Assembly (NCBI GenBank): GCA_947505245.1
Contig: CANNIZ010000023.1
Location: forward strand, 1-64,000
Direction of reading: 5' to 3'
From: Pseudomonadota bacterium
GTDB lineage: Bacteria > Myxococcota_A > UBA796 > GCA-2862545
Length of the DNA: 64,000 bases
The notes under the pieces were generated by a model that ran no database searches, had not been told where the DNA came from, and was given only the letters and a program-made list of their open reading frames with translations. Within the stretch, counting starts at the first letter, position 1; every line of letters starts with the position of its first letter. The position numbers and the translations under genes were made by a program. This document shows positions 1 to 64,000 of the stretch, piece by piece.

Positions 1-416
1 CCAGGGGCATGGATCGCGCGCGCGACCACCGCCTCGCCGCGCGGGTCCTCGTCGCCTTCGAACACGTCGACGCGGGCCTCGAGTCCGTGCCGGCGTGGGG
101 CATCGACGCCGATCCGCTACGCACGGCGCTCGGCGGCTCCATGTTCGCGGTCGTCGAGCAGGGCCCCGTATCCGGTGCGCTTCGCGGCGACCTCACGCGC
201 TACGATGGCTCCGCGACGCGGATGACCGGGTTTGGCGCCGTCGGCCTCGCGTTGCCGTTCAACGCTGAAAGCCCGCCCGCACATGCATGGCTCGGCGTGG
301 AGCGCGGCCACGACGATGCCGCCGCAGCACCCCTCGCCGGCGCCGACGCGCTCGCGAACTGGACGTCCTTGTTCCTGATCATCGACACCCACCTCGTCCA
401 TCCGGAGGCGCCGTGA
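1..416 (+). CDS. hypothetical protein, probably 5'-truncated by the window edge
   Basis: The reading frame is open from the first bases of the window and stops at 414-416. An ATG at position 9 would give 135 residues, but the frame continues upstream of it, so this is probably the C-terminal part of a longer protein. It is mildly hydrophobic and Ala/Gly-rich, ending in an 'NWTSLFLIIDTH' stretch. I recognise no domain, signal peptide or catalytic motif. Its stop overlaps the GTG start of the next gene in a GTGA junction, so the two are probably co-transcribed. Function unknown. Confidence 0.55.
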   Translation, partial: RGMDRARDHRLAARVLVAFEHVDAGLESVPAWGIDADPLRTALGGSMFAVVEQGPVSGALRGDLTRYDGSATRMTGFGAVGLALPFNAESPPAHAWLGVERGHDDAAAAPLAGADALANWTSLFLIIDTHLVHPEAP

Positions 417-940
417 AGTCCCTCGCTCTGCCCCTGCTCGCCATGCTCACCTCCGTCGCCTGCAGCGAGGCCGCACCCCTGGGCGGTGACAGCGACACCT
501 CCGGAGAGACCGGCGTCGTCGACACGACCGAGCCCGTCGGTCGCGTGCAGCTCAACGAGGTCTCGGCGTCCGGCGACTTCGTCAACGACGACGCCGGCGA
601 CCCCGGTGAGGACTGGATCGAGCTCGCCGTATTCGACGGTCCCGTCGACCTCGGCGGGTACTCGCTGACCGACGGCTCGGCCGACCCGTGGCCGCTGCCG
701 CCGATCCAGGTCGAACCGGGAACGTACCGGATGGTGTGGTGTGACGACGACAGCTCCCAGGGCGCCTGGCACGCGTCGTTCAAGCTCTCGGCCACCGGCG
801 AACACCTCGTCCTCGCCTCGGCCGACGGCCCCGTGGACGAGACGACGATGCCCGCCGCGCAGGACGGTTTGACCTGGTCGCGCGACGCGGCCGGGGGCGC
901 CTGGGCCTACGCGGACCCGACGCCGGCCGCAGCCAACTGA
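413..940 (+). CDS. lipoprotein with lamin-tail-like (LTD) domain
   Basis: The GTG start at 413 overlaps the upstream TGA. The frame is open further upstream, but the downstream GTG is preferred because it is followed at once by a Lys, a hydrophobic stretch and a lipobox-like 'TSVAC', giving a 175-residue lipoprotein. After a Ser/Thr/Asp-rich linker, residues about 45-165 match the lamin-tail domain pattern: 'QLNEVSASGDFVND', then 'DWIELAV', 'VDLGGYSLTDG' and a late 'LVLASADG'. LTD domains occur on secreted and surface proteins and are thought to mediate binding. The MarC gene converges from the other strand four bases after the stop. The domain call is confident; the ligand is unknown. Confidence 0.8.
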   Translation: MKSLALPLLAMLTSVACSEAAPLGGDSDTSGETGVVDTTEPVGRVQLNEVSASGDFVNDDAGDPGEDWIELAVFDGPVDLGGYSLTDGSADPWPLPPIQVEPGTYRMVWCDDDSSQGAWHASFKLSATGEHLVLASADGPVDETTMPAAQDGLTWSRDAAGGAWAYADPTPAAAN

Positions 941-944
941 GGCC

Positions 945-1580
945 TCACTTTCCCACGAGCGCCGGAAACGCCTCGCCGAGCCCGGACATCATGAACTGCA
1001 CGGCCAAGGCGGCGAGCAACAGCCCGGCGATCCGCAGAAACACCGCCTTCCCGGTGGCGCCGAGCAGGTGATCGATCCGGGTGGCGGCGTGCAGCGAGCC
1101 CCACGACAACAGCGACGTGAGCACGATGCTCCCGAGGATGGCGACCGTCTGCCAGGCCTCCGTCGCGTCCGCCGCGAGCACCATCACGGTCGCGATCGAG
1201 CCGGGCCCGGTGAGCAGCGGAACCCCGAGCGGGACGATCGCGATGTCGTCCTTCGCCTGGCCCTCCTTCACCTCTTCGCCGGACGTGCGCGTCGACGCTG
1301 AGTGGCTTCGGAGCTGATCGAGCGACGTGAGCAACAACAGCAGCCCGCCCGCGACCTTGAAGGCCGGCAAGGTCAGGCCGAACAACCGAAACACCAGCGT
1401 GCCGGCGAGCGTGAACAACACGAGCACGCCGCCCGACACGAGCGCCGCGCGAAACGCCATGCTCGATCGCTTGGTGTCATCATCCTGCGGCGTCATCGCC
1501 AGGAAGATCGGCACGACCGCGATCGGATCGACGACGAAGAAGATCGCCGAAAACGTCGCGAGCAGGTACGGAGCGACCAT
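945..1580 (-). CDS. MarC family integral membrane protein
   Basis: This is a 211-residue protein with about six transmembrane helices. It opens with 'ATFSAIFFVVDPIAVVPIFL', the typical first helix of the MarC/YchE/YhgN family (normally 200-220 residues, transported substrate uncertain). A 'PLLTGPGSIATVMVL' segment near residue 120 is the second family signature. An Arg/Ser/Glu-rich cytosolic loop lies between them. The ATG shares one base with the stop of the upstream lipase-like gene (TGATG), so it is the last gene of the long minus-strand run that begins at 10684. Being in a run with PHA and lipid genes does not show that it takes part in them. Confidence 0.88.
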   Translation of the reverse strand: MVAPYLLATFSAIFFVVDPIAVVPIFLAMTPQDDDTKRSSMAFRAALVSGGVLVLFTLAGTLVFRLFGLTLPAFKVAGGLLLLLTSLDQLRSHSASTRTSGEEVKEGQAKDDIAIVPLGVPLLTGPGSIATVMVLAADATEAWQTVAILGSIVLTSLLSWGSLHAATRIDHLLGATGKAVFLRIAGLLLAALAVQFMMSGLGEAFPALVGK

Positions 1581-3280
1581 CAGCTCAGTCTACGTCGGCG
1601 CCCCGCGAGCAGCACGAAACCAGCCAATCCGAGACCGACCACGCCCTCGCGGCCGGTCGAACACCCCCCGCACGGCCGCGCGAACGGCCGCCCGGTGTCG
1701 GTGTCATCGGTCGGATCCGTGTCCGTCGGATCCGTGTCCCCGGTGTCGGGGAGCACGTCGTCCGCGAGCGCGTCCTCGACCCAGCCGATCGTGTCGGCCT
1801 CGACGTACCGCTTGCCCACGCCGCGCATCCACACGTCCGCTACGGTGCCGTCCTGCGCGCTGTCGATCAGCAGGTTCCCAGTGATCGGGCTCGCGTACAG
1901 CAGGTCCAGGTGCGAAAGGTTCGCCGTCTTCGTACCAGCGATCACAGCACCCCGCTCCACGATCGCGCGCTCATCGAGGGCGGACGTCTCGAACACCAGC
2001 CCGTCCGACACGCCGGTGACCTCGCCCAACACGAGCATTCCGCGTCGCAGGCCGTCGAGCTCGTCCGCGTCGGCCGATACCGGGACGTCGTGCGCGGAGA
2101 TGTCCGCGAGCAGGCCGGCCCAGTCGTCCTCGGTGATGCCCATCGACGCCCAGGTCGACGCGAGCGTCGCGTCGCCGTTCGGCATCAGCGGGTTCTGGCC
2201 GGCGAGCAGCCACACCGCGACGTTGGGATCGACGCCCACGCCGCGCAGGTGGGCGATCAGATCCCCGCCGGCGAGGATGGCGGCGTCGATGCCGTCGCTG
2301 TGCGACATCGTGCCGTTGCCGAGGACGCCGACGCCCCCTTCGTACGTCGTGTAGTTGTCGACCTGGACCGTCGAATAGCCGCCGAGCCACGACATCGTCC
2401 AAGGCAGGTCGTAGTCCTGACGCGCGAGCAGCTGGCGCTGGCCCGGGAACGGGTCGCCGTGGTCGGGCAGGAAGTCCTGACCGCGCAGGTCCGTGCTCAC
2501 CAGCGGGAGCGCGGTCGTGCTCGGGTAGTACGTCGACCACGACGCTGGAGCCAACGTGGTCGCGGGGTCGAGGGCCGCGAGGTTGTTCGCGGACCAGCGG
2601 TAGGCCGTGTCGATGCCGCCGAGCGGCGTCGCGATCAACACGAGGTTGCGCACGTCTTCGCGATACGGCGTGCCGACCTGCTCGTAACGCTGCGCCGCAA
2701 CATTCGTTCCCCAGTCCGTGTTCGCCGCGTTCGACGCGTACACCACCGCCGAGATCCCGCCCTTGCTGTGCGCGACGAGGTCGACCTGTGAGGCGCCCGT
2801 CTTCTGCTTGATCACCGCGATCGCGTCGGCGATCGACTCGGCCTGTTCGAACACGTCGCCGTGCGGGTGAGCGAACGTGAGCGCGTACACCGGTCGGTTC
2901 AGCCGATCCTCGTGGATCGCCATCGTGATGAAGCCGCGCGAGGCGTTGTCGCCGGCACCGGGCACAAACAGGATCGGCGTGCCGTGCGCGACCAGCTCCG
3001 ACGGGCCGGTGTGCAGCAGGAACGAGCCCGTCTCGGGCTTGGAGCTGCCGAACGCGGTGGCGATCCACGGCGAGTACGAGGTGTCATGCCAGGCTGCAGC
3101 ATCCGTGTACTCGCGCACGCCGAACAACGTGTCGTCGGGGTCCTGCCACCGCTCGAGGCGCGCCCACAGCTTGGTCGCGCCGTCCTGCGTGAACGTCTCG
3201 TCCCCGGTCGACGACCACACGGGCTCCGTCGCGTCGAACGCGCCCGTCGCGTGGGCGATGCTGCAAAGCAACACGATCAT
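1580..3280 (-). CDS. secreted lipase-like alpha/beta hydrolase with MYXO-CTERM-like tail
   Basis: The protein has 566 residues. A very short signal peptide ('MIVLLCSIAHA') is followed by an alpha/beta hydrolase domain: an oxyanion-region 'PILFVPGAGDN' at 102-112 and a nucleophile elbow 'VAHSKGG' with Ser172. The fold resembles lipase/PGAP1-type esterases that act on lipids or esters. The last 60 residues are an Asp/Thr-Pro repeat linker, a 'PCGGCSTG' Cys motif, a hydrophobic helix and an Arg-rich end, the layout of MYXO-CTERM sorting tails, which suggests surface anchoring. Its ATG overlaps the stop of the upstream hydrolase by four bases. The substrate is not readable from sequence; the PHA context makes an ester or lipid substrate attractive but unproven. 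Confidence 0.78.
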   Translation of the reverse strand: MIVLLCSIAHATGAFDATEPVWSSTGDETFTQDGATKLWARLERWQDPDDTLFGVREYTDAAAWHDTSYSPWIATAFGSSKPETGSFLLHTGPSELVAHGTPILFVPGAGDNASRGFITMAIHEDRLNRPVYALTFAHPHGDVFEQAESIADAIAVIKQKTGASQVDLVAHSKGGISAVVYASNAANTDWGTNVAAQRYEQVGTPYREDVRNLVLIATPLGGIDTAYRWSANNLAALDPATTLAPASWSTYYPSTTALPLVSTDLRGQDFLPDHGDPFPGQRQLLARQDYDLPWTMSWLGGYSTVQVDNYTTYEGGVGVLGNGTMSHSDGIDAAILAGGDLIAHLRGVGVDPNVAVWLLAGQNPLMPNGDATLASTWASMGITEDDWAGLLADISAHDVPVSADADELDGLRRGMLVLGEVTGVSDGLVFETSALDERAIVERGAVIAGTKTANLSHLDLLYASPITGNLLIDSAQDGTVADVWMRGVGKRYVEADTIGWVEDALADDVLPDTGDTDPTDTDPTDDTDTGRPFARPCGGCSTGREGVVGLGLAGFVLLAGRRRRLS

Positions 3281-4212
3281 CGGAGGCTCCGGAGAAAGGT
3301 GTCGACCGCGTCGTTCCAGGCGTCCGGTGCGTCATGGTGAACCGTATGGCCGGCCGCGGGGATCATCACCAGCTCGCTGCCGTCAATCGCGTCGTGACCG
3401 ATGTCCGCGATGCCCTTCGTGCGGCCGCCGTGCAGGATCGGGTTCGGGATCATGTGGTCGTCGCTGCCGAACACGATCAGCGTGGGAACCTTGATCTCGC
3501 CCAGGCGATCAAGGACCGGGAAGTTCATCATGCCGTTCACGCTGCGGCTCACCGCCACCGACGTGCCGCGGAATTCGGGCGTCTTGCCCATGCGCACGCG
3601 CTCCTCGAGGAGGCGCTCGACACCGGCATCGTTGACGTTGAACACCGCTTGCGTGAAGGCCATCCGCATCTCGATCTCGCTGGAATCGAGCGCGCGGGCC
3701 TCGTGCCAATACGAGCCCATCCACGCCTTCTCACCGGCGGTGAACGTCTCGAACCCCGCTGGCGCCGACAACACCAGCGCCGACACGCGACCCGGGTGGT
3801 TGAGCGCGAGCGTCATCGCGATCTGCCCGCCCATGCTGTGGCCTACGACCGTGGCGCGCGACGCGCCGACGACGTCCATCCAGTCGCTGACGAGATCCGC
3901 GTACCAGGGCGGCGTCATCGCGGCGTCCGGGCGTCCGGACGCGCCGTAGCCAGGCAGATCCAGCGCCAATACGCGGTGCGTCTTCGCGAAGTGCGGGAGC
4001 TGGTACTCCCAGTACGCGGTGTACGACGACAGGCCGTGGATGAACACGATCGGCGGCCCGTCTCCGCCGCTGTCCACGTACGCCACGTCGATGCCGTTCA
4101 CCTCGACGTGCTTGTAGGGGAGCGGCGACCACAGCTCAGACGGCGCCATCGGGCCAAGGTCCGCATACCGCGGCGCGCACGCCGCCATCGCGAGGAACAT
4201 CAACGGGTTCAC
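3277..4212 (-). CDS. alpha/beta hydrolase lipoprotein
   Basis: This is a 311-residue alpha/beta hydrolase. The GTG at 4212 shares one base with the upstream TAG; an internal ATG at 4200 is possible but leaves almost no signal peptide. Cys12 in 'FLAMAAC' is a plausible lipidation site. The fold is clear: 'IVFIHG' at 55-60 (oxyanion hole), 'DLPGYGASGRP' near 85-95, nucleophile Ser126 in 'VVGHSMGG', an acidic residue in 'FGSDDHMIP' and a C-terminal His in 'PAAGHTVHHD'. The family includes esterases, epoxide hydrolases and dehalogenases, so the reaction is open. It lies between a beta-barrel-like protein and a second, unrelated hydrolase in the PHA run. Confidence 0.82.
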   Translation of the reverse strand: MNPLMFLAMAACAPRYADLGPMAPSELWSPLPYKHVEVNGIDVAYVDSGGDGPPIVFIHGLSSYTAYWEYQLPHFAKTHRVLALDLPGYGASGRPDAAMTPPWYADLVSDWMDVVGASRATVVGHSMGGQIAMTLALNHPGRVSALVLSAPAGFETFTAGEKAWMGSYWHEARALDSSEIEMRMAFTQAVFNVNDAGVERLLEERVRMGKTPEFRGTSVAVSRSVNGMMNFPVLDRLGEIKVPTLIVFGSDDHMIPNPILHGGRTKGIADIGHDAIDGSELVMIPAAGHTVHHDAPDAWNDAVDTFLRSLR

Positions 4213-5732
4213 TAGAACACCACCCAGTCCAGAGACACGTAGGTTTCCCACGGCGACGACGTGAGCCCCGAGGCGGTCCCCGGAATCACGTACCCCACGT
4301 ACCATCCTATGTTGCATAGCAGCAATGGCTCTGCCACCACTTTTCCGTGGATCTCGGTTCCCCAGCCCTCGCCATCGGCGGTTGTTGCCGAGGCAACGCC
4401 ACCTGCAAGGGTCAGCCGGCCCGGGATCGGATCGTAGCCGGCCTCGACCGACGCCATGCGCACACCGCGACCGGCCCCCGACACATCCGAGACCACCGCT
4501 ACCATGCGGTTCACCGAGCGGGGATCGCTCATCAGCAACAGGCTGCCGTGCGTCGCCGGAACCGCGCCAGCCACGCCCCAGGAGTTCGCGGTGATCACAC
4601 CGGTGTAGGCGCCGCGATCGGGATCGTCGCCGCTCGTGAACAGCACCTCGCCGCGCACCACCGAGCCCTCCCCGGGCGCGTAGCGGTACCGGACCTCGCC
4701 GTCGGCGAGCAGGCCACGGACGGCGTAGTCCTGCACCACCGGCGCATAGATACGCCCGACGTTCGCGAGCACGACACCCGACGCGCCGACCTTGTCCGCG
4801 GTGAGGTCCGCGTTGTAGCTCGCGTCCGCGCCGAGCCACGCGATGTCCGCGTAGATCTGCGCGTCCTCGGGCCACGCGGCGCCATCGTACGGGTCGAGCC
4901 GCGGCCCGCCCTGAAGCTCCGACAAGGCCGACGTCGGGCCCGCGCCGAGCGAACCGACCGCGCCGCCCGTGCGGTCCTGCAGGTACCACGCGTGCAGGCC
5001 GACCTGGGTCGCATAGGCAGGGATGTACGCGACGTCGCCGACGAACAGCGTCAGATCGTCGGGCTCGGCCATTCCCTGCTCGTACAGGGTGAACGCGCCG
5101 GCGCGCCACCGGACCCGATCGCCCCAGTCGTCGTGCATGCGGCCATACACCGACAGGCCCGAGGCCTCGCTCCCGAGCACCATCAGGCGCCCGCCGCTGC
5201 GCAGCAAACCGTCGGGCCCACCGGCCGTCGGGTCCGTCACCGAGTCGCCGACGAACTGCAGGCCTGCCATGACGTGCAGCGAGTGCGCCCCGTACTTTGG
5301 CCGGAAGCCCGCATACAGGCGCCGCGTCTGCAGGTTCACCATGTCGCCGCCGAACGCGCCGCCGGTGTTTCCACCCGTGCCGTAGCTGCGGTCACCGAAC
5401 GCGAAGTCGACCTCGAACGCCGCCGCCAATTCCGCGTTGCCGTTCAACACCGTCGGGCGGTACGTAAAGAAGCCGCCGACGCGCTCCTCCGTCACTGCGG
5501 ACAACACGGAGGGATCGGCGATCACGCCGTTCGTCCCACCGAGCCGACCGACGACCTGGCCATCGAGGAACGGGTTGGTGGACGCGAGGTTCGACGCGGT
5601 CGCGCGCGCCTGCACCAGGCCGAGGAACGTGAACCCTCCGGGCGGCGGCTGGTGCGGCTCGACGACCTGGCTCTCCGCTGGCGCGCCCGGCTCCACCGCC
5701 AGCGCGTTGATTGCTGCAATGCACAACCACAT
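4212..5732 (-). CDS. putative outer membrane beta-barrel protein
   Basis: This is a 506-residue protein. The ATG at 5732 overlaps the upstream TGA (TGATG) and is followed by a short signal peptide ending near 'INALA'. The mature part has no long hydrophobic helices. It is built of short alternating stretches with aromatic residues ('RRLYAGFRPKYG', 'GLSVYGRMHDDWGDRVRW', 'DGEVRYRYAPG'), and it ends in 'TYVSLDWVVF', with a terminal Phe as in many outer membrane barrels. It resembles alginate-porin-like proteins in general style, but I cannot assign a family. Its position between lipoproteins and hydrolases in the PHA run fits an outer-membrane channel for a hydrophobic or ester substrate; this is inference. 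Confidence 0.68.
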   Translation of the reverse strand: MWLCIAAINALAVEPGAPAESQVVEPHQPPPGGFTFLGLVQARATASNLASTNPFLDGQVVGRLGGTNGVIADPSVLSAVTEERVGGFFTYRPTVLNGNAELAAAFEVDFAFGDRSYGTGGNTGGAFGGDMVNLQTRRLYAGFRPKYGAHSLHVMAGLQFVGDSVTDPTAGGPDGLLRSGGRLMVLGSEASGLSVYGRMHDDWGDRVRWRAGAFTLYEQGMAEPDDLTLFVGDVAYIPAYATQVGLHAWYLQDRTGGAVGSLGAGPTSALSELQGGPRLDPYDGAAWPEDAQIYADIAWLGADASYNADLTADKVGASGVVLANVGRIYAPVVQDYAVRGLLADGEVRYRYAPGEGSVVRGEVLFTSGDDPDRGAYTGVITANSWGVAGAVPATHGSLLLMSDPRSVNRMVAVVSDVSGAGRGVRMASVEAGYDPIPGRLTLAGGVASATTADGEGWGTEIHGKVVAEPLLLCNIGWYVGYVIPGTASGLTSSPWETYVSLDWVVF

Positions 5733-6241
5733 CAACGTCTCCGATACGTCTGAACGTTGATGCCTTCGTCCATGTTTGGCCCTGACGTGCTGCCGAAGCC
5801 CAACGCCGACGTGGGCGGCACAAATTCGTTCACGGGCGAGGTCGGCACGATCTCGTAGGTGAGCACATCCCCCGCGACCCTGTAAATCCCCTCCGCGAGC
5901 GCCTCTTGCGGCTGGAGCTGGTGCAGCTCGATCCAAGCGGGATCCGTGCCCTCATCGGTCGTGTACGTGCCCGTGAGCGTGTACGTGTCGCCCGCCGTCA
6001 CCACGGCGTCTACGCGATACGTGCCGTCACCGTGGAACAAGGCGTCCACGTGCGCGTAGTTGAACGGATCGCCCGCGAACAGCGGCGACAAGTCCGCCCC
6101 CTCGGAACGCCAATTCCCGACCAAGCCGTCGCCGGACGAGGTGTCGCTCGTGTCGGTGGTATCAACCGACGTGTCCGGCACGTAGTCGTCGCCGTTCCAG
6201 TCGTCTGGGGCGCACGCGAGGAGGATTCCGAAGACGATCAT
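5732..6241 (-). CDS. small lipoprotein of unknown function
   Basis: This is a 169-residue protein with the short lipoprotein signal 'MIVFGILLAC' and no basic n-region. A Thr/Asp-rich linker follows, then a compact domain beginning 'LVGNWRSEGADLSPLF', which looks like a lipocalin-type or 'GxW' small beta-barrel seen in many lipoproteins that report a 'lack of fit' value. No catalytic residues are evident. The ATG overlaps the acyl-CoA synthetase stop in an ATGA junction, and the next gene starts on its stop, so it belongs to the same transcript. Probably faces the periplasm or the cell surface. Function unknown. Confidence 0.75.
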   Translation of the reverse strand: MIVFGILLACAPDDWNGDDYVPDTSVDTTDTSDTSSGDGLVGNWRSEGADLSPLFAGDPFNYAHVDALFHGDGTYRVDAVVTAGDTYTLTGTYTTDEGTDPAWIELHQLQPQEALAEGIYRVAGDVLTYEIVPTSPVNEFVPPTSALGFGSTSGPNMDEGINVQTYRRR

Positions 6242-7695
6242 GAGCGCCCCACCGACTTCAACGCGACCTTGTCGATCTTTCCCGAAGCCGTGCGCGGCAG
6301 CGCGTCCATCGCGACGATGCGCTTCGGCTGCTTGAACCGCGCGAGGCGACCCTGGAGGAACGTCGCGAGGCCGACCGTATCGATCACCTCACCGGGCCGC
6401 GCCTCGACGAACGCGTGCCCGATCTCGCCCCACTTATCGTCGGGAACCCCGATCACCGCGGCGTGAGCGACGGACGGGAACTGCGAGATCACCATCTCGA
6501 CCTCGGCCGGGTACACGTTCTCGCCGCCCGATTTGTACATCTCCTTCAGCCGCCCGCGAACCCAGAAGAAGCCGTCGGCGTCGCGCGCGAGCACGTCGCC
6601 GGTCTTGAACCAGGGTCCGTCGAAAGACGCGGCCGTCGCCTTGTCGTCGCGGAAGTAGCCGCTGAACACGGCGGGCCCGGCGAATTGCAGCTCACCCGGC
6701 TCGTCCACGGCGGCCTCCGTCCCGTCCGGACGCGCGATCCGCGCCGCGACGTGATGGATGGGGAGGCCCACCGAACCGAGCTTCTCGCGCACGCGCGACG
6801 GCGGCATCGAGAAGCAATTCGGGCCGACCTCCGTCATGCCGAACCCTTGCCGGAGCGGGATCCCGCGGTCGAGGTACCGGCCGAGCAGCGTGCTCGACAG
6901 CGCCTGACCGCCGCACAACGCGTCGCGCACGGTGTGCAGGTCCGAGGTGTCGAACGCCGGGTGATCCGCGAGCATCTGGAAGATCGTCGGTACGCCCATC
7001 AGCAGCGTGACGCCCTCCGTCGCGATCAGGTGAAGCGACTCGGCGGGATCGACCCCGCGCGTCAGCACCACGCGCCCGCCGCGGTGCAGCAACGGCGTGG
7101 TCAGGCAGTTCAGCCCGCCAGTGTGGAACAGCGGCGTGAACGTGAGCGTGGTGTCCGCCGGCGTCAGATCGCACGCCATCGTCGTGTTCAGCGCGTTCCA
7201 ATGCAGCTGCCCGTGCGACAGCAACGCGCCCTTCGGCTTCCCCGACGAGCCCGAGGTGTACATCAGCACCCACGGCGCGTCGAGCGGGCTCCCCTGGCCG
7301 TCCAACGCCCGCTCACCAGGCCCGTCGTCGAGCGCGAGCGAGTCGAGGTGCAGCACGTCGCGATGGGTCGCGTCGGTGAACAACACGCGCGGCTCGGCGT
7401 TCCCGAGCTGCCACGACAGCTCCTCGGGAGATAGCCGCCAGTTCATCGGGAACAGCACCGCGCCAAGGTCCGCGCAGGCGAACAACAGCGCGAGCGTCTC
7501 GCCGCGGTTGTGCGCAAGAACCGCCACGCGATCCCCACGCACCACGCCGTGCTGCGCGAGCCGCCCCGCCCACCGGCGCGCCTCTTGCTGCAGCGCAGCA
7601 TAGGTCCACCGCCGCCCGGTCGACACGTCGAACAGCGCCTCCGCGTCGGGGCGGAAGCGCGCGTGCATCGCGAGCCAGTCGGAGGTGGCTTTCAT
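6238..7695 (-). CDS. AMP-binding acyl-CoA synthetase / ligase
   Basis: This 485-residue protein belongs to the ANL adenylate-forming superfamily. The ATP-binding loop 'YTSGSSGKPKGA' is near residue 146, the 'GFGMTE' motif is mid-protein, 'YFRDDKATAASFDGPWFKTGD' resembles the A8 region, and the C-terminal 'PRTASGKIDK' holds the catalytic Lys. These enzymes convert a carboxylic acid, ATP and CoA to acyl-CoA, AMP and pyrophosphate. The chain specificity cannot be read from sequence; the best matches by eye are medium- or long-chain fatty acyl and cyclohexanecarboxylate/benzoate-type ligases. It lies 13 bases after a PHA synthase gene, so it may feed acyl-CoA into storage polymer. Family assignment is secure. 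Confidence 0.9.
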   Translation of the reverse strand: MKATSDWLAMHARFRPDAEALFDVSTGRRWTYAALQQEARRWAGRLAQHGVVRGDRVAVLAHNRGETLALLFACADLGAVLFPMNWRLSPEELSWQLGNAEPRVLFTDATHRDVLHLDSLALDDGPGERALDGQGSPLDAPWVLMYTSGSSGKPKGALLSHGQLHWNALNTTMACDLTPADTTLTFTPLFHTGGLNCLTTPLLHRGGRVVLTRGVDPAESLHLIATEGVTLLMGVPTIFQMLADHPAFDTSDLHTVRDALCGGQALSSTLLGRYLDRGIPLRQGFGMTEVGPNCFSMPPSRVREKLGSVGLPIHHVAARIARPDGTEAAVDEPGELQFAGPAVFSGYFRDDKATAASFDGPWFKTGDVLARDADGFFWVRGRLKEMYKSGGENVYPAEVEMVISQFPSVAHAAVIGVPDDKWGEIGHAFVEARPGEVIDTVGLATFLQGRLARFKQPKRIVAMDALPRTASGKIDKVALKSVGRS

Positions 7696-7708
7696 GGAGT
7701 ATTCGTCC

Positions 7709-8797
7709 TCATTCGGGCTGGATGCCCCGGAACCAGCGGTCGAGCAGCGGGTAGAAAAGCTTCGGGCCGGCCGACGACACGACCACGCCGATGTGTCCGG
7801 TGGGCAACGTCACCGACTTCGCGTTGGCGCCGATCGCGTCCACCATCGGAAGCACCGCCTCCTTCGGGGAGATGAAGTCGCCGTCACACGCGACCACCAG
7901 CGTGCGGCACGCGATGGCCGACAGCAGCACCGGCTGGCCCCTGACCTCCCAGGTCCCCTTGGTGAGCCGATCTTCGTGGTACCCCATCTTTACGAACTCC
8001 TTGGCGAACGCGCCGGTCATCGGCACGGTGTCGTCCAGCCAGACCTCGCGCGCGAGCGTCGACGCGAGGCGTTTGTGGTCCTTGGACGCCGCGTCCACGC
8101 CCTTGTTCTTCGTCCAGTTCCCCATCGGATCGAGCAGCCGGAACGCCGGCTTGAGCACGTCCACCGGGACGAGGCCGTCGCCGTCGATCGCCTCGTCCAC
8201 ATCCAGGTGCAGCACCAGGTCGCGAAACCGCCCCCCTTCGGAGAACTTCGCAGGCGCCGCGAGCAGGCACAGCGACGCGACGCGCTCCGGGCGCAACGCG
8301 ACGTACATCGCCGCGAGCGTGCCGCCCTGGCAGTAGCCGAACACGTGCGCCTGCTTCGAGCGCGCGTGGCGGCAGATCCGCTCGATGCTGCGATGCAGCA
8401 AATCGAGCAACACATACGCGACGTCTTCTGCCGCATCTTCGGGACCGGGGACGCCCCAGTCGACGAGGTAGGTCGGGTGCCCCTTTGCGGCGAGGGCTTC
8501 CACGACCGAGCGGCCCGGCTCGAGGTCGAGCACGTAGGCGCGGTTGATGAGGGACGGGATCAGCGCGACCGGCAGCGCGTCTCCGTCACCTTCGTAGTCG
8601 CCCGTCGGCGCGTAGTAGCGCACCACGAGCTTGTCGTGGGTGTGGATGATCTCGTGCGGCGTCTGCCCCACGGGCGGTCGCGGCGCTGTCGCAAGCACGA
8701 ACGCTCCGCGCCGGATGCGCTCCACCTCATCGAGGCCCTCGTACGGAGCGACGAGGGCGCCGACGAAGGCGAAGGGATCCGGCACGGCGCCTTTCAC
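7709..8797 (-). CDS. phaC: class III poly(hydroxyalkanoate) synthase PhaC, first paralogue
   Basis: This 362-residue protein starts with a GTG at 8797 inside a GTGA overlap with the upstream phaC. It has the PhaC lipase-like box with a Cys nucleophile, 'FGYCQGG' (Cys156), an Asp in 'VACDGDFISP' and a His in 'LPTGHIGVVVSS', the catalytic triad of PHA synthases. The length matches class III PhaC (about 355 residues), which normally works with PhaE. It polymerises (R)-3-hydroxyacyl-CoA into PHA on cytoplasmic granules. The N-terminal 'GQTPHEIIHTHDKLVVRYYAP' is the usual start of the class III core. It is clearly a paralogue of the gene directly upstream. Confidence 0.9.
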   Translation of the reverse strand: MKGAVPDPFAFVGALVAPYEGLDEVERIRRGAFVLATAPRPPVGQTPHEIIHTHDKLVVRYYAPTGDYEGDGDALPVALIPSLINRAYVLDLEPGRSVVEALAAKGHPTYLVDWGVPGPEDAAEDVAYVLLDLLHRSIERICRHARSKQAHVFGYCQGGTLAAMYVALRPERVASLCLLAAPAKFSEGGRFRDLVLHLDVDEAIDGDGLVPVDVLKPAFRLLDPMGNWTKNKGVDAASKDHKRLASTLAREVWLDDTVPMTGAFAKEFVKMGYHEDRLTKGTWEVRGQPVLLSAIACRTLVVACDGDFISPKEAVLPMVDAIGANAKSVTLPTGHIGVVVSSAGPKLFYPLLDRWFRGIQPE

Positions 8798-9822
8798 TGG
8801 GGCGCCGAACCGAGGAAGAATTTCGCGAGCGTCTCGGGAAGGGCAGATGTCACGGAGATCCCCACGTGGCCGCCCTTCATCGTAACCGTCTCCACCGGGC
8901 CACCCCAGACCTTTGAGATCCCGATGACGGACGCGGGCGCGGCGATGTGGTCGTCCTTGGCCGCGATCGCCAGCAGCGGGCAGGTGCCCTTCGTGAGGTC
9001 CACCGGCGTGCCGCCGAGGATCCAGCCGCCCTTCATCATCGCGTTGTCGAAGTAGCAGCGCTTCACGTACTCGCGGTACGCCTCGCCGGGGAAGTCGACC
9101 GCGTCGTTGCTCCAGCGCTCCATCGACGCCCACAGCTTTCGGAACGCAGGGTCACCCGCGCGCTCCCACACCGCGAACCACTTGCGCGCCTGACCCATCG
9201 GGCGAAGCCACGCGAACGAGCTCTTCATCATCTCGGACGGGTAGTTGCCGAGGCCGTCGATCGCGTGATCGACCGGGAAATTGTCGGGGTGCGCCCAGGT
9301 CGACAGGCGGCCGGACGCATGAAAGTCGATCGGGGCGGCGACGAGCGCGAGCTTGCGCACCACGCCGGGGTTCCGCGCGACGTACACGGTGAGGAAGGTC
9401 CCGCCGACGCAGTAGCCGATCGCGTCGAGCTTCTCGACCGTTGTGTCCACCGTGCGAGCGTGCCGCAGCGCGCGGTCGAACATCCGCCCGAGGACGGTGT
9501 CGATGAAGTGCGACAGCGGCAGCTCCTCGGATTCGCGGCCCGGACGGCCCCAGTCGATCACGTACACGGGAATGCCGCGGCGCAGCAAATCACCGATCAG
9601 CGACGTCTCGGGCGTGAGGTCCCAGATCGCCCAGGTGTTGATCAGCGGCATGCTGATCACGACCGGGCGGGTGAGCGCCTTCTCGGGCGCGAAGTACCGC
9701 AGCGTGACGGCGCCCGCGCGGGCGACGATCGCGTGGGGCGTCTGGCCGATCCGCGCCGAAGCGACGGGCTCGGACGCGAGGAAGTTGTAGGCGTCGATGT
9801 TGCGCTGCATCACTACGGACAT
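8794..9822 (-). CDS. phaC: class III poly(hydroxyalkanoate) synthase PhaC, second paralogue
   Basis: This 342-residue protein starts at the ATG at 9822, chosen because GGAG lies nine bases upstream. The core begins 'GQTPHAIVARAGAVTLRYFAP'; the nucleophile box is 'IGYCVGG' (Cys138), the Asp is in 'IAAKDDHIAAP' and the His in 'MKGGHVGISV'. It is closer in size and lid features to Allochromatium-type PhaC than to class I enzymes. It is preceded by a 170-base interval containing a long hairpin (9883-9975) and a PhaE-like gene. Two synthases in tandem may form a heteromer or differ in substrate. Both triads look intact, so neither appears to be a dead copy. Confidence 0.9.
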   Translation of the reverse strand: MSVVMQRNIDAYNFLASEPVASARIGQTPHAIVARAGAVTLRYFAPEKALTRPVVISMPLINTWAIWDLTPETSLIGDLLRRGIPVYVIDWGRPGRESEELPLSHFIDTVLGRMFDRALRHARTVDTTVEKLDAIGYCVGGTFLTVYVARNPGVVRKLALVAAPIDFHASGRLSTWAHPDNFPVDHAIDGLGNYPSEMMKSSFAWLRPMGQARKWFAVWERAGDPAFRKLWASMERWSNDAVDFPGEAYREYVKRCYFDNAMMKGGWILGGTPVDLTKGTCPLLAIAAKDDHIAAPASVIGISKVWGGPVETVTMKGGHVGISVTSALPETLAKFFLGSAPQ

Positions 9823-9882
9823 TGGCGGAGGCTCCGGACTTTGTTGCACTCCGACAGCGGAGCGGGGATTCCTGCTTGCTCG

Positions 9883-9975
9883 TTTCTCGCAGAGGGGCAG
9901 GAGAATGGGCAGAGTTCGCGGAGGCGTTGACCTCTCTGCGAACCTCTGCGCAATCTCCGCCATCTCTGCGAGAAA
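9883..9975. repeat. long imperfect inverted repeat between phaE-like and phaC genes
   Basis: Perfect 12-base arms TTTCTCGCAGAG (9883-9894) and CTCTGCGAGAAA (9964-9975) enclose further complementary stretches (9907-9924 against 9931-9951), so most of the 93 bases can fold into one hairpin. CTCTGCG-type heptamers recur inside it. It lies between two co-directional genes on the minus strand and could act as an mRNA-stability or attenuation element, or be a dispersed intergenic repeat. Confidence 0.7.
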
Positions 9976-9992
9976 TTGGGCGTCGCGAGTGG

Positions 9993-10442
9993 CTAGACCT
10001 TCTTCTTCTTGGCGTCGCCGCTCTCGAGCGCGGAGAGAACGCGATCGAGACGAGCCTCGATGGCCCCGAGCTTCTCGTGCACGGCGACGAGCGCTTCCGC
10101 GGCGTCGATCCGCGCCTTGAGCGTGTCCTTCTCGATCCGGCCGAGCGCGTCACCGTGCGCGAGCACCTGATCTTCGACGGACAACAGCTTGTCTTCGAGC
10201 ATCGACGCGACCTTGGCGAGCCGGATCACGTCTTTGCGGGACGGGAGGTGAAGGTCGCCCATCGTCTTGTCGACGCCTTCTTCGTAGGACTTGCGGGCCT
10301 TGCCCTGCGCTTCCAGGTTCTTCCCCATCCCTTTGAGGAATTCGGGAGACTCGAGGACGCCGTCCCACCAGGTCTCCATCGACTTCTCCCACTGGCGGTA
10401 GAGGTCGCCAGTGAGCTTGCTGACGTCGTCCTCGGCGCGCAT
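9993..10442 (-). CDS. short PhaE-like class III PHA synthase subunit
   Basis: This 149-residue protein is mostly helical. The C-terminal half contains 'LPSRKDVIRLAKVASMLEDK' followed by heptad-like sequence and a Lys tail, which resembles the conserved C-terminal part of PhaE (class III synthase subunit). An N-terminal 'YRQWEKSMETWWDGVLESPEF' has the Trp-rich amphipathic look of PhaE and phasins. PhaE activates PhaC and anchors it to granules. Known PhaE proteins are usually over 300 residues, so this is a reduced form. It follows the phasin-like gene by two bases and precedes the two phaC genes. The PhaE assignment rests on pattern and context; a phasin is the alternative. Confidence 0.7.
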   Translation of the reverse strand: MRAEDDVSKLTGDLYRQWEKSMETWWDGVLESPEFLKGMGKNLEAQGKARKSYEEGVDKTMGDLHLPSRKDVIRLAKVASMLEDKLLSVEDQVLAHGDALGRIEKDTLKARIDAAEALVAVHEKLGAIEARLDRVLSALESGDAKKKKV

Positions 10443-10444
10443 GA

Positions 10445-10684
10445 CTACTTCGCGCTCGCGGCGGGCTTGTTCTCGGGGACGACGGCGTCCATCCACACCT
10501 TGGCGAGGCTCTGGATGAGGTCCTTCTGGAGCTCGGCGTTGCGGCGCGTGGCCGCGAACATCGAAGCCGTCTGCTCTTCCGCGATCTTGGCCTGCGCCAT
10601 GGACGCGTCGACCATCTTCAGGTGCGCATCGAGGAGGGTCTTGGTGGCGGTGCGGGCGAAGTCGTTGGTCTTGTCGGTGTTCAT
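10445..10684 (-). CDS. small phasin-like protein
   Basis: The 79-residue protein is entirely helical with Ala-rich heptads ('LKMVDASMAQAKIAEEQTAS') and a 'DLIQSLAKVWMDAV' amphipathic segment, then an Ala/Lys tail. This is what small granule-associated phasins look like, but no family signature is decisive. AGGAG lies about seven bases upstream of the ATG. It is the first gene of the minus-strand PHA run, facing divergent phaR across 144 bases, which is the usual position of a PhaR-repressed phasin gene. Confidence 0.62.
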   Translation of the reverse strand: MNTDKTNDFARTATKTLLDAHLKMVDASMAQAKIAEEQTASMFAATRRNAELQKDLIQSLAKVWMDAVVPENKPAASAK

Positions 10685-10748
10685 GTCTGCTCCTGTGAGG
10701 TGGTTGTGAGGCGTGGCCGCCCCGACACCTGAACAATAGCCACCATGC

Positions 10749-10785
10749 TGCGACGCGTCAACCGTTTTTGTTGCGGTGCGTCAAC
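10749..10785. promoter_or_regulatory. direct repeat in the phasin-phaR divergent region, candidate PhaR operator
   Basis: Two near-identical 14-mers, TGCGACGCGTCAAC (10749-10762) and TGCGGTGCGTCAAC (10772-10785), are spaced 23 bases start to start, separated by a T-rich stretch. They lie between the divergent phasin-like and phaR genes. Known PhaR proteins bind TGC-rich sequences near phasin and phaR promoters, so these are candidate operators. Binding is inferred from position and TGC content only. Confidence 0.45.
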
Positions 10786-10828
10786 TTTCCTCGCTCACGC
10801 GCTTTCGACCGACAGGTTACGCGGGCGT

Positions 10829-11326
10829 ATGGTCGTCAAGAAGTATCCGAACCGCCGCCTGTATGACACGGAGCGCTCCAAGTACATCAACTTGGAGGAG
10901 CTCACCGAGCTGATCCGCGAAGGCGAAGACGTGAAGATCGTCGACGCGAACACCGACGAAGACCTCACCCGCGAGCTCTACCTGCAGGTGGTGCTCGAGG
11001 TGCTGAAGGGCCGCGACTTCCTCCCCACGGGGGTGTTGCGCCGCGTCATCCGGGCCACCGGCAAGGATCCCGTCCAGCGCATGCTGCACGACCACATGGC
11101 CAACGCGTTCATCGTGCTCGCCGCGCAGCTCGACCAGATCGAGTCGCTGTTCAAGACCGCGCCGCGGCCGCCGCGCCCGAAGGCCGCTGAGCGCGAGCCG
11201 CCGCCCGAAGAGAAGCCGTCCAAGAAGCCCTCAAAGCCCGCGAAGAAGGAGGCCGTCGATGACGACCTCACCGCGCTGCGGGCCCGCCTCGAACAGCTCG
11301 AAGCGCGCCTGGGTCGCAAGCCGTAG
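10829..11326 (+). CDS. phaR: PHA accumulation regulator PhaR
   Basis: This is a 165-residue protein. The ATG at 10829 is chosen because the family's N-terminal DNA-binding domain begins directly with 'VVKKYPNRRLYDTERSKYI', the hallmark of PhaR/PhbR. An upstream ATG at 10745 would add 28 residues unlike the family. Residues 1-60 form the DNA/PHA-binding domain, 65-110 the second conserved region ('GRDFLPTGVLRRVIR'), and the C-terminus is a Pro/Lys-rich linker with a short coiled coil. PhaR represses phasin and its own gene until it is titrated onto PHA granules. It is transcribed away from the PHA operon, which fits that role. Confidence 0.92.
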   Translation: MVVKKYPNRRLYDTERSKYINLEELTELIREGEDVKIVDANTDEDLTRELYLQVVLEVLKGRDFLPTGVLRRVIRATGKDPVQRMLHDHMANAFIVLAAQLDQIESLFKTAPRPPRPKAAEREPPPEEKPSKKPSKPAKKEAVDDDLTALRARLEQLEARLGRKP

Positions 11327-11377
11327 GGCGCGCCTCGGACGCAAGCCGTAGGGCGCTCCTGGAGACGAGCCAGCTCC
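11303..11377 (+). repeat. 25-base tandem repeat spanning the phaR stop codon
   Basis: Units at 11303-11327 and 11328-11352 match at 23 of 25 positions (GCGCGCCT..G..CGCAAGCCGTAGG); a third, decayed unit begins at 11353 (GCGCTCCTGG). The phaR TAG at 11324-11326 lies in the first unit. This looks like a local duplication of the gene's end. Confidence 0.75.
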
Positions 11378-11561
11378 CTCGAATTTCGCGATTGGCGGAG
11401 CCAGCCCCGTCGACTTTCGCGATCGCCCATTGAGCGCCGGCCGCGCTCGCAATTGTCGGCGTTGGTCGGTTCTGCGTTGGCCGGTGAGGGCCCAAGATCC
11501 CGGAAAAGCGAAACTCGGACCGGCTGGCTCACCCAAGAGCGAAATCCAGCTGGGCTGGCTC
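11367..11561. repeat. four-copy 28-31 base repeat, two direct and two inverted
   Basis: The 310-base gap 11327-11636 holds no gene. Copies on the plus strand lie at 11367-11394 and 11398-11425 (GAGCCAGC, then TCGA.TTTCGCGAT), agreeing at 24 of 28 positions. Two diverged copies on the minus strand lie at 11500-11530 and 11533-11561 (GAGCCAGCC, then .TTTCGCT on the reverse complement). The direct and inverted pairs could form a large cruciform or hairpin between the convergent phaR and binding-protein genes. The intervening 11426-11499 shows nothing recognisable. Confidence 0.65.
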
Positions 11562-11636
11562 GGGGCGACCGCATCCGAGCGCCTCCGGGTGACCCCACTC
11601 CGGTCGCCGTGAAGCGCCCAACCGGGGCGCGGCCCG

Positions 11637-13256
11637 TCAGAACTTCTGTTCGGCCTTGGGCACCCACCACCGCTCGAGGTGCCGGAGCGCGGTGAACGTG
11701 TCCATGTCGACGTCGTGGAACCGCTTATCCACCGCGATGAAGCTGTCTTCCCACAGGAGGAAGGTGACCGGCTGATCGGCGTGGATCATCGCCTGCATTT
11801 CGCGCGCAGCGGCCTGGGACGCCGCGAGATCGGTGGACGCCACGAGCGTGTCGATCTTCGCGTCGACGTCCGAGTTCGCGTAGCCGAACCAGTTGTACGG
11901 CCCGTCCGACCGCCACTCCTGCGAGGGATCGACCTTCGGGTTCGCGCCGAACGACCAGAGGATCGCCTCGTAGTCGCGGCTGTGCGCGCGGTCGGAGAAC
12001 CGCGTGGGCTCGACCATGTCGATGTCGAGCGCGACGCCGACGTCCTTCCAGCCAGCCTGGACGCGCACGGCGATCTGCTGAAGGCTCGCCTCCCCCGTCT
12101 GCACCATGAGCTGGAACCGCAGCGGCGTGCCGTTCTGGTCGCGGACGCCGTCCCCGTCGCTGTCCTTCCAGCCGGCGTCGTCGAGCATCTTCCCGGCCGC
12201 CACCGGATCGAACGGCAGCGGCGCCACGTCCGACGCGTACCAGGGGCCGAGCGTGGGCGCGATCGTGCCGATGCACGATTGCGCGTGGACGACGCCGTCC
12301 ACCGAGAACAGCTCCTTCATCAGCGCGTCGCGGTTCACCGACTCCGTGAGCGCCGTACGCAGCGCCTTGTCCTGGAACATCGGGCGCGTCAGGTTGTACC
12401 CGATGTACCGCATGCCCGCGGCCTTCTGGACCACGAGCGACAGGCGAGGATCGGCCGAGACCGCGGGGACCTCGGACGGATCGATGTCCATCACCAGGTC
12501 GACGGCGCCGCTGTGCAGCTCGAGCATGCGCGTGGCAGGCTCCGGGATGATGCGAACCAGCACGCGCGAGAGGTGCGGCTTCCAGTCTGCCGGGGCGTTC
12601 GGGTTCGGCACGAGCACGATCTTCTCGTCCGGCGCCCACGCCGAGACCATGAACGGCCCGGAGGCGACGGGCTCACGGCCCGACGGGTGACCGCGCAGCG
12701 TGCCGCGATCGGCCGACGCGAGCTCCGCTTTGGAGACGAGGCCGCGCATGGTGTAGCCCTGCTGCAACACCGGGTTCTTCGGCGCGGTGAACCGGTACAC
12801 GATCGTGCGCGCGTCGGGCGTCTCGATGCTCGCGATGTGTTTGGCGGTGCCAGCCCAGTTCGAGGCCACGATCGGGTCGGCGATGAGCTCCCACGAGAAC
12901 GCCGCGTCCGCCGACGTGACCGGGGTCCCGTCGCTCCACTTCGCGTCGTCGCGCAGGGTGTACGTGAGCGCCAATTTGTCGTCGGACCACGTCCACGACG
13001 CCGCCAGATTGGGCTCGTACGAAAGACCGGTGTCGTCCACCTTGCGGCGGACGAGCCCTGGCTGCACGAGGTCGCTGATCATGCCGGACAGCGCGTACGG
13101 CGCGACGAGCGGGTTGATGTTGCCCGGATCCATCGGGAGTGCGATCACCAGGACGTCGCCGTCCACCGGCGTCTCAGCCACCACAGGCGGCGTCACCACG
13201 ACGGCCGGGACGACCTCGGGCGCGCCGGTACAAGCGAGGAGCGCCGACACGATCAT
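11637..13256 (-). CDS. extracellular solute-binding protein family 5 (oligopeptide-type) lipoprotein
   Basis: This 539-residue protein begins with the short lipoprotein signal 'MIVSALLAC' and a Val/Pro-rich linker. The mature domain opens 'LVIALPMDPGNINPLVAPYAL' and contains 'SYEPNLAASWTWSDDKLALTYTLRDDAKWSDGTPVT' in pieces typical of SBP_bac_5 (DppA/OppA). It binds peptides, nickel or other small solutes for an ABC importer, but no permease or ATPase gene is nearby, so it may supply a transporter encoded elsewhere. Its ATG overlaps the upstream gene's stop by four bases. Family assignment is secure; ligand unknown. Confidence 0.9.
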   Translation of the reverse strand: MIVSALLACTGAPEVVPAVVVTPPVVAETPVDGDVLVIALPMDPGNINPLVAPYALSGMISDLVQPGLVRRKVDDTGLSYEPNLAASWTWSDDKLALTYTLRDDAKWSDGTPVTSADAAFSWELIADPIVASNWAGTAKHIASIETPDARTIVYRFTAPKNPVLQQGYTMRGLVSKAELASADRGTLRGHPSGREPVASGPFMVSAWAPDEKIVLVPNPNAPADWKPHLSRVLVRIIPEPATRMLELHSGAVDLVMDIDPSEVPAVSADPRLSLVVQKAAGMRYIGYNLTRPMFQDKALRTALTESVNRDALMKELFSVDGVVHAQSCIGTIAPTLGPWYASDVAPLPFDPVAAGKMLDDAGWKDSDGDGVRDQNGTPLRFQLMVQTGEASLQQIAVRVQAGWKDVGVALDIDMVEPTRFSDRAHSRDYEAILWSFGANPKVDPSQEWRSDGPYNWFGYANSDVDAKIDTLVASTDLAASQAAAREMQAMIHADQPVTFLLWEDSFIAVDKRFHDVDMDTFTALRHLERWWVPKAEQKF

Positions 13257-13705
13257 GGCGTCGCACCCACCGGAGGATGCGCGGGCCCCGCTGCGAACTC
13301 GATCACCTTGATCTTGTCGGTGGTGATGCTGTACGTGCCGTACGCGGTGCGGCCGTACGCGGGGATGTCGTCGTCCACGACGACGTTCACGCTGGTGCCG
13401 TCGCGCATCACAATGAACGCGATGCGCTTGTTCACCTCGGTCGACGGCTCGAACCGCACCGACGCCATCGACGCGAACGGCACGGTGACCTGGCCCTCAC
13501 CGACGCGGCCGTAGACGAACACCTCGCCGTTGTAGGAGACCTGGGTGACGTCCACCTTCACGCCCGAGTTGTCCATCACCGTGGCGGCGAACTCGTGGGC
13601 GGGCACGGGGATCCGCGCCGGGGGCGCGTCGGACCCGCCAAAACCGGTCGCGAACGCCCGGGTGGCGAGCAGAGCGAAGAGCACGACGACAGCCGTCCTA
13701 CGCAT
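13253..13705 (-). CDS. small secreted protein of unknown function
   Basis: The 150-residue protein has a conventional signal peptide with an Arg pair ('MRRTAVVVLFALLATRAFA'). The mature part reads as a small beta-rich domain: 'VKVDVTQVSYNGEVFVYGRVGEGQVTVPFASMASVRFEP', reminiscent of small domains that map a value onto a regulatory or binding surface, but I do not recognise a family. Shine-Dalgarno GGAGG sits four bases before the ATG and a TATGGG box lies at 13726-13721. It overlaps the binding-protein gene by ATGA. Periplasmic location is expected; role unknown. Confidence 0.72.
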   Translation of the reverse strand: MRRTAVVVLFALLATRAFATGFGGSDAPPARIPVPAHEFAATVMDNSGVKVDVTQVSYNGEVFVYGRVGEGQVTVPFASMASVRFEPSTEVNKRIAFIVMRDGTSVNVVVDDDIPAYGRTAYGTYSITTDKIKVIEFAAGPAHPPVGATP

Positions 13706-13726
13706 GAATCCTCCGAACGCCCCATA

Positions 13727-14497
13727 TCACCGCGACGCGTCGTTGAGAGACCAATCGTACGCTCGGAACCGGTGCGGGCAGCCCTGCTTCGACAGCGCAG
13801 AGAGGTCCGACGCGAGCGGGCCCCGCGCGTGCTTCGCCGCCACCGCGCAAAGGTCCTTTCCCACCGTCCATACCGTGAAGTCCCGGGCGTACCAGTCGAA
13901 GATCGGCGAGAACACCGCCGTGCCCTCCTCGACCGTCACGCCGCGCTCGGGATCTTCGACGAACCGACGCATCGCGACGTCGAGCTGCGCGTCGAGGTCG
14001 GCGCCGGTGAACAGCTCGCTGCCGAGCGGTGGACAGCTTCGGGACGCGCAGTTCAGCGCGCCGTGGACGCGGTAGTCCTGGCTGCGACCCCTGATCCGCT
14101 CGTGTTCGAGCTCGTAAAGCGACAAGAGATCGTTACCCACCGCGAACTGACGCTCGACGAAGAACCCAGCCCCCGGCTTGGAAAACAGCCGTCCAGGAAC
14201 GTCGTGTACGCTGGCCGGGCGCCCATCTTCGAGCACGGCGAACAACACCAGCGCGTTGTACGCGTTGAGCGAGAACGCGAGGCGCTCGTCGGGCCGGCCT
14301 GGGACCGCCTTTGGAGTGCCCACCCACGCGACGTACTCGTCGAGCGCCTGACGGTTTCGCTCGAGGCGATCGTAGTCCACGAGGCCTTCGGGCGTGACCA
14401 CGAGCCCGAGCACCGAATTCCACGCGGCGGTCGGGTCGCCCATCCCCTCCGCGTCCGACGACATCGTCGCGCGGCACGCGAACAACAGCAGCATCAC
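13727..14497 (-). CDS. DUF547 domain lipoprotein
   Basis: The protein has 256 residues with a minimal signal 'MMLLLFAC'. The body matches DUF547: 'LAFSLNAYNALVLFAVLEDG' (family 'FWINAYNAL' motif), 'YELEHERIRG', 'DYRVHGALNCASRSCPPLGSE' and 'SPIFDWYARDF'. DUF547 proteins are secreted and their fold recalls transglutaminase/papain-like cysteine enzymes; the conserved Cys pair in 'LNCASRSCP' is present, but activity is not established. The ATG overlaps the upstream small membrane-protein gene by four bases. Family call is confident. Confidence 0.88.
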   Translation of the reverse strand: MMLLLFACRATMSSDAEGMGDPTAAWNSVLGLVVTPEGLVDYDRLERNRQALDEYVAWVGTPKAVPGRPDERLAFSLNAYNALVLFAVLEDGRPASVHDVPGRLFSKPGAGFFVERQFAVGNDLLSLYELEHERIRGRSQDYRVHGALNCASRSCPPLGSELFTGADLDAQLDVAMRRFVEDPERGVTVEEGTAVFSPIFDWYARDFTVWTVGKDLCAVAAKHARGPLASDLSALSKQGCPHRFRAYDWSLNDASR

Positions 14498-14751
14498 CGC
14501 GAGGCGGGTCCCGCGGGCTCGTCGAGGCGAAGGACAGCCCCCGTCGGGGCCGTGGTGGACGGATCGCGCGACACGATGCCGGCCTCACGCGCGAGCGCGT
14601 CAGCGTCCCAGCGCACGGCCGAACGACCTTCCTCGAGCGCCGCCTTTACGTCCCCGTCGTGCAGCCAGAACAGCAGCCCGCCCGCAGTGGCCATGGCGAC
14701 CGCGAAGAACGTGACGACGCGACGCGCGAACTGGCGCGCTCCCGGGCCCAT
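14494..14751 (-). CDS. small single-pass membrane protein
   Basis: The 85-residue protein has one transmembrane helix near residues 10-30 ('VVTFFAVAMATAGGLLFWL') preceded by Arg residues, then a charged, probably periplasmic tail. No family recognised. Its ATG directly follows the TAG of the preceding gene, and its end overlaps the DUF547 gene, so it is translated as part of the same run. Confidence 0.68.
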   Translation of the reverse strand: MGPGARQFARRVVTFFAVAMATAGGLLFWLHDGDVKAALEEGRSAVRWDADALAREAGIVSRDPSTTAPTGAVLRLDEPAGPASR

Positions 14752-14964
14752 CTAGCCGGCGTCCGAGTGGCGCGACCGGTAGCGGCTGGCCGCGAGGATG
14801 CCGATCATCAGCAGGATAACGCCCGCGACCACCGCCCAAACCCAGCCCGGCGTATCGGACAACACGTGCAAAGCGGAGCTCTGAACTTCCTTCGCGCGGG
14901 CGCGGGCGCGCTCCATCGCGGGGGCGCTGGCGGTTCCGTTCGTGTCGGGGGCGGCGTCTTCCAT
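14752..14964 (-). CDS. small membrane protein
   Basis: The 70-residue protein has a helical, Arg/Ala-rich N-terminus ('MERARARAKEVQSS') and a single transmembrane helix ('VWAVVAGVILLMIGILAASR'), ending with a basic tail. It is first in a five-gene minus-strand run down to the oligopeptide-type binding protein. GGTACC-type leader sequence with a weak Shine-Dalgarno precedes it. Function unknown. Confidence 0.68.
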   Translation of the reverse strand: MEDAAPDTNGTASAPAMERARARAKEVQSSALHVLSDTPGWVWAVVAGVILLMIGILAASRYRSRHSDAG

Positions 14965-15003
14965 GGGGTACCTCGGTGCCGCATGCTACCACGCTACGAA
15001 CAG

Positions 15004-15038
15004 AAAAAGGGGCAGGGCGATCGACTCGCTCTGCCCCT
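15004..15038 (-). terminator. rho-independent terminator of the 15060-15437 lipoprotein gene
   Basis: Read on the minus strand, AGGGGCAGAGCGA and its partner form a 13-base stem with one mismatch (15026-15038 with 15008-15020) and a five-base loop. The stem is followed by TTTTTCTG. It lies 21 bases after the lipoprotein stop. Confidence 0.9.
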
Positions 15039-15059
15039 CTCTTGTCGAAAAGCCGACCC

Positions 15060-15437
15060 TTAGATCTTGGTCATGCTCACGGTGGTGGTGCCCGCGGCTT
15101 CCATGACCGCGAGGGTCAGCGTGTTGCTGTCCTTCGAGTACGTCACGGTGACCATGCCGTTGTCGGTGTTCTTGAACGTCTCGCTCCAGCCGCCGGCCTT
15201 TGCGGCAGCCTCGTACTTGCCGGCGAGATCCGAGACGGAACCACCCGAGTACGTGATCGTGACGGTGGTGCTGTCGCTGTAGAGCACGCTGCCGTTGTCG
15301 ATCGGCAGGCTCATGCCCGTCCAGGGATCGGACAGGGGGACGGAGTACGCGGAAAGGTCGGCCGAGCCACCACCGCCGCCACAGGCGAGCGATGAAAGAC
15401 CCAAGAAAGCGATGCACAAAGCGGTGCGGAACTTCAT
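15060..15437 (-). CDS. small lipoprotein, highly terminated single gene
   Basis: The 125-residue protein has a regular lipoprotein signal ('MKFRTALCIAFLGLSSLAC') then a Gly run and a beta-rich domain of Thr/Ser repeats ('DSTTVTITYSGGSVSDLAGKYEA' in part), similar in style to small lipoproteins that report a difference of two terms in bacterial outer membranes. GGAG lies five to six bases upstream of the ATG. It is a monocistronic unit with a strong terminator, and its lower Arg content and cleaner signals suggest high expression. No family recognised. Confidence 0.78.
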   Translation of the reverse strand: MKFRTALCIAFLGLSSLACGGGGGSADLSAYSVPLSDPWTGMSLPIDNGSVLYSDSTTVTITYSGGSVSDLAGKYEAAAKAGGWSETFKNTDNGMVTVTYSKDSNTLTLAVMEAAGTTTVSMTKI

Positions 15438-15640
15438 CTCTACTCCTTGAAGGCGGAAATGCCCTTGTCGGCACTCCCCTACGCGGCGGCACTCTACCGC
15501 ATTTCATCCGCTGGCACCAATCGGGGCCAACGAACCGTGGATCATTTACGTATTGCCGTATTTATAGCCTGTTTTATCGCAGTTGCGACCCTCGAACGCC
15601 TCAACCAGCTACATGGATGCCGATCGCGGGGATAGGTGTC

Positions 15641-16285
15641 ATGACGTCCGTGCTCATAACGTTCGCCATCGCCGCCCACGCCGACGAACCCGTCGTTCCA
15701 GGGTTCGTGGTGCTCGTTGGGGACGCCCTGCCCGACGAAGGGCAGGCGCTAGCAGCCCTGGCTGGCACGTTTGATCGCGGTGTGCCGCGCCACGCCGACT
15801 ACCCGATCGTCGTGCCCCTCGCCCCCTACGAGCGCTCCGGGTACGGGATCGCCGTCGCCGTGCCCCGCGAGCGACAAGCCGCGGATCGTCTCGCGCGCGC
15901 GCTCGTTGCCCGCGGATTGGCGGCCGAGGTCCTGCCCACGACGTCGCTCCCTACGGAAGACCTCCACGTGTTCGCCGCAGACGCGGTTCACGTAACGGGC
16001 AACGGCGCGCCGCTGTTTACCTACGAGATCTGCCTTGGTCCGCCGAGCACCACCGACTGCTGGGGCGAAGGCACCCTGGACGACGACCTGCACCTGGTAG
16101 TGCCATTTATTTCCGTTCCTGACGGCACAATCACCGCCCTCATGGTAACCGCGGGGCCGCCGTGGACCTGTCCCACCGAAACCATCGGGCCCGTGAAACA
16201 AGACCAGCCCGTTTGGCTCAAGTCTCCTGTCCACGTCGCCTGTTTCGAGGACAGCACGCCAAACAAACGTAAAGTCCCCCGTTGA
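15641..16285 (+). CDS. secreted hypothetical protein
   Basis: This is a 214-residue protein. The ATG at 15641 gives the signal peptide 'MTSVLITFAIAAHA' and has GGGGATAGG upstream; an ATG at 15617 is an alternative. The mature part has no recognised domain; 'GYGIAVAVPRERQAADRLARALVARGLAAEVLPTT' (in pieces) looks like a sporulation-related-repeat-type or SPOR-like beta-alpha unit, which is only a guess. Three to four Cys lie in the last 80 residues ('EICLGPPSTTDCWG', 'PPWTCPT', 'HVACFED'), probably disulphide-linked. The 200 bases upstream are locally AT-rich (15540-15585). Confidence 0.62.
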   Translation: MTSVLITFAIAAHADEPVVPGFVVLVGDALPDEGQALAALAGTFDRGVPRHADYPIVVPLAPYERSGYGIAVAVPRERQAADRLARALVARGLAAEVLPTTSLPTEDLHVFAADAVHVTGNGAPLFTYEICLGPPSTTDCWGEGTLDDDLHLVVPFISVPDGTITALMVTAGPPWTCPTETIGPVKQDQPVWLKSPVHVACFEDSTPNKRKVPR

Positions 16286-16310
16286 GGTTGGGGCCTTTCC
16301 TCCGTATGCT
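16282..16310 (+). promoter_or_regulatory. sigma70-type promoter of the PstS-OmpA fusion gene
   Basis: TTGAGG (16282-16287) and TATGCT (16305-16310) are separated by 17 bases, close to the sigma70 consensus. GGAGG follows at 16319-16323 and the ATG at 16328, so the predicted leader is only about 11 bases. The -35 box overlaps the stop of the upstream gene. Confidence 0.72.
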
Positions 16311-16327
16311 CCCGCCCCGGAGGCCCG

Positions 16328-17557
16328 ATGCAGCGGCTGTGGCTGGCATTGCTGCTAGTTGGATGTGCGGGCGCGGAAGCGGAGCCTAAGGGGCCGCTGA
16401 TCCGCGTCGCAGGGTCAGACACGATGACGCGTCGGTTGCTGCCCGCCCTGGCTGACGGCTACCAACGCGCCCATCCCGACGTGCGCTTCGAGTTCGCGAG
16501 CTCGGGCAGCGCTGACGGGCTCCGCGCGCTGCTCGACCGCACGGCCGACATGGCTGCATCGTCGCGCGGGGCCTCCCCGGCCGAGCGGGAGCAGGCCAAG
16601 GTGGACGGCTACGAGCTCGAGGATCACCGCACCATCGTCGCGGTGAACGTGATCAGCGTCGCCGTGAACCCGCAGAACCTCGTGGAGTCGCTCACGTACG
16701 ATCAGGTCATCGGCATCTTCTGCACCGGCACGATCGACGACTGGTCGTACCTCGGGCTCGATGAGCTCCCAATTCGCGCGATCGCGCGCGACGGCCAGTC
16801 CGGAACGCGCGCCACGTTCGAAGACTTCTTCTGCGGGCCCAAAGGCCTCTCAAAGCGCGTCGAAGTCCTGCCCGTCGGCGACATCCCCTCCCAGGTCGCC
16901 AGCGATCCGAAGGCGATCTCGTTCATGAGCCTCTCCGAACAGCCTCCGAAGGTGGTCGGGCTGCGCGCGGAAGCGCAGGGCCACCCCATGTTGCCGAGCC
17001 AGCAGAACGTGATCCGCGGCAGCTACCCGCTGTACCACGACCTGTACGTGTACACGAACGGCACGCCGTCCTCGTCCACGTCCGAATTCATCGAGTGGAT
17101 CAAGACCCCCGCCGGCCAGGACATCGTGGACGAAGAGCGCTTCGTGCCCCTGTTCCTGCGGCCGGCGCGCATGGACGAGCCCCGCCCGCTCCGCGAGACC
17201 ATCCACTTCGAGGCGGGCTCGAGCACGCCGGACCAGCGGTCGCTCGCGCGCCTCGCGATGCTCGTCGAAGAGCTGAAGGACCGGTCGTCGTCGTACGGAC
17301 ACATCGTCCTCGAGGGCTTCGTAGACGACAAGGAAGAAGATGAGATCGCGCTGTCCCAGAAGCGCGCCGAATCCGTCAAGACGCTGCTCGAGCGCGAGGT
17401 CCCGGGGACGTTCTTCGAATTGATCCCGCGCGGCCACGCGAACCCGATCGCGCCGAACACCACGCCGGCCGGTCGGCAGCAGAACCGGCGCGTGCAGATC
17501 TACCTGTCCGAAGAAGAAGCTCCGGAAAAGGCCGCGCCTCCTCCCGAGCCGCAGTAG
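16328..17557 (+). CDS. PstS-like phosphate-binding domain fused to OmpA C-terminal domain, lipoprotein
   Basis: This 409-residue protein has signal 'MQRLWLALLLVGC' with Cys13 as lipidation site. Residues about 25-285 are a PstS-type periplasmic binding domain: 'IRVAGSDTMTRRLLPALADGY', 'IVAVNVISVAVNP', 'LTYDQVIGIFCTGTIDDW', 'ARDGQSGTRATFEDFFCG'. Residues about 290-400 match an OmpA-like peptidoglycan-binding domain: 'IHFEAGSSTPDQRSLARLAMLV' and 'LSQKRAESVKTLLE' with 'GHANPIAPNTTPAGRQQNRRVQIYL'. This pairs solute sensing with cell-wall attachment. A clean sigma70-like promoter precedes it; an acyltransferase gene follows two bases after the stop. Ligand could be phosphate or another anion. Confidence 0.88.
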   Translation: MQRLWLALLLVGCAGAEAEPKGPLIRVAGSDTMTRRLLPALADGYQRAHPDVRFEFASSGSADGLRALLDRTADMAASSRGASPAEREQAKVDGYELEDHRTIVAVNVISVAVNPQNLVESLTYDQVIGIFCTGTIDDWSYLGLDELPIRAIARDGQSGTRATFEDFFCGPKGLSKRVEVLPVGDIPSQVASDPKAISFMSLSEQPPKVVGLRAEAQGHPMLPSQQNVIRGSYPLYHDLYVYTNGTPSSSTSEFIEWIKTPAGQDIVDEERFVPLFLRPARMDEPRPLRETIHFEAGSSTPDQRSLARLAMLVEELKDRSSSYGHIVLEGFVDDKEEDEIALSQKRAESVKTLLEREVPGTFFELIPRGHANPIAPNTTPAGRQQNRRVQIYLSEEEAPEKAAPPPEPQ

Positions 17558-17559
17558 CC

Positions 17560-18399
17560 ATGGCCGTCCCCGCGTCCGTGGCGCGCCTCTTCTCTTCTGC
17601 GTTCGGTGGCGCCTCGGTGCGCGACCGCGCCGAGCGGCTCGAGTTCCCCGATGCCGGCCACGGTTACGACCTGTTCGGCCTCAACCCCGACTTTGTCGCC
17701 CTTGGCGAGACGGTCGCGTCGCCGATGTACGACCGCTACTTCCGCGTCGAGTCGCACGGCAACGAGAACATCCCCGCGACAGGCCCCGGCGTGCTCGCGG
17801 CGAACCACTCCGGCACGCTGCCGTTTGACGGCGCGATGGTGTGGATGGACGTCTACCGCAACACCAATCCCCCGCGGGTCCCGCGCGCGATCGCCGACTA
17901 TTTCGTCCCATCGCTCCCGTTCGTCGGCACCTTGTTCGCCCGCTGCGGAGTGGTCGGCGGCAGCCGAGGCAACGCTCGCGCGCTGCTCGAGAGCGGCAAC
18001 CTGCTGCTGATCTTCCCCGAGGGCACCCCCGGCATCGGGAAGCCCTGGTCGAAGCGCTACAAGCTCCAAGACTGGCGGCAGGGGCACTGCGAGCTCGCCA
18101 TCCGCTACCGCGCCCCGGTGATCCCGATCGCCGTCGTGGGCGCCGAAGAGCAGATGCCCCAGCTCGCGCAGATCCCGCTCGGCGGCGCCATGCCGTACCT
18201 GCCCATCCCCGCGACGCTGTTTCCGCTGCCGGTGAAGTACCACATCTACTACGGCGAGCCCGTGCGAACCGACCTCGACTACACGCCCGAACAGGCCGAC
18301 GATCCCGGCGTGCTGAAGGAAGCCGCCCAACGCGTGAAGGAGCGCGTTCAGGCGCTGATCGACAAAGGACTGAAGGAACGAAAAGGGATCTTCCGGTGA
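17560..18399 (+). CDS. lysophospholipid acyltransferase family protein (PlsC-like)
   Basis: The 279-residue protein has an acyltransferase core: 'AANHSGTLPFDGAM' (His83, Asp90) and 'LLIFPEGTPGIGKPW'. The His-Asp spacing (six residues between) differs from the usual four of PlsC and fits the MGAT-like branch as I remember it. It should transfer an acyl group to a lysophospholipid or glyceride at the membrane. It starts two bases after the PstS-OmpA stop, so the two are co-transcribed. The SDR gene 232 bases downstream is often next to this kind of acyltransferase in related genomes, though that is recollection. Confidence 0.85.
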   Translation: MAVPASVARLFSSAFGGASVRDRAERLEFPDAGHGYDLFGLNPDFVALGETVASPMYDRYFRVESHGNENIPATGPGVLAANHSGTLPFDGAMVWMDVYRNTNPPRVPRAIADYFVPSLPFVGTLFARCGVVGGSRGNARALLESGNLLLIFPEGTPGIGKPWSKRYKLQDWRQGHCELAIRYRAPVIPIAVVGAEEQMPQLAQIPLGGAMPYLPIPATLFPLPVKYHIYYGEPVRTDLDYTPEQADDPGVLKEAAQRVKERVQALIDKGLKERKGIFR

Positions 18400-18439
18400 C
18401 AACGATGATTGGCGCAAGCCCCGCAGCGCCCGCGTTCGA

Positions 18440-18575
18440 AGTGGCTGGAGGCCGCCTGAGCGCCCTGGTCGTGCCAGGATCCAGCGCCAGGCGGCCGAGC
18501 GGCGAGGCGCAAGCGGGCGCGAGGCGGGCAGCGCGACGGCCTCTCGCAGCGGCGAAGCCGCGAGAGCGCCGTGCA
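18440..18575. repeat. GC-rich hairpins in the acyltransferase-SDR gap
   Basis: The gap 18400-18631 carries no gene I can support. GGCCGCCTGAGCGCCCTGG pairs with a downstream CCAGG..AGCGCCAGGCGGCC, giving a strong hairpin without a T-run, and further on CTCTCGCAGCGGCGAAGCCGC with GAGAG forms a second. They may be intergenic repeat elements or weak termination/processing sites. Confidence 0.5.
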
Positions 18576-18631
18576 CCACCGGCGCAGCCGCGCCACGCGC
18601 GGCGTAGTCAGCGAGCCGCAGGCGAGCGGCC

Positions 18632-19600
18632 ATGAAATCCGTCCTCGTCACCGGCGCCACCACGTCCATCGGCGAGCGCCTCGTGCGCAGCCTCGTCGCC
18701 GACACGCGCATCGATCACGTGCTGGCGGTCGGCATCGAACCGCCCGACTCGGCGCTCCCGTTCGCGCACGGAAAGCGGCTCACGTACCTGCGCGTCGACC
18801 TCGCGCGGGAGCGGCGCATCCGCGAGCTGCTGTTCGGGCCCGTTCGCGAGCTCGGCGTCGAGGTCGTCGTTCACCTCGCGCAGCACTCGGTCGCCCACGA
18901 CGAGGGGCGCCACGTCCACGCCCAGAACGTCGAAGCGCTGCGCTCCATCCTCGAGCTCTCGGACCGCCACCCGACGATCCGCCGCCTGCTGGTGAAGTCG
19001 TACGCCGACGTGTACCGCGTCAGCCTCGAGCTTCCCGTCCTGGTGACGGAGGATCACCCGCTGAACCTGTCGGCGGATTCGCCCCAGTACGTGCGCGATC
19101 GCGTCGAAGCGGACCTCACCGCGTGCGCGCGCATGGGCCTCGCGGACTGTGAGATCGTGGTGCTGCGCACCGCCGAAGCGCTCGGGCCCGGCACCGGCTC
19201 GCAGATGTACGACTTCCTCGAGGCGCCCGTCGCGCTGCGGCCCGCCGGCTTTGATCCGATGGTGAACGTCGCGTCGATCGCGGACATCGTCGTCGCGCTC
19301 GAAAAGGCGACCCACGGCTCGGGCGAAGGCGTGTTCAACATCCCCGGCTACGACACGCTCCCGCTCTCCGAGTCGATCCGCAAGTGGGGCACCCCGCAGA
19401 TCCCGATGCCCGGCGCGTTGATCCGGCCGCTGTACGGCCTGCGCCACCGCCTTCGCGGCAGCGACTTCCGCTACGGCATCAACCGCCGACGCATGCACTA
19501 TGGGCTCGTCCTGGACGGGAACCGGGCGCGCGAGATCCTCGACTACACGCCCGAGAACCCGATCGACTGGCCGGTGGGCGGCCCCGCGCGCCGTAGCTAG
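18632..19600 (+). CDS. NAD-dependent epimerase/SDR family protein
   Basis: The 322-residue protein has an extended-SDR Rossmann N-terminus, 'VLVTGATTSIGERLVRSL', where the second Gly of the usual TGxxGxxG is replaced. The active-site Tyr region is 'SADSPQYVRDRVEADL', with Tyr but not an obvious YxxxK Lys, so catalysis is uncertain. The family acts on nucleotide sugars or other small substrates. It ends in a CTAG overlap with the convergent HDOD gene. Probably an SDR of the kind found beside lysophospholipid acyltransferases; substrate unknown. Confidence 0.8.
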   Translation: MKSVLVTGATTSIGERLVRSLVADTRIDHVLAVGIEPPDSALPFAHGKRLTYLRVDLARERRIRELLFGPVRELGVEVVVHLAQHSVAHDEGRHVHAQNVEALRSILELSDRHPTIRRLLVKSYADVYRVSLELPVLVTEDHPLNLSADSPQYVRDRVEADLTACARMGLADCEIVVLRTAEALGPGTGSQMYDFLEAPVALRPAGFDPMVNVASIADIVVALEKATHGSGEGVFNIPGYDTLPLSESIRKWGTPQIPMPGALIRPLYGLRHRLRGSDFRYGINRRRMHYGLVLDGNRAREILDYTPENPIDWPVGGPARRS

Positions 19601-20505
19601 GCCGAGCCGACGCCCCCCGACTCGAGGATCCGCTCGATCACGCGTTGATCGACGGCCGCCACGGCGGCCTCGGGCAGGGCCATGACGTCCACGAACGGGA
19701 GCACGACGCCCCCGCTGGTGCAGCGAACGATGAACTCGGCGAGCCGGATGCGCGCCGCCATCACGGCGGAAGGACCTGGATTCTCGAACATCCGACTGGT
19801 CGCGTGGTGCATGCCGACCGCGACGCTGACCACCGACGGGAATCCCCACCGTTCGAGGATGATCTCGCCGAGCACGGCGTGATCAAACCCCAGCACCGTC
19901 TCCTCGAGCGCGGAGGTGTGGTCGCCATCCTCGAGGATCCGCGCCCTTAGCCCTGGGCTGACCTGCAGGATCACCAAGTGGCCGACGTCGTGTACGAGGG
20001 CCGCGAGGGTGGTCTCCCCTTCGCCACCCTGTGCGATCGCCGTGGCGACATCGGCGACGGCTGCGCAGTGCTGCAGCACGCGGGCGGCGGTGCCGGACTT
20101 GTCGTTCAGCACGCCGAGCGCTGCGGCGCCAGCCACCACCGCGAGCACCCGCTTGGGGCCCATGCGCACGAACGCGTCCTGAACCGAACGCACACGGCTG
20201 ATGCCGCTGAAGAACGACGAATTCGCCGCACGAATCACGTGCATCGCCAGCACGGGATCGTGCTCGATGAGGCGCTTTGCCCGGTCGACGCCGCCGATCG
20301 GGTCCTGCAACAGCGACATCAATTCCGTGATGCCGGCAGGAAGCGGTTGGAGCCCGTGTTTGTCCAACAGCGCCACGGCCTGACTTCGCTCGGCCACCGC
20401 GCGGGCCAGCTCGCGACTGCTCTCGGAGAAGAACTTGCCTTCGAGACTCGAATCCGCGACTCCCGCACGTCGTGGATCGGGTCGATTGGAGTCGATGCTG
20501 GACAT
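19597..20505 (-). CDS. HDOD domain protein
   Basis: The 302-residue protein has an HDOD domain from about residue 55 to 250: 'LPAGITELMSLLQDP', 'DPVLAMHVIRAANSSFF', 'VRSVQDAFVRMGPKRV', and 'HDVGHLVI' in the HD-like half. HDOD proteins are non-enzymatic relatives of HD phosphohydrolases and act as signalling scaffolds in c-di-GMP and phosphorelay pathways. The N-terminus is Ser/Arg-rich and disordered. It stands alone, with a TAAACT box at 20552-20547 and GGGGAG before the ATG. Its stop shares the CTAG with the SDR gene. Confidence 0.9.
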   Translation of the reverse strand: MSSIDSNRPDPRRAGVADSSLEGKFFSESSRELARAVAERSQAVALLDKHGLQPLPAGITELMSLLQDPIGGVDRAKRLIEHDPVLAMHVIRAANSSFFSGISRVRSVQDAFVRMGPKRVLAVVAGAAALGVLNDKSGTAARVLQHCAAVADVATAIAQGGEGETTLAALVHDVGHLVILQVSPGLRARILEDGDHTSALEETVLGFDHAVLGEIILERWGFPSVVSVAVGMHHATSRMFENPGPSAVMAARIRLAEFIVRCTSGGVVLPFVDVMALPEAAVAAVDQRVIERILESGGVGSA

Positions 20506-20541
20506 GGGTGCTCCCCGCTCGCCTCATCGGATCGCACCCTC

Positions 20542-20567
20542 AAAAAGTTTAGCCCCGACGAAGGGCT
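20542..20567 (-). terminator. terminator after the 20569-21168 membrane-protein gene
   Basis: On the minus strand AGCCC, a seven-base loop and GGGCT (20567-20551) are followed by AAAC and TTTTT. It lies one base after the gene's stop. The same bases contain TAAACT, a candidate -10 box of the HDOD gene, so termination and initiation signals overlap. Confidence 0.7.
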
Positions 20568-20568
20568 G

Positions 20569-21168
20569 TCAGAACAGCGCGGAAAGCACGAGGCCATTGC
20601 GCGTCGGCACCAACGCGAGATCGACGCGCGCGTCGCCGTTCAGGCGCACCTGGACGACGCCGCTCACCACGGCCCCGCCGTAAGCCAGGGTTCCTGCGAC
20701 CCCGAGCACGCTCGCGACCTGCCCCTCGCCCGCATTTTGCATGGTGAGCGCGGTGGAGAGCAGGCCGAACGACGCGCCCCACAGCGCCCAGGTGGCGTAG
20801 CCGGCCCCACCGTTGTGCCACGCGCCCGACTGCATCGCCAGCGCCTTGCGCGACCGCAGGCCACCTCCCGCGAGCAACGGCGCTCCGGCGAGCGTGCCGG
20901 CGATCCCTCCGATCAAGAGCCCCTTCCCGAGCGAGAGCCCCTGACCATCGCCATTCAGCGCGTTGTTGATCGTGAGCCCGAACCCGACGAGCAGGACCGG
21001 GGGCCCCACGATCGCCGCTCCGAGGCCGATCGACGACATCGTCCTGCCGTTGCGGTCGACGGCCTGCCACGCCGCCGCGACCTGCTCGGGCGTGGCCTGC
21101 TCCACGACCTCAGGCTCAGCCGGGCCCAGCGGGCTAGCTTCCTGAGCGATGGCGATCACGTCGGACAT
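20569..21168 (-). CDS. membrane protein of unknown function
   Basis: The 199-residue protein carries four or so hydrophobic segments ('SSIGLGAAIVGPPVLLVGFGL', 'LGKGLLIGGIAGTLAGAPLLAGG', 'ALWGASFGLLSTALTM', 'SVLGVAGTLAYGGAVVSGVV'), rich in Gly and Ala, joined by short loops. An acidic N-terminus contains 'EQVAAAWQAVDRNGRTM'. No family recognised. The start is uncertain: the ATG at 21168 overlaps the start region of the divergent lipoprotein gene by 20 bases and has no good Shine-Dalgarno, so a nearby alternative is possible. Confidence 0.65.
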   Translation of the reverse strand: MSDVIAIAQEASPLGPAEPEVVEQATPEQVAAAWQAVDRNGRTMSSIGLGAAIVGPPVLLVGFGLTINNALNGDGQGLSLGKGLLIGGIAGTLAGAPLLAGGGLRSRKALAMQSGAWHNGGAGYATWALWGASFGLLSTALTMQNAGEGQVASVLGVAGTLAYGGAVVSGVVQVRLNGDARVDLALVPTRNGLVLSALF

Positions 21169-22402
21169 CGGCCGCATCATAACGCTCTCGACGGCCCTCA
21201 TGTCGTGCGGATTCGCGTCCGGGCCCGTTCGGATGCCCCCAGGCGAGACAGACGCCGAACCCGCGCCCGTCGAAGGTCCTGCGTTCAACGGCTGCACCTC
21301 GCCGGACGGCGTCCGGGCGAGCGGGACATGGGACGATCCGATCGCGGCGATTCCTCCGTTCTCGGATCGCGCGGACACCGCGATCGCCGCCTCCACCGTC
21401 GACTCCTACACCTGCGCACCCGACGTCGACGAGTCCGGGCCGGAGGTCGTGTACCAACTCCACGTCGCCGCCGACGCTCACCTCGTCGCCACCCTGGAGG
21501 AAGCCGACGGCGTTGACGTCGATCTGCACCTGCTCGACGACCAGGGCTGCGTCTCGCGCGCGAACACGCTCCTCGAGCAGGACGTCGCCGCGGGCGACTA
21601 CACGCTGGTCGTCGACAGCTACGTCGATGGGGAGGTGTTCTCTGGGGCCTACACGCTGACGGTGGAGGCCTGGCCCGACGACACCTGGGCGCGCGTGCAC
21701 CTCGGTGATGGGCTCGAATGGCGCCACCTTCGCTCGGTGCGGGGGGCGCTCGGGAGCCAGACGATCGACGTGCTCGCGGCGGACCTTGCCGCGTGGGACG
21801 CAGCGCCGCTCCAGCACGCCGGGTGCGAGCGGGTCGACGACGTGGCGCGCGCACACGCCGGGAGGGCGGGTATCAACGGCGGCTTCTTCGACGGGTCGTG
21901 CAACTCGCTCGACGTCGTACGCCACGACGGCGTCACCTCGGCCACCACCGCGCTGCGCGACCGGGCGCGCGTCGTCGCTTGGGACGACGGAGGTCCTCCC
22001 GGAACGTCGTGGGTTGTGCGCGATGAAGACCCGACGGCGTACGCCAACGCCGTCGGGAGCTTCCCCTCGCTCGTCACCGAAGGCGCCGTGGTTCTCGACC
22101 CCTTCGAGGACACCTCGTTCACGAACGCGAGGCACCCTCGCACCGCGCTAGGCACCGACGCTGAAGGCCGCCTGCTGCTCGCGACGGCCGACGGCCGCAC
22201 GGACCACGGCGCCGGGCTCTCGCTCGCCGAGTGGGCCGCGCTGCTCGTGGAGGCGGGCGCGGTGGACGCGGTGAACCTCGACGGCGGCGGAAGCACCACG
22301 ATGTTCCTCGACGGCTGCGGCCCGAACGGCATCGTCAACCATCCGTCCGACGCCGGTGGCCCCCGGCCGGTGGCCGACGCGATCTACCTCATGGGGCTGT
22401 GA
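21149..22402 (+). CDS. phosphodiester glycosidase (NAGPA-like) domain lipoprotein
   Basis: The 417-residue protein has a signal ending in lipobox 'TALMSC'. The middle region 'AYTLTVEAWPDDTW' and 'LVATLEEADGVDVDLHLLDDQG' resembles a bacterial pre-peptidase (PPC) domain. The C-terminal half matches NAGPA: 'GINGGFFDGSCNSLDVVRHDG', 'RHPRTALGTDAEGRLLLATADG' and 'VDAVNLDGGGSTTMFLDG'. NAGPA-like enzymes cleave GlcNAc-1-phosphodiesters and related glycosyl phosphates, so a role in envelope glycan turnover is plausible. A TGATG junction couples it to the next gene. Start is uncertain because of the overlap with the divergent gene. Confidence 0.85.
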   Translation: MAITSDIGRIITLSTALMSCGFASGPVRMPPGETDAEPAPVEGPAFNGCTSPDGVRASGTWDDPIAAIPPFSDRADTAIAASTVDSYTCAPDVDESGPEVVYQLHVAADAHLVATLEEADGVDVDLHLLDDQGCVSRANTLLEQDVAAGDYTLVVDSYVDGEVFSGAYTLTVEAWPDDTWARVHLGDGLEWRHLRSVRGALGSQTIDVLAADLAAWDAAPLQHAGCERVDDVARAHAGRAGINGGFFDGSCNSLDVVRHDGVTSATTALRDRARVVAWDDGGPPGTSWVVRDEDPTAYANAVGSFPSLVTEGAVVLDPFEDTSFTNARHPRTALGTDAEGRLLLATADGRTDHGAGLSLAEWAALLVEAGAVDAVNLDGGGSTTMFLDGCGPNGIVNHPSDAGGPRPVADAIYLMGL

Positions 22403-23925
22403 TGACCACCGAAGACCCGCCATCCCTCACGCTCGGCGCCGTCACCGCGCTCGCGACCGGCCGTCCAGCGCTGCACGTGCCGGCCGCCGACGAACCCGTC
22501 GTCAACGCGATCACCGCGACCCTGCACGCGCTGTTCGGGCCGCTGCCGCAACTCGACGTCATCGAGCCCGCAGAAGACGAGCCGTTCGAGGTGCGCGTCG
22601 AGCTTCCCGGGCTCACACCGGACCGCTGGCTCGCGGCGAGCCGGGCCCTCCCGGACGCGATCCTCACGCCTGCGCCCTACCCGGGGCAGCGCGAGGCGAT
22701 GGATTGCGGCCTGTTCGTCCCCGAGCTGATCACCGGCGATGGCGTGACCGCGCAGGCACTCATCGACGCCGAGGCGGGCGGACTGCTGCGGCCCGAGCGC
22801 GTTCGGACGCGCGTGCCCGACGACGAGCCCGATCTCGCCGCCCTCGCCGCCGAGATCGTCGACGCCGTGCGCGCGGTCGATCCGGCGATCACGCTACGCT
22901 CGGATCGCGGGACCGACGCGATCCAGCCGTTCGTCCACCCGCACACCGGCCGGTACGGCGTGGAGGTCCACCTCGACGGCGTAGAAGGCGCCGCGATGGC
23001 AGGCGACGAGGTCCAGCGGCGACGCGTGGCCGTGCTGCAAGCGATCGGGGGCGTGATCGCGGCGCGCGCAAACCACGAGCGGCTCGCCCTCGCGCCCGAC
23101 GTGTGGTGGGAGCCCGTGCTCGGGCTGCGCTTCCTGCTGTGGGTCGTGGGTCCTCCCGCAGCGGCGCGACCGGGCGACGCCGACCTCGCCGAGCCCTGGC
23201 CGGCGGTGGATGGCTTCCTGCCGGCGTGGTCGACGCTGTTCGACCGCATCGAGATCGCCGTCGTGACGGCGCCCGTCGACCATGACGAAGCCGTGCTCGC
23301 GGTCGCGAACCTCGCCGAGACGCTCACGGTGCCGCTCTCAGGTGGACGCCCGCGTTGGGTCAAGCTCGACGGCGAGCCGTGTTTCGCGGCGTGCTGGGAC
23401 GCCCCGCTCGTCGCCGGAATCGACGACGCGGTCGAAGCGATCCGCGCGCTGCCCGGGGTGCGCGCCGTCCGCGCGGCGCCCGCCGGACCGTACGGCTTCC
23501 AGGAATGGGCCACCGCAGACGCCGCCTGGTGGCCGATGAGCGACGGCTTCGCGCTGCGCCTGCACGACGCCCGCACCGATCGCGACACGCTGCCGATGGT
23601 GGCGCCGCGCGAGCCCACATCCCGCGACGCGACCGCGATGGACGCGCTGATCGCGGCGTGTGCGCACCTGCCCGAGGAGGCCTCGGGGCTGCGTGCGGTG
23701 GAGGACGGGTCCGCGCGCGCCGGGCTCGAATTGTCGCTCCCGCGCGAGGTGGTCCAGCCCGAGGTGCTGCGGCGCTGGCTCGACGCGCTCGGCAACGCCC
23801 CTGCGAGCGAGCCTACCCACGTGTGGTTCGTCGGCTGGCGCGGGGATCAGGCGTTGGCCTACCGGTTCTGGCCGCACACGCCGGACAACCCGCCGCCGTG
23901 GGGCCCGTCGGCGAACCAGCGCTAG
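22402..23925 (+). CDS. hypothetical protein, 507 residues
   Basis: The ATG overlaps the upstream TGA. The protein has no signal peptide or transmembrane helix, so it is probably cytoplasmic. It is acidic, Ala/Pro-rich and seems to be made of repeated alpha/beta units of about 130 residues: short beta strands such as 'FEVRVELPGLTPDRWLAA' and 'RYGVEVHLDGVEGAAMAG', then helices with 'ALIDAEAGGLL' and 'AVLQAIGGVI'. This looks like DUF4261-type or similar repeats, but I cannot name it. Its coupling to the NAGPA lipoprotein may be incidental. It ends in a CTAG shared with the convergent kinase gene. Confidence 0.75.
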   Translation: MTTEDPPSLTLGAVTALATGRPALHVPAADEPVVNAITATLHALFGPLPQLDVIEPAEDEPFEVRVELPGLTPDRWLAASRALPDAILTPAPYPGQREAMDCGLFVPELITGDGVTAQALIDAEAGGLLRPERVRTRVPDDEPDLAALAAEIVDAVRAVDPAITLRSDRGTDAIQPFVHPHTGRYGVEVHLDGVEGAAMAGDEVQRRRVAVLQAIGGVIAARANHERLALAPDVWWEPVLGLRFLLWVVGPPAAARPGDADLAEPWPAVDGFLPAWSTLFDRIEIAVVTAPVDHDEAVLAVANLAETLTVPLSGGRPRWVKLDGEPCFAACWDAPLVAGIDDAVEAIRALPGVRAVRAAPAGPYGFQEWATADAAWWPMSDGFALRLHDARTDRDTLPMVAPREPTSRDATAMDALIAACAHLPEEASGLRAVEDGSARAGLELSLPREVVQPEVLRRWLDALGNAPASEPTHVWFVGWRGDQALAYRFWPHTPDNPPPWGPSANQR

Positions 23926-26462
23926 ATCGACCGCACCAGCCGCAGGCCCTGCGACGCGCTCCGCATGCCCACCTCGTTGCGCATGATGCTCGCCGAACGC
24001 ATCATGCTCGAGTGGTTCGACCACGTTCCACCGCGGATCGCGCGGCGCTCCCCCGGGTCATCGCTCAACGGCGCCATCGAGACGTCCACGATCGGACCTG
24101 ACGGATGGGACTCCTTCACGAAACGGTCGAGGCACCAGTCCCGCACGTTCCCCGCGAGTCCGCGCACTCCGTACGGGGACTCATCGATCGGAAACGCCGT
24201 TACCGGTACAGGGCACGGACGACCGTCAAAAGTCGCCGACCACGCTGACTCCCGGGCATCTCCCCAAGGGAAGAACCGCCCGTCGACGCCGCGCGCGGCC
24301 TTCTCGCGCTCCCACTCCGAGGCGAGGCGCCACGGGAGTCCCGTGCGGGAGGCCTCCCACGCCGCGTAGGCGACCGCGCCGAGCCAGTCGATGTGGATCG
24401 CTGGCCAGGTCTCCTGCCACAAGTCACCTTGTCCGTCGCGAACCAACTCGAACCGACCTCCCTTTGTGCGGCCGACGAGGAGATCTCCCACCACGCCAAA
24501 CGCGCCGGTGCCGGCCCGCGGTGCGCTCGCCAGCGCCTCGGACTCGCGACCCTGCGCGGCGAGGTCGTTCAGGAACTCCAGGAACTGACCGAGCGTGACC
24601 GGAAACCGCTTCATCACGAACCCGTCGGCCCAAAGCGGAAACGCGGGCGCGGGGCCGAGCGCGTCGGGGTCGCCGGCGGACACGAACCAGCCCGCCGGTA
24701 CGTAGACGTCGTCCTCCGCGAGGTGTGTTGGAATGGCGATCGGCGTCGGCGACGCTCCGCCGGGCCGCACGCCGTCGCTGTGGACCTCGCGACGGACGTG
24801 CACCGGGTAGCGCACGTCCGGACGACCTTGGAGCCGGAGCACCGCGAGGTAGCTCCCGATCGGCAGCTGAACGGCGTCCAGCGGCGTGCGTCCGATCTCG
24901 CGAACGAACCGCGGCACCAGCCGCCGATCGACCGTCTCGTACCGGTGCAGCGCGACCACGGCCCCCGGGGGATCCGTATGCAGCGTCAACAGGCCTTCCC
25001 CAGCGAGCCACCGCGACGCACGCGCGCGAACCGGGTGATCGACGGGGAGACGCGCGGTGTGGTCACGCAGCAGCAGCTCAGCGCGGGCGGCGGCGCGATC
25101 ATCGCGCTCCGCCTCGGCGGTCGCGTGACGCGCAAGCTCGCGCAACGCCAACGCGGCGTGGGCCTCCGGCAGCGTAGGATCGACAGCGAGCGCTCCGTGC
25201 AGCAGGCCCTCCGCTTCGAGTTCGAGGCGATCGGCCCGCGCAAACAAGGCGGAGGCCTCGTCTTCGATCGCCCACGCGGGCCGACGTTTCGCGTCGTCGA
25301 CCCAGCTCGGGAGCTGATCGAGGGCCTGCTTCGCGCGGGCCGCGAACGCCGTCGCCCGCGTCCTCAACACCTGCGCCTCTGGACCGAGCGCCTCGGCGCG
25401 GAGCGCGATTCCAAGCGCACGCTCGCGATCGCGCTCGCCGTCCAACCACGCAGCGACGTCGTGAGCGAGGGCCTGAGCGTCGGGGTACCGATCGAACCGA
25501 TCACGCGACATCGCGCGCGCACAGATCTCGACGAGGTCCTCGGGGACGGGTCGGAGGGATTGTCCGAGCCGCGGCGAGGGGCCGAGCACCACGCGCGAAA
25601 CCACGTCGTCCCGCGTCGCACCGTCAAACGGGGGCCGCCCCTCGACGATCTCGAACAACACCGCACCGAGCGCGTACACGTCGGACCGCGCGTCGACCGA
25701 AGCCCCTTCGCCGCGCGCCTGTTCGGGCGCCATGTACGCAGGTGTGCCCGCGATCGCGCCCGGGCGGGTCGCGTGGCGGCTGGAGGCGGAGATCAGCGCG
25801 GACTCGTCTTCCTCGAACCGGGGCATCGCACCCGGCGCGGTCGGGGGCGCGCCGATCGGCTTGGCGAGCCCCCAGTCGACGACGAACACCTCGCCGAACT
25901 CGCCCAACATCACGTTTTCAGGCTTCAGATCGCGATGCACGACGCCGCGGCGATGGGCGTAGGCGACGGCCTCACAAACCGCGTGGAACGCGTCGATCAA
26001 CCGGCGGAACGAGAACCCCTCGGCGTTCGCCCAGCGATCGAGCGGCGAGGCCCGATGGACGGCGGCGATCACGTCGGCCAGCGTGCGCCCTCGCACCTCC
26101 TGCATCGTGAAGTACCAGCGCCCGTCGGGCATCTGCCCAAGCTCGTGCACCGGCACGATGCCCGGATGCTGCAGCTGCGCGGTGGTGCGGGCCTCCTCGA
26201 GAAACCGGGCGACGGTGCCCGAGTGGCCCGCGCGCTCCGACTTGATGAGCTTCAACGCGAGCACCCGACCGAGCTTCGCGTCGTGTACACGCAGCACCTC
26301 GCCCATGCCGCCGACGCCGAGCACCCCGAGGATCGGCCACGTGGTTCGGCCCGCCGTTACACCAGGGATCGGCGCGTCTTCGGTCGCAGCGGACGACGCC
26401 CCGATCGACGCGAGCGTCGCGAGCGCCTTGCCAGGTTCGACATTCGGGTCGTCTTTCGCCAT
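23922..26462 (-). CDS. Ser/Thr protein kinase fused to formylglycine-generating-enzyme (FGE/SUMF1) domain
   Basis: This 846-residue protein is a Hanks-type kinase with glycine loop '[11 protein letters not shown]' (46-56), ATP-binding Lys71 ('LALKLIKS'), catalytic 'HRDLKPEN' (176-183) and 'DWG' (196-198) in place of DFG. '[13 protein letters not shown]' marks the activation/APE region. A helical, TPR-like linker covers about 330-580. From about 590 comes an FGE-sulfatase domain: '[11 protein letters not shown]', '[20 protein letters not shown]', '[14 protein letters not shown]' and '[17 protein letters not shown]'. In many such proteins the FGE domain is not an oxidase and serves as a binding module. 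Start ATG has only a weak Shine-Dalgarno. Its -10 lies in the same short region as that of the divergent gene. Confidence 0.92.
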
Positions 26463-26472
26463 CTCGGGGGTC

Positions 26473-26493
26473 TATCCTACACCCGCCAGGAGG
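26473..26493 (+). promoter_or_regulatory. overlapping divergent -10 boxes and strong Shine-Dalgarno
   Basis: Between the divergent kinase and thioredoxin-like genes (37 bases), TATCCT (plus, 26473-26478) and TAGGAT (minus, 26479-26474) are almost the same bases read on opposite strands. AGGAGG at 26488-26493 is six bases before a TTG codon and fixes the plus-strand start. No clear -35 box is visible for either. Confidence 0.5.
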
Positions 26494-26499
26494 TTGTCT

Positions 26500-27270
26500 T
26501 TGCTGCTCGTTGATGTGTGGATGATCGATGCGCAGGCCCAGACCGCGCCCACCGTCGCTCGGCCGTGGATCGGCATCGCCCTCGCCGACGGCACCCGCGG
26601 GGTCGCGATCACGTCGTCATACACAGGGACGCCCGGCGAACGCGCCGGGTTGCGAGGCGGCGACGAGGTGCTTTCGGTCGACGGCATCGCGGTACACGCC
26701 GTGAAAGAGCTCCAGGACGTGATCGCAGCCCGCGACGTCGGCGACACCGTGAAGCTCGTCGTCCTCCGGGGGGGTGTCGAGCTTCCGATGTCGCTCGCGC
26801 TCGAGCCGCGACCGGACGCGCTCGGCCTGCTGCGCGGCCTGCTGCTCGACAAGCCGGCGCCGCCGTTCTCGCTGCCGACGTCCACCGGGCCGCACCCCGC
26901 CGACACCAGTGCCCTGCTCGGGAACGTCGTGATCCTCGACTTCTGGGCGACGTGGTGCGGTCCGTGCCGCGGCTCCATGCCTCGCCTCTCCGAGTGGCAG
27001 ACGAAGTACGGCGACCGCGGTCTGCGCGTGGTGGGCGTCACCGACGAGGCGTGGGCGACGGACGTGTTGCCGTTCCTCGCGAAGGCGCCGGTTTCGTACA
27101 CGATCGCGACGGACACGACCCAGACGGTCGGCGGGCGGCAGTACCAGGTCAGCGCGCTGCCGACGCTCGTCGTGATCGACACCAAAGGTGTCGTGCGCGA
27201 GGTCGAGATCGGCGCCGGAGGAACGCTCGACAGGATCGAGGCGACGTTCGTGCCGCTGCTCCCCCGCTGA
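26500..27270 (+). CDS. PDZ domain-thioredoxin (TlpA/ResA-like) protein
   Basis: This is a 256-residue protein. The TTG at 26500 is chosen over the ATG at 26521 because a perfect AGGAGG lies six bases upstream. It begins with a short hydrophobic stretch ending 'DAQAQTA', probably an exported N-terminus. Residues about 25-105 are a PDZ domain ('WIGIALADGTRGVAITSSYTG', 'AGLRGGDEVLSVDG'), and 115-256 a TlpA-like thioredoxin fold with 'FWATWCGPCRGSMP' (Cys153, Cys156) and cis-Pro 'SALPTLVVID'. It should reduce or form disulphides in envelope proteins; the PDZ domain may select partners. Confidence 0.88.
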   Translation: MLLVDVWMIDAQAQTAPTVARPWIGIALADGTRGVAITSSYTGTPGERAGLRGGDEVLSVDGIAVHAVKELQDVIAARDVGDTVKLVVLRGGVELPMSLALEPRPDALGLLRGLLLDKPAPPFSLPTSTGPHPADTSALLGNVVILDFWATWCGPCRGSMPRLSEWQTKYGDRGLRVVGVTDEAWATDVLPFLAKAPVSYTIATDTTQTVGGRQYQVSALPTLVVIDTKGVVREVEIGAGGTLDRIEATFVPLLPR

Positions 27271-27278
27271 GGAGCAGC

Positions 27279-27340
27279 GGCGTCAAATCGTTGACGCCAC
27301 AGACTGCAACGATCTATAATTCCATGTAGTCCCAAACTAC
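27279..27340 (+). promoter_or_regulatory. promoter with two operator-like inverted repeats, upstream of the DUF4143 ATPase gene
   Basis: TTGACG (27291-27296) and a perfect TATAAT (27315-27320) are 18 bases apart. A perfect eight-base inverted repeat GGCGTCAA-ATCG-TTGACGCC (27279-27298) covers the -35 box, and TGTAGTcccaaACTACA (27324-27340) lies at the expected transcription start. AGGTGA at 27341-27346 is six bases before the GTG start. The first repeat could also terminate the upstream gene, but it has no T-run. This is the clearest regulated promoter in the window. Confidence 0.75.
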
Positions 27341-27352
27341 AGGTGACCGAAC

Positions 27353-28666
27353 GTGGAACCGCTGTCGACGTTCGACCTGCTTCTTCAGAGCACCTGGGAA
27401 GCCCCGCTCCAAACCGTGACGCCACGGGAGGTGACGGTGCCCTCGCTGCCTGGCAAGGCGACGGCCCTGGTCGGGATGCGCCGGGTCGGGAAGACGTCGT
27501 GGATGTTCGGTGCGATGCGGGCGCGGCTCGCGGAGGGGTTGCCTCGCGAGCGCCTCGTGTACGTAAACTTCGAGGACGAGCGGCTCGCGCGGCTCACACT
27601 CGATGGCCTGCGCGAACTTCCCGAGGCCGCGTACCGCCTGGCACCAGCCGAACCCGGTGCGGAGCGGTGGTTCTTCCTCGACGAGATCCAGAACGTTCAA
27701 GGTTGGGAGCGTTTTGTGCGTCGCCTCGTGGATGCACCTGGCGTGCGGGTCGTGATCACGGGCTCCTCATCAAAGCTGCTGTCTGCCGAGGTCGCGACGA
27801 GCATGCGGGGTAGGAGTTTGGCGACCGAGATCGCCCCATTCAGCTTCCGCGAAGCACTCGACTTCCACGGAGTTGCGAGGCCGGTTCACCTGCCACCGGG
27901 TGAGGTCGAACGCGGGCACATCGAGCGCGCGTTCCTTCGGTATGTCGAGACAGGCGGATTTCCGGAGGTGCAGAACGTGGACGCCCGAGTGCGCGACGCC
28001 ATCCTGCGCGACTACGTCGACGTCGTCATCCTCCGGGACGTGATCGAGCGGCACGGCGTGTCGAACGTCCCCGTGCTTCGCCAACTGGTGCGGCGGCTCC
28101 TCGGCGCTCCGGGGGGCGAATTCACGGTGAATCGCTTCGTAAATGACCTCAAGTCACAGGGCATCGCGGCGTCGCGCGAGTCTGTCCACGCGCTGATGGA
28201 GCACCTCGCCGACGCATTCCTGGTCACGCCCCTTCACATCGCCAGCGACTCCCAGCGCAAGCGTGCCGCGAACCCGAGCAAGGTGTACCCCATCGATCCA
28301 GCGCTCTGCGTATCGTCGGCGATCACGCGCTCCCCGAACCTCGGCCACGCGCTCGAGGTGCTCGTTCACGCCGAGCTCCGCCGCCGTGGGTACGAGGTCG
28401 CGTGGGCGCGAACGGCCGCGGGCGCCGAGATCGACTTCGTGGCTCGAAAACGCGGCGCCGAGCCGCTGCTCGTTCAGGTTTGCTGGGACTTCTCGGACCC
28501 TGGCACCCGCGCCCGCGAGCTGCGCGGCTTCGACGAGGCCGCCGTCGAACACGAGATCCGTCAGGGCCTCGTGATCACGACCACAGCGACCGAAGACCTC
28601 AGCGTCGGCCGGTGTGACGTTGCGATACGTCCTGCATGGTGGTGGCTGCTCGAACCGCTCACCTGA
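27353..28666 (+). CDS. AAA ATPase with C-terminal DUF4143 domain
   Basis: This 437-residue protein has the AAA_14 layout: Walker A 'GMRRVGKT' (41-48), Walker B 'RWFFLDEIQN', sensor 'VRVVITGSSSKLLS', and 'LRDYVDVVILRDVIERHGV' before a DUF4143 domain with a restriction-endonuclease-like end ('HALEVLVHAELRRRGYEVAWARTAAGAEIDFVAR'). The acidic/Lys pattern in 'EIDFV' suggests a PD-(D/E)XK-type nuclease fold. These stand-alone ATPases are common but poorly understood and have been suggested to be selfish or toxin-like. Base composition is lower in GC just upstream, fitting transfer as a unit with its promoter. Confidence 0.9.
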   Translation: MEPLSTFDLLLQSTWEAPLQTVTPREVTVPSLPGKATALVGMRRVGKTSWMFGAMRARLAEGLPRERLVYVNFEDERLARLTLDGLRELPEAAYRLAPAEPGAERWFFLDEIQNVQGWERFVRRLVDAPGVRVVITGSSSKLLSAEVATSMRGRSLATEIAPFSFREALDFHGVARPVHLPPGEVERGHIERAFLRYVETGGFPEVQNVDARVRDAILRDYVDVVILRDVIERHGVSNVPVLRQLVRRLLGAPGGEFTVNRFVNDLKSQGIAASRESVHALMEHLADAFLVTPLHIASDSQRKRAANPSKVYPIDPALCVSSAITRSPNLGHALEVLVHAELRRRGYEVAWARTAAGAEIDFVARKRGAEPLLVQVCWDFSDPGTRARELRGFDEAAVEHEIRQGLVITTTATEDLSVGRCDVAIRPAWWWLLEPLT

Positions 28667-28682
28667 ACATGCTCCCCGGCGA

Positions 28683-30518
28683 TCAGCCCCGGCGCGTCAG
28701 CCAGGCCGCCACCACGCCGACCGCGGCGGGCGTGACGCCGGGAAGTCGCTTCACCTGCCCCAGCGTGCGCGGCTGGGCCCGAGCGAGCCGCTGGCGCACC
28801 TCCGTCGACAGCGCGGTCAACGCGCCCCACTCCACGTCGGGGAGCACCACGTCATCCATCGACGCGTCCAGGCGCGCGCGCTCCTCGGCGCGCACGACGT
28901 AGCCCGCGTACTTCACGTCGATCTCCAGCTGAGCTGCCACGTCGACGTCGATCGGGGCGAGCCCGCCGAGCTCGGCGGCGACCGCGATCTCGACCTCGGG
29001 GCGGCGGAGGATCTCCGACAGCGTCGACGGGCGCCGCAACGGCACGAGCCCCTTCGCGACGAGGCGGGCGTTGGTCGCCGCGTCGGGCACGAGGGTGGTG
29101 CCGTCGAACGCCGCGCGACCGCGCTCGATCGCGTCCAGACGACGCTCGAACGCGGCCCACGTCGCGTCGTCCACCAGGCCGAGGACGCGGCCGATCGCCA
29201 TCAGCCGCCGGTCGGCGTTGTCCTCGCGCAACACCAGGCGGTGCTCCGCGCGCGACGTGAACATGCGGTAGGGCTCGCCGCCGATGCCCTTGCTGACGAG
29301 GTCGTCGAGCATCACCCCGATGTACGCCTCGCTGCGCTTCAACACGAACGGCGTGCCTGTCGCCGCAGAGACACCCGCGACGAAGCCCTGCGCAGCAGCC
29401 TCTTCGTAGCCCGACGTTCCGCAGATCTGACCGGCGAACCACAGCCCCGCGATGGCCTTGTGCGAGAGATCCGGCCCGAGCGACGCGGGATCGACGGCGT
29501 CGTACTCGACGGCGTAGCCGTAGCGCATCACCGCGACCTGCTCGAACCCCGGCACCGAGCGCAACATCGCGTCCTGCACATCTTCCGGGAGCGACGTCGA
29601 CAGGCCGTTCGGGTACACGGCGTGCGTGTTCAAGCCCATCGGTTCGACGAACACCAGGTGCCGATCGCGGTCCGAGAACCGCACGACCTTGTCCTCGATC
29701 GACGGGCAGTAGCGCGGACCCGTGCCCTCGATCGCCCCGCTGAACAGCGGCGACCGGTCGAGGCCACCGCGGATCGCCGCGTGGGTCGCCTCGTTCGTGT
29801 AGGTCATGCCGACGTCGATGTGGCCCAGCCGAGGCGCCGGGGCGGCCTCGAACGAGAACCGCCCGTCGGCGACCTCCTCCTGCTTCTCGATGCGGTCCCA
29901 GCCGATGGTGCGGCCGTCCAGCCGCGCCGGTGTGCCCGTCTTCAGGCGCAGGATCGGCAGCCCGAGGTCCTTCAAGTCGTGCGCGAGGCGATGCGCGGCA
30001 CCCTCGCCGACGCGCCCACCAGGCTCCTGATGAAGACCCCGATGCATCACAGCGCGCAGGAACGTGCCGGTGGTCAGGATCACCGCGGCGGTGTCGAGCA
30101 CGCGGCCGTCCGCGAGCACGACGCCCGTGATCGCCGCGTTTGCGATGCGCAGCGCGGTCGCTTCCGCCTCGACGATCGTGAGGCCTGCGATCGCGTCGAG
30201 CAGACCGGAGACGATCGCCGGGTATTGATCGACGTCCACCTGCGCGCGCGACGACTGCACGGCGAGGCCCTTGCGCGTGTTCAGGCGGCGGAACTGCAGG
30301 CAGGCGCGATCCGCGGCCCGCCCCACGAGACCACCGAGCGCGTCCACCTCGCGGACGAGGTGCCCCTTCCCCTGCCCGCCGAACGCCGGGTTGCACGACA
30401 GGCGGCCGATCGCCGCGCGGTCGAACGTGACGAGCACGGTGCGTCGCCCGAGGCGAGCAGCTGCGGCCGCGGCTTCGATGCCCGCGTGCCCCGCACCCAC
30501 CACCACGACGTCGTACAC
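28683..30518 (-). CDS. mnmG: tRNA uridine-5-carboxymethylaminomethyl modification enzyme MnmG (GidA)
   Basis: This 611-residue protein is close to the usual 620-630. The FAD-binding 'VVVGAGHAGIEAA' is at residues 5-17, followed by 'FDRAAIGRLSCNPAFGGQGKGHLVREVDALGG' (in pieces), 'LQFRRLNTRKGLAVQSSRAQ', 'RLKTGTPARLDG', 'AGLWFAGQICGTSGYEEAA', and 'MFTSRAEHRLVLREDNADRR', all family signatures. With MnmE it installs the cmnm5 group on wobble U34 of several tRNAs in the cytoplasm. No mnmE or rnpA is near, so the classic origin-proximal context is absent. It follows the DUF4399 gene by three bases. Confidence 0.97.
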   Translation of the reverse strand: MYDVVVVGAGHAGIEAAAAAARLGRRTVLVTFDRAAIGRLSCNPAFGGQGKGHLVREVDALGGLVGRAADRACLQFRRLNTRKGLAVQSSRAQVDVDQYPAIVSGLLDAIAGLTIVEAEATALRIANAAITGVVLADGRVLDTAAVILTTGTFLRAVMHRGLHQEPGGRVGEGAAHRLAHDLKDLGLPILRLKTGTPARLDGRTIGWDRIEKQEEVADGRFSFEAAPAPRLGHIDVGMTYTNEATHAAIRGGLDRSPLFSGAIEGTGPRYCPSIEDKVVRFSDRDRHLVFVEPMGLNTHAVYPNGLSTSLPEDVQDAMLRSVPGFEQVAVMRYGYAVEYDAVDPASLGPDLSHKAIAGLWFAGQICGTSGYEEAAAQGFVAGVSAATGTPFVLKRSEAYIGVMLDDLVSKGIGGEPYRMFTSRAEHRLVLREDNADRRLMAIGRVLGLVDDATWAAFERRLDAIERGRAAFDGTTLVPDAATNARLVAKGLVPLRRPSTLSEILRRPEVEIAVAAELGGLAPIDVDVAAQLEIDVKYAGYVVRAEERARLDASMDDVVLPDVEWGALTALSTEVRQRLARAQPRTLGQVKRLPGVTPAAVGVVAAWLTRRG

Positions 30519-30521
30519 GGA

Positions 30522-31007
30522 CTACTCGACGGTGAGCTTGATCGTGGCCGACCACGCGTCGCCGTACGAGAAGTGGTTCCCGTCCGCGAGCTGCAGCGTG
30601 AGCGTGTGCTCGCCGGGCGTGAGCACCACGTCGGTCTCGGTCTGGCCCTTGCCGAAGTGCTGGTGCGTGTCGTCCTTCGGCACGACCGATCCGGCCGGGA
30701 TTACGGCGCCGTCGATGATGATGTGGTGGTGGCCGGTGTTGGGGTCAGGCGTGCCGGCGGGGGCGACGGTGACGCCCTCGATGCCGAACTTGACGTGTAC
30801 AGGCGACTTCACCTTCGCGCCGTCCGCGGGCTCGACGAAGAACACGCGACCCGCGACGGTCGGCGGGGTCATCGGCGCGGCAGGTGGGGCCTCGGCCACG
30901 GGAGGGGCAGCGGGAGGCGGCGTCTCGGCCACGGGAGGGGCGGGCGGGGCTTCTGTGGGAGCAGACTCCCCCGAACACGCAAACAGGAACGCGAGCACGA
31001 TGGACAT
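30522..31007 (-). CDS. DUF4399 domain lipoprotein
   Basis: The 161-residue protein has signal 'MSIVLAFLFAC', then a Pro/Ala-rich linker of about 35 residues. The domain starts 'VFFVEPADGAKVKSPVHVKFGI' and contains 'GHHHIIIDG' and 'HFGKGQTETDVVLTPGEHTLTLQLADG', the DUF4399 signature, with a His cluster that may bind metal. GGAGG lies four bases before the ATG. It precedes mnmG by three bases; this pairing looks incidental. Function unknown, location periplasmic or surface. Confidence 0.88.
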   Translation of the reverse strand: MSIVLAFLFACSGESAPTEAPPAPPVAETPPPAAPPVAEAPPAAPMTPPTVAGRVFFVEPADGAKVKSPVHVKFGIEGVTVAPAGTPDPNTGHHHIIIDGAVIPAGSVVPKDDTHQHFGKGQTETDVVLTPGEHTLTLQLADGNHFSYGDAWSATIKLTVE

Positions 31008-31042
31008 CGGACCTCCGCCGTTTGTCGTAACACGCGCCAGGG

Positions 31043-31576
31043 CTACGTCCGCCAGGTTCGCTGGTAACGCAACTGGACGAGCCCCGTTGGCCAGGAGCGG
31101 CTCTCCACCAGCGTGAGCGACAGTTCGGGCACGCCCGCGCCGAACAACCGGACGCCGTCCCCGAGGATCACGGGAATGACGGACAGGACGAGGTCATCGA
31201 CGACGCCCGCCGCGAGGAACTGCCGGATCACGACGCCGCCGTCCACGTACACCCGACGCACGCCCTCGGCGTGTAGACGCTCGAGCAGCGACACGACGCC
31301 TCCCGACGCGATCGTCTCGCCGCGGCGCGGCTCGGCGGGCCGGTCGGTGAGCACGACGACGCGCTTTCCCTCGTAAGGCCACTCCGGGAAAGCGTTCACG
31401 ACGTCCCACGTCCCGCGCCCCATCACGAGCGCGTCCACGGACGCGTAGAACGCGGCGAAGCCGTAGTCCTCCCCTTCCAGCTGGACGCCATCGAGGAAGT
31501 CGATCCTGCCGTCCGGACGCGCGATGCAGCCGTCCACCGAGGTCGCGATGAACACCGAACAGATCGGGCGCTGCAC
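31043..31576 (-). CDS. dihydrofolate reductase-family (RibD C-terminal-like) protein
   Basis: The 177-residue protein matches the RibD_C/DHFR-like family of YwjB/YyaP type: 'VFIATSVDGCIARPDGRIDFLD', 'LVMGRGTWDVV', 'VVVLTDRP', 'VYVDGGVVIRQFL' and 'LVLSVIPVILGDGVRLFG'. These proteins bind NADPH and are usually annotated as dihydrofolate reductases, though real folate or pteridine activity is rarely shown. It lies nine bases after the end of the upstream gene, so the two are probably co-transcribed. Confidence 0.9.
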   Translation of the reverse strand: MQRPICSVFIATSVDGCIARPDGRIDFLDGVQLEGEDYGFAAFYASVDALVMGRGTWDVVNAFPEWPYEGKRVVVLTDRPAEPRRGETIASGGVVSLLERLHAEGVRRVYVDGGVVIRQFLAAGVVDDLVLSVIPVILGDGVRLFGAGVPELSLTLVESRSWPTGLVQLRYQRTWRT

Positions 31577-31585
31577 GGGCGCTGC

Positions 31586-32101
31586 CTACGCGCGACGCAG
31601 CTTGCCGAGGGTGCGCCTGATCTCCCCCTCGAACGCCTCGTCACCACCTGCGCGAGCGTCGTCGCGGGCGAGCTTGAGCAGGTGCTGCACGCCGCGAAGG
31701 TTCTCGGGCTGGGTGCGCAGCAGGCCGATGGCGCGCACGTAGTGGGAGCGCGCCTGGAGCACGCGATCGCCGAGCGCCACACCGAGCGCGTGCTGCGCCT
31801 CGGCCCACGACTCGGTCTGCGCGGCGTCGCCCTTCTGGGTCGCCATCGCCGCGCCGAGCGAGACGGTAAGCCGCATCAGCACGACGTCTTCGGCTTCCGC
31901 CGCGATCGGCGCTGCGACCTCGGCGAGCACGCGAAACGCGCGCGGGACGTCGGTCTCGAGCAGCGCGCTGAACGCCCGGATCGCCGACGTGTGCGCGTCC
32001 GTGAAACGCCGCTCGGCGCGCGCCTTCGGCACCTCTTCGTCGAGAAGCTGCTGCACGTCGACCGTCGCGACCTTTTCCTTTTCAACTTCGAGCTCAGACA
32101 T
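31586..32101 (-). CDS. cytoplasmic helical protein, possibly TPR-like
   Basis: This is a 171-residue protein. The ATG at 32101 is chosen because GGAG is six bases upstream; a GTG at 32113 would overlap the Shine-Dalgarno. The protein is all helical and Ala-rich, with paired helices that resemble TPR units ('AFRVLAEVAAPIAAEAEDVV', 'QHALGVALGDRVLQARSHYV', 'LRGVQHLLKLARDDARAGG'). No family recognised. It is divergent from rfbB across 48 bases. Confidence 0.72.
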   Translation of the reverse strand: MSELEVEKEKVATVDVQQLLDEEVPKARAERRFTDAHTSAIRAFSALLETDVPRAFRVLAEVAAPIAAEAEDVVLMRLTVSLGAAMATQKGDAAQTESWAEAQHALGVALGDRVLQARSHYVRAIGLLRTQPENLRGVQHLLKLARDDARAGGDEAFEGEIRRTLGKLRRA

Positions 32102-32149
32102 GTAAATCTCCACGCCGCCACGCTAACGGTCACGCTCCCTGGAGGCGAC

Positions 32150-33208
32150 TTGTCCACCGTCCACACCCCTCGGGTCGTCCTCGTCACGGGGGGCTGCGGG
32201 TTCATCGGCGCAAACTTCGTCCGTTGGCTCCTCGAACACGACTCCGCCGTGCGGATCGTGAACCTGGACCTGCTCACCTACGCAGGCCACCGCGAGAACA
32301 CCGCGGGCGTGGAGGCGACCGGCCGCTACACGTTCGTCCACGGCGACATCGCGGATGAGGCCGTCGTGCGGCGGGTGTTCACCGACCACGAACCCGACAC
32401 GGTCGTCCACTTCGCCGCCGAGAGCCACGTCGATCGCAGCATCGACTCCCCCGGCGACTTCCTGCGCACCAACGTGATCGGCACCTTCGTGCTGCTGCAG
32501 GCCGCGCGCGCCGCGTGGGGCGACCGGAAGGACGTGCGATTCCACGCGGTGAGCACCGACGAGGTGTTCGGCTCGCTCGGGGAACAGGGCTTCTTCACCG
32601 AGGCCACGCCCTACGACCCGTCGTCGCCCTACTCGGCGAGCAAGGCGAGCGCCGATCACATCGTGCGCGCCTGGCACCGCACGTTCGGGCTGCCCGTCAC
32701 GTTGTCGAATTGCAGCAACAACTACGGGCCGTACCAATTCCCCGAGAAGCTCGTCCCGCTCATGATCCTGAAGGCCCTCGGGCGGCAGCCGCTGCCCGTG
32801 TATGGCGACGGACAGAACGTGCGCGACTGGCTGTACGTCATCGATCACTGCGAGGCGATCGACACCATCGTGCGCCGCGCCGCGACCGGAGAGACCTACG
32901 TCGTGTCCGGCGCCAACGAGTGGAAGAACCTCGACATCGTGCACCTGCTTTGCGATCGCCTCGACGCGATCGTGCCCGGACCGACGTCGCGCCGCGCGTG
33001 CATCACGTTCGTGAAGGACCGCCCCGGGCACGATCGGCGCTATGCGATCGACGCTTCCCGCCTCAAGAACGACCTCGGCTGGGAGCCCCGCTACACGTTC
33101 GAACGCGGAATCGAGGCGACGATCCGTTGGTATCTGGACCACGGCGCTTGGATTTCGGCGGTAACGGGAGGAAAGTACGCGCTCGAACGGCTCGGCATCG
33201 GAGGCTGA
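32150..33208 (+). CDS. rfbB: dTDP-glucose 4,6-dehydratase RfbB
   Basis: This is a 352-residue protein. TTG at 32150 is the only start that fits the family length; GGAGG sits four bases upstream and no ATG or GTG is suitably placed. 'LVTGGCGFIG' (11-20) binds NAD; 'YSASKASADHIVRAW' has catalytic Tyr161 and Lys165; 'VSTDEVFGSLG' holds the Thr-Asp-Glu catalytic residues of this dehydratase; 'NNYGPYQFPEKLVPL' is the family signature. It converts dTDP-glucose to dTDP-4-keto-6-deoxyglucose for surface glycans such as rhamnose. No rfbACD genes adjoin it. The next gene starts one base after its stop. Confidence 0.95.
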   Translation: MSTVHTPRVVLVTGGCGFIGANFVRWLLEHDSAVRIVNLDLLTYAGHRENTAGVEATGRYTFVHGDIADEAVVRRVFTDHEPDTVVHFAAESHVDRSIDSPGDFLRTNVIGTFVLLQAARAAWGDRKDVRFHAVSTDEVFGSLGEQGFFTEATPYDPSSPYSASKASADHIVRAWHRTFGLPVTLSNCSNNYGPYQFPEKLVPLMILKALGRQPLPVYGDGQNVRDWLYVIDHCEAIDTIVRRAATGETYVVSGANEWKNLDIVHLLCDRLDAIVPGPTSRRACITFVKDRPGHDRRYAIDASRLKNDLGWEPRYTFERGIEATIRWYLDHGAWISAVTGGKYALERLGIGG

Positions 33209-33209
33209 A

Positions 33210-35105
33210 ATGACGCGTTGGGCATGGCTGGTCGCGTTCGGAGGGCTGGTCGCGCCGGCAGCGGCGTACGCGGTGGACAGCGACGGCGACGGCGTCGACG
33301 ACGCGTTCGAACAGCCCGGTGACACTGATAAAGACGGCATCCTCGACGTGAACGACACGGACGACGACGGCGACGGCATCCCCACCGGCAACGCGCAGCT
33401 GAACGAGGCGTTCACCAGCGTCAACACCGACCAGGACTCGCACCCCAACTACCTTGATTCCGACGACGACAACGACGGAATCGGCACGTTGTACGAGCGG
33501 GAGCAGCTCGCAAACGACGGCGGACCCAACCTCTGTGGCTACGCTCAGAACCACCTCGATTCTGACAGCGACAACGACAACGTGCTCGACGGGGTCGAGT
33601 GGTCGGGGCTCGAAGGCGGCGTCCGCCAGGGCGATGACCACAACCCACGCGACAGCGACACGGACCTTTGCGCCAACGCGCTCGATGACGATGACGACAA
33701 CGACGGAATCCCGACCATCATCGAAGGGGGCGAAGGTCCGCAGTTCGACGTCGACGGCGACCCCACGAGGAACTGTGCCTCCGCCCCAGACGGCCGCCCG
33801 AACTACCTCGACACGGACAGCGACGGAGACGCCCTCGACAACGGCGCTGTGACCAAAGACACGACGAGCAACGGACCCGACGGTGTCGAGACCTATACGT
33901 CGGACAAGGACTTCGATGGCATTCCCGACGTTTTGGACTGCATCGACCAGGACAGCGGCAACGGCGACCCCGACGGGGACGGACTCAGCAGCGGGACGGA
34001 GCGGGCGCTCGGCAGCAACGCTGCGTCCAAGGACTCCGACGGAGACGGGCTCACCGACGGCGAAGAGGTAGGGGACGCGAAATACCCGACGAACACCGAC
34101 AGTGATCGGTGGTGGGACGACGCCGACCTCGACGGCCTCATCGACGGAGGCACGTGGACTGACGAGGACGGGGACGGCGAGATCGATCAAACGGAATTCG
34201 CCGGAAAGACTTGGAGCGATCTTAACAAGAATGGACGCGTGGACGCGGGGGAAGGCGAGGTTCGCCTCCGGTACGACCTGATCGATCCCGACGACGATGG
34301 CGACCACGTCCCGACCACGATCGAGATCCTCGGGCAGGCGGGCAAAGGGTCGGGCACGGCCCAAGACCCCGCTGACACCGATGAAGACCTGACGCCCGAC
34401 TACCTCGACGCTGACGATGACGACGATGGCTGGCCGTCCGAAGCCGAAGACTGGGTGGTGGTCGATCATGACCCCACCAACGATGATCGCGATCTTGACG
34501 GGATCCCCGACTTCCTCGATGCCCAGGACGACGAGGACCCCGACGACGACCTCCTCTCGACGATCGAGGAAACGGCGCTCGGAACCGACCCTCTGGCAGC
34601 CGACTCCGACTCCGACGGGGTCACCGACGACGACGAGGTAGGCGACGTCGATGCGCCCACCGACTCGGACGACGACGGGACGATCGACGCGCTCGACCCC
34701 GACGACGACGGCGACGGCGTTCCCACCCTGGACGAGGACGTCGACGGCGACGGAAACCCCCGGAACGAGGACTCGGACGGCGACGACACGCCCGACTACC
34801 TCGACACCGATGACGACGGCGACACGATCCCGACGATCGTCGAGACGGCCGTCGACACCGACGGCGATGGCACACCCGACTACCTCGACCGGGACGCCGA
34901 CGGCGACACGCTGCCCGATCAGGCCGAAGGGACCGTCGACACCGACGGCGATGGCGTGCCCGACTTCCAGGACGCTCTGGAAGACGATCTCCCCGACGAT
35001 ACCGGCACGACCGACGAACCCAAGTGCGGCTGTACGAGCGCCCCTTCGGTCGTCCCCGGGCTGGCGCTCCTCGCGTTGCTGCTGGTCCGCCGTCGCCGTC
35101 GCTGA
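33210..35105 (+). CDS. thrombospondin type 3-repeat surface protein with MYXO-CTERM-like tail
   Basis: This 631-residue protein has a signal peptide (cleavage near 'AYAVDS') and then many calcium-binding thrombospondin type 3-like repeats of the pattern D-x-D-x-D-G ('DSDGDGVDDAFEQPGDTDKDG', 'DTDDDGDGIP', and so on) to about residue 590. The end is 'CGCTS', a hydrophobic stretch and RRRRR, an anchoring tail. Such proteins are rigid, Ca-dependent rods or adhesins at the cell surface. The Asp-rich coding gives long false reading frames on the other strand. It starts one base after rfbB, perhaps sharing its transcript. Confidence 0.9.
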   Translation: MTRWAWLVAFGGLVAPAAAYAVDSDGDGVDDAFEQPGDTDKDGILDVNDTDDDGDGIPTGNAQLNEAFTSVNTDQDSHPNYLDSDDDNDGIGTLYEREQLANDGGPNLCGYAQNHLDSDSDNDNVLDGVEWSGLEGGVRQGDDHNPRDSDTDLCANALDDDDDNDGIPTIIEGGEGPQFDVDGDPTRNCASAPDGRPNYLDTDSDGDALDNGAVTKDTTSNGPDGVETYTSDKDFDGIPDVLDCIDQDSGNGDPDGDGLSSGTERALGSNAASKDSDGDGLTDGEEVGDAKYPTNTDSDRWWDDADLDGLIDGGTWTDEDGDGEIDQTEFAGKTWSDLNKNGRVDAGEGEVRLRYDLIDPDDDGDHVPTTIEILGQAGKGSGTAQDPADTDEDLTPDYLDADDDDDGWPSEAEDWVVVDHDPTNDDRDLDGIPDFLDAQDDEDPDDDLLSTIEETALGTDPLAADSDSDGVTDDDEVGDVDAPTDSDDDGTIDALDPDDDGDGVPTLDEDVDGDGNPRNEDSDGDDTPDYLDTDDDGDTIPTIVETAVDTDGDGTPDYLDRDADGDTLPDQAEGTVDTDGDGVPDFQDALEDDLPDDTGTTDEPKCGCTSAPSVVPGLALLALLLVRRRRR

Positions 35106-35117
35106 TTAGAGGGCGGG

Positions 35118-37265
35118 ATGCCGCGCGTAAAACTCGTCCTCGAAGCCGAAGCGACCGCTCCCTACACGGCGGCCCTGTCGACGGCGGGCCACACGATCAC
35201 CGACGAGCGGCCCGAGATCCTCGTCGTCGGGCTCACCGAGGCGCTCGCCGAAGGGTGGATCGGACCGTCGCCCAGCCCCGCTCCGGCCCCGATGGTGGTC
35301 GCCCTGCACCACCGATCGTTCGCCGCTGCGATCGGCGATCGCCCCAACGTCGTCGGCGTGTTCGATCTCCACGAAGGTCCGCAGGGCGCCCTCGCTGCGA
35401 TCGCGCGGCGCGGGCAGCCGCTGGACGCGACGTACATGGCCTCACCTCCGCGCGAGCTGATCGCGTCGCTCGACCCCGCCGTCCCGGACGCGACGCTGCA
35501 GCAGGTGGTCGCGAAGATCGCCGCCGGACTTCACGTCGAGGTCGCGCTCGTCACCCTCATCGACTCCCATTGGCAGACGTTCGCCGCCGAGATCGGCACG
35601 CCTGAAGACCTCGCCTCCGCGCGCGGCACCCTCGCCCAGTGGTCGTTCTGTCGCCACGTCGTCGACGCGGGAGAGCCGCTGATCGTCGAGGACGCGACGC
35701 TCCACCCGGTATTCGCGGACACCCCGATGGTGACCGCTCACCTCGTCCGCGCGTATGCCGGCGTTCCCGTACGGGTCGGCGGCCTGGTGGTGGGAGCGGT
35801 GTGCGCGATCTCGCCGTTCCAGCACGCGTTCTCGCGCAGCGACGTCGGCCTGCTCGAGCTCGCCGCCGACAACGTCGGGCTGCGCCTCACCGAGCTTTCG
35901 AAGCAGCCGAAGCGCCTCGCGTTGACCGAGGCGCGCCGCGCACCGGACGTCGGACTCGAGATCGACGGGCGGTGGAAGCTCACCGCGCCGATCGGCCACG
36001 GAGGCCAGTCATCGGTGTGGATGGCGCGCGAACTCACCCTCGGCCGCCTCGTCGCGGTGAAGCTCTACACCGACGAAGCGTGGCAGGCCGAGGCGCGCGT
36101 GCTGGCGTCGGTTCGGCACCCGAATCTGGTCGCGATTCACGCCGCGGGCGCGCTGCCCGATGGCCGCGGGTACCTCGTGCTGGACCACGTCTCGGGGCCG
36201 TCGCTGCTCGACGCGATCGACGCGCGCGGCACGGATCGCGACGCGTTCGTGTTCGGCCGCGTGAGCGAGATCGCTGGAGCGCTGAACAGCCTGCACGGTG
36301 CGGGCTTCCTGCACGGCGATCTAAAGCCTCCCAACGTCCTGATCGACGAACAGACCGAGCGCGCGATCGTGATCGACCTCGGCCTCGCGCTCCCGATGAA
36401 CGCGAGGAGCGATGGGCGAGGCTCGTTCGGCGCGTCCGCGCCCGAGCAGTTCGACACGACCGCGACGCTCAACGCGCGCGTCGACACGTACGGGCTCGCC
36501 GCGCTCACGTACCAGATGCTGACCGGGGAAGGAGCGTTCCAGCGCTCAGGCCGCTCAGAGGCTGTCCTCGACGCCCAACGCAACGGCCGGGCGACGCCGA
36601 TCTCCCACCATCGCCCCGATCTCGCCCACCTCGACGCGGTGTTCGCCGGGGCGTTGTCGCCGCGACCGGGCGATCGCCCGCGTTCCCCGCTCGAGTGGGT
36701 ACAAGGCCTTTCGGAGCCCGGAAAGGGCCACCTGCCGAACTGGCCGACCCGCGCTGAGGTGCTGGTCGCCGCGCGCCTGGGCATCGTCGCCGCCGACGGC
36801 TCGGACGCGTGGGTCGTCGAAACCGTGACACCTGCCACGCGCGTCGCTCTCGACGAGGCCACCAAAGGGTCCGCCTACGTGCCCACGGAGGCCCTCCTCG
36901 ACTACCTCACCGTATGGTCTGCCGGCTCACCGGGCGCGGTGCGCACGCTCGGCGTTCGGGTCGGCAGCCGCAGCGCGCGCGAGCTTGTACGGACGGCGCA
37001 CCTCGTGTTCGAGCCCCACGCCGTGCTGCTCGGCATCCCCGGGATGCTGCGTCGCCTGCACCCGTGGGCGTCGATCGACCTCGCGCCCGACTCGGACACG
37101 TCGGCGACGGGAACGATGGCGTTCCCGTTCCGCGGCGAGGTGCTTCCGGCGTGGATCGCCGGCGTAATCCAGGCCGTGTTCGACCGGTGCGGCGTGCGCG
37201 CCAAGGTGCGGTGGACTCCGCTGGACCTTCCGACCTGGCGCCTCGACATCAGCTGGACGAGCTAG
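35118..37265 (+). CDS. GAF domain-Ser/Thr protein kinase with atypical catalytic motifs
   Basis: This 715-residue protein has an N-terminal region of about 110 residues of unknown fold, then a GAF sensor domain at about 115-270 ('IAAGLHVEVALVTLIDSHWQTF', 'VRAYAGVPVRVGGLVVGAVCAI'), then a kinase at about 285-530: 'GHGGQSSVWMARE', 'VAVKLY' (Lys about 315), 'LHGDLKPPNVLID' and 'VIDLGLAL'. HRD is replaced by HGD and DFG by DLG, but the Asp residues and 'FGASAPEQF' remain, so activity is possible. The last 180 residues ('LDEATKGSAYVPTEALLDYL', 'LDISW') resemble the DUF2378/TIGR02265-type domain of myxobacteria; this last call is weak. Confidence 0.85.
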   Translation: MPRVKLVLEAEATAPYTAALSTAGHTITDERPEILVVGLTEALAEGWIGPSPSPAPAPMVVALHHRSFAAAIGDRPNVVGVFDLHEGPQGALAAIARRGQPLDATYMASPPRELIASLDPAVPDATLQQVVAKIAAGLHVEVALVTLIDSHWQTFAAEIGTPEDLASARGTLAQWSFCRHVVDAGEPLIVEDATLHPVFADTPMVTAHLVRAYAGVPVRVGGLVVGAVCAISPFQHAFSRSDVGLLELAADNVGLRLTELSKQPKRLALTEARRAPDVGLEIDGRWKLTAPIGHGGQSSVWMARELTLGRLVAVKLYTDEAWQAEARVLASVRHPNLVAIHAAGALPDGRGYLVLDHVSGPSLLDAIDARGTDRDAFVFGRVSEIAGALNSLHGAGFLHGDLKPPNVLIDEQTERAIVIDLGLALPMNARSDGRGSFGASAPEQFDTTATLNARVDTYGLAALTYQMLTGEGAFQRSGRSEAVLDAQRNGRATPISHHRPDLAHLDAVFAGALSPRPGDRPRSPLEWVQGLSEPGKGHLPNWPTRAEVLVAARLGIVAADGSDAWVVETVTPATRVALDEATKGSAYVPTEALLDYLTVWSAGSPGAVRTLGVRVGSRSARELVRTAHLVFEPHAVLLGIPGMLRRLHPWASIDLAPDSDTSATGTMAFPFRGEVLPAWIAGVIQAVFDRCGVRAKVRWTPLDLPTWRLDISWTS

Positions 37266-37292
37266 GCCCCAAAACGAACCTCGAGGTGAACG

Positions 37293-38489
37293 CTACGAGC
37301 GAACCTCGAAGACATAGCTCTTGAGGTAGCGGCTCTCGGGCACGGCGGGCAACACGGGATGATCGGGCGACTGCTCGCCGCGACGGACGATGCGCAGCCG
37401 CTTGCCCGCCTTGTCCGCCGCCTCGGCGACGGCGCCGACGAACCGGTCTTCCTGCACGTGGTAGCTGCACGACGACGTGACGAGGAAACCGCCTTCGGTG
37501 ACGAGCAGCAAGGCCAGCGCGTTCACGTCGCGGTAGCCACGAATGGCCTGGTTCGCTACCTTGCGCGACTTCGCGAACGCCGGCGGGTCGACCATGACGA
37601 CGCCGAACCGGCGGCCATCGGCCACGGCCTTCTCGAGGAATTCCTTGCCCTCACTGCACACCGCCTCGACCTTGTCGCCGACGCCGTTCTCGATCGCGTT
37701 CTCGCGCACGCGCGCGACGTTGCTCTCGGCGATGTCGACGCACGTCACGTGCTCGGCGCCGGCCTTCGCGGCGTGCAGGCCGAAGCCGCCCGTGTTGCAG
37801 TACAGATCGAGCACGTTCCGACCGCGGCTCAACGTGGCGGCGTAGCGCCGATTCTCGGCCTGATCGAAGAAGTGACCCGTCTTCTGGCTGCCCTGCGGGT
37901 CGACCAGGAATTTGACGCCGTTCTCGTCCACCGCGATGCGCTCGGGCACATCGCCCCACCACACGCCTTCGTCGCCGGTCATGCCTTCGAGGTCGCGCAT
38001 GCGCGTGTCGCTGCGGAGCACGACCCCCTTCGGAGCGAACACCTCGGTGATCGCCTGGCGGAGAGCCTCCTTGCGGACCTCGATGCCGAGCGTGGTGATC
38101 TGCGCGACGAGCACGTCGCCATAGCGATCGATCACGAGGCCGGGCAGGCCGTCGCCCTCGGCGTGGACGAGCCGCATCGCGGTGCGATCGGGGTAGATCG
38201 CCGTGCGGTACGCGAGCGCCTCGCGCAGGCGATCCGCGAGGAACGCGGGGCTGTCGATGTCCTCCTTGCGGCGGCGGCTCACGATGCGCACCGAAATCAG
38301 CGACCGCGGGTTGGCGTAGCCACGCCCGACGAACGCGCCGCTGGCGTCGAACACGTCGACCGCGCCGCCCGCGGGCAACGTCTTCACGTCGTCCGCGATC
38401 TCGTTGCTGAACACCCAGGGATGGCCGCCGATGACGCGGGCGTCGAGGCGGGGACGAAGACGAATTGCTGGAACTGCTGGATTTGACAT
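37293..38489 (-). CDS. class I SAM-dependent rRNA methyltransferase, RlmI-like
   Basis: This 398-residue protein is close to RlmI (about 396). It has a PUA domain at 1-80 ('IGGHPWVFSNEI', 'VGRGYANPRSLISVRIVS'), an EEHEE-type middle region ('LPGLVIDRYGDVLVAQ'), and a Rossmann methyltransferase: 'NVLDLYCNTGGFGLHAAKAG', 'VDIAESNVARVRENA', 'VVMVDPPAFAKS' and 'GGFLVTSSCSYHV', where the Cys of the PSCSY-like motif is in place. It methylates a cytosine in 23S rRNA (C1962 in E. coli numbering). It lies 19 bases after the preceding gene. Family call is confident, exact site inferred. Confidence 0.93.
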   Translation of the reverse strand: MSNPAVPAIRLRPRLDARVIGGHPWVFSNEIADDVKTLPAGGAVDVFDASGAFVGRGYANPRSLISVRIVSRRRKEDIDSPAFLADRLREALAYRTAIYPDRTAMRLVHAEGDGLPGLVIDRYGDVLVAQITTLGIEVRKEALRQAITEVFAPKGVVLRSDTRMRDLEGMTGDEGVWWGDVPERIAVDENGVKFLVDPQGSQKTGHFFDQAENRRYAATLSRGRNVLDLYCNTGGFGLHAAKAGAEHVTCVDIAESNVARVRENAIENGVGDKVEAVCSEGKEFLEKAVADGRRFGVVMVDPPAFAKSRKVANQAIRGYRDVNALALLLVTEGGFLVTSSCSYHVQEDRFVGAVAEAADKAGKRLRIVRRGEQSPDHPVLPAVPESRYLKSYVFEVRS

Positions 38490-38508
38490 GCGCGCCCCGT
38501 AACCGGGA

Positions 38509-39234
38509 TCAGGCCGCGCGGCGCGCCACGACAGCCGCGACCCCAGCGCCAAGGCCGAGCAACAGGACGCCGCCGACCACCACGAACATCATCGTGTTGC
38601 CGCTGCCCGGGACCGACACCTCGGCGAAGGTCCCCTCCTTCGCGACGTCGAGCAGCGGGCGCTCGAACGTGGCCGTGCGGCCGCCGTCCGAAGCGAGCGC
38701 GCCGATCGACGGCTTCACCTCGGCGTCGCCGGTGACGATCAGCCGCCAGGTGTTCGTTCCGATCTTCGCGTCGGGCGGGATCTCGAACTGCTCCTCGGAG
38801 GCGCCAACATCGGCGCGCACGACGTAGCTGCCGAGGCTCCGCTCCACGACAGGCGGGTAGAACAGGGGATTGGACTTGTGGTCAGTCTCGTACAGCTTGA
38901 TGAAGCCGTCGCGGAACACGTCGTAGGCGCCAACGTCCGGCAGCGCGGCGTCGATCACGAGCCAGACCGTGTCCGGCGTCTGCTCCACGTGCGCGTCGAC
39001 GTACTGTGCGGACGCTGCGGGAACGTGCGCCTTCCACTCGCGGTCCCGCTCCTCGGCGGGCTTGGCGAACGGACCGTTCGCGTACTTCGCGTCCAGGCCG
39101 AGGCGGAGCGCATAGTCGACCGCGCCGCTGCGGTGCACATGCACGTGGTGTTCGAGATCGAGGCAGGCGACCTGCGACGCGAGCAGTCCCGCGGTGGCGA
39201 GGAGGCGCCAGGTCATCGGACGGGTGCGGTTCAT
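38509..39234 (-). CDS. lipoprotein with C-terminal membrane anchor
   Basis: The 241-residue protein has a conventional signal ('MNRTRPMTWRLLATAGLLAS', then QVAC) and a C-terminal helix with an Arg pair ('MMFVVVGGVLLLGLGAGVAAVV'). The middle is an unknown beta-rich domain with 'DLEHHVHVHRSGAVDYALRLG'. Having both a lipid site and a C-terminal helix could place it across or along one membrane. The ATG overlaps the GH31 gene stop (ATGA), so it is part of the same run. Function unknown. Confidence 0.78.
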   Translation of the reverse strand: MNRTRPMTWRLLATAGLLASQVACLDLEHHVHVHRSGAVDYALRLGLDAKYANGPFAKPAEERDREWKAHVPAASAQYVDAHVEQTPDTVWLVIDAALPDVGAYDVFRDGFIKLYETDHKSNPLFYPPVVERSLGSYVVRADVGASEEQFEIPPDAKIGTNTWRLIVTGDAEVKPSIGALASDGGRTATFERPLLDVAKEGTFAEVSVPGSGNTMMFVVVGGVLLLGLGAGVAAVVARRAA

Positions 39235-41510
39235 GGCTCGCTCACGACGGTGTAGTCGCGTTCGATGGTGCCGGCGATCGTCAACGTGACGCCGCCGACC
39301 TCGACGGAGCCGCTCGCGAAGGTCGCGTTCCCGAGCGCGCGTCCGGTAGCGGTTCCCGACACAGTGTAGGACGTGCCGTCGGCTTCGGTGAACGCGCCAC
39401 CACCGCCGAACAGGTAGATCGTCCGCGCGCCGTCGACGTCCGTGAGGTCGCGCACGTCGGGGCCGGCGTTCGCGAGCAGCGTGTCGGGGATCTCGGTGAA
39501 CGTCGGGATCGTGGTGCCCGCCGCCGCGAACACCGGGATCTCTCTCTCGGCGGCGTCGAAGTGACCGCTCTGCACGGCCTCTCCGGTGTGCCAGTCGTAC
39601 CAGCCCACGGCGCCCGGCAGGTCGACCTCGCGCCCGGTCGCACCCTCTTCGAGCACGGGGGCGACGAGCAGCGCGCTCCCGAGCATCCACGCGTCCGTGC
39701 GCGCCACGTCTTCGCCGGGGAACTGCAGCCCGATGGGAATCAGCATCGGCGTACCGTCGCGGGCGGCCTTCGCAGCGAGGCCATAGCGGTACGGCCACAG
39801 GCGCGTGTTCTCGCGCGCAGCCCACGCCCAGTGCGCGAGCGTGTCCGCGTCGGTGTCGAACTGCACGTTCTCGGACGCGAACGCCCCGTGATGCGTACGG
39901 AGCACCGGCGAATACGCGCTCAACGACGCCCAACGGAAGAACAGCTCCCTCGTGGTCGGCGCGTTGCCGATCGACTGGTAGCCCGCGACGTCGCTCGCGG
40001 TGACGGCCACACCTCCCGCGGACAGTCCGAGCGCGAGCGGCAGCACGGTCGGGAGCCCATCATCGACGTCGAACGAGGTGCGCTGATCCCCGAGCCACAC
40101 GACCGGGGCGACCGCGCCGGTGCCGGTCCAGCCGCTGCGAACGAAGAACGTGGCGTCGCGATCGACCATGACCTCGGCGTTCGTCTGCTGCCACAACAGC
40201 GGCAGGAGGTTGTGCACCTGCCACGGGTCCTCGCCGGACGCGAGCACAGCATCGGTGGGAAGCCACTCAGCGTAGTCCGCCATCCACCCGTCGAACCCGT
40301 GATCGAGGCAGGCGGTCAGGTAGCCCTGCGCCCACGAGCGGCCCGTGTCCGTGGTGAGGTCGACCATCGACATGGTCTCGAACGTGGGCCCGAGGAACGT
40401 GTAGGTGGAGCCATCCTGCTGCTTGATCAGCGCGTCGCTCGCGACGGCGTCGTCCCAGGTCAACGTGTCGTCGGTGACGAACGGGGAGAAGTACGCGAAC
40501 CACTGGAAGCCGTCGTTCTCCAATTCGGCTGCGAGCGCGTCGGCGTCGGGGTACTTCGTCTCGTCCAAGAACCACTCACCGGTCAGGTGGTAGCCCTGCG
40601 GGCGGTCTTCGGCGCCCTTCCAGTCCTCCGACCAGATCACCGACGACGGCGCTCCAGCCGCTCTCAGCGCGGCGGCCACCGCGCGCACGCGATCCGGTCC
40701 GCGCACCGCGTCGTTCCACGGCGCGAACACCCACGGCTCGGGGAGCGCGGGACGGCCGGTCACTTCGGTCAGGCGGCGAACGGCGTCGAGGCCGTCATCA
40801 CCGGCTACCACCAGCAGCGGCAGCGACTGCGACTGCCACGCTCCGAACGAGTATGTAGAGGGATCGGTCGCGCACAGATCGACGTCCACGCGCGCCGTCG
40901 TCTCGAGCAGCAACCCCTGCCCGCGATCCGGACGCAACGCCCACGGCATCGGGAAGCTCGTCGCGTGGCGGGTGCCCGTCAGGTACCAGTCGGAGGCGTA
41001 CTCGTCGGTCGCGGACTTGCCGATGCCCGGTTCGCTCGTCCAGAGCGGGAACGCCTCGCCGACGTGATCGACGTCGAACGCGTGCGACCCGAGGCCGAGG
41101 AAGTGATCGTCCCCGCTGCAGTCCGCTGCGAAACCCACGTAGCTCGCGTCGGTGGGGGCGAACTCGACGACGAGGAACCGATCACCCGGTGACGCGAACG
41201 TGAGCGTGCCGAGGAACGCGCCGGCCTCATCGGCGACCTCGTACATCAGGGTGCCTTCGCGCGAGCGGCGATCGTAGGCTGCGGCCGAGGCCCGCGTCGT
41301 CTCGACCGCGTCGAACCGGAAGCTCCCGAACTGCGCGGTGACGTCGGCTGACGCGCTGCCGGCGAACGGCGTGAGGCCGCGCACGTCCAATGGCGCGTCC
41401 GCGTGGGAGATGTCAAAACCCGTGCCGTCTTCGGTCGGCGTCACCGTGAACGAGCCCACGGTCTGCACACCCGAGGAGCCACACGCGACGAGGAGCGCAA
41501 TCCCGATCAT
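39231..41510 (-). CDS. glycoside hydrolase family 31 lipoprotein, sulfoquinovosidase-like
   Basis: This 759-residue protein has signal 'MIGIALLVAC'. The catalytic TIM barrel resembles GH31, with 'DHGFDGWMADYAEWLPTD' (Asp412 as likely nucleophile) and 'FVRSGWTGTGAVAPVVWLGDQ' (Asp475 as likely acid/base). These lines look very like YihQ-type sulfoquinovosidases ('GWMADFGEYLPTD'), which release sulfoquinovose from plant and algal sulfolipid. Other GH31 alpha-glucosidases have different surroundings. The N-terminal galactose-mutarotase-like domain is present (about 20-230). ATGA overlap with the AgmX-like gene. As a secreted lipoprotein it would act outside the cytoplasm. No sulfoquinovose-catabolism genes are visible nearby. 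Confidence 0.88.
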   Translation of the reverse strand: MIGIALLVACGSSGVQTVGSFTVTPTEDGTGFDISHADAPLDVRGLTPFAGSASADVTAQFGSFRFDAVETTRASAAAYDRRSREGTLMYEVADEAGAFLGTLTFASPGDRFLVVEFAPTDASYVGFAADCSGDDHFLGLGSHAFDVDHVGEAFPLWTSEPGIGKSATDEYASDWYLTGTRHATSFPMPWALRPDRGQGLLLETTARVDVDLCATDPSTYSFGAWQSQSLPLLVVAGDDGLDAVRRLTEVTGRPALPEPWVFAPWNDAVRGPDRVRAVAAALRAAGAPSSVIWSEDWKGAEDRPQGYHLTGEWFLDETKYPDADALAAELENDGFQWFAYFSPFVTDDTLTWDDAVASDALIKQQDGSTYTFLGPTFETMSMVDLTTDTGRSWAQGYLTACLDHGFDGWMADYAEWLPTDAVLASGEDPWQVHNLLPLLWQQTNAEVMVDRDATFFVRSGWTGTGAVAPVVWLGDQRTSFDVDDGLPTVLPLALGLSAGGVAVTASDVAGYQSIGNAPTTRELFFRWASLSAYSPVLRTHHGAFASENVQFDTDADTLAHWAWAARENTRLWPYRYGLAAKAARDGTPMLIPIGLQFPGEDVARTDAWMLGSALLVAPVLEEGATGREVDLPGAVGWYDWHTGEAVQSGHFDAAEREIPVFAAAGTTIPTFTEIPDTLLANAGPDVRDLTDVDGARTIYLFGGGGAFTEADGTSYTVSGTATGRALGNATFASGSVEVGGVTLTIAGTIERDYTVVSEP

Positions 41511-42373
41511 TTTCCCGCCCAGTCGAGGGTGCACTGTTGGTAGACGCAACGCGCGGGCGGCGGCGTTCCGCGAGGGCCGTCGCACGGGATCGCGTCGAGC
41601 TCAGCCTTCCGGTCTCCGCCCTCGTCCGCGCGTTTCGTCGCGACCGTGTCCCAACCGCACCACCGCTCGATCACCGCGCAGCCCGCGTCCGACGCGCAGC
41701 CGCGTAGCTCGACCAGATCCGCCGGAACGGCCTTGCACGACCCTTCGACGCAGCGCGCAAACGAGGGCGGATCGAGGTGGCCATCGCAGGTGGCGACGGA
41801 CATGCGCCTCTGGTGGGCCTCATCGACGCGGTCCGCCTCCCGTCGCGCGACCGCGTCCGGCCCGCCGCAACCGCCGGTGACGAGCCCGCACTCGCGGTCT
41901 TCGACGCAGTCGTGTTCGAGGTCGATCGTCGGCACCACGGCGAACCGCCACTGCGCGTTCACCGACAATATCGGGAACTCCCCGCTCGCGGCCGGAAAGC
42001 GCACGGCCATGATGGCGCCTTTGATGCACGCCATGACCGGCGGCGAGGTCGGCTCGGAGCGCACGTCCGTGACGCGGCCCTGATCGTTGACCGCGATGTT
42101 GACGTCGAGAACGCCCTCGAACGACGGATCGCGGGCGTAACAGGCGTGCGCCTGCTGACGGGCAAATTCGGCCGCACGCTGGACGGCGTCGCGCCACGCT
42201 ACGCCAGAGTACATCACCGGGCGTGCGGTGGTGACCACCGCTCGCCCCGTAGGCGGGGCCACTGGCGCGGGCGGCGCCTCCATCACGGGGATCACCGTCA
42301 CCGGGGTCGGTTCGGGGGGTGCCGCAGCGGGTGCGGCTGGGCAGGCGAACAACGCGAGGATCGTGAGCCACAT
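41507..42373 (-). CDS. AgmX-type lipoprotein with Cys-rich C-terminus
   Basis: The 288-residue protein has signal 'MWLTILALFAC' and a Pro/Ala/Val-rich linker. Residues about 75-150 match the TonB-like AgmX/PglI C-terminal domain: 'ACYARDPSFEGVLDVNIAVND', 'GRVTDVRSEPTSPPVMACIKG' and a final beta strand 'NAQWRFAV'. The last 130 residues hold two related Cys-rich units ('CVEDRECGLVTGGCGG' and 'CASDAGCAVIERWCGW'), probably disulphide-linked. AgmX family proteins act in myxobacterial motility and envelope machinery, but the link here is only by domain. First gene of a run including GH31 and rlmI. Confidence 0.8.
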   Translation of the reverse strand: MWLTILALFACPAAPAAAPPEPTPVTVIPVMEAPPAPVAPPTGRAVVTTARPVMYSGVAWRDAVQRAAEFARQQAHACYARDPSFEGVLDVNIAVNDQGRVTDVRSEPTSPPVMACIKGAIMAVRFPAASGEFPILSVNAQWRFAVVPTIDLEHDCVEDRECGLVTGGCGGPDAVARREADRVDEAHQRRMSVATCDGHLDPPSFARCVEGSCKAVPADLVELRGCASDAGCAVIERWCGWDTVATKRADEGGDRKAELDAIPCDGPRGTPPPARCVYQQCTLDWAGK

Positions 42374-42409
42374 TCGCCCGCGACTAACGCACGGAAAGCG
42401 GAGGGGCCG

Positions 42410-43234
42410 CTACGAACGATCGCGGTAGCGGAGCCACCGGGGAAACTGCCGCTGATCCCGGTGCGAGAGCGGCGCGAAGCGCCCGTCGTCGACCGCGCGC
42501 AGGCACGCCTCGAGCAGTGGATCGGCCGCCTGAGCGCCGCGATGCGGCAGGTGGCGGGTGTTCTCGAACAACCGCGTGCGGGACAGACCGGAGCGCGGCA
42601 GGTCGTCGCGCAAGCCAAACACCGCAGCGCAGCGCACCGCGAGCCGCCGCGGGAGTCCCGACGCGACCGCCTCAGCCGGGACACGACACACCCCGGCGAC
42701 GGCGTCCACAACGGCGCCCCAGGTCACCTCGCCGTACGGCATCACCGGCAGGGGCGTTCCGAGCGGGTTCACGGACGGGTCGCCGGACACGAAGTGGTGA
42801 AACCGGTGTGGATCGGCCTCGACGCGGACGGGCCCCGGCCGCGCGAAGCCTACGCGATCGCGATGGGTTGAGAACGGCCAGGCGAGCGGATCGTTGACGA
42901 GGTTGTCACGACACGGGTTGAGGTGCACGTACCGCACCGTTCGCGAGACGTGCTTCGCGTTGGGGATGTGCTCGGGCGGTGGCGCGGGCGCCCACAGGCC
43001 TGCGACCCGGCGTCCGCGGGCGAAGTTGCGCCACCGCGTGTAGCCGCTCATCACGGCGCCGAGCCGCCGACCGGGGTCGTCGTGCGGGAGCACGAGGTGT
43101 ACATGATCAGGCATCACGCACAGCGCGACCGTCTCCGGAAACGCGCGAAGCAGGGACGCAAAAAGCACCGCAGCTTCGGGCTCTCGAACCCAAAGCAGGT
43201 GGCCCTGACGGGCGCTTGCGACGAGGTGGTACAT
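42410..43234 (-). CDS. REP-associated tyrosine transposase (RAYT/Y1_Tnp)
   Basis: The 274-residue protein belongs to the IS200/IS605-type HUH transposases. 'ALCVMPDHVHLVLPH' carries the HxH metal-binding pair, preceded by an N-terminal beta strand ('MYHLVASARQGHLLWVRE') and followed by 'TVRYVHLNPCRDNLVNDPLAWPFS' with a typical 'YVHLNPVRAGLV'-like signature. The catalytic Tyr is probably in 'SGYTRWRN'. RAYTs process palindromic REP elements rather than move themselves. The ATG at 43234 is chosen as the family start; the frame is open further up but adds unrelated sequence. A palindrome with tandem repeats lies 54-108 bases upstream (43288-43342). Confidence 0.88.
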   Translation of the reverse strand: MYHLVASARQGHLLWVREPEAAVLFASLLRAFPETVALCVMPDHVHLVLPHDDPGRRLGAVMSGYTRWRNFARGRRVAGLWAPAPPPEHIPNAKHVSRTVRYVHLNPCRDNLVNDPLAWPFSTHRDRVGFARPGPVRVEADPHRFHHFVSGDPSVNPLGTPLPVMPYGEVTWGAVVDAVAGVCRVPAEAVASGLPRRLAVRCAAVFGLRDDLPRSGLSRTRLFENTRHLPHRGAQAADPLLEACLRAVDDGRFAPLSHRDQRQFPRWLRYRDRS

Positions 43235-43287
43235 CGCCGCCGTCCATGCAGGATGCGGGCCAGCGATTCCTGGCGTTGGTCCATTTG

Positions 43288-43342
43288 GGTGACGGAGGTC
43301 CGACGGAAGTCGACGGAAGTCGACGGAAGTCCGTCCGTCACC
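43288..43342. repeat. inverted repeat enclosing three 10-base tandem units, upstream of the RAYT gene
   Basis: Arms GGTGACGGA (43288-43296) and TCCGTCACC (43334-43342) enclose three perfect copies of CGACGGAAGT (43301-43330). The surrounding 358-base gap 43235-43593 has no other gene; GGCGTTGGTCC occurs at 43272 and again at 43450. Its position next to a RAYT makes it a candidate REP-like element. Confidence 0.6.
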
Positions 43343-43593
43343 TGGGGTCCGCGACCGAGGCAAGCCCGCCCATCCGGAACATTCTCGGAGGCAAGCCACC
43401 CCCATCGGAACGTCGCGACCCTTACGACGCACCCGGGCAAAAAATATCCGGCGTTGGTCCGTCGCCCACCGCGCTGCGAGCACGTACAACCGGCGACCGG
43501 TTCCGATCGGCCCGGCTTGCCTCCGCCGTTGTTCCGATTCAGCCGGCATGCCTCGGCCCACGCCCGCCCAGCCGTCGCGATACCTGGACCGCG

Positions 43594-44547
43594 ATGCCCG
43601 ACCGACCGCCGATTCCCGCGTCCCCGCGCTTGTTGTGGGGCCTGCTGCGCCCCCAGGGGCTCGGCTTCGTGCTGCTGTTGCCGTGGTTTGGCTACGGCTT
43701 CGGCCACTGGTCGTGGGGCCTCGATCTTCGCGAAGGACAGGCGTTCCTCACGTTACTCGCGGCCTGGGCGTGCCTGCACGCCGGGACGATGTGGCTCAAC
43801 GCTGGCCTCGACCGCGATCAGGGCGAGGTGTTGTGGGGCAAGGCGCTCCCCGTCCCCGACGCGATCGAGCGGTTCGCGGCGCTCGCCCTCGTCGCCGCCC
43901 CCTCGCTCGCGTGGTTCGCAGGCCCCGCGCCGTTCCTGTGCGCCGCCGCCTGCTCGCTCCTCGCCGTCCTCTATTCGTCCCCGCACACCGCGTGGAAGGC
44001 GCACCCGGTCGGCGGACCGCTCGTCAACGTGCTCGGCTACGGCGTGCTGTCACCTCTCGCCGGCTGGTGGCTCGTCGGCGTGGAACCCGGCCCGCGCACG
44101 GGAATCGTGTTCACCGCGATGGCCGCGCTCACGCTCGGGATCTACTTCGCGGCGCAGGCATTTCAGCAGCGCGAAGACGCCGCGCGCGGTTACCGCACGC
44201 TCGTGGTCACCCACGGTCCCGCCGCTACGCTGTTGGCAGCCCGCCTGCTGTTCGGCGCAGGCTTCGGCGCGCTGTTCGCGCTCACCGCCGCCGGATGGCT
44301 CCCGCGGCCGTGCCTGGTCGCGCTGCCGTTCGCGCTGTACGTCGACCACGGCTTCGGCGCGTGGCGACGCGACGTGCTCGGCGACCCGACCTGCGCCACC
44401 GAAGTGCGCGCCCGCGGCCTGTCCGGAGCGCTCCTGCTCACCGCGCTGATGTTCGTGCTGGGCGCGTACGCGGCGTACCTCGGGCAGGCCTTTACCGGCA
44501 GTACAGTGTTCGCAGGCCGCGCGACGGCGGCAGGGTTCCCGGGATGA
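43594..44547 (+). CDS. UbiA-family prenyltransferase-like membrane protein, first of a tandem pair
   Basis: The 317-residue protein has about eight transmembrane helices. Near residue 70 'WLNAGLDRDQGEVLWGK' corresponds to the first Asp-rich motif of UbiA (NDxxDxxxD) in altered form, and 'FQQREDAARGYRTLVVTHG' near 195 to the second. UbiA enzymes join isoprenyl diphosphate to an aromatic or other acceptor in the inner membrane. The ATG at 43594 is the only sensible start. It overlaps its paralogue by ATGA. The acceptor is unknown and motif departures leave catalysis uncertain. Confidence 0.85.
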   Translation: MPDRPPIPASPRLLWGLLRPQGLGFVLLLPWFGYGFGHWSWGLDLREGQAFLTLLAAWACLHAGTMWLNAGLDRDQGEVLWGKALPVPDAIERFAALALVAAPSLAWFAGPAPFLCAAACSLLAVLYSSPHTAWKAHPVGGPLVNVLGYGVLSPLAGWWLVGVEPGPRTGIVFTAMAALTLGIYFAAQAFQQREDAARGYRTLVVTHGPAATLLAARLLFGAGFGALFALTAAGWLPRPCLVALPFALYVDHGFGAWRRDVLGDPTCATEVRARGLSGALLLTALMFVLGAYAAYLGQAFTGSTVFAGRATAAGFPG

Positions 44548-45524
44548 CCGCGCTCTGGCACCTCTCCCGCCCCAAGCTGCTGCCGTTCGTCCTCCTGCTC
44601 GTGCTTTGCGGGTACGGCCTCACCCACTGGGACCGCGGCCTCGTCGCGCGGGGCGCGCCCACCCTCGGCCTCACGCTGGTGGCGTGGGCGCTGCTGCACG
44701 CCGGTACGTTGTGGCTCAACGCGGCCGTCGATCGCGACGAGGGGCCCGTGTTGTACGGCAAGGCCGTCGCGCCCCCGCCCTACGCCGCTGCAGCCGGCTA
44801 CGCGGCGCTCGCGCTGTGCGTCCTGATCGCGGCACTCGCGCAGCCGGCGATCGGCCTCGCAGCCTCCCTGTGTTCAATCCTCGCGATCGCGTACTCCCAC
44901 CCGAGCGCGCTCTGGAAGGGGCACCCGACCCTCGGACCCCTCGTGAACCTCGTCGGCTACGGGCTCCTGTCGCCCCTCGTGGGCTTCCTCGCCGTGGATG
45001 TCCCGCCCACGTGGCGGCTGTGCTTCGTGTGGGTCACCGGAGGCATCGGCGTGATGGGCGCGTTCTTCGCGGCCCAGGCGTTTCAACACGACGAAGACGC
45101 CGCCCGCGGCTACCGCACGTTCGTCGTCACACACGGCGCCGTCGCTTGCGTCCGCGCAGCGCGCCTCTGCATGGGCGTCGGCATGGCGGTCGGCATCACC
45201 CTCGCCGCCGTCGGCTGGGTGCCGCGCGTGTGCCTCGTCGCGCTGCCGGTCGCGCTGTGGGTGGACGCCCACTTCCGAACCTGGCTCGCCGTGCCCGGCG
45301 GAGGCGACGTCTCGCACGCGCGAACGCTCGTGCTCCGCCTGCTCGCGGGCGCGTTGATCGCCATCACCCTCTGCTTCGGCGACTACTTCTGGAACGACGC
45401 GCACGGGCTCCCCGTCGCGGGCCTCGGCACCGCCGCCGGCCACCCGCCGGATCGCCCGCTGCTCCCGCCCGGCGCGATGCGACGCTGGGAGGCCCAGAAC
45501 CACGGCATCCTCATCGCGCGGTAA
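44544..45524 (+). CDS. UbiA-family prenyltransferase-like membrane protein, second of a tandem pair
   Basis: The 326-residue protein parallels its upstream neighbour line by line: 'RPKLLPFVLLLVLCGYGLTHW', 'WLNAAVDRDEGPVLYGK', and 'FQHDEDAARGYRTFVVTHG'. It is a tandem duplicate with eight or so helices and a 35-residue extra hydrophilic C-terminus. ATGA overlap indicates coupled translation and perhaps a heterodimer. Like its partner it keeps 'DAARGYRT' and lacks the canonical NDxxD. Substrate unknown. Confidence 0.85.
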   Translation: MTALWHLSRPKLLPFVLLLVLCGYGLTHWDRGLVARGAPTLGLTLVAWALLHAGTLWLNAAVDRDEGPVLYGKAVAPPPYAAAAGYAALALCVLIAALAQPAIGLAASLCSILAIAYSHPSALWKGHPTLGPLVNLVGYGLLSPLVGFLAVDVPPTWRLCFVWVTGGIGVMGAFFAAQAFQHDEDAARGYRTFVVTHGAVACVRAARLCMGVGMAVGITLAAVGWVPRVCLVALPVALWVDAHFRTWLAVPGGGDVSHARTLVLRLLAGALIAITLCFGDYFWNDAHGLPVAGLGTAAGHPPDRPLLPPGAMRRWEAQNHGILIAR

Positions 45525-45532
45525 AACTCGGG

Positions 45533-45552
45533 TACGCTGTGCCCCTTGGGGG
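45533..45552 (+). promoter_or_regulatory. TACGCT box and Shine-Dalgarno of the beta-helix gene
   Basis: GGGTACGCT (box 45533-45538) is followed ten bases later by GGGGGA and the ATG at 45557. It belongs to the set of short-leader promoters described under findings. No clear -35 box is visible. Confidence 0.45.
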
Positions 45553-45556
45553 ATTC

Positions 45557-48010
45557 ATGTTGCTGTTGGCACTCGCCGCACCTGCGCTCGGAAACACGCT
45601 CACGGTCGGGCCGAGCATGACCTACACGACGATCGGCGCCGCCGTCACCGCCTCGGCGAGCGGCGATACGCTGCTGATCGAGCCCGGCACCTACAACGAG
45701 TCGGTGATCCTCACCAAGAGCCTCACGCTGCAGGGCAACGCCGGCGCGTTCAACATGGTCGGCACCGGGCCGCTGATCAACGCGAACGGCACGCCCACCA
45801 TCACGCTTCGCGACGCGCACCTCGACCCCGTCTCCGGGCCTGGGATCGACATGGACGGCGGCCTGATGACGCTCGAGCGCGTCACCGTGACCGACGCGAA
45901 GATCACCGTCGGCAACGGCGCCGCTCTACACGCAAACGGCGGAACCCTCGCCATCGTCGACAGCGTGTTCGACGGCAACGCCGCGTACGACGAGCAGGGC
46001 GGGCACCTGTACGCCGCCGACACGATCGTCACGATCAGCGGCAGCACGTTCAACGCCGGCACCGCTGAAAAAGGTGGGGCGATCTGGATGCTGCACGGCT
46101 CGCTCACGGCGACGAACACCACGTTCACGGGCAACCACGCAGACACCGGCACCGAGACCGGCCGCGGCGGGGCGATCCGCTCCCAGGAGGCCACGATAAC
46201 CCTCACCGGCTGCACGTTCGACGACAACGCCGTCGCAGGGGGCTACGGCGGCCACCTCTCGATGAACAACGGGTCGCTCACGATCGTCGACTCGACGTTC
46301 ACCGACGGCGTCGCCAACGGCGACTACGGCGGCGCGCTGGCGCTCTACCAGGCCACGGTCGCGATCACCGGGTCGACGTTCCGCAACAACCGCGCCCTCG
46401 CCGACGCGACGTTGGCGAACGGCCACGGCGGCGCGATCCTGGTGTACGGACCCATCCCCGGCGCGACGACGATCGACGACACGCTGTTCGACGGCAACAG
46501 CGCCGACGGCTACGGCGGGGCCGTTCGCGTGGAATCGGGTCCCGCGACGATCACGAACAGCACGTTCACGGCGAACCACGCGAACTACGGCGGCGGGCTC
46601 CACGCGCTGGCCAAGGCCCCGCTCACGGTGTCGGGCACGTCGTTTACGGACAACGTCGCCACCACCGCGGGCGGCGCGATTCGCTGGCGCCCGGACGACG
46701 CGACGATCAGCTTCACCCTCTCCGACACAACGTTCGACGGCAACACCGCGGGAGGCCCCGGCGGCGCCATCTACGCCACCGCCGGGGGTCCGCTCCTCGT
46801 CACCGACGCGGTGTTCACCCACAACACAGGCTTCCCCGGCGGCGGCATCGCAGTCAACAACCTGATCGACACCGACGTTCTGCGCAGCACGTTCTGTGGC
46901 AACCGCGCCGAAGGCACGTCAGGCGCCTACGGTGGCGCGTTCTACGGCTGGCAGACCGGCACCACCCGCCTCGCCAACGACACGTTCGTCGACGGCTTCG
47001 CGTCGGCGTGGGGCGGCGGCGTGTACGTGCAGGAGTCGTCGGGCAGCGTGATCGAGAACAGCGCGTTCCTGATGAACGACGCGAGCACCGGCGGCGGCGT
47101 CGGCTGGGTGTCGACGGTCGGCTCGTTCCGCAACAACGTCGTCCTCGGCAACACCGGCGACGGCGTCGTCGGTGGCAACGCCGCGTCCGCGACGTTCTCG
47201 TTCGACGTGTTCACCGACAACACCGACGACCCTGTGTCCGGCACGTTCGACGCCAAGGCCCTGTCCAACACCAACCTGATGGACGTCGACCCCGGATTCC
47301 AGGCGTGGAGCGACGACGGCGACTGCACGAACGACGCGCTCACGCTCAAACCGACGAGCCCGCTGCTCGACAAAGGCGACGCTTCCGTGCTCGACCCCGA
47401 CGGCAGCCGGAGCGACATCGGCCCGTACGGCGGCCCCGACGCCGACCCCGCTGCGTGGCTCGACACCGACGCCGACGGCTCCGCCGACCTGTTCGACTGC
47501 GCGCCCACCGACCCGGACATCTCGCCGCTCGTGGCTGAGGTCGCCTACGACGGCGTCGATCAGGACTGCTCGGGGGCCGACCTCACCGACGTGGACGGTG
47601 ACGGCTACGCCGGAATTGACGGCGGCGGGCAGGACTGCGAAGACGACGACGCGTCGGTCAACCCCGGCCTGGCCGAGGTGCCGTATGACGGTCTCGACCA
47701 GAACTGCGACGGGAAGGACCTCGTCGACGTCGATCAGGACGGCTACGTCGGCGAAGACGCGGGCGGCGACGACTGCGACGACCGGCACGCGGCGATCAAC
47801 CCCGGCATGACTGACGTTCCGGGCAACTTCGTCGACGAGGACTGCTCCGGCGCGGACGCGACCGGGGACGACGGGTTCGACACCGACGACACCGACACCA
47901 CCGGCGGCAAGACGTGCAACTGCGGCACGTCCGATCCGCGCGGCATCGGCGCGTTCGCGATCGCCGCTACCTGGCTGCTCGTCCGGCGGCGGCGCGCGCC
48001 GCGACCCTGA
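45557..48010 (+). CDS. right-handed beta-helix surface protein with MopE-like repeats and MYXO-CTERM-like tail
   Basis: This 817-residue protein has a short signal ('MLLLALAAPALG'). Residues about 25-600 form a parallel beta-helix with repeated units such as 'TISGSTFNAGTAEKGGAIWM', 'ITNSTFTANHANYGGGLH' and 'FDGNTAGGPGGAIY' (Thr/Asn/Gly ladders). After about 640 come three or four MopE-type units 'DGVDQDCSGADLTDVDGDGY', 'DGLDQNCDGKDLVDVDQDGY', 'VDEDCSG', which bind Ca or Cu in related proteins. It ends with a DTDDTDTT linker, 'CNCGTS', a helix and RRRR. Likely a long surface adhesin or polysaccharide-binding rod. The end overlaps a convergent gene by 44 bases. Confidence 0.9.
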   Translation: MLLLALAAPALGNTLTVGPSMTYTTIGAAVTASASGDTLLIEPGTYNESVILTKSLTLQGNAGAFNMVGTGPLINANGTPTITLRDAHLDPVSGPGIDMDGGLMTLERVTVTDAKITVGNGAALHANGGTLAIVDSVFDGNAAYDEQGGHLYAADTIVTISGSTFNAGTAEKGGAIWMLHGSLTATNTTFTGNHADTGTETGRGGAIRSQEATITLTGCTFDDNAVAGGYGGHLSMNNGSLTIVDSTFTDGVANGDYGGALALYQATVAITGSTFRNNRALADATLANGHGGAILVYGPIPGATTIDDTLFDGNSADGYGGAVRVESGPATITNSTFTANHANYGGGLHALAKAPLTVSGTSFTDNVATTAGGAIRWRPDDATISFTLSDTTFDGNTAGGPGGAIYATAGGPLLVTDAVFTHNTGFPGGGIAVNNLIDTDVLRSTFCGNRAEGTSGAYGGAFYGWQTGTTRLANDTFVDGFASAWGGGVYVQESSGSVIENSAFLMNDASTGGGVGWVSTVGSFRNNVVLGNTGDGVVGGNAASATFSFDVFTDNTDDPVSGTFDAKALSNTNLMDVDPGFQAWSDDGDCTNDALTLKPTSPLLDKGDASVLDPDGSRSDIGPYGGPDADPAAWLDTDADGSADLFDCAPTDPDISPLVAEVAYDGVDQDCSGADLTDVDGDGYAGIDGGGQDCEDDDASVNPGLAEVPYDGLDQNCDGKDLVDVDQDGYVGEDAGGDDCDDRHAAINPGMTDVPGNFVDEDCSGADATGDDGFDTDDTDTTGGKTCNCGTSDPRGIGAFAIAATWLLVRRRRAPRP

Positions 48011-48662
48011 CCGGGACCTCGTCCTGCAGCAGGTCAGCGTGCGTGTAATCGCGTGGATCGAACCGGTTCGCGCCGAGGCGCACCAGCGCGCGATCCGGCA
48101 GCGTCCGCGACGCGGGCACCGTCGCCTCGACCGTCGCTACCTCGTCCGCCAACCCGACCGCGATCCACACGGGGATGTCGACGCGACCAAGGTCCACGGG
48201 CACATGCCCGTCGCGGATCCACCCCTGGACCTCCGCGACGAACGCGCCCGACACGTACCCGAGGTCCGGCACCGGCCGCCCGATCAGCAGGGAAGCGGCG
48301 TCGCGATCGTGCCATGCGTAGCGCGCCGACAGGTCCACCACCGCGGGGGCAGGAACCGCCGCGAGGTCGCGCACGCTCGTCTGCGGAACCACCGCCAACA
48401 CCGGCGCGAGCAGCACCATCCGCTCGACGTGCGGATCGGCCATCAGCGACAACGTCGCGCCGAACCCGTGCGCAACGAGCACGGTGTGTTCGGGCATCGC
48501 ATCGGCGGCCGCGGTGATCGCCGCCGCGAAGTCGCTCGAGGTCTGGCCCGCGACCGGGAACTCGAGCGTGCGCACCTGCACACCCTCGCGTTCCAACGCC
48601 CGTCGCAGCGGCAGGAACGCGGTGGCTTCGAACCCCGGCGTGACGACGAGGAGCGCGTTCAC
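47967..48662 (-). CDS. alpha/beta hydrolase-fold protein lacking the nucleophile Ser
   Basis: The 231-residue protein opens 'LLVVTPGFEATAFLPLRRALE' and has an elbow 'TVLVAHGFGATLSL', where the G-x-S-x-G motif is AHGFG, that is, Gly at the Ser position. The rest follows the fold ('PVWIAVGLADEVATVEA' and a late 'NRFDPRDYTHADLL' with His). It may be a pseudo-enzyme or use another residue. The gene's ATG overlaps the helicase stop. Its 3' end overlaps the beta-helix gene by 44 bases, with both frames read in full. Confidence 0.75.
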   Translation of the reverse strand: MNALLVVTPGFEATAFLPLRRALEREGVQVRTLEFPVAGQTSSDFAAAITAAADAMPEHTVLVAHGFGATLSLMADPHVERMVLLAPVLAVVPQTSVRDLAAVPAPAVVDLSARYAWHDRDAASLLIGRPVPDLGYVSGAFVAEVQGWIRDGHVPVDLGRVDIPVWIAVGLADEVATVEATVPASRTLPDRALVRLGANRFDPRDYTHADLLQDEVPVRVAARAAAGRAAR

Positions 48663-50779
48663 GGCGAGGGCGGCGCGTCCGGACCGGGCGGCTCGGCGGA
48701 CGCCTCAGCGATCGCCTCCCGCACCACCGGCGACGGCGAACCGGTCGTGCAAACCCACAGCTGATGGACGGCGCGCGTCGCGGCCACGTGCAGCAGCCGG
48801 CGCGCGGCCGGCGTGTCGGGGAACCAGCTCGCTCCGGCGTCTACGATCACGACGTAGTCGAACTCGAGGCCCTTGACCTGCTCGATCTCGGTGATCTCCA
48901 CGCCCGGCGCGAACGTGAACGCCTGGGACTCCACGAGCCGCAGCCGGGGCACGTCCGCGTGGGACAGGCCGTCGAAGTAGGCGCGCGACACCTCGGCCGC
49001 GGGCGTGAGGATCGCCACGCTCGCGAGCGGCTCGTCGTGCAGCAGCCCCTCGAGCACGTCCGCCAGGAACGCCACACACGCGCCGTGATCGGTGAACTGG
49101 AACAGCTCCACCGGAGGCCCGTTGCGCGTCGCGACCGGCATCGCCTCGTCTTCGCGAAGGTCGCCGAGCAGCGCCATCGAGAACCGGATCACCTCCGCCG
49201 AGCAGCGGTAGCTGATCTTCAGCGTGCTCACGGTCGTTCCGGCCACGCCAAGGTGCCGGAAGAACCCCTCCCACGACGTGAAGCCCGACTCCTGCATCAC
49301 GTGCTGCTGCGTATCGCCGGCGAGCGTGATCGACTTCTTCTCGTCGGTGCAGTCGAGCAACACGCGCACTTCGAGCGGGGAGAAGTCCTGCACCTCGTCG
49401 ATCGCGACGTGCCGGTACGTGAGCGAAGCACCGCCCTTCCGACGCAACGGGCCGACGCGGAGCTGCCACGCGCGCAGCAGCAGCGCGTCGTCTTCGGCGT
49501 CCATCTCGGGCCGCTGCTCCACCTCGACCTGCTCCATCCACGAGACCAGCTCGGCGTGCCGATCGCGGCACCAGCGCGCCGCACGTTGGAGTTCGGCCTC
49601 GGAGAACGCGCCCGGAGCCTTCTCCGCGAGGATGGGCGGCAGGATCTCGTCGCAGTGGACGAGCACGCTCGACCAGTCGTCGAGCGCCTGTTCACCCGTC
49701 GCAGGGCCCTTGTTGCGCTGGATGTGCTCTTCGAGCGCGTCCATCAGCACGGGGTGCGTCTTCAGGCGCACCACGACGGCCGGCGTGTCCTCGCGGATCG
49801 CCTTCGGGAGCGACGGGAAGTGCCTCCGCCGCTGCTCCACGGCCCACGCGTGGAACGTGGTCACGCCAACATTCTCGACGCCCAGCGCGGGCAACACGTG
49901 ACCGACGTAGTCGCGCAGCGCCGAGCTGAACACGATGAACAGCGTGCGTTCGGAGTTGATCGACGGGTCTTCGTACGCGAGCCACGCGATGCGGTGCAGC
50001 GCCACCGTCGTCTTGCCCGACCCCGCCGAGCCGCGCACCACCACGAACCCCGACGACGGCTTGGTGATGAGCGCGAACTGCTCGGGGTCGATCAGACCCG
50101 CGATGTCCGGCAGGCGCTTGTCCTGCCGGCGGCGGTTCCCTTCCAGGTCCGTCCCGAGGCGCCGATCGAAGCCTTCGCCGGCGCCGTGCGCGCGCAACGC
50201 CGCGCCCTGACCGCCGCGAAGCCGGACCGCGTCGCGATCGCGATGCGTCCACTGCTCCCCGTCGGTCGTCCACACGCCCTCGGGGGCGTCGATGCGCAGG
50301 AGCTCGCCGCCGTGGATCGTGACGGTGCGCCGCGCGAGCACCTCGCCGATCACGCTGCGACCCGCGAGCTCTTCCTCGTAGTCGTCGCCCTGCGAGTAGC
50401 GGTAGAAGATCTTGCTGATCGGCGCGTTGCGCCAGTCGACGATGCGGATCCCCTCTTCGATCCGCGTCGCCTTGCCGAGGCAGAGGTCGCGCACCTGCCC
50501 GTTCTCTTCGAGCCGCAAATGCGCAAAATACGGACTGTCAGGGTCCACCTGGGCGCGCTGCTTGCCCTCGCGGATGCGCTCCAACACGCTGACGTGCTGG
50601 TGGTACTGCTGCATCAACGCGCCTTTGTCCTCCTCCTTCGCGCGCGGAATCTCCTCGCGCAGGCGAACGAGCTCGTTCACGAGGTCGCCCTCCTTCGGGC
50701 CAGTCACGAAGGGACGCTCCGCGAGCAGGCGGCTGACGCGGGCGAGGAGGTCGAGCTCGTCGATGACGATGGGATCCAT
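48659..50779 (-). CDS. HelD-like superfamily 1 helicase / RNA polymerase recycling factor
   Basis: This 706-residue protein has an N-terminal helical, coiled-coil segment (about 1-120, 'GALMQQYHQHVSVLERIREGK'), then 'ITKPSSGFVVVRGSAGSGKT' with Walker A near residue 250, 'LTYRHVAIDEVQDFSPLEVR' (motif II), 'ITLAGDTQQ' (motif III), 'LKISYRCS' (motif IV region) and 'ITEIEQVKGLEFDYVVIVDA' (motif V), typical of UvrD/Rep-type ATPases of the HelD family. HelD releases RNA polymerase from stalled DNA complexes. Length matches. It stands first in a two-gene run with the Ser-less hydrolase. Confidence 0.9.
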   Translation of the reverse strand: MDPIVIDELDLLARVSRLLAERPFVTGPKEGDLVNELVRLREEIPRAKEEDKGALMQQYHQHVSVLERIREGKQRAQVDPDSPYFAHLRLEENGQVRDLCLGKATRIEEGIRIVDWRNAPISKIFYRYSQGDDYEEELAGRSVIGEVLARRTVTIHGGELLRIDAPEGVWTTDGEQWTHRDRDAVRLRGGQGAALRAHGAGEGFDRRLGTDLEGNRRRQDKRLPDIAGLIDPEQFALITKPSSGFVVVRGSAGSGKTTVALHRIAWLAYEDPSINSERTLFIVFSSALRDYVGHVLPALGVENVGVTTFHAWAVEQRRRHFPSLPKAIREDTPAVVVRLKTHPVLMDALEEHIQRNKGPATGEQALDDWSSVLVHCDEILPPILAEKAPGAFSEAELQRAARWCRDRHAELVSWMEQVEVEQRPEMDAEDDALLLRAWQLRVGPLRRKGGASLTYRHVAIDEVQDFSPLEVRVLLDCTDEKKSITLAGDTQQHVMQESGFTSWEGFFRHLGVAGTTVSTLKISYRCSAEVIRFSMALLGDLREDEAMPVATRNGPPVELFQFTDHGACVAFLADVLEGLLHDEPLASVAILTPAAEVSRAYFDGLSHADVPRLRLVESQAFTFAPGVEITEIEQVKGLEFDYVVIVDAGASWFPDTPAARRLLHVAATRAVHQLWVCTTGSPSPVVREAIAEASAEPPGPDAPPSP

Positions 50780-50812
50780 CGGCCGACGACTATCCCCTTT
50801 GGGACCTGCCTG

Positions 50813-51022
50813 TCAGGCCTTGGCTTGATTCCAGGCCTGCCACGCCGCGAGCACATGGCACACCCACCCGAGGCAACCGCCGGTACCGAGCCACATGCCG
50901 GGCGTGATCACGAACCAGACGATGCCCCAAACGAAGTGCCCGGTGTAGAACTGGCCGACGCCGGGAAGGAATAGCGACAACACCGCCGCATACCAGGGGT
51001 CCGCAGTCGGATTCCTGCCCAT
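50813..51022 (-). CDS. small TM2-like membrane protein
   Basis: The 69-residue protein has two helices: 'YAAVLSLFLPGVGQFYTGHFVWGIVWFVITPGMWL' in pieces is the TM2 pattern ('LPGxGQFYxG'). The ATG at 51022 has GGAGG five bases upstream and is preferred over a GTG at 51028. TACACT at 51043-51038 is a probable -10. Such proteins are of unknown role. Confidence 0.82.
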   Translation of the reverse strand: MGRNPTADPWYAAVLSLFLPGVGQFYTGHFVWGIVWFVITPGMWLGTGGCLGWVCHVLAAWQAWNQAKA

Positions 51023-51027
51023 TTCCA

Positions 51028-51043
51028 CCTCCCGCAGAGTGTA
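51028..51043 (-). promoter_or_regulatory. TACACT box and Shine-Dalgarno of the TM2 gene
   Basis: TACACT (51043-51038) and GGAGG (51032-51028) precede the ATG at 51022, leaving about 8 bases of predicted leader. A divergent TACACT for the protease gene lies at 51095-51100. Confidence 0.5.
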
Positions 51044-51094
51044 CGCCGCGCGGTGAAATTGATTTGACGAGCGACAACACGTTGCAGGCCCGGC

Positions 51095-51118
51095 TACACT
51101 GGTCGCGCCGTCCGGAGG
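51095..51118 (+). promoter_or_regulatory. TACACT box and Shine-Dalgarno of the protease gene
   Basis: TACACT (51095-51100) is followed by GGAGG (51114-51118) and a TTG start at 51124. A TTGACG at 51064 is 25 bases from the box, too far for sigma70, and no better -35 is visible. Confidence 0.5.
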
Positions 51119-51123
51119 GGACT

Positions 51124-52269
51124 TTGACGTCCATCCTGTTTGCGATCTTCACCTCGTCGCCCGCCCTCGCAACCGTCCCCGCCGCGATCGCGCAGGGCCC
51201 GTCGACGTCGAGCACGCCGCCTACGGATTCGTCGGAGCTCCCGAGCCCGTACGTCCGCAGCTACGGGCGCCCTGCGCGCTGGCACCCCGTCGAGCACCAG
51301 CCCGCGGGCATCGTGAACGGCACCACGACCACGCAGTACCCGCAGGTCGTCGCCCTCGCAGCGCGCGACGGCAATGGCTACTACGACTTCTGCTCGGGCA
51401 CGTTGATCGCCCCGGAGTGGGTCATCACGGCCGCCCACTGCGTCGCCGCCTGGCAAGAGGACTATGCGGCCTTCACGCCGTATGTACTGTTCGGGAACGA
51501 CCTGTACAGCGGCGTGTTCGACGAGGTCCGCGTCGCCACGTACGCCAAACACTCGGGCTACAACACCACCAACCTCGCCCACGACATCGGCATCGTGCAC
51601 CTGCAAACGGCCGTCACCACGATCACGCCCATGGGCCTGAACAACGACGACGTCGCGTACTGGGGAAACCGCGAGCTCACGTACGTCGGCTTCGGGATCA
51701 CGGTCGACAACGGGACCGACAGCGGCACCAAGCGCACGGCGGACATCCCGTACGACGGCTACGACGACAACTTCGTCTACGGCTACGATCCGCAGCAGAA
51801 CGTGTGCCAGGGCGACTCCGGCGGCGCCGTGCTCGAGCACGTCGGCAACCAATTCGAGCTCGCCGGCGTGAACAGCTTCGTCTACTCGGACGACCGCGAC
51901 CCCACGCCCAACACGTCCTGCGTCGGCGGTGGCACCGGCGGCACGCGCATCGACGCGCACCTCGCCTGGATTGAGGGCTACACGCCGGTGAACACCGGCC
52001 CGGTGGACGGGACGGACGCGGACACGGACACGGACGCCGATTCGGACACCGACACGGACACGGACACCGATACGGACACCGATTCTGACGCGGACACCGA
52101 TTCGGACGCCGACGCGGATCAGAACCTGTTCAACCCGACCTGGGACGACCCCGCGCGGCCGCCCGAAGGCGCCTACGCGAACAAGGGCTTCGGCGCGTGT
52201 GACTCGTCGAGCGGGAGCCTCGCGCTGCTCGGCCTCGGCCTCGTCCTCGCGGCCACCCGGCGGCGGTGA
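51124..52269 (+). CDS. secreted trypsin-like serine protease with Asp/Thr linker and MYXO-CTERM-like tail
   Basis: This is a 381-residue protein. TTG at 51124 is chosen for its GGAGG five bases upstream and a signal ending 'SSPALATVPA'. 'VNGTTTTQYPQVVAL' is the mature S1 start. The triad is His105 ('ITAAHCV'), Asp154 ('AHDIGIVHL') and Ser232 ('CQGDSGGAV'), with Cys residues for disulphides. From about 300 to 345 comes a pure Asp/Thr/Ser/Ala linker, then a hydrophobic helix and RRR. It should be exported and tethered. The final TGA overlaps the GTG of the next gene. Confidence 0.9.
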   Translation: MTSILFAIFTSSPALATVPAAIAQGPSTSSTPPTDSSELPSPYVRSYGRPARWHPVEHQPAGIVNGTTTTQYPQVVALAARDGNGYYDFCSGTLIAPEWVITAAHCVAAWQEDYAAFTPYVLFGNDLYSGVFDEVRVATYAKHSGYNTTNLAHDIGIVHLQTAVTTITPMGLNNDDVAYWGNRELTYVGFGITVDNGTDSGTKRTADIPYDGYDDNFVYGYDPQQNVCQGDSGGAVLEHVGNQFELAGVNSFVYSDDRDPTPNTSCVGGGTGGTRIDAHLAWIEGYTPVNTGPVDGTDADTDTDADSDTDTDTDTDTDTDSDADTDSDADADQNLFNPTWDDPARPPEGAYANKGFGACDSSSGSLALLGLGLVLAATRRR

Positions 52270-52937
52270 TCCGAACGGCCGCACCCCTCGCGGTCGCTGC
52301 GATCACGGCGGTCCTGTTCCTGCTCCAGCCCGCCGGCTTCCCGCCGTCGTTCTGGGTCGTCGAGAAGGCCGTCCCCGCCGTGTGCCTCGCGTCGGTCGCG
52401 TTCCAGAACACGTCCGCGCTCGGCCGCCTGATCGGCGCAGGCCTGCTGTTCTCCGCTGTCGGCGACGTCGTCCTCGAGATCCCCGCCGACCTGTTCGTCC
52501 CCGGGCTGCTCGCGTTCCTCACCGCACACCTGTTCTACGTCGCCGCCTGGCTCGCCGACGATCGCGCTCCCAAGCTGTTCGTCGCGCTGCCGTTCTACGC
52601 GTACGGCATCGGCATGCTCGTGTACCTGCACGACGGCCTCGGCGACCTGTTCGTGCCCGTCGCCGTCTACGTCGCGGTGATCTGCACGATGTTGTGGCGC
52701 GCGTGGGCCCGCGTGTCGAAGGACTCCGACTGGACCGTGTTGGCCGGCGCGGTCGGGGTGATCGTGTTCGCGATCTCCGACTCCGCCATCGCGCTGAACA
52801 AGTTCCACGCGCCCACGCCGCACGCCGACCTGTTCATCATGGTCACCTACTGGCTCGGTCAGGCCGGGATCACCGCCGCCACCGCCAACATCAGCGCCGC
52901 CAACCTCACCGCCGACGGAACTCCACGGTCCCGGTGA
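52266..52937 (+). CDS. YhhN family lysoplasmalogenase-like membrane protein
   Basis: The 223-residue protein has about eight helices. It matches the YhhN/TMEM86 pattern: 'AGLLFSAVGDVVLEIP', 'FLTAHLFYVAAW' and 'VIVFAISDSAIALNKF', with the Asp-rich conserved residues. TMEM86 enzymes hydrolyse the vinyl-ether bond of lysoplasmalogens. GTG at 52266 overlaps the protease stop. Bacterial substrates are not established. Its end overlaps a convergent protease gene by 32 bases. Confidence 0.88.
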   Translation: MIRTAAPLAVAAITAVLFLLQPAGFPPSFWVVEKAVPAVCLASVAFQNTSALGRLIGAGLLFSAVGDVVLEIPADLFVPGLLAFLTAHLFYVAAWLADDRAPKLFVALPFYAYGIGMLVYLHDGLGDLFVPVAVYVAVICTMLWRAWARVSKDSDWTVLAGAVGVIVFAISDSAIALNKFHAPTPHADLFIMVTYWLGQAGITAATANISAANLTADGTPRSR

Positions 52938-53883
52938 ACCCGGCGGCCACGTCGGTCCACAGCCCGATGCGCACGGCCTGTTCGCGCGACGTCGTGTACC
53001 GCAGCGCCTGCCCGTCACAGGTCCACGCGATCGGCTTGCTGTCCGCGAGATCAAGCCCCGTCGGAGCCTCGTAGAACCCGTAACAGAGCCCGTCCGCAGG
53101 TCCGACGATCTCCAGGTCCGCCAGCGCTGGCACCTTCAAGTCCTCCCAGTGGGCCTTCCCGGGCGGCAGCTTCGCGTTGACGCTGCGCACATCGGTCCAA
53201 GGCTGCTCCTTCCGCCAGGTCGCGAGCGCGTGTCGCGGCCCGCTCGGATCGTACGCGTCGAGCGTGGTCGCGCGGTTCCAGCGCACGTCGCCCACCACCG
53301 TCGCGCCGCTCACCGCGCCGATCGCCACCGCCCGTTTTCCGAGCGACACGACGGGGCCGCCGCTCGAGCCCGCCGCCGCGACCGTGCCGTCGAACAGCCA
53401 GTACGGCCGATCCCGCACCGTGGTCTCGCCGACGACGTTGCCCGGACCGCAGACGTAGCCGACGTCTCCCGGAAACCCGGCCGCGATCACCGGCTGCCCG
53501 GGTCCCACGCCCACGCCGATCTTCAGCGGCGAGCCTGGCGTTCCGTCCGCGAGGATCAGCAGCGCGAGGTCTGACTCCGGCCACGCGATCACCTGCGCGA
53601 CGTCGCGACATCCGCTCGCTCCGCAGACCTTTGCCGCGTCGAGCCGCGCGACGACATGGTGGGCGGTGAGCACGGCGTCGGCGGTGACGAAGAACCCCGA
53701 GCCGCTGCGGAAGCCGGGCCGCACCTCATCTTCGACGCCGAGGAACACGTGCAGATCCCCGGTGACCTCGACCGCCGCGTCCCGGGCGACTGCACACGCC
53801 GCGGTCGCGTCGATCTCGCCCGCGCGCACCGGTCCCGCGAACGCGAGCGCGCCCAGGGAAGCCGCGACGAAGGCCGGGTTCAC
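52906..53883 (-). CDS. trypsin-like serine protease, exported
   Basis: This is a 325-residue protein. GTG at 53883 is chosen because it overlaps the upstream TGA (GTGA) and yields a signal peptide ('FVAASLGALAFAGPVRAG'). The triad is His76 ('VLTAHHVVA'), Asp in 'PESDLALLI' near 115 and Ser174 ('AAGSSGGPVVS'). Only the protease domain and a C-terminal extension of about 100 residues are present, with no PDZ domain, unlike DegP/HtrA. It is the last gene of the 57778-52906 minus-strand run. Substrates may be neighbours in the cassette; this is unproven. Confidence 0.88.
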   Translation of the reverse strand: MNPAFVAASLGALAFAGPVRAGEIDATAACAVARDAAVEVTGDLHVFLGVEDEVRPGFRSGSGFFVTADAVLTAHHVVARLDAAKVCGASGCRDVAQVIAWPESDLALLILADGTPGSPLKIGVGVGPGQPVIAAGFPGDVGYVCGPGNVVGETTVRDRPYWLFDGTVAAAGSSGGPVVSLGKRAVAIGAVSGATVVGDVRWNRATTLDAYDPSGPRHALATWRKEQPWTDVRSVNAKLPPGKAHWEDLKVPALADLEIVGPADGLCYGFYEAPTGLDLADSKPIAWTCDGQALRYTTSREQAVRIGLWTDVAAGFTGTVEFRRR

Positions 53884-55217
53884 TCGGACGGGCGCACCTC
53901 GACCAGGGTCACGCAGGGAGCCCCGTCCACACAGCGCTGCAGCGTGCGCACCGACACCGTCCGCGACGGGTCCGCGGGCATCACCCACGACTCCCCGCTG
54001 GCAGCCGCCTCGTCCGACAAGCTCTCAGCGGCCACCGAGCGGCGCGGGCGCGCGATCGGCAGGTCGAGGTGCGGCCGCCGCATGGTGCTCGCGAGCTCCA
54101 CCGCCTCGGTCTGCGCGACCCCGGCGACATCGTCACTGTCGCGCTCCTCGAGCACCGCGACCGCGCCGAGCGGCTCGCGTTCGAGCTGCGTCGGCGCGAG
54201 CTCTCCACCCCCGACCAGCGCCAACGCCGCGCCATTCGCGACGATCGCGTGGGTACCGTCGGGCAGCTCGACCGTGACGACGCCGGCGCCCCGGTTCGCC
54301 TCGACGGCCGCGACCAGCGCGAGCACGGAGGCATCGCTCGACACGAGCTCAGCGCGCCCGGCCCCGAGCGGCCACGACGTCGCGGTGGGCAGCAGGCCAG
54401 CGCCCGACGCGCGATCGGCCGACGCGAGGGTCGCGAACCGCACCGCAGCGGCCTCCCGGTCGTACACCGCCGGCGCGCTCGAGTACAGGATCGCCGCGTC
54501 GTACCGACCGAGCGGAGAGCCGAGCGCCTCGGCGCGCAGGAACGCCGCGAGTCCGTGTTTCACGTCGCCCGCGAGCACGTCGGCGACGCCGAGATCCACC
54601 TCGGCGAGCGCGCGAGCCTCCGGGGACCACGTCGGCATCGCGCGTTCGATCGCCGATCGGTGCGCGCGGAGGTCGGGGGCAGCCCCGCCCCAACGCGCGA
54701 TCTCGGCCTCTACGACGAACTGATCGAGCAACGCGCCGGGATCATCCGACAGCCGCACGGCGTGGTCGAACGCCGCCCGCGCCCGAAAAAGCTCGGCGGG
54801 AACCGTCGAACCGCCGCGAACGGCCGACGGCAGGTCGCCGGGGAGCGCGAACCCCCGCGCCAGCGCGCGCGGGACGTCTTCCGATGCGAGCAACGGGCCC
54901 GCCGCCAGCGCGCCGGCGGGATCGACGGCCGCACCCTGCACGCGCTCGAACGACGCCTGCGAGAGGCCGTACCGCGCGTAATACGACCCCATCCAGGTCA
55001 CGCCTACGGCGGCGGCGAGTTCCGCGTCCATCGGGTACGCGTCGGAGAGCGGGCTCGCGAGAGCGCGTGCGGCGTCGTAGTCGCCGAACGCGAGCGCCAA
55101 CCGCACGTCGCCGAGGTCGGCCGTGGGCTGCACGTAGTCGAAGGCGCGATCGCGCTCCATCGCCTTCGGCGAGGGATCGTCTGCAAATGCGGTCGCGGCG
55201 AGCAGGACGAGCATCAC
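53880..55217 (-). CDS. secreted helical repeat protein
   Basis: The 445-residue protein has a short signal ('MMLVLLAATAFA'). Residues about 20-270 are helical pairs of TPR-like spacing ('LALAFGDYDAARALASPLSD', 'HAVRLSDDPGALLDQFVVEAE', 'ARALAEVDLGVADVLAGD'). The rest is Ala/Val/Glu-rich with a Cys pair near the end ('LQRCVDGAPCVTLVEV'). It may be an assembly platform in the envelope. The ATGATG start leaves either Met possible. It precedes the protease with a GTGA overlap. Confidence 0.72.
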   Translation of the reverse strand: MMLVLLAATAFADDPSPKAMERDRAFDYVQPTADLGDVRLALAFGDYDAARALASPLSDAYPMDAELAAAVGVTWMGSYYARYGLSQASFERVQGAAVDPAGALAAGPLLASEDVPRALARGFALPGDLPSAVRGGSTVPAELFRARAAFDHAVRLSDDPGALLDQFVVEAEIARWGGAAPDLRAHRSAIERAMPTWSPEARALAEVDLGVADVLAGDVKHGLAAFLRAEALGSPLGRYDAAILYSSAPAVYDREAAAVRFATLASADRASGAGLLPTATSWPLGAGRAELVSSDASVLALVAAVEANRGAGVVTVELPDGTHAIVANGAALALVGGGELAPTQLEREPLGAVAVLEERDSDDVAGVAQTEAVELASTMRRPHLDLPIARPRRSVAAESLSDEAAASGESWVMPADPSRTVSVRTLQRCVDGAPCVTLVEVRPSE

Positions 55218-55281
55218 GCCTCCGCACCGACAACGGGGAACACGGGCCCGCGCTTACAGGCGCGGCGCGTCGAACGCGCTC

Positions 55282-56187
55282 TCACGCCGCCTTGAAGCCG
55301 CAGATCTGGCACTGACCACCAGCGGCCGCGCCCTGGCGGGAGCGGTAGCAGCCCGAGTGGAACACGCGTCCACACTTGAACATGCAGTCCTGCTTGACCT
55401 CGATGTCGATCACCTGGTTGCAGATCGCGCATACGAGCGCCGCGGACGCGTCTTGCGTCTGCATCTTCGCGATCTGCACCGTCTCCCGCTTGATCGGCTC
55501 GACCGCGCCGAACCACGCGAGCCAGGTCGTGAGCACGGCGCCGAGGCCGAGAAAGAACGCCGGTACGACGGCGATCGCCAGCGTCTTCGGGTCGACCCAC
55601 GCGATGATCGCCGGCGGGATCACCGCGATCATCGTGAACATTCCGAACACCACGACGGCGGTGCCTGGGATGCGGAACTGGTTGCCCGCCCCGCCCCACA
55701 CGTGCCGCGAGAACGACGTGCTGATCGTCGCGAGGCCGAGCCCGGGCAGGATCCCGGCGAGCGGCGTAGGGTTGACCATCAGCAAAAGGCCCCACAGCAC
55801 CGACCAGATCAGCAGCCCGAACAGGGTGGAGATGACGTTGACCCAGCCCGCGCCGGCGTACCCGTGCATCTCCGGGTATTCGGGCGGACGCTCCGCCAGC
55901 GCCGAGCCGATCGGCGGCTGCGGCAACAGGTGCAGGAGCTCGCCTGGCACCGGCTGGAAGATCTCGAGCTTCTCGTCGTCTGTGACGACGCGACCGCGCG
56001 CGCGAAGCCAGAACAGCCGCCGCGTGCCGTCTTCCCAGTAGGCGCCGAGCCCCGCGTCGCGCGCGACGCGCTGCGTCAGGTCACGCGCGGGGAGGTACGT
56101 CGGCAGGACGAGATCGAGCGCGAACGGCTCCATGTCGATGACCTGCACGCGGACCTGGACTGTCTGGGCATCACCCGGCGGCATCAT
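55282..56187 (-). CDS. ubiquitin-like domain-transmembrane-RING-like zinc finger protein
   Basis: This 301-residue protein begins with a ubiquitin-like (YukD/EsaB-type) beta-grasp, residues about 9-90: 'VQVRVQVIDMEPFALDLVLP' then 'DLTQRVARDAGL' and 'LRARGRVVTDDEKLEIF'. Three or four transmembrane helices follow (118-139, 175-197, 203-226; perhaps one near 143-158). The end is a cross-braced-looking zinc motif: Cys253, Cys256, Cys268, Cys272, His277, Cys280, Cys293, Cys296. This looks like the prokaryotic RING family that I remember as membrane-linked. The ATG overlaps the fusion gene's stop. Role inferred: a membrane-bound scaffold or ligase-like factor. No E1, E2 or JAB gene is visible in the window. 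Confidence 0.75.
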   Translation of the reverse strand: MMPPGDAQTVQVRVQVIDMEPFALDLVLPTYLPARDLTQRVARDAGLGAYWEDGTRRLFWLRARGRVVTDDEKLEIFQPVPGELLHLLPQPPIGSALAERPPEYPEMHGYAGAGWVNVISTLFGLLIWSVLWGLLLMVNPTPLAGILPGLGLATISTSFSRHVWGGAGNQFRIPGTAVVVFGMFTMIAVIPPAIIAWVDPKTLAIAVVPAFFLGLGAVLTTWLAWFGAVEPIKRETVQIAKMQTQDASAALVCAICNQVIDIEVKQDCMFKCGRVFHSGCYRSRQGAAAGGQCQICGFKAA

Positions 56188-57536
56188 GACGGAACAAACC
56201 CCTGACGAGGGGGAGAGCCTACCACGCGTTCAGCGACCACGACCACGTTCGTGGCCGGCCATGGCAGCGGGCCGCCAGCGGCGTCGAACAGCGCGACCGC
56301 GCCCTCGTAGCGGTTCGCGGCGATCCACCCGTTCACGTAGCCGTGCAATTCGCGGAGCAGGAACCCGTGGCGCTCCACCATCACCTTCCATTCTTCCAGC
56401 GAGAACGTACCGAACTCCTCGTGAACCTCGATGTGCCAGTTCTTCTGGTAGTCCTTCTTGCAGAGGAATTCGTTCGCGAGGTGCGCGGAGAGCACGACGT
56501 CTTCGCCCTCCCACGTGTGAGCCGCCCCTTCGCCGTGCTTGAACTCGCGGGCGAACCGCTCGAAACACGCGCGCACGTCGGGCCGCAGGAACCGCATCCG
56601 CCAGGCCTGCCGCCCCGGCGACACGCCGTCGCGCACGATCAAGCGCCCACCCGGCGCCAGCTCGCGGAACGCGGACGCGAGCGCCTTGTCGACCGCCGCC
56701 TGCGAGTAGCCCGTGTACGTCCAGATCTCGTGCACGATCGACGACAGCACGATCGTCGTCGCCGTCCCCTCGGCCACCACTGCGTCCCGCGCGTCCTTGT
56801 GCACGAACGCGACGTCGTCGGCGAAGTAGGTGTTCTCGTCGCACCGCCGCAGGAACTCCTGCGACAGATCAACGCCGACGAAGCCGCTTTTGGGGAACCG
56901 CCGCGAAAGCTCGACGAGCAGCTTGCCGGTGCCGCACCCCTTGTCGATGATGCAGCCCGGGACGACCCAGGGGAGCACGTCCTCGAGCTTCTGCGCGAGG
57001 GCCGCGTCCATCTGGGCGCCGTAGCTGTCGAAGTCGCGCGCGTGCGCGAGCTCGCCTTCCGTGTTCACGAGCGAGCGGGCGATGATCGCGCGGATCCCCT
57101 CGACCTCTGGCCGCAGCACGTCCGCGATCGCGAGCGGAACCGACAGCTCCCACGGCCGCCCGGCGACCATGTCCTCGAGCACCTCAGCGGGGGTCTTTCC
57201 AGCGACCTCGGGGACCGCCACGGCGACCCCGCGGGCCGCGAATTGCGGCGCGAGATCCCGGTTCGCGGTGACGACGCAAACGTCGCCCGACACGGCCGCG
57301 AGCACGGCGTCGACCCAGCGGGCGTCGTCGGTCAGGTCGGGCAGGCGAACGATCGTGGCGTCCGGCCGAACCGCGAGGATCTGCCGCTCCCGCACGTCCG
57401 CCGCGAGCGGGTTCCGCCGCGTCCCCGCGCGATCCGACGCACACAGCACCACGACGGCCGGACCGGGCGCCCCGCGGAGCATCGCTGCGAGGCCGTTCGT
57501 GACCACGTGAAAGCGGCCAGGAAGGACGCTCGTCAC
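56184..57536 (-). CDS. nucleotidyltransferase-like domain fused to SAM-dependent methyltransferase
   Basis: This 450-residue protein has an N-terminal cytidylyltransferase/NMNAT-like stretch: 'GRFHVVTNG' (7-15), aligned to the HxGH-type start of 'GRFQPFHLGH', then 'RRNPLAADVRERQI'. The (H/T)xGH motif is Thr-Asn-Gly-Leu, so the last His is lost. A helical bridge covers about 110-190. Then a class I methyltransferase: 'CIIDKGCGTGKLLVEL' (196-211), 'FVGVDLSQEFLRR', 'VLSSIVHEIWTYTGYS' and 'FRELAPGGRLIVRDGV'. GTG at 57536 overlaps the upstream TGA. Substrate unknown; it could be a small molecule made or recognised by the first domain. Confidence 0.8.
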   Translation of the reverse strand: MTSVLPGRFHVVTNGLAAMLRGAPGPAVVVLCASDRAGTRRNPLAADVRERQILAVRPDATIVRLPDLTDDARWVDAVLAAVSGDVCVVTANRDLAPQFAARGVAVAVPEVAGKTPAEVLEDMVAGRPWELSVPLAIADVLRPEVEGIRAIIARSLVNTEGELAHARDFDSYGAQMDAALAQKLEDVLPWVVPGCIIDKGCGTGKLLVELSRRFPKSGFVGVDLSQEFLRRCDENTYFADDVAFVHKDARDAVVAEGTATTIVLSSIVHEIWTYTGYSQAAVDKALASAFRELAPGGRLIVRDGVSPGRQAWRMRFLRPDVRACFERFAREFKHGEGAAHTWEGEDVVLSAHLANEFLCKKDYQKNWHIEVHEEFGTFSLEEWKVMVERHGFLLRELHGYVNGWIAANRYEGAVALFDAAGGPLPWPATNVVVVAERVVGSPPRQGFVPS

Positions 57537-57778
57537 GGCGTGGACACGTCGCACACGAGCCCGTCCACGTCGTCCTGGTCCTGTTGATCTTCGAGCGCGA
57601 CGGTGCACTGGTCCTGAACCGACGGCGACGCGTCCGCGTAGGTGGCCGTGAGCTCCGCGCAGTCGACCTCGGCGTGGCAATCGCACATGTAGGCGACGTA
57701 GTCGTCGCACGGGTTCACAGGCTCGTCGCAGGCCACGAACCCGACCACAACCAGAGCCAACCCGACGATGCGATGCAT
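57533..57778 (-). CDS. small Cys-rich lipoprotein
   Basis: The 81-residue protein has signal 'MHRIVGLALVVVGFVAC' and six further Cys residues ('NPCDDYVAYMCDCHAEVDC', 'DQCTV', 'LVCDV'). The Cys spacing suggests a disulphide knot or a metal site. It leads the five-gene run that includes the RING-like protein. TACGAT at 57799-57794 and GGAGG at 57787-57783 precede the ATG. No family recognised. Confidence 0.78.
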   Translation of the reverse strand: MHRIVGLALVVVGFVACDEPVNPCDDYVAYMCDCHAEVDCAELTATYADASPSVQDQCTVALEDQQDQDDVDGLVCDVSTP

Positions 57779-57782
57779 CACG

Positions 57783-57829
57783 CCTCCGCGCGGATCGTAC
57801 CCCGTTGGGCTACAATCTGCCCTCGGAGG
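57783..57829. promoter_or_regulatory. divergent short-leader promoters
   Basis: Between the divergent lipoprotein genes (55 bases), TACGAT with GGAGG on the minus strand and TACAAT (57811-57816) with GGAGG (57825-57829) on the plus strand mirror each other, each leaving a leader of about 8-10 bases. Confidence 0.55.
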
Positions 57830-57833
57830 TGCG

Positions 57834-58682
57834 ATGTCCCTGGTCCTGTTGCTGCTCGCGTGCCACCGCGCCCCGCCGCCGGCGAACCCCGAATTCACCG
57901 ACGCCGTCAAGCAGACGTTCGTCGCGTTCGACGCTCCGAACGTGGAGATCGCGTACGCGATCCGCGCCCTGGAAGGGGTCGTGACCGACGGCTCGCTCGA
58001 CCTCACCAGCAACAACAGCCTCGACCGCAGCTTCGCGCCCGAAGACCTCACAGAGTCCGACGTCACCGGCTTCACGCACCCGGACGTGCCCCCCGAGGGC
58101 GCGCTCCCCGTCGCAGTCGTGGGCCTGTCGCCGTTCCCGTTGGAGGATCACCAGCACATCCAGCTCCTCGCGGACCAGACGCCGGTGGAGCCGTACTCGC
58201 CAAACACGTACGTGCGCACCTTCCTGGACGGCGACGACTGCTGGATCGACCACACCTGCGAGCGGCTGGAGACGTCGAATTCGCTCGTGAAAGAGAACAT
58301 GCTCATGACGGTCCCGTACGACTTCATGAAGACGTTCCGGTGGATCGACCTCAACCTCCCCGACCCCGCCGACGTTCCCGCGGACACCGAGGCCCCCACC
58401 GTCTCCGCCGATCCGCGCTGGTGCTACATCGCGCGCTCGTGGCAGGAGGACAGCTTCATCGGCGACGGCGGCGATACCACGCTCGTGCAGAGCTACACGA
58501 TCGAGGTTTGGTACCCGCACGAGGAGACCGGCGGCGTGATGCGCGCGTTGTCCGTGTGGTCGCAGACGGACCTCAGCATCAACGTGTCCGACGACATGAT
58601 CGCGGGCACGATCCGCATCGGCGTGGACGACAACTTCAAGGCCGGCGACCAGTGGCTCGAGGACAACTTCGGTCAGCCGTAG
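57834..58682 (+). CDS. lipoprotein of unknown function
   Basis: The 282-residue protein has signal 'MSLVLLLLAC'. The body is soluble with motifs such as 'IEVWYPHEETGGVMRALSVWS' and 'WCYIARSWQEDSF', which suggest a beta-sandwich. Cys pairs ('DDCWIDHTC') may form disulphides. No family recognised. It overlaps the convergent chrA gene by ten bases at the 3' end. Confidence 0.75.
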   Translation: MSLVLLLLACHRAPPPANPEFTDAVKQTFVAFDAPNVEIAYAIRALEGVVTDGSLDLTSNNSLDRSFAPEDLTESDVTGFTHPDVPPEGALPVAVVGLSPFPLEDHQHIQLLADQTPVEPYSPNTYVRTFLDGDDCWIDHTCERLETSNSLVKENMLMTVPYDFMKTFRWIDLNLPDPADVPADTEAPTVSADPRWCYIARSWQEDSFIGDGGDTTLVQSYTIEVWYPHEETGGVMRALSVWSQTDLSINVSDDMIAGTIRIGVDDNFKAGDQWLEDNFGQP

Positions 58683-59992
58683 CCGAGCGCCCACGCGAGC
58701 AGTCCGCTCCCCGCAGCCCCCGCGAGCACCGCCGGCAGCGGCGCATGAAATCGCAGGATCGCCACCGCCGACGCGATCGCGATCCCACACGCGACGACGT
58801 CGACCGCGCCGTCGTGCACGAGCACGTGCATCCCGAACCACAGCGCGAGGTTCGCGATCACGCCAACCACCGCCGCCGTGATCGCCGACAACGCCGCCGT
58901 GAGCGACCGCTTCCCGCGCAGCGCCTCGACCCACGGCGCCCCGACGAAGATCCACAAGAAACACGGCGCGAACGTCACCCAGGTCGTCAGCGTGGCCCCC
59001 AGGAAGCCCGCGAGCAGCGGGGACATCGACCCCGGGTTGCGGGCCGCGGCAAGGAAGCCGACGTACTCGACCACCATGATGAGCGGCCCCGGCGTGGTCT
59101 CCGCCATTCCGAGCCCGTCGAGCATCTCGGGCGGCGTGAGCCAGTGGTAGTTCTCGACCGCCTGCTGCGCGATGTACGCGAGCACCGCGTAGGCGCCGCC
59201 GAACGTGACCACCGCCGCTCCGCTGAAGAACAGCGCGATCCGCGTGAACACGTTCTCCCGCCCCAGCACAGCCCACAGCGCGCCGACCGGAGCGAGCCAG
59301 ATCACCAGCCAGATCGCCGCCGTCTGAAGGGCACGGCCGACCGACGGCCGCGCGTGCTCCGGCACCTGCCGATCGAGCAGCGCGTCGATCACGCCGACCT
59401 TCCCCTCGGGTGGTTTGACCACCACGAACCGCTCGGGCCACACACGACCGCCGAACAGCCCGATCGCCCCCGCCAGCACGACCACGAGCGGGAACGGCGC
59501 GTGAAACCCCGCCAGCGCGATGAACGCCCCGACCGCGAGCGCGACCATCACCGGGTTCTTGAGCACGCGCTTGCCGATGCGCACGATCGCCTCGATCACC
59601 ACAGCGAGCACCGCCGCCTTCACCCCGAAAAGCGCGGCCCCAACCGCTGCGACGTCGTGAAACTCGAGGTACACCGCTGAGAGCGCCAGCAGCGCGACAT
59701 ACCCGGGCAACACGAACAGCCCGCCCGCGACGAGCCCGCCGGGGACGCCGTGCAGGAGCCAGCCGATGTACGTCGCCAATTGCTGGGCTTCCGGGCCGGG
59801 CAACAACATGCAGTAGTTCAGCGCGTGCAGGAACCGATCCTCCCCGATCCAGCGCTTCTCCTCGACGAGCGTCTTGTGCATCACCGCGATCTGCGCGGCC
59901 GGCCCGCCGAACGAGTTCAGCCCGATGCCCGCCCACACGCGCGCCGCCTCACCGAATGAGACGCCATGATCCTCGTCACCCGAAACCTGCAC
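58673..59992 (-). CDS. chrA: chromate efflux transporter family protein ChrA
   Basis: This is a 439-residue protein. GTG at 59992 is chosen because GGAG is five bases upstream; an ATG at 60043 would add 17 residues without a Shine-Dalgarno. The two homologous CHR halves are visible: '[20 protein letters not shown]' with '[16 protein letters not shown]' in the first, and '[15 protein letters not shown]' with '[19 protein letters not shown]' in the second. The family exports chromate, though many members probably move other oxyanions such as sulfate. It lies beside aspS in a divergent arrangement. Confidence 0.93.
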
Positions 59993-60060
59993 GCCCGCTC
60001 CAAGACCGTCCGCGAGTATCCCGCCGACGCTCGGGTTACGCATGCAAAGGAGGAGGAAAC

Positions 60061-61838
<1,778 letters not shown>

Positions 61839-61842
<4 letters not shown>

Positions 61843-62417
61843 GCGGCGCCTACTCCACCAAGGTCGACGACGCCTCGGTGTTCGTCGCGGAGCAATTCCG
61901 CGACAAATTCCGCAAGCAGACGACCATCCCCTACCTGACCCACCTGTGGGCGGTGGCGGCGTTGGTGGGGGAACACGGCGGCGACGAAGATCAGATCGTC
62001 GCCGCGCTGCTGCACGACGTCCTCGAGGACTGCCCGAACGTCAAAGCGGCCGACCTCCGCGCCCGCTTCGGCGACCGCGTCACAGGCTTCGTGCTCGCGC
62101 TCTCCGACGCCGTCGAGCACCCGAAGCCGCCCTGGCGCGAGCGAAAAGAGAACTACCTCGCCCACCTCGCGTCCGAGTCCGCCGATCTCAAGCTGATCTC
62201 CGCCGCCGACAAGCTGCACAATTGTCGCAGCATCCTCCGCGACCACCGCGCCATCGGCGACACGATCTTCTCGCGTTTCAACGCGCCAAAACACGACACC
62301 CTCTGGTACTTCCGCTCCCTCGTGGACGCGCTCGGAACCGGCTGGGATCACATCATCCTGGTGGAACTTCGCGAAGCCGTGCATGATTTACATTCGGTGT
62401 CGCAGACTCCGATCTAG
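61839..62417 (+). CDS. HD domain phosphohydrolase (SpoT/MESH1-like)
   Basis: The 192-residue protein starts with GTG at 61839, overlapping aspS. It has an HD hydrolase pattern: '[20 protein letters not shown]', '[13 protein letters not shown]', then '[18 protein letters not shown]' and '[18 protein letters not shown]', close to the hydrolase domain of RelA/SpoT proteins (small alarmone hydrolase). It probably removes the 3' pyrophosphate of (p)ppGpp or acts on another nucleotide. Coupling to aspS is plausible for stringent-type regulation but unproven. Confidence 0.88.
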
Positions 62418-62428
62418 GGGAGCCCCAC

Positions 62429-62809
62429 GTGGCGTTGACGGAACAGGAAAAGCGCGAGTTCGCCGAGCGTTTCAAGGCCGAGCTGGCCGAGAAATACCCG
62501 ACGGCCACGCCCGAGCCGCCGCCCCTGCCGCCGCCAGACCCGGAAGCGGAGCGCGAGGCCGAGCTTCAGAAGCTCAAGCTCGCCGTGCAGGACGAGTTCT
62601 ACCGGGCGAACAACTTCACCCGCCACGTCGACTCGAAGGGCCAGGAGCGCTGGTTCTCGCCGGAGGAGTACGAGGAGCGGCGCAAGCGGCGGCGAAAGAA
62701 GAAAGAGACGAACAACGCGCCGAACCGGCCGGTGTCGATGCGCCGCATCGCTGTGATCGCCGTTGGGCTCGTGGCGGCCGTCATCGTGGGATGGATGATG
62801 CGGCCTTAG
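62429..62809 (+). CDS. C-terminally anchored membrane protein
   Basis: The 126-residue protein has GTG at 62429 with AGGGGAG upstream. It has an acidic coiled-coil N-terminus ('TEQEKREFAERFKAELAEK'), a Pro-rich linker, 'FTRHVDSKGQERWFSPEEY', a strongly basic run and a single C-terminal helix ('IAVIAVGLVAAVIVGWMM'). No family recognised. The 3' end overlaps the convergent gene by 29 bases. Confidence 0.75.
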   Translation: MALTEQEKREFAERFKAELAEKYPTATPEPPPLPPPDPEAEREAELQKLKLAVQDEFYRANNFTRHVDSKGQERWFSPEEYEERRKRRRKKKETNNAPNRPVSMRRIAVIAVGLVAAVIVGWMMRP

Positions 62810-63299
62810 GAACCGTGGAACGTCGCGTGCCCGCCGCGGCGCGACCGCAAATGAACGCCACGACCGTCGTCGGGATCGCCCATTGCAGCACCCAAAGCGC
62901 GAACAGCAGCGAGGGCTCGCCGGACGCCGTGGTGGCGCCGTCTGCGATCGCCGATCCGCTGATCACCTGCTGGGCGAGCACCCCGAGCAGGACGACGCCG
63001 AGCACGCCCCCGACGGCCCACTCGACCGCGGGCCAGCGCACGCCCAAAACGCCGACGGAGCCGACCCCGAGGAAGGTTGCGGGCAATCCCGACCCGATCG
63101 TTGTCAGGCCGATCAACACGAAGTCGCTCCAGACGGCGTGCTGAGGGGCCGCGAGCAGGAGCGCGCCGACCTCGAGGGCGAAAACGGCGAACACGACGCC
63201 CGAGGGGATGGTGAGCCAGACCAGGTCACCTCGCCGGTCACTCGGCTCGGAATCCGGCGCCGCCTTTCGTGGAGCTGGTCTATCGATGACGCTGGTCAC
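62781..63299 (-). CDS. integral membrane protein of unknown function
   Basis: The 172-residue protein has GTG at 63299 overlapping the upstream TGA (GTGA). Four helices are visible ('LTIPSGVVFAVFALEVGALLL', 'FVLIGLTTIGSGLPATFLG', 'AVGGVLGVVLLGVLAQQVI' and 'LFALWVLQWAIPTTVVAFI'). The N-terminus is basic. No family recognised. Its coupling to a nucleotide-sugar dehydratase suggests a role in glycan or envelope work, by context only. Confidence 0.72.
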   Translation of the reverse strand: MTSVIDRPAPRKAAPDSEPSDRRGDLVWLTIPSGVVFAVFALEVGALLLAAPQHAVWSDFVLIGLTTIGSGLPATFLGVGSVGVLGVRWPAVEWAVGGVLGVVLLGVLAQQVISGSAIADGATTASGEPSLLFALWVLQWAIPTTVVAFICGRAAAGTRRSTVPKAASSIPR

Positions 63300-64000
63300 G
63301 AGATCCCAGCAACGGATGCGGCGTCGCCAGGCACGTTCACGCGCCACGCCGCCAGATCGCGCGCACACGCGGATGCAGCATCCGCGCCCGCAGCGTCTCG
63401 GTACCAGGCCGCCGACCGGTCGATCGCCTCCTCCCAACCCCAGCGCGGACGCCATCCGAGCTTGTCTCGCGTCTGTGAGACATCGAGGCGCAGCAGGTGC
63501 GTTTCGCGAGGCGCCGTAGGATCCCGCTCCACCCGATGTGCGGCCCCAGGCCAGCTGCGGTTGAAGCGAGTCACGATGTCCCCAACCGTCGCAACCCCCC
63601 CGTCGTCCGGGCCGAAGTTCCAGCCACGGCACCACGCGGGCGCCTCATCGGTCAGCATCCGCTCGGCCAGCGCCACGTAGCCACCCACCGCGTCGAGCAC
63701 GTGCTGCCAGGGCCTCACGGCCTCGGGCATCCGGATCACGAGCGCCCGACCAGCGGCGGCCGCGCGCGCGGCGTCGGGAACGATGCGATCCGCGGCCCAG
63801 TCCCCACCGCCAACAACGTTCCCGGCCCGCACGCTCGCGAGTTGGATGCCATGGTGTGAAAGCTTGTTCGTTGGGAAGTACGCTTCCCGGTACGCCGCGA
63901 CCACCAATTCCGTGCCGGCCTTGCTCGCAGCGTACGGCTCGTGGCCCCCCAGAGGATCGGTCTCTCGGTGGGGTCGGCCCTCAGCGTTGGGCTCGTAGCA
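63296..64000 (-). CDS. rfbG: CDP-glucose 4,6-dehydratase-like protein, N-terminus beyond the window
   Basis: The frame is open to the window edge, so only the C-terminal 234 residues are seen. 'PLGGHEPYAASKAGTELVV' contains the active-site Tyr and Lys of extended SDR dehydratases, and 'SVRAGNVVGGGDWAADRIVPD' with 'RPWQHVLDAVGGYVALAERM' is typical of RfbG. It would make CDP-4-keto-6-deoxyglucose for 3,6-dideoxy sugars. Other glycan genes probably lie just outside the window. It overlaps the membrane-protein gene by GTGA. Confidence 0.88.
   Translation of the reverse strand, partial: CYEPNAEGRPHRETDPLGGHEPYAASKAGTELVVAAYREAYFPTNKLSHHGIQLASVRAGNVVGGGDWAADRIVPDAARAAAAGRALVIRMPEAVRPWQHVLDAVGGYVALAERMLTDEAPAWCRGWNFGPDDGGVATVGDIVTRFNRSWPGAAHRVERDPTAPRETHLLRLDVSQTRDKLGWRPRWGWEEAIDRSAAWYRDAAGADAASACARDLAAWRVNVPGDAASVAGIS

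Follow-up and report, generated by a model that had tools for sequence, protein, structure and literature searches.

A membrane protein with a ubiquitin-like domain and a zinc finger is a candidate docking factor for contractile injection systems in an uncultured, Myxococcota-like order

We analysed a 64,000-nucleotide stretch of DNA (the window) and, within it, five co-directional open reading frames on the minus strand, which an earlier sequence-only reading had described as a cassette centred on a ubiquitin-like, RING-like membrane protein, here called U. The genes and the parts of U are placed as follows.

57533..57778, minus strand: 81-residue Cys-rich protein with a lipobox-like N-terminus; neighbour only
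56184..57536, minus strand: NMNAT-like/methyltransferase fusion; neighbour in the window's genome, outside the conserved system
55282..56187, minus strand: U, a 301-residue protein with a ubiquitin-like (UBL) domain, four transmembrane (TM) helices and a C4HC3 zinc finger
55921..56163, minus strand: UBL (beta-grasp) domain of U, residues 9-89
55516..55845, minus strand: four predicted TM helices of U, residues 115-138, 142-164, 172-194 and 200-224 (helix prediction and hydropathy)
55300..55431, minus strand: C4HC3 zinc finger of U, ligands C253, C256, C268, C272, H277, C280, C293 and C296 (family alignment and spacing test)
53880..55217, minus strand: TPR-like protein (TPR_19, E 0.025); neighbour only
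52906..53883, minus strand: trypsin-like peptidase (Trypsin_2, E 1.3e-15); neighbour only

All five reading frames are present as described, and so are their junctions: four-base overlaps join the lipoprotein and nucleotidyltransferase-like/methyltransferase genes (GTGA), the latter and the U gene (ATGA), and the TPR and protease genes (GTGA), with a 64-base gap between the U and TPR genes. The protease call is a clear Pfam match. The fusion protein is borne out in its methyltransferase half (Methyltransf_25, E 2.7e-12), its N-terminus only resembling NMN adenylyltransferase (NF002243, E 5e-5, below cut-off). The TPR-like protein has a weak match that stays under the cut-off; for the 81-residue protein, Pfam gave no match at E up to 1, and its Cys-rich lipoprotein look was judged by eye.

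U is a genuine protein with a YukD-type UBL N-terminus, four predicted TM helices and an eight-ligand zinc finger. Taken alone, the window's U matches Pfam YukD at E 0.02 (16.1 bits, below the curated cut-off of 27); 102 of the 109 aligned sequences of its family match the profile at E up to 0.1 (best 6.5e-10), and the structure model of U has a confident beta-grasp ubiquitin fold. A crude hydropathy count across the family gave four TM segments in 50 of 109 sequences, three in 42, five in 11, two in 5 and six in 1. Both termini are probably cytoplasmic, since the number of helices is even. Seven of the zinc ligands are present in 109/109 sequences of the family alignment and C293 in 108/109, with one gap. 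By the usual spacing patterns, PHD C4HC3 fits 107 of the 109 fingers, and RING-HC, RING-H2 and RING-CH each fit none of the 109. The zf-RING_2 profile matches 96/109 family sequences at E up to 0.1 (best 1.2e-4), the window's U staying below the Pfam cut-off of 27.3 (E 0.079, 13.7 bits); the scan of the window's genome with the Pfam RING profile PF13639 carried no information, as it gave no match and its controls were silent too. By its spacing, the finger is thus of PHD-type C4HC3 ligand order and not a canonical RING; of the protein as first described, the UBL, the membrane part and the zinc finger stand and the RING assignment falls. Prokaryotic RING fingers have reportedly been the subject of work by Burroughs et al.

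Matches to U were found in 58 of the 63 genomes of the order (own included; a few are partial, at contig ends) and in 53 of the 58 genomes of the set of relatives (own included), and a sample of 314 other genomes of the phylum, with six candidates scored per genome, gave two weak partial matches. On these counts, U belongs to one uncultured, Myxococcota-like order. A single-sequence scan of the genome contigs with U gave three loci; a phage or plasmid home was rejected, neither collection yielding a match.

By gene neighbourhood, the conserved partner of U is a contractile injection system (CIS) encoded outside the window. Of the 53 genomes with U, 32 have a Cis13-like match no more than 150 bases from that of U; the two share a contig in 38 and stand on different contigs in 13, the window's included, and the two U genomes with no Cis13 match are 73 and 83% complete. 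The Cis13-like gene is upstream of U on the same strand in 28 of 41 loci, and four further loci have a gp25-like match 5-27 bases upstream of U. Both genes occur in 51 genomes, U only in 2, the Cis13-like gene only in 1 and neither in 4 (Fisher p 1.7e-4, or 0.003 if the divergent Cis13 of genome G017 is counted as present; the test ignores relatedness, and the presence lists were typed by hand). In G017, a diverged U-like reading frame directly follows the diverged Cis13 (hhalign over the UBL, probability 86). Families over Pfam cut-offs in the CIS are the sheath, gp19 tube, Pvc16_N, LysM tube, GPD spike, gp25, Baseplate_J and Tail_P2_I; TIGR02243 is also over its cut-off, the CIS12 and CIS13 families are below theirs, and the usual neighbour of U comes closest to NCBIfam CIS13_fam, below cut-off. 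In the window's genome, the sheath, tube, gp25, Baseplate_J and spike genes are clustered on one contig that lacks U (gp19 was named from this genome, the rest from homologues in genome G013), and the U gene appears to have moved away from the CIS. Two features suspected in neighbouring genes were discarded: a UBL at the C-terminus of a pseudokinase (weak; YukD in 1 of 13, hhalign probability 20) and an FHA domain in a transglycosylase-like protein, seen by eye and not listed by Pfam.

Because its gene adjoins CIS genes in most of the related genomes examined, U likely helps to dock the injection machine. Against docking by U, we count the chance that Cis13 is its own anchor: of 21 Cis13-like proteins, 3 contain a segment whose hydrophobicity (1.84-2.1) would suffice for a membrane helix, and the other 18 have none above 1.8. 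The position of U beside baseplate genes would also suit a membrane-attached chaperone of CIS baseplate assembly that stays outside the docked machine. Such a role seems unlikely to us: other CIS that attach to membranes do so through membrane proteins or helices, and four membrane helices with a conserved zinc finger would, to our knowledge, be unusual for a tail chaperone.

The membrane proteins and helices in question differ from one case to another. Hbor_38620, described in PMC11566945 as the putative membrane anchor of a haloarchaeal CIS/T6SS, resembles U in combining several membrane helices with a cytoplasmic domain and in being conserved near the core genes of a subset of CIS clusters. 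Unlike U, it is archaeal, with six helices and a cytoplasmic domain of ~150 residues; the main text is without mention of ubiquitin or zinc, and the likeness is one of description (PMC11566945). CisA of Streptomyces is, like U, a membrane protein encoded with the CIS, and in the account of it in PMC12237407 it is needed for firing and lies outside the purified particle; it differs from U in having a single helix, a mostly unstructured cytoplasmic N-terminus and a periplasmic C-terminal domain. For the thylakoid-anchored CIS of Anabaena, PMC8894136 gives Cis13's own helix as the anchor at the baseplate, whereas most Cis13-like proteins of the window's order lack such a segment and have U adjacent. 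Anabaena Cis13 was absent from our PDB profile search, the sole match being to the N-terminus of All3314 (E 0.053).

Four genomes that belong to the same class but not to the order have another set of genes at the place after Cis13: those for an E1-like protein, a multi-TM Cys/His-rich protein, a UBL and an E2. In three of the four genomes, the multi-TM protein resembles the membrane part of U. The operon of genome G068 matches ThiF (4.6e-39), UQ_con (2.6e-7) and YukD (1.2e-4, below cut-off). The HPN...C active-site motif is intact in all six E2s examined and in that of G064, and the operon-type E2 occurs in 7 of the 8 class genomes outside the order. Six operon UBLs end in ...RLVMEHIPA, the UBL of G064 has a different C-terminus, and neither the six nor that of G064 has a C-terminal glycine. 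The U profile matches the operon 4-TM protein at E 4e-6 to 9e-5 in three genomes and at 8e-10 and 4.3e-6 in two more, leaving the multi-TM protein of G064 and the 4-TM protein of G065 unmatched. In hhalign, U and the 4-TM protein reach probability 92, a match that could owe something to the hydrophobic make-up of their membrane segments; between the two fingers there is no alignment, and the two UBLs match weakly (probability 11). Genome G067 carries all four genes and, over 19 kb, no CIS gene, which shows that operon and CIS do not always go together. Against models of known defence systems, the operon E1 matched E1-E2 and BilD only in part, and U matched none. A RING-profile match in locus L158 (E 0.022) lies in a separate reading frame.

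Inside the order, the operon-type E2 profile has no strong match in the 63 genomes (six candidates scored per genome); UQ_con is absent from the window's genome (94.6% complete) and occurs in one of the 58 genomes overall, G056, with a separate UBL/E1/E2 set. Because the operon shares the spot after Cis13 and its E2 is found outside the order with no strong match inside, U seems to be two of the four operon parts fused into one protein, E1 and E2 having apparently been lost. These same absences, with a finger that does not follow the RING ligand order, make it improbable that U is a membrane E3-like ligase of MARCH type using E1 and E2 encoded elsewhere, which its conserved eight-ligand finger and the E1, E2 and UBL genes beside a multi-TM Cys/His-rich protein in sister families would otherwise suggest. 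Conjugation enzymes are also absent beside U, as the sequence-only reading had noted, and its preference for an adaptor role over a classic pathway is upheld. Comparable sets of UBL, E1 and E2 (with or without RING) are described, in parts of the sources, for Bil, which attaches a UBL to the tail fibre of phages, a distant cousin of the CIS, and for archaeal Ub/E1/E2/srfp operons, those parts describing no tie to a CIS (PMC12948488, PMC5654768). Unlike both, the sister operon includes a multi-TM protein and UBLs that lack the C-terminal glycine.

A UBL joined to membrane helices also recalls type VII secretion, and EccD of ESX-3 is among the structural matches to U (Foldseek and VIA; ESX-5 also in Foldseek). 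The VIA match to EccD has, however, an rmsd of 11.3 over 165 residues; the UBL of actinobacterial YukD fusions such as EccD is followed by about 12 helices, against four in U, and serves a different machine; and the conserved neighbours of U are CIS genes, so that membership of an EccD-like apparatus is very unlikely. We know of no zinc finger in EccD/YukD (EsaB). None of the VIA matches listed aligns over the finger of U, the list being filled by UBL matches, and the best Foldseek row, Ebola VP30, was set aside as spurious (TM-score 0.19). Least credible of all is one envelope quality-control or targeted-proteolysis system of five genes with U as its adaptor, as first proposed from overlaps that suggest co-transcription in the window's genome: none of the four neighbours is found in the U loci of 40 relatives, and the TPR gene has a homologue in none of the 57 other genomes. 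Some methyltransferase match to the fusion gene occurs in 35 of 58 genomes, the window's included; beyond the gene itself, matches past 1e-20 are limited to G001 and G014, cover the methyltransferase half only and sit on contigs other than that of U. The homologue and neighbourhood searches thus largely refute the cassette as a conserved unit, and homologues with none of the four genes adjacent leave protein U itself standing.

On balance, and with some reserve, we favour the view that U is an inner-membrane docking and regulatory factor of the CIS, which probably arose when the UBL and the membrane zinc-finger protein encoded in an E1-E2-UBL operon were fused. An ancestral operon would have stood after Cis13, as in the four sister-family genomes; fusion of the two parts would have produced U, and loss of E1 and E2 in the order would have left it non-catalytic. 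The UBL and zinc finger may bind the CIS baseplate, through a Cis13-like, gp25-like or Baseplate_J protein, the UBL acting in cis and binding without covalent attachment, a role also proposed for YukD, which is reported unconjugated in type VII secretion. U would thereby keep the tail at the membrane and contribute to the gating of its firing, and the lipoprotein, nucleotidyltransferase-like/methyltransferase, TPR and protease genes would be private neighbours of a U gene that has moved. More tentatively, some bacteria may run UBL conjugation on their own CIS, with E1, E2, a UBL of near-invariant sequence and a zinc-finger ligase in the membrane tagging or gating the machine once it is docked; within the window's order, this pathway would have collapsed into a fused U that keeps the docking without the chemistry.

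Among the titles covered by our literature search, which was thin on subscription journals, none dealt with a CIS that has a UBL or a RING. As far as the cited texts describe them, the three cases compared each use a different protein for membrane attachment and the firing trigger of CIS outside the T6SS, and U is a conserved candidate for the attachment in a large uncultured order. The CIS tube gene of this order may rank among the most transcribed at sea, if the UBA796 MAGs of PMC11937823 are the window's group. U would link ubiquitin-like pathways with phage-tail-like weapons, fields that seldom meet, and the passage from four separate genes to a two-part fusion would offer a natural series for probing what the ubiquitin fold does beside conjugation.

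The sequence-only reading had placed five minus-strand ORFs in a single cassette, and our ORF check recovered all five at the proposed positions, together with the GTGA, ATGA and GTGA overlaps and the one 64-base gap. Annotation by Pfam identified a methyltransferase domain in NT-MTase (2.7e-12) and a trypsin-like peptidase (1.3e-15), left the TPR assignment of the TPR-like protein weak and gave no match for the 81-residue lipoprotein. The genes considered here are:

55282-56187, minus strand: U, a 301-residue protein with a ubiquitin-like (UBL) N-terminus, four predicted transmembrane (TM) helices and a C4HC3 zinc finger
56184-57536, minus strand: NT-MTase, a fusion protein whose N-terminus resembles NMN adenylyltransferase (below cut-off) and is joined to a class I methyltransferase (Pfam and family search)
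52266-52937: flanking gene of the cassette
58673-60043: chromate transporter homologue (Pfam 1.1e-74)

Relatives do not share the cassette. U was matched in 53 of 58 genomes, the window's own counted, and NT-MTase in 35, nearly all of these being generic methyltransferase matches; beyond 1e-20, only G001 and G014 matched besides the window's own gene, with the methyltransferase half alone and on contigs not those of U. The TPR gene found no match in the 57 other genomes, and neither the four cassette neighbours nor the two flanking genes (52266-52937 and the chromate transporter) matched anything in the U loci of 40 relatives (8.6-20 kb), which were the whole search space for the lipoprotein and protease genes. 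Nearby, a trypsin-like protein (51064-52269) and a long repeat protein (44606-48010) have C-termini which, by eye, we take to resemble MYXO-CTERM sorting signals with their Cys-hydrophobic-Arg pattern.

The conserved partner of U is a contractile injection system (CIS). In representative loci, the gene run preceding U encodes, by Pfam, a CIS tube/LysM protein (CIS_tube 9.7e-25), a spike (Phage_GPD), gp25, Baseplate_J and Tail_P2_I, as well as a protein of 311 residues whose nearest family is CIS13_fam (7.7e-13; 48.4 bits against a cut-off of 370); gp19 tube, sheath and Pvc16_N genes lie farther along. Among the 53 genomes with U, a match to the Cis13-like baseplate gene lies less than 150 bases from U in 32; it shares the contig of U in 38 and is on another contig in 13, and none was found in 2. 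Across 41 loci, the window counted, the Cis13-like gene is on the same strand upstream of U in 28, a gp25-like match lies upstream at 5-27 bases in four more and at 2-3.2 kb in two, and in the last seven, one of which is the window, no CIS gene lies near U. Both genes occur in 51 of the 58 genomes, U alone in 2, Cis13-like alone in 1 (a fragment) and neither in 4 (Fisher p = 1.7e-4 with the divergent Cis13 of G017, 29% identical, scored absent, or 0.003 with it scored present, relatedness being ignored). Directly 3' of that Cis13, G017 carries a diverged UBL-membrane ORF (UBL profile 0.0024), which has three hydrophobic segments and whose finger is only half complete. In a phylum sample, with six candidates scored per genome for each protein, U was present in 58 of the 63 genomes of the window's uncultured Myxococcota-like order, with two weak partial matches among 314 genomes outside it; 81 of 377 genomes had a Cis13-like match at E up to 0.001.

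The CIS of the window genome lies on another contig, C3 (Cis13-like gene at 29627-30559), and U is absent from that locus. Since U is 47 bases from Cis13 in G001, of the same genus, the U gene has most likely changed place in the window's lineage. C3 also carries an eCIS_core-domain gene (1.5e-7; 25395-26222, L104:395-1222), roughly 3.4 kb away from its Cis13-like gene and likely encoding a CIS-associated protein. Downstream of U in many loci is a pseudokinase-like family (L067:12429-14633 and relatives; Pkinase in 13/13 at E up to 0.1), in which the HRD and DFG motifs of the members inspected seem degenerate, followed by a transglycosylase-like and then a Ser/Thr kinase-like gene; together these may form a CIS signalling module.

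We compared 12 Cis13 neighbourhoods, one from G017 and the other 11 from genomes that are not in the order. In four genomes that share the class but not the order (G064, G068, G069 and G070), Cis13 is followed by E1-like, multi-TM Cys/His-rich, UBL and E2 genes; operon profiles found no operon gene in the other seven outside neighbourhoods. In three of these, with start codons picked by us, E1 lies 44-110 bases after Cis13 and overlaps the gene of the multi-TM protein (4-TM) by 8 bases, with gaps of 116-138 and 51-69 bases thereafter. Pfam recognized ThiF (4.6e-39) and UQ_con (2.6e-7) in G068 and YukD, below cut-off, in G070 (1.2e-4), and a PDB search with the E2 profile hit eukaryotic E2s (best 6.4e-8). 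With the U profile, the 4-TM protein was matched over its membrane part in G068, G069 and G070 (4e-6 to 9e-5), G066 (8e-10) and G067 (4.3e-6), with an hhalign probability of 92; that of G065 was not matched. The G064 multi-TM protein, with three hydrophobic segments, is unmatched by U and matches the other 4-TM proteins at the finger only (hhalign probability 45); the G064 UBL does match (7.4e-6). Because G067 has the four genes without CIS genes within 19 kb, and the contigs of G065 and G066 end inside E1, the CIS link is counted in 4 of 5 informative loci. The stand-alone UBL is the most conserved operon gene, 79-99% identical in six genomes (L150, L151, L152, L174, L175, L176), with a mean pairwise identity of 91% (untrimmed ORFs) against 75% for E1, 77% for E2 and 62% for the 4-TM protein. 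Its C-terminus lacks glycine, which argues against ordinary conjugation.

An E2 profile built from G064, G068, G069 and G070 gave strong matches (E <1e-85) in 7 of 377 genomes, namely these sources plus G065, G066 and G067, so that the operon E2 occurs in 7 of the 8 class genomes outside the order. With six candidates scored per genome, none of the 63 order genomes gave a strong match to the operon-type E2; G056 alone matched, weakly (3.2e-4), and is the only one of 58 genomes with UQ_con, the window genome having no UQ_con match. G056 carries a different, separate set (contig C156, L177, 1936-7748) of a YukD-type UBL (4e-12), an E1-like sequence split over two ORFs (3.2e-64, 1.8e-13) and a fusion of an E2 with TPR repeats.

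On the simplest account, a UBL, a membrane zinc-finger protein, E1 and E2 would once all have gone with the CIS of this class; one order would then have merged the UBL and the membrane zinc finger into a single protein and lost the enzymes. The direction was probably fusion and loss, rather than fission and gain, the loss of E1 being putative. Carriers may be found at sea: a seamount Myxococcota study describes MAGs, mostly from uncultivated UBA796, that carry eCIS clusters, with gp19 the most expressed gene in two of them, and its main text mentions neither ubiquitin, YukD nor zinc (PMC11937823). Our guess is that these MAGs belong to the U-carrying group.

YukD itself is reported not to be conjugated and perhaps to serve in assembly or as a structural component (PMC1779556). 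CIS other than T6SS use membrane proteins or helices, as described for Cis13 in Anabaena (PMC8894136), CisA in Streptomyces (PMC12237407) and, putatively, the haloarchaeal Hbor_38620 (PMC11566945). The protein that remains, U, is built like a membrane adaptor, and we predict that it would dock the CIS on the membrane.
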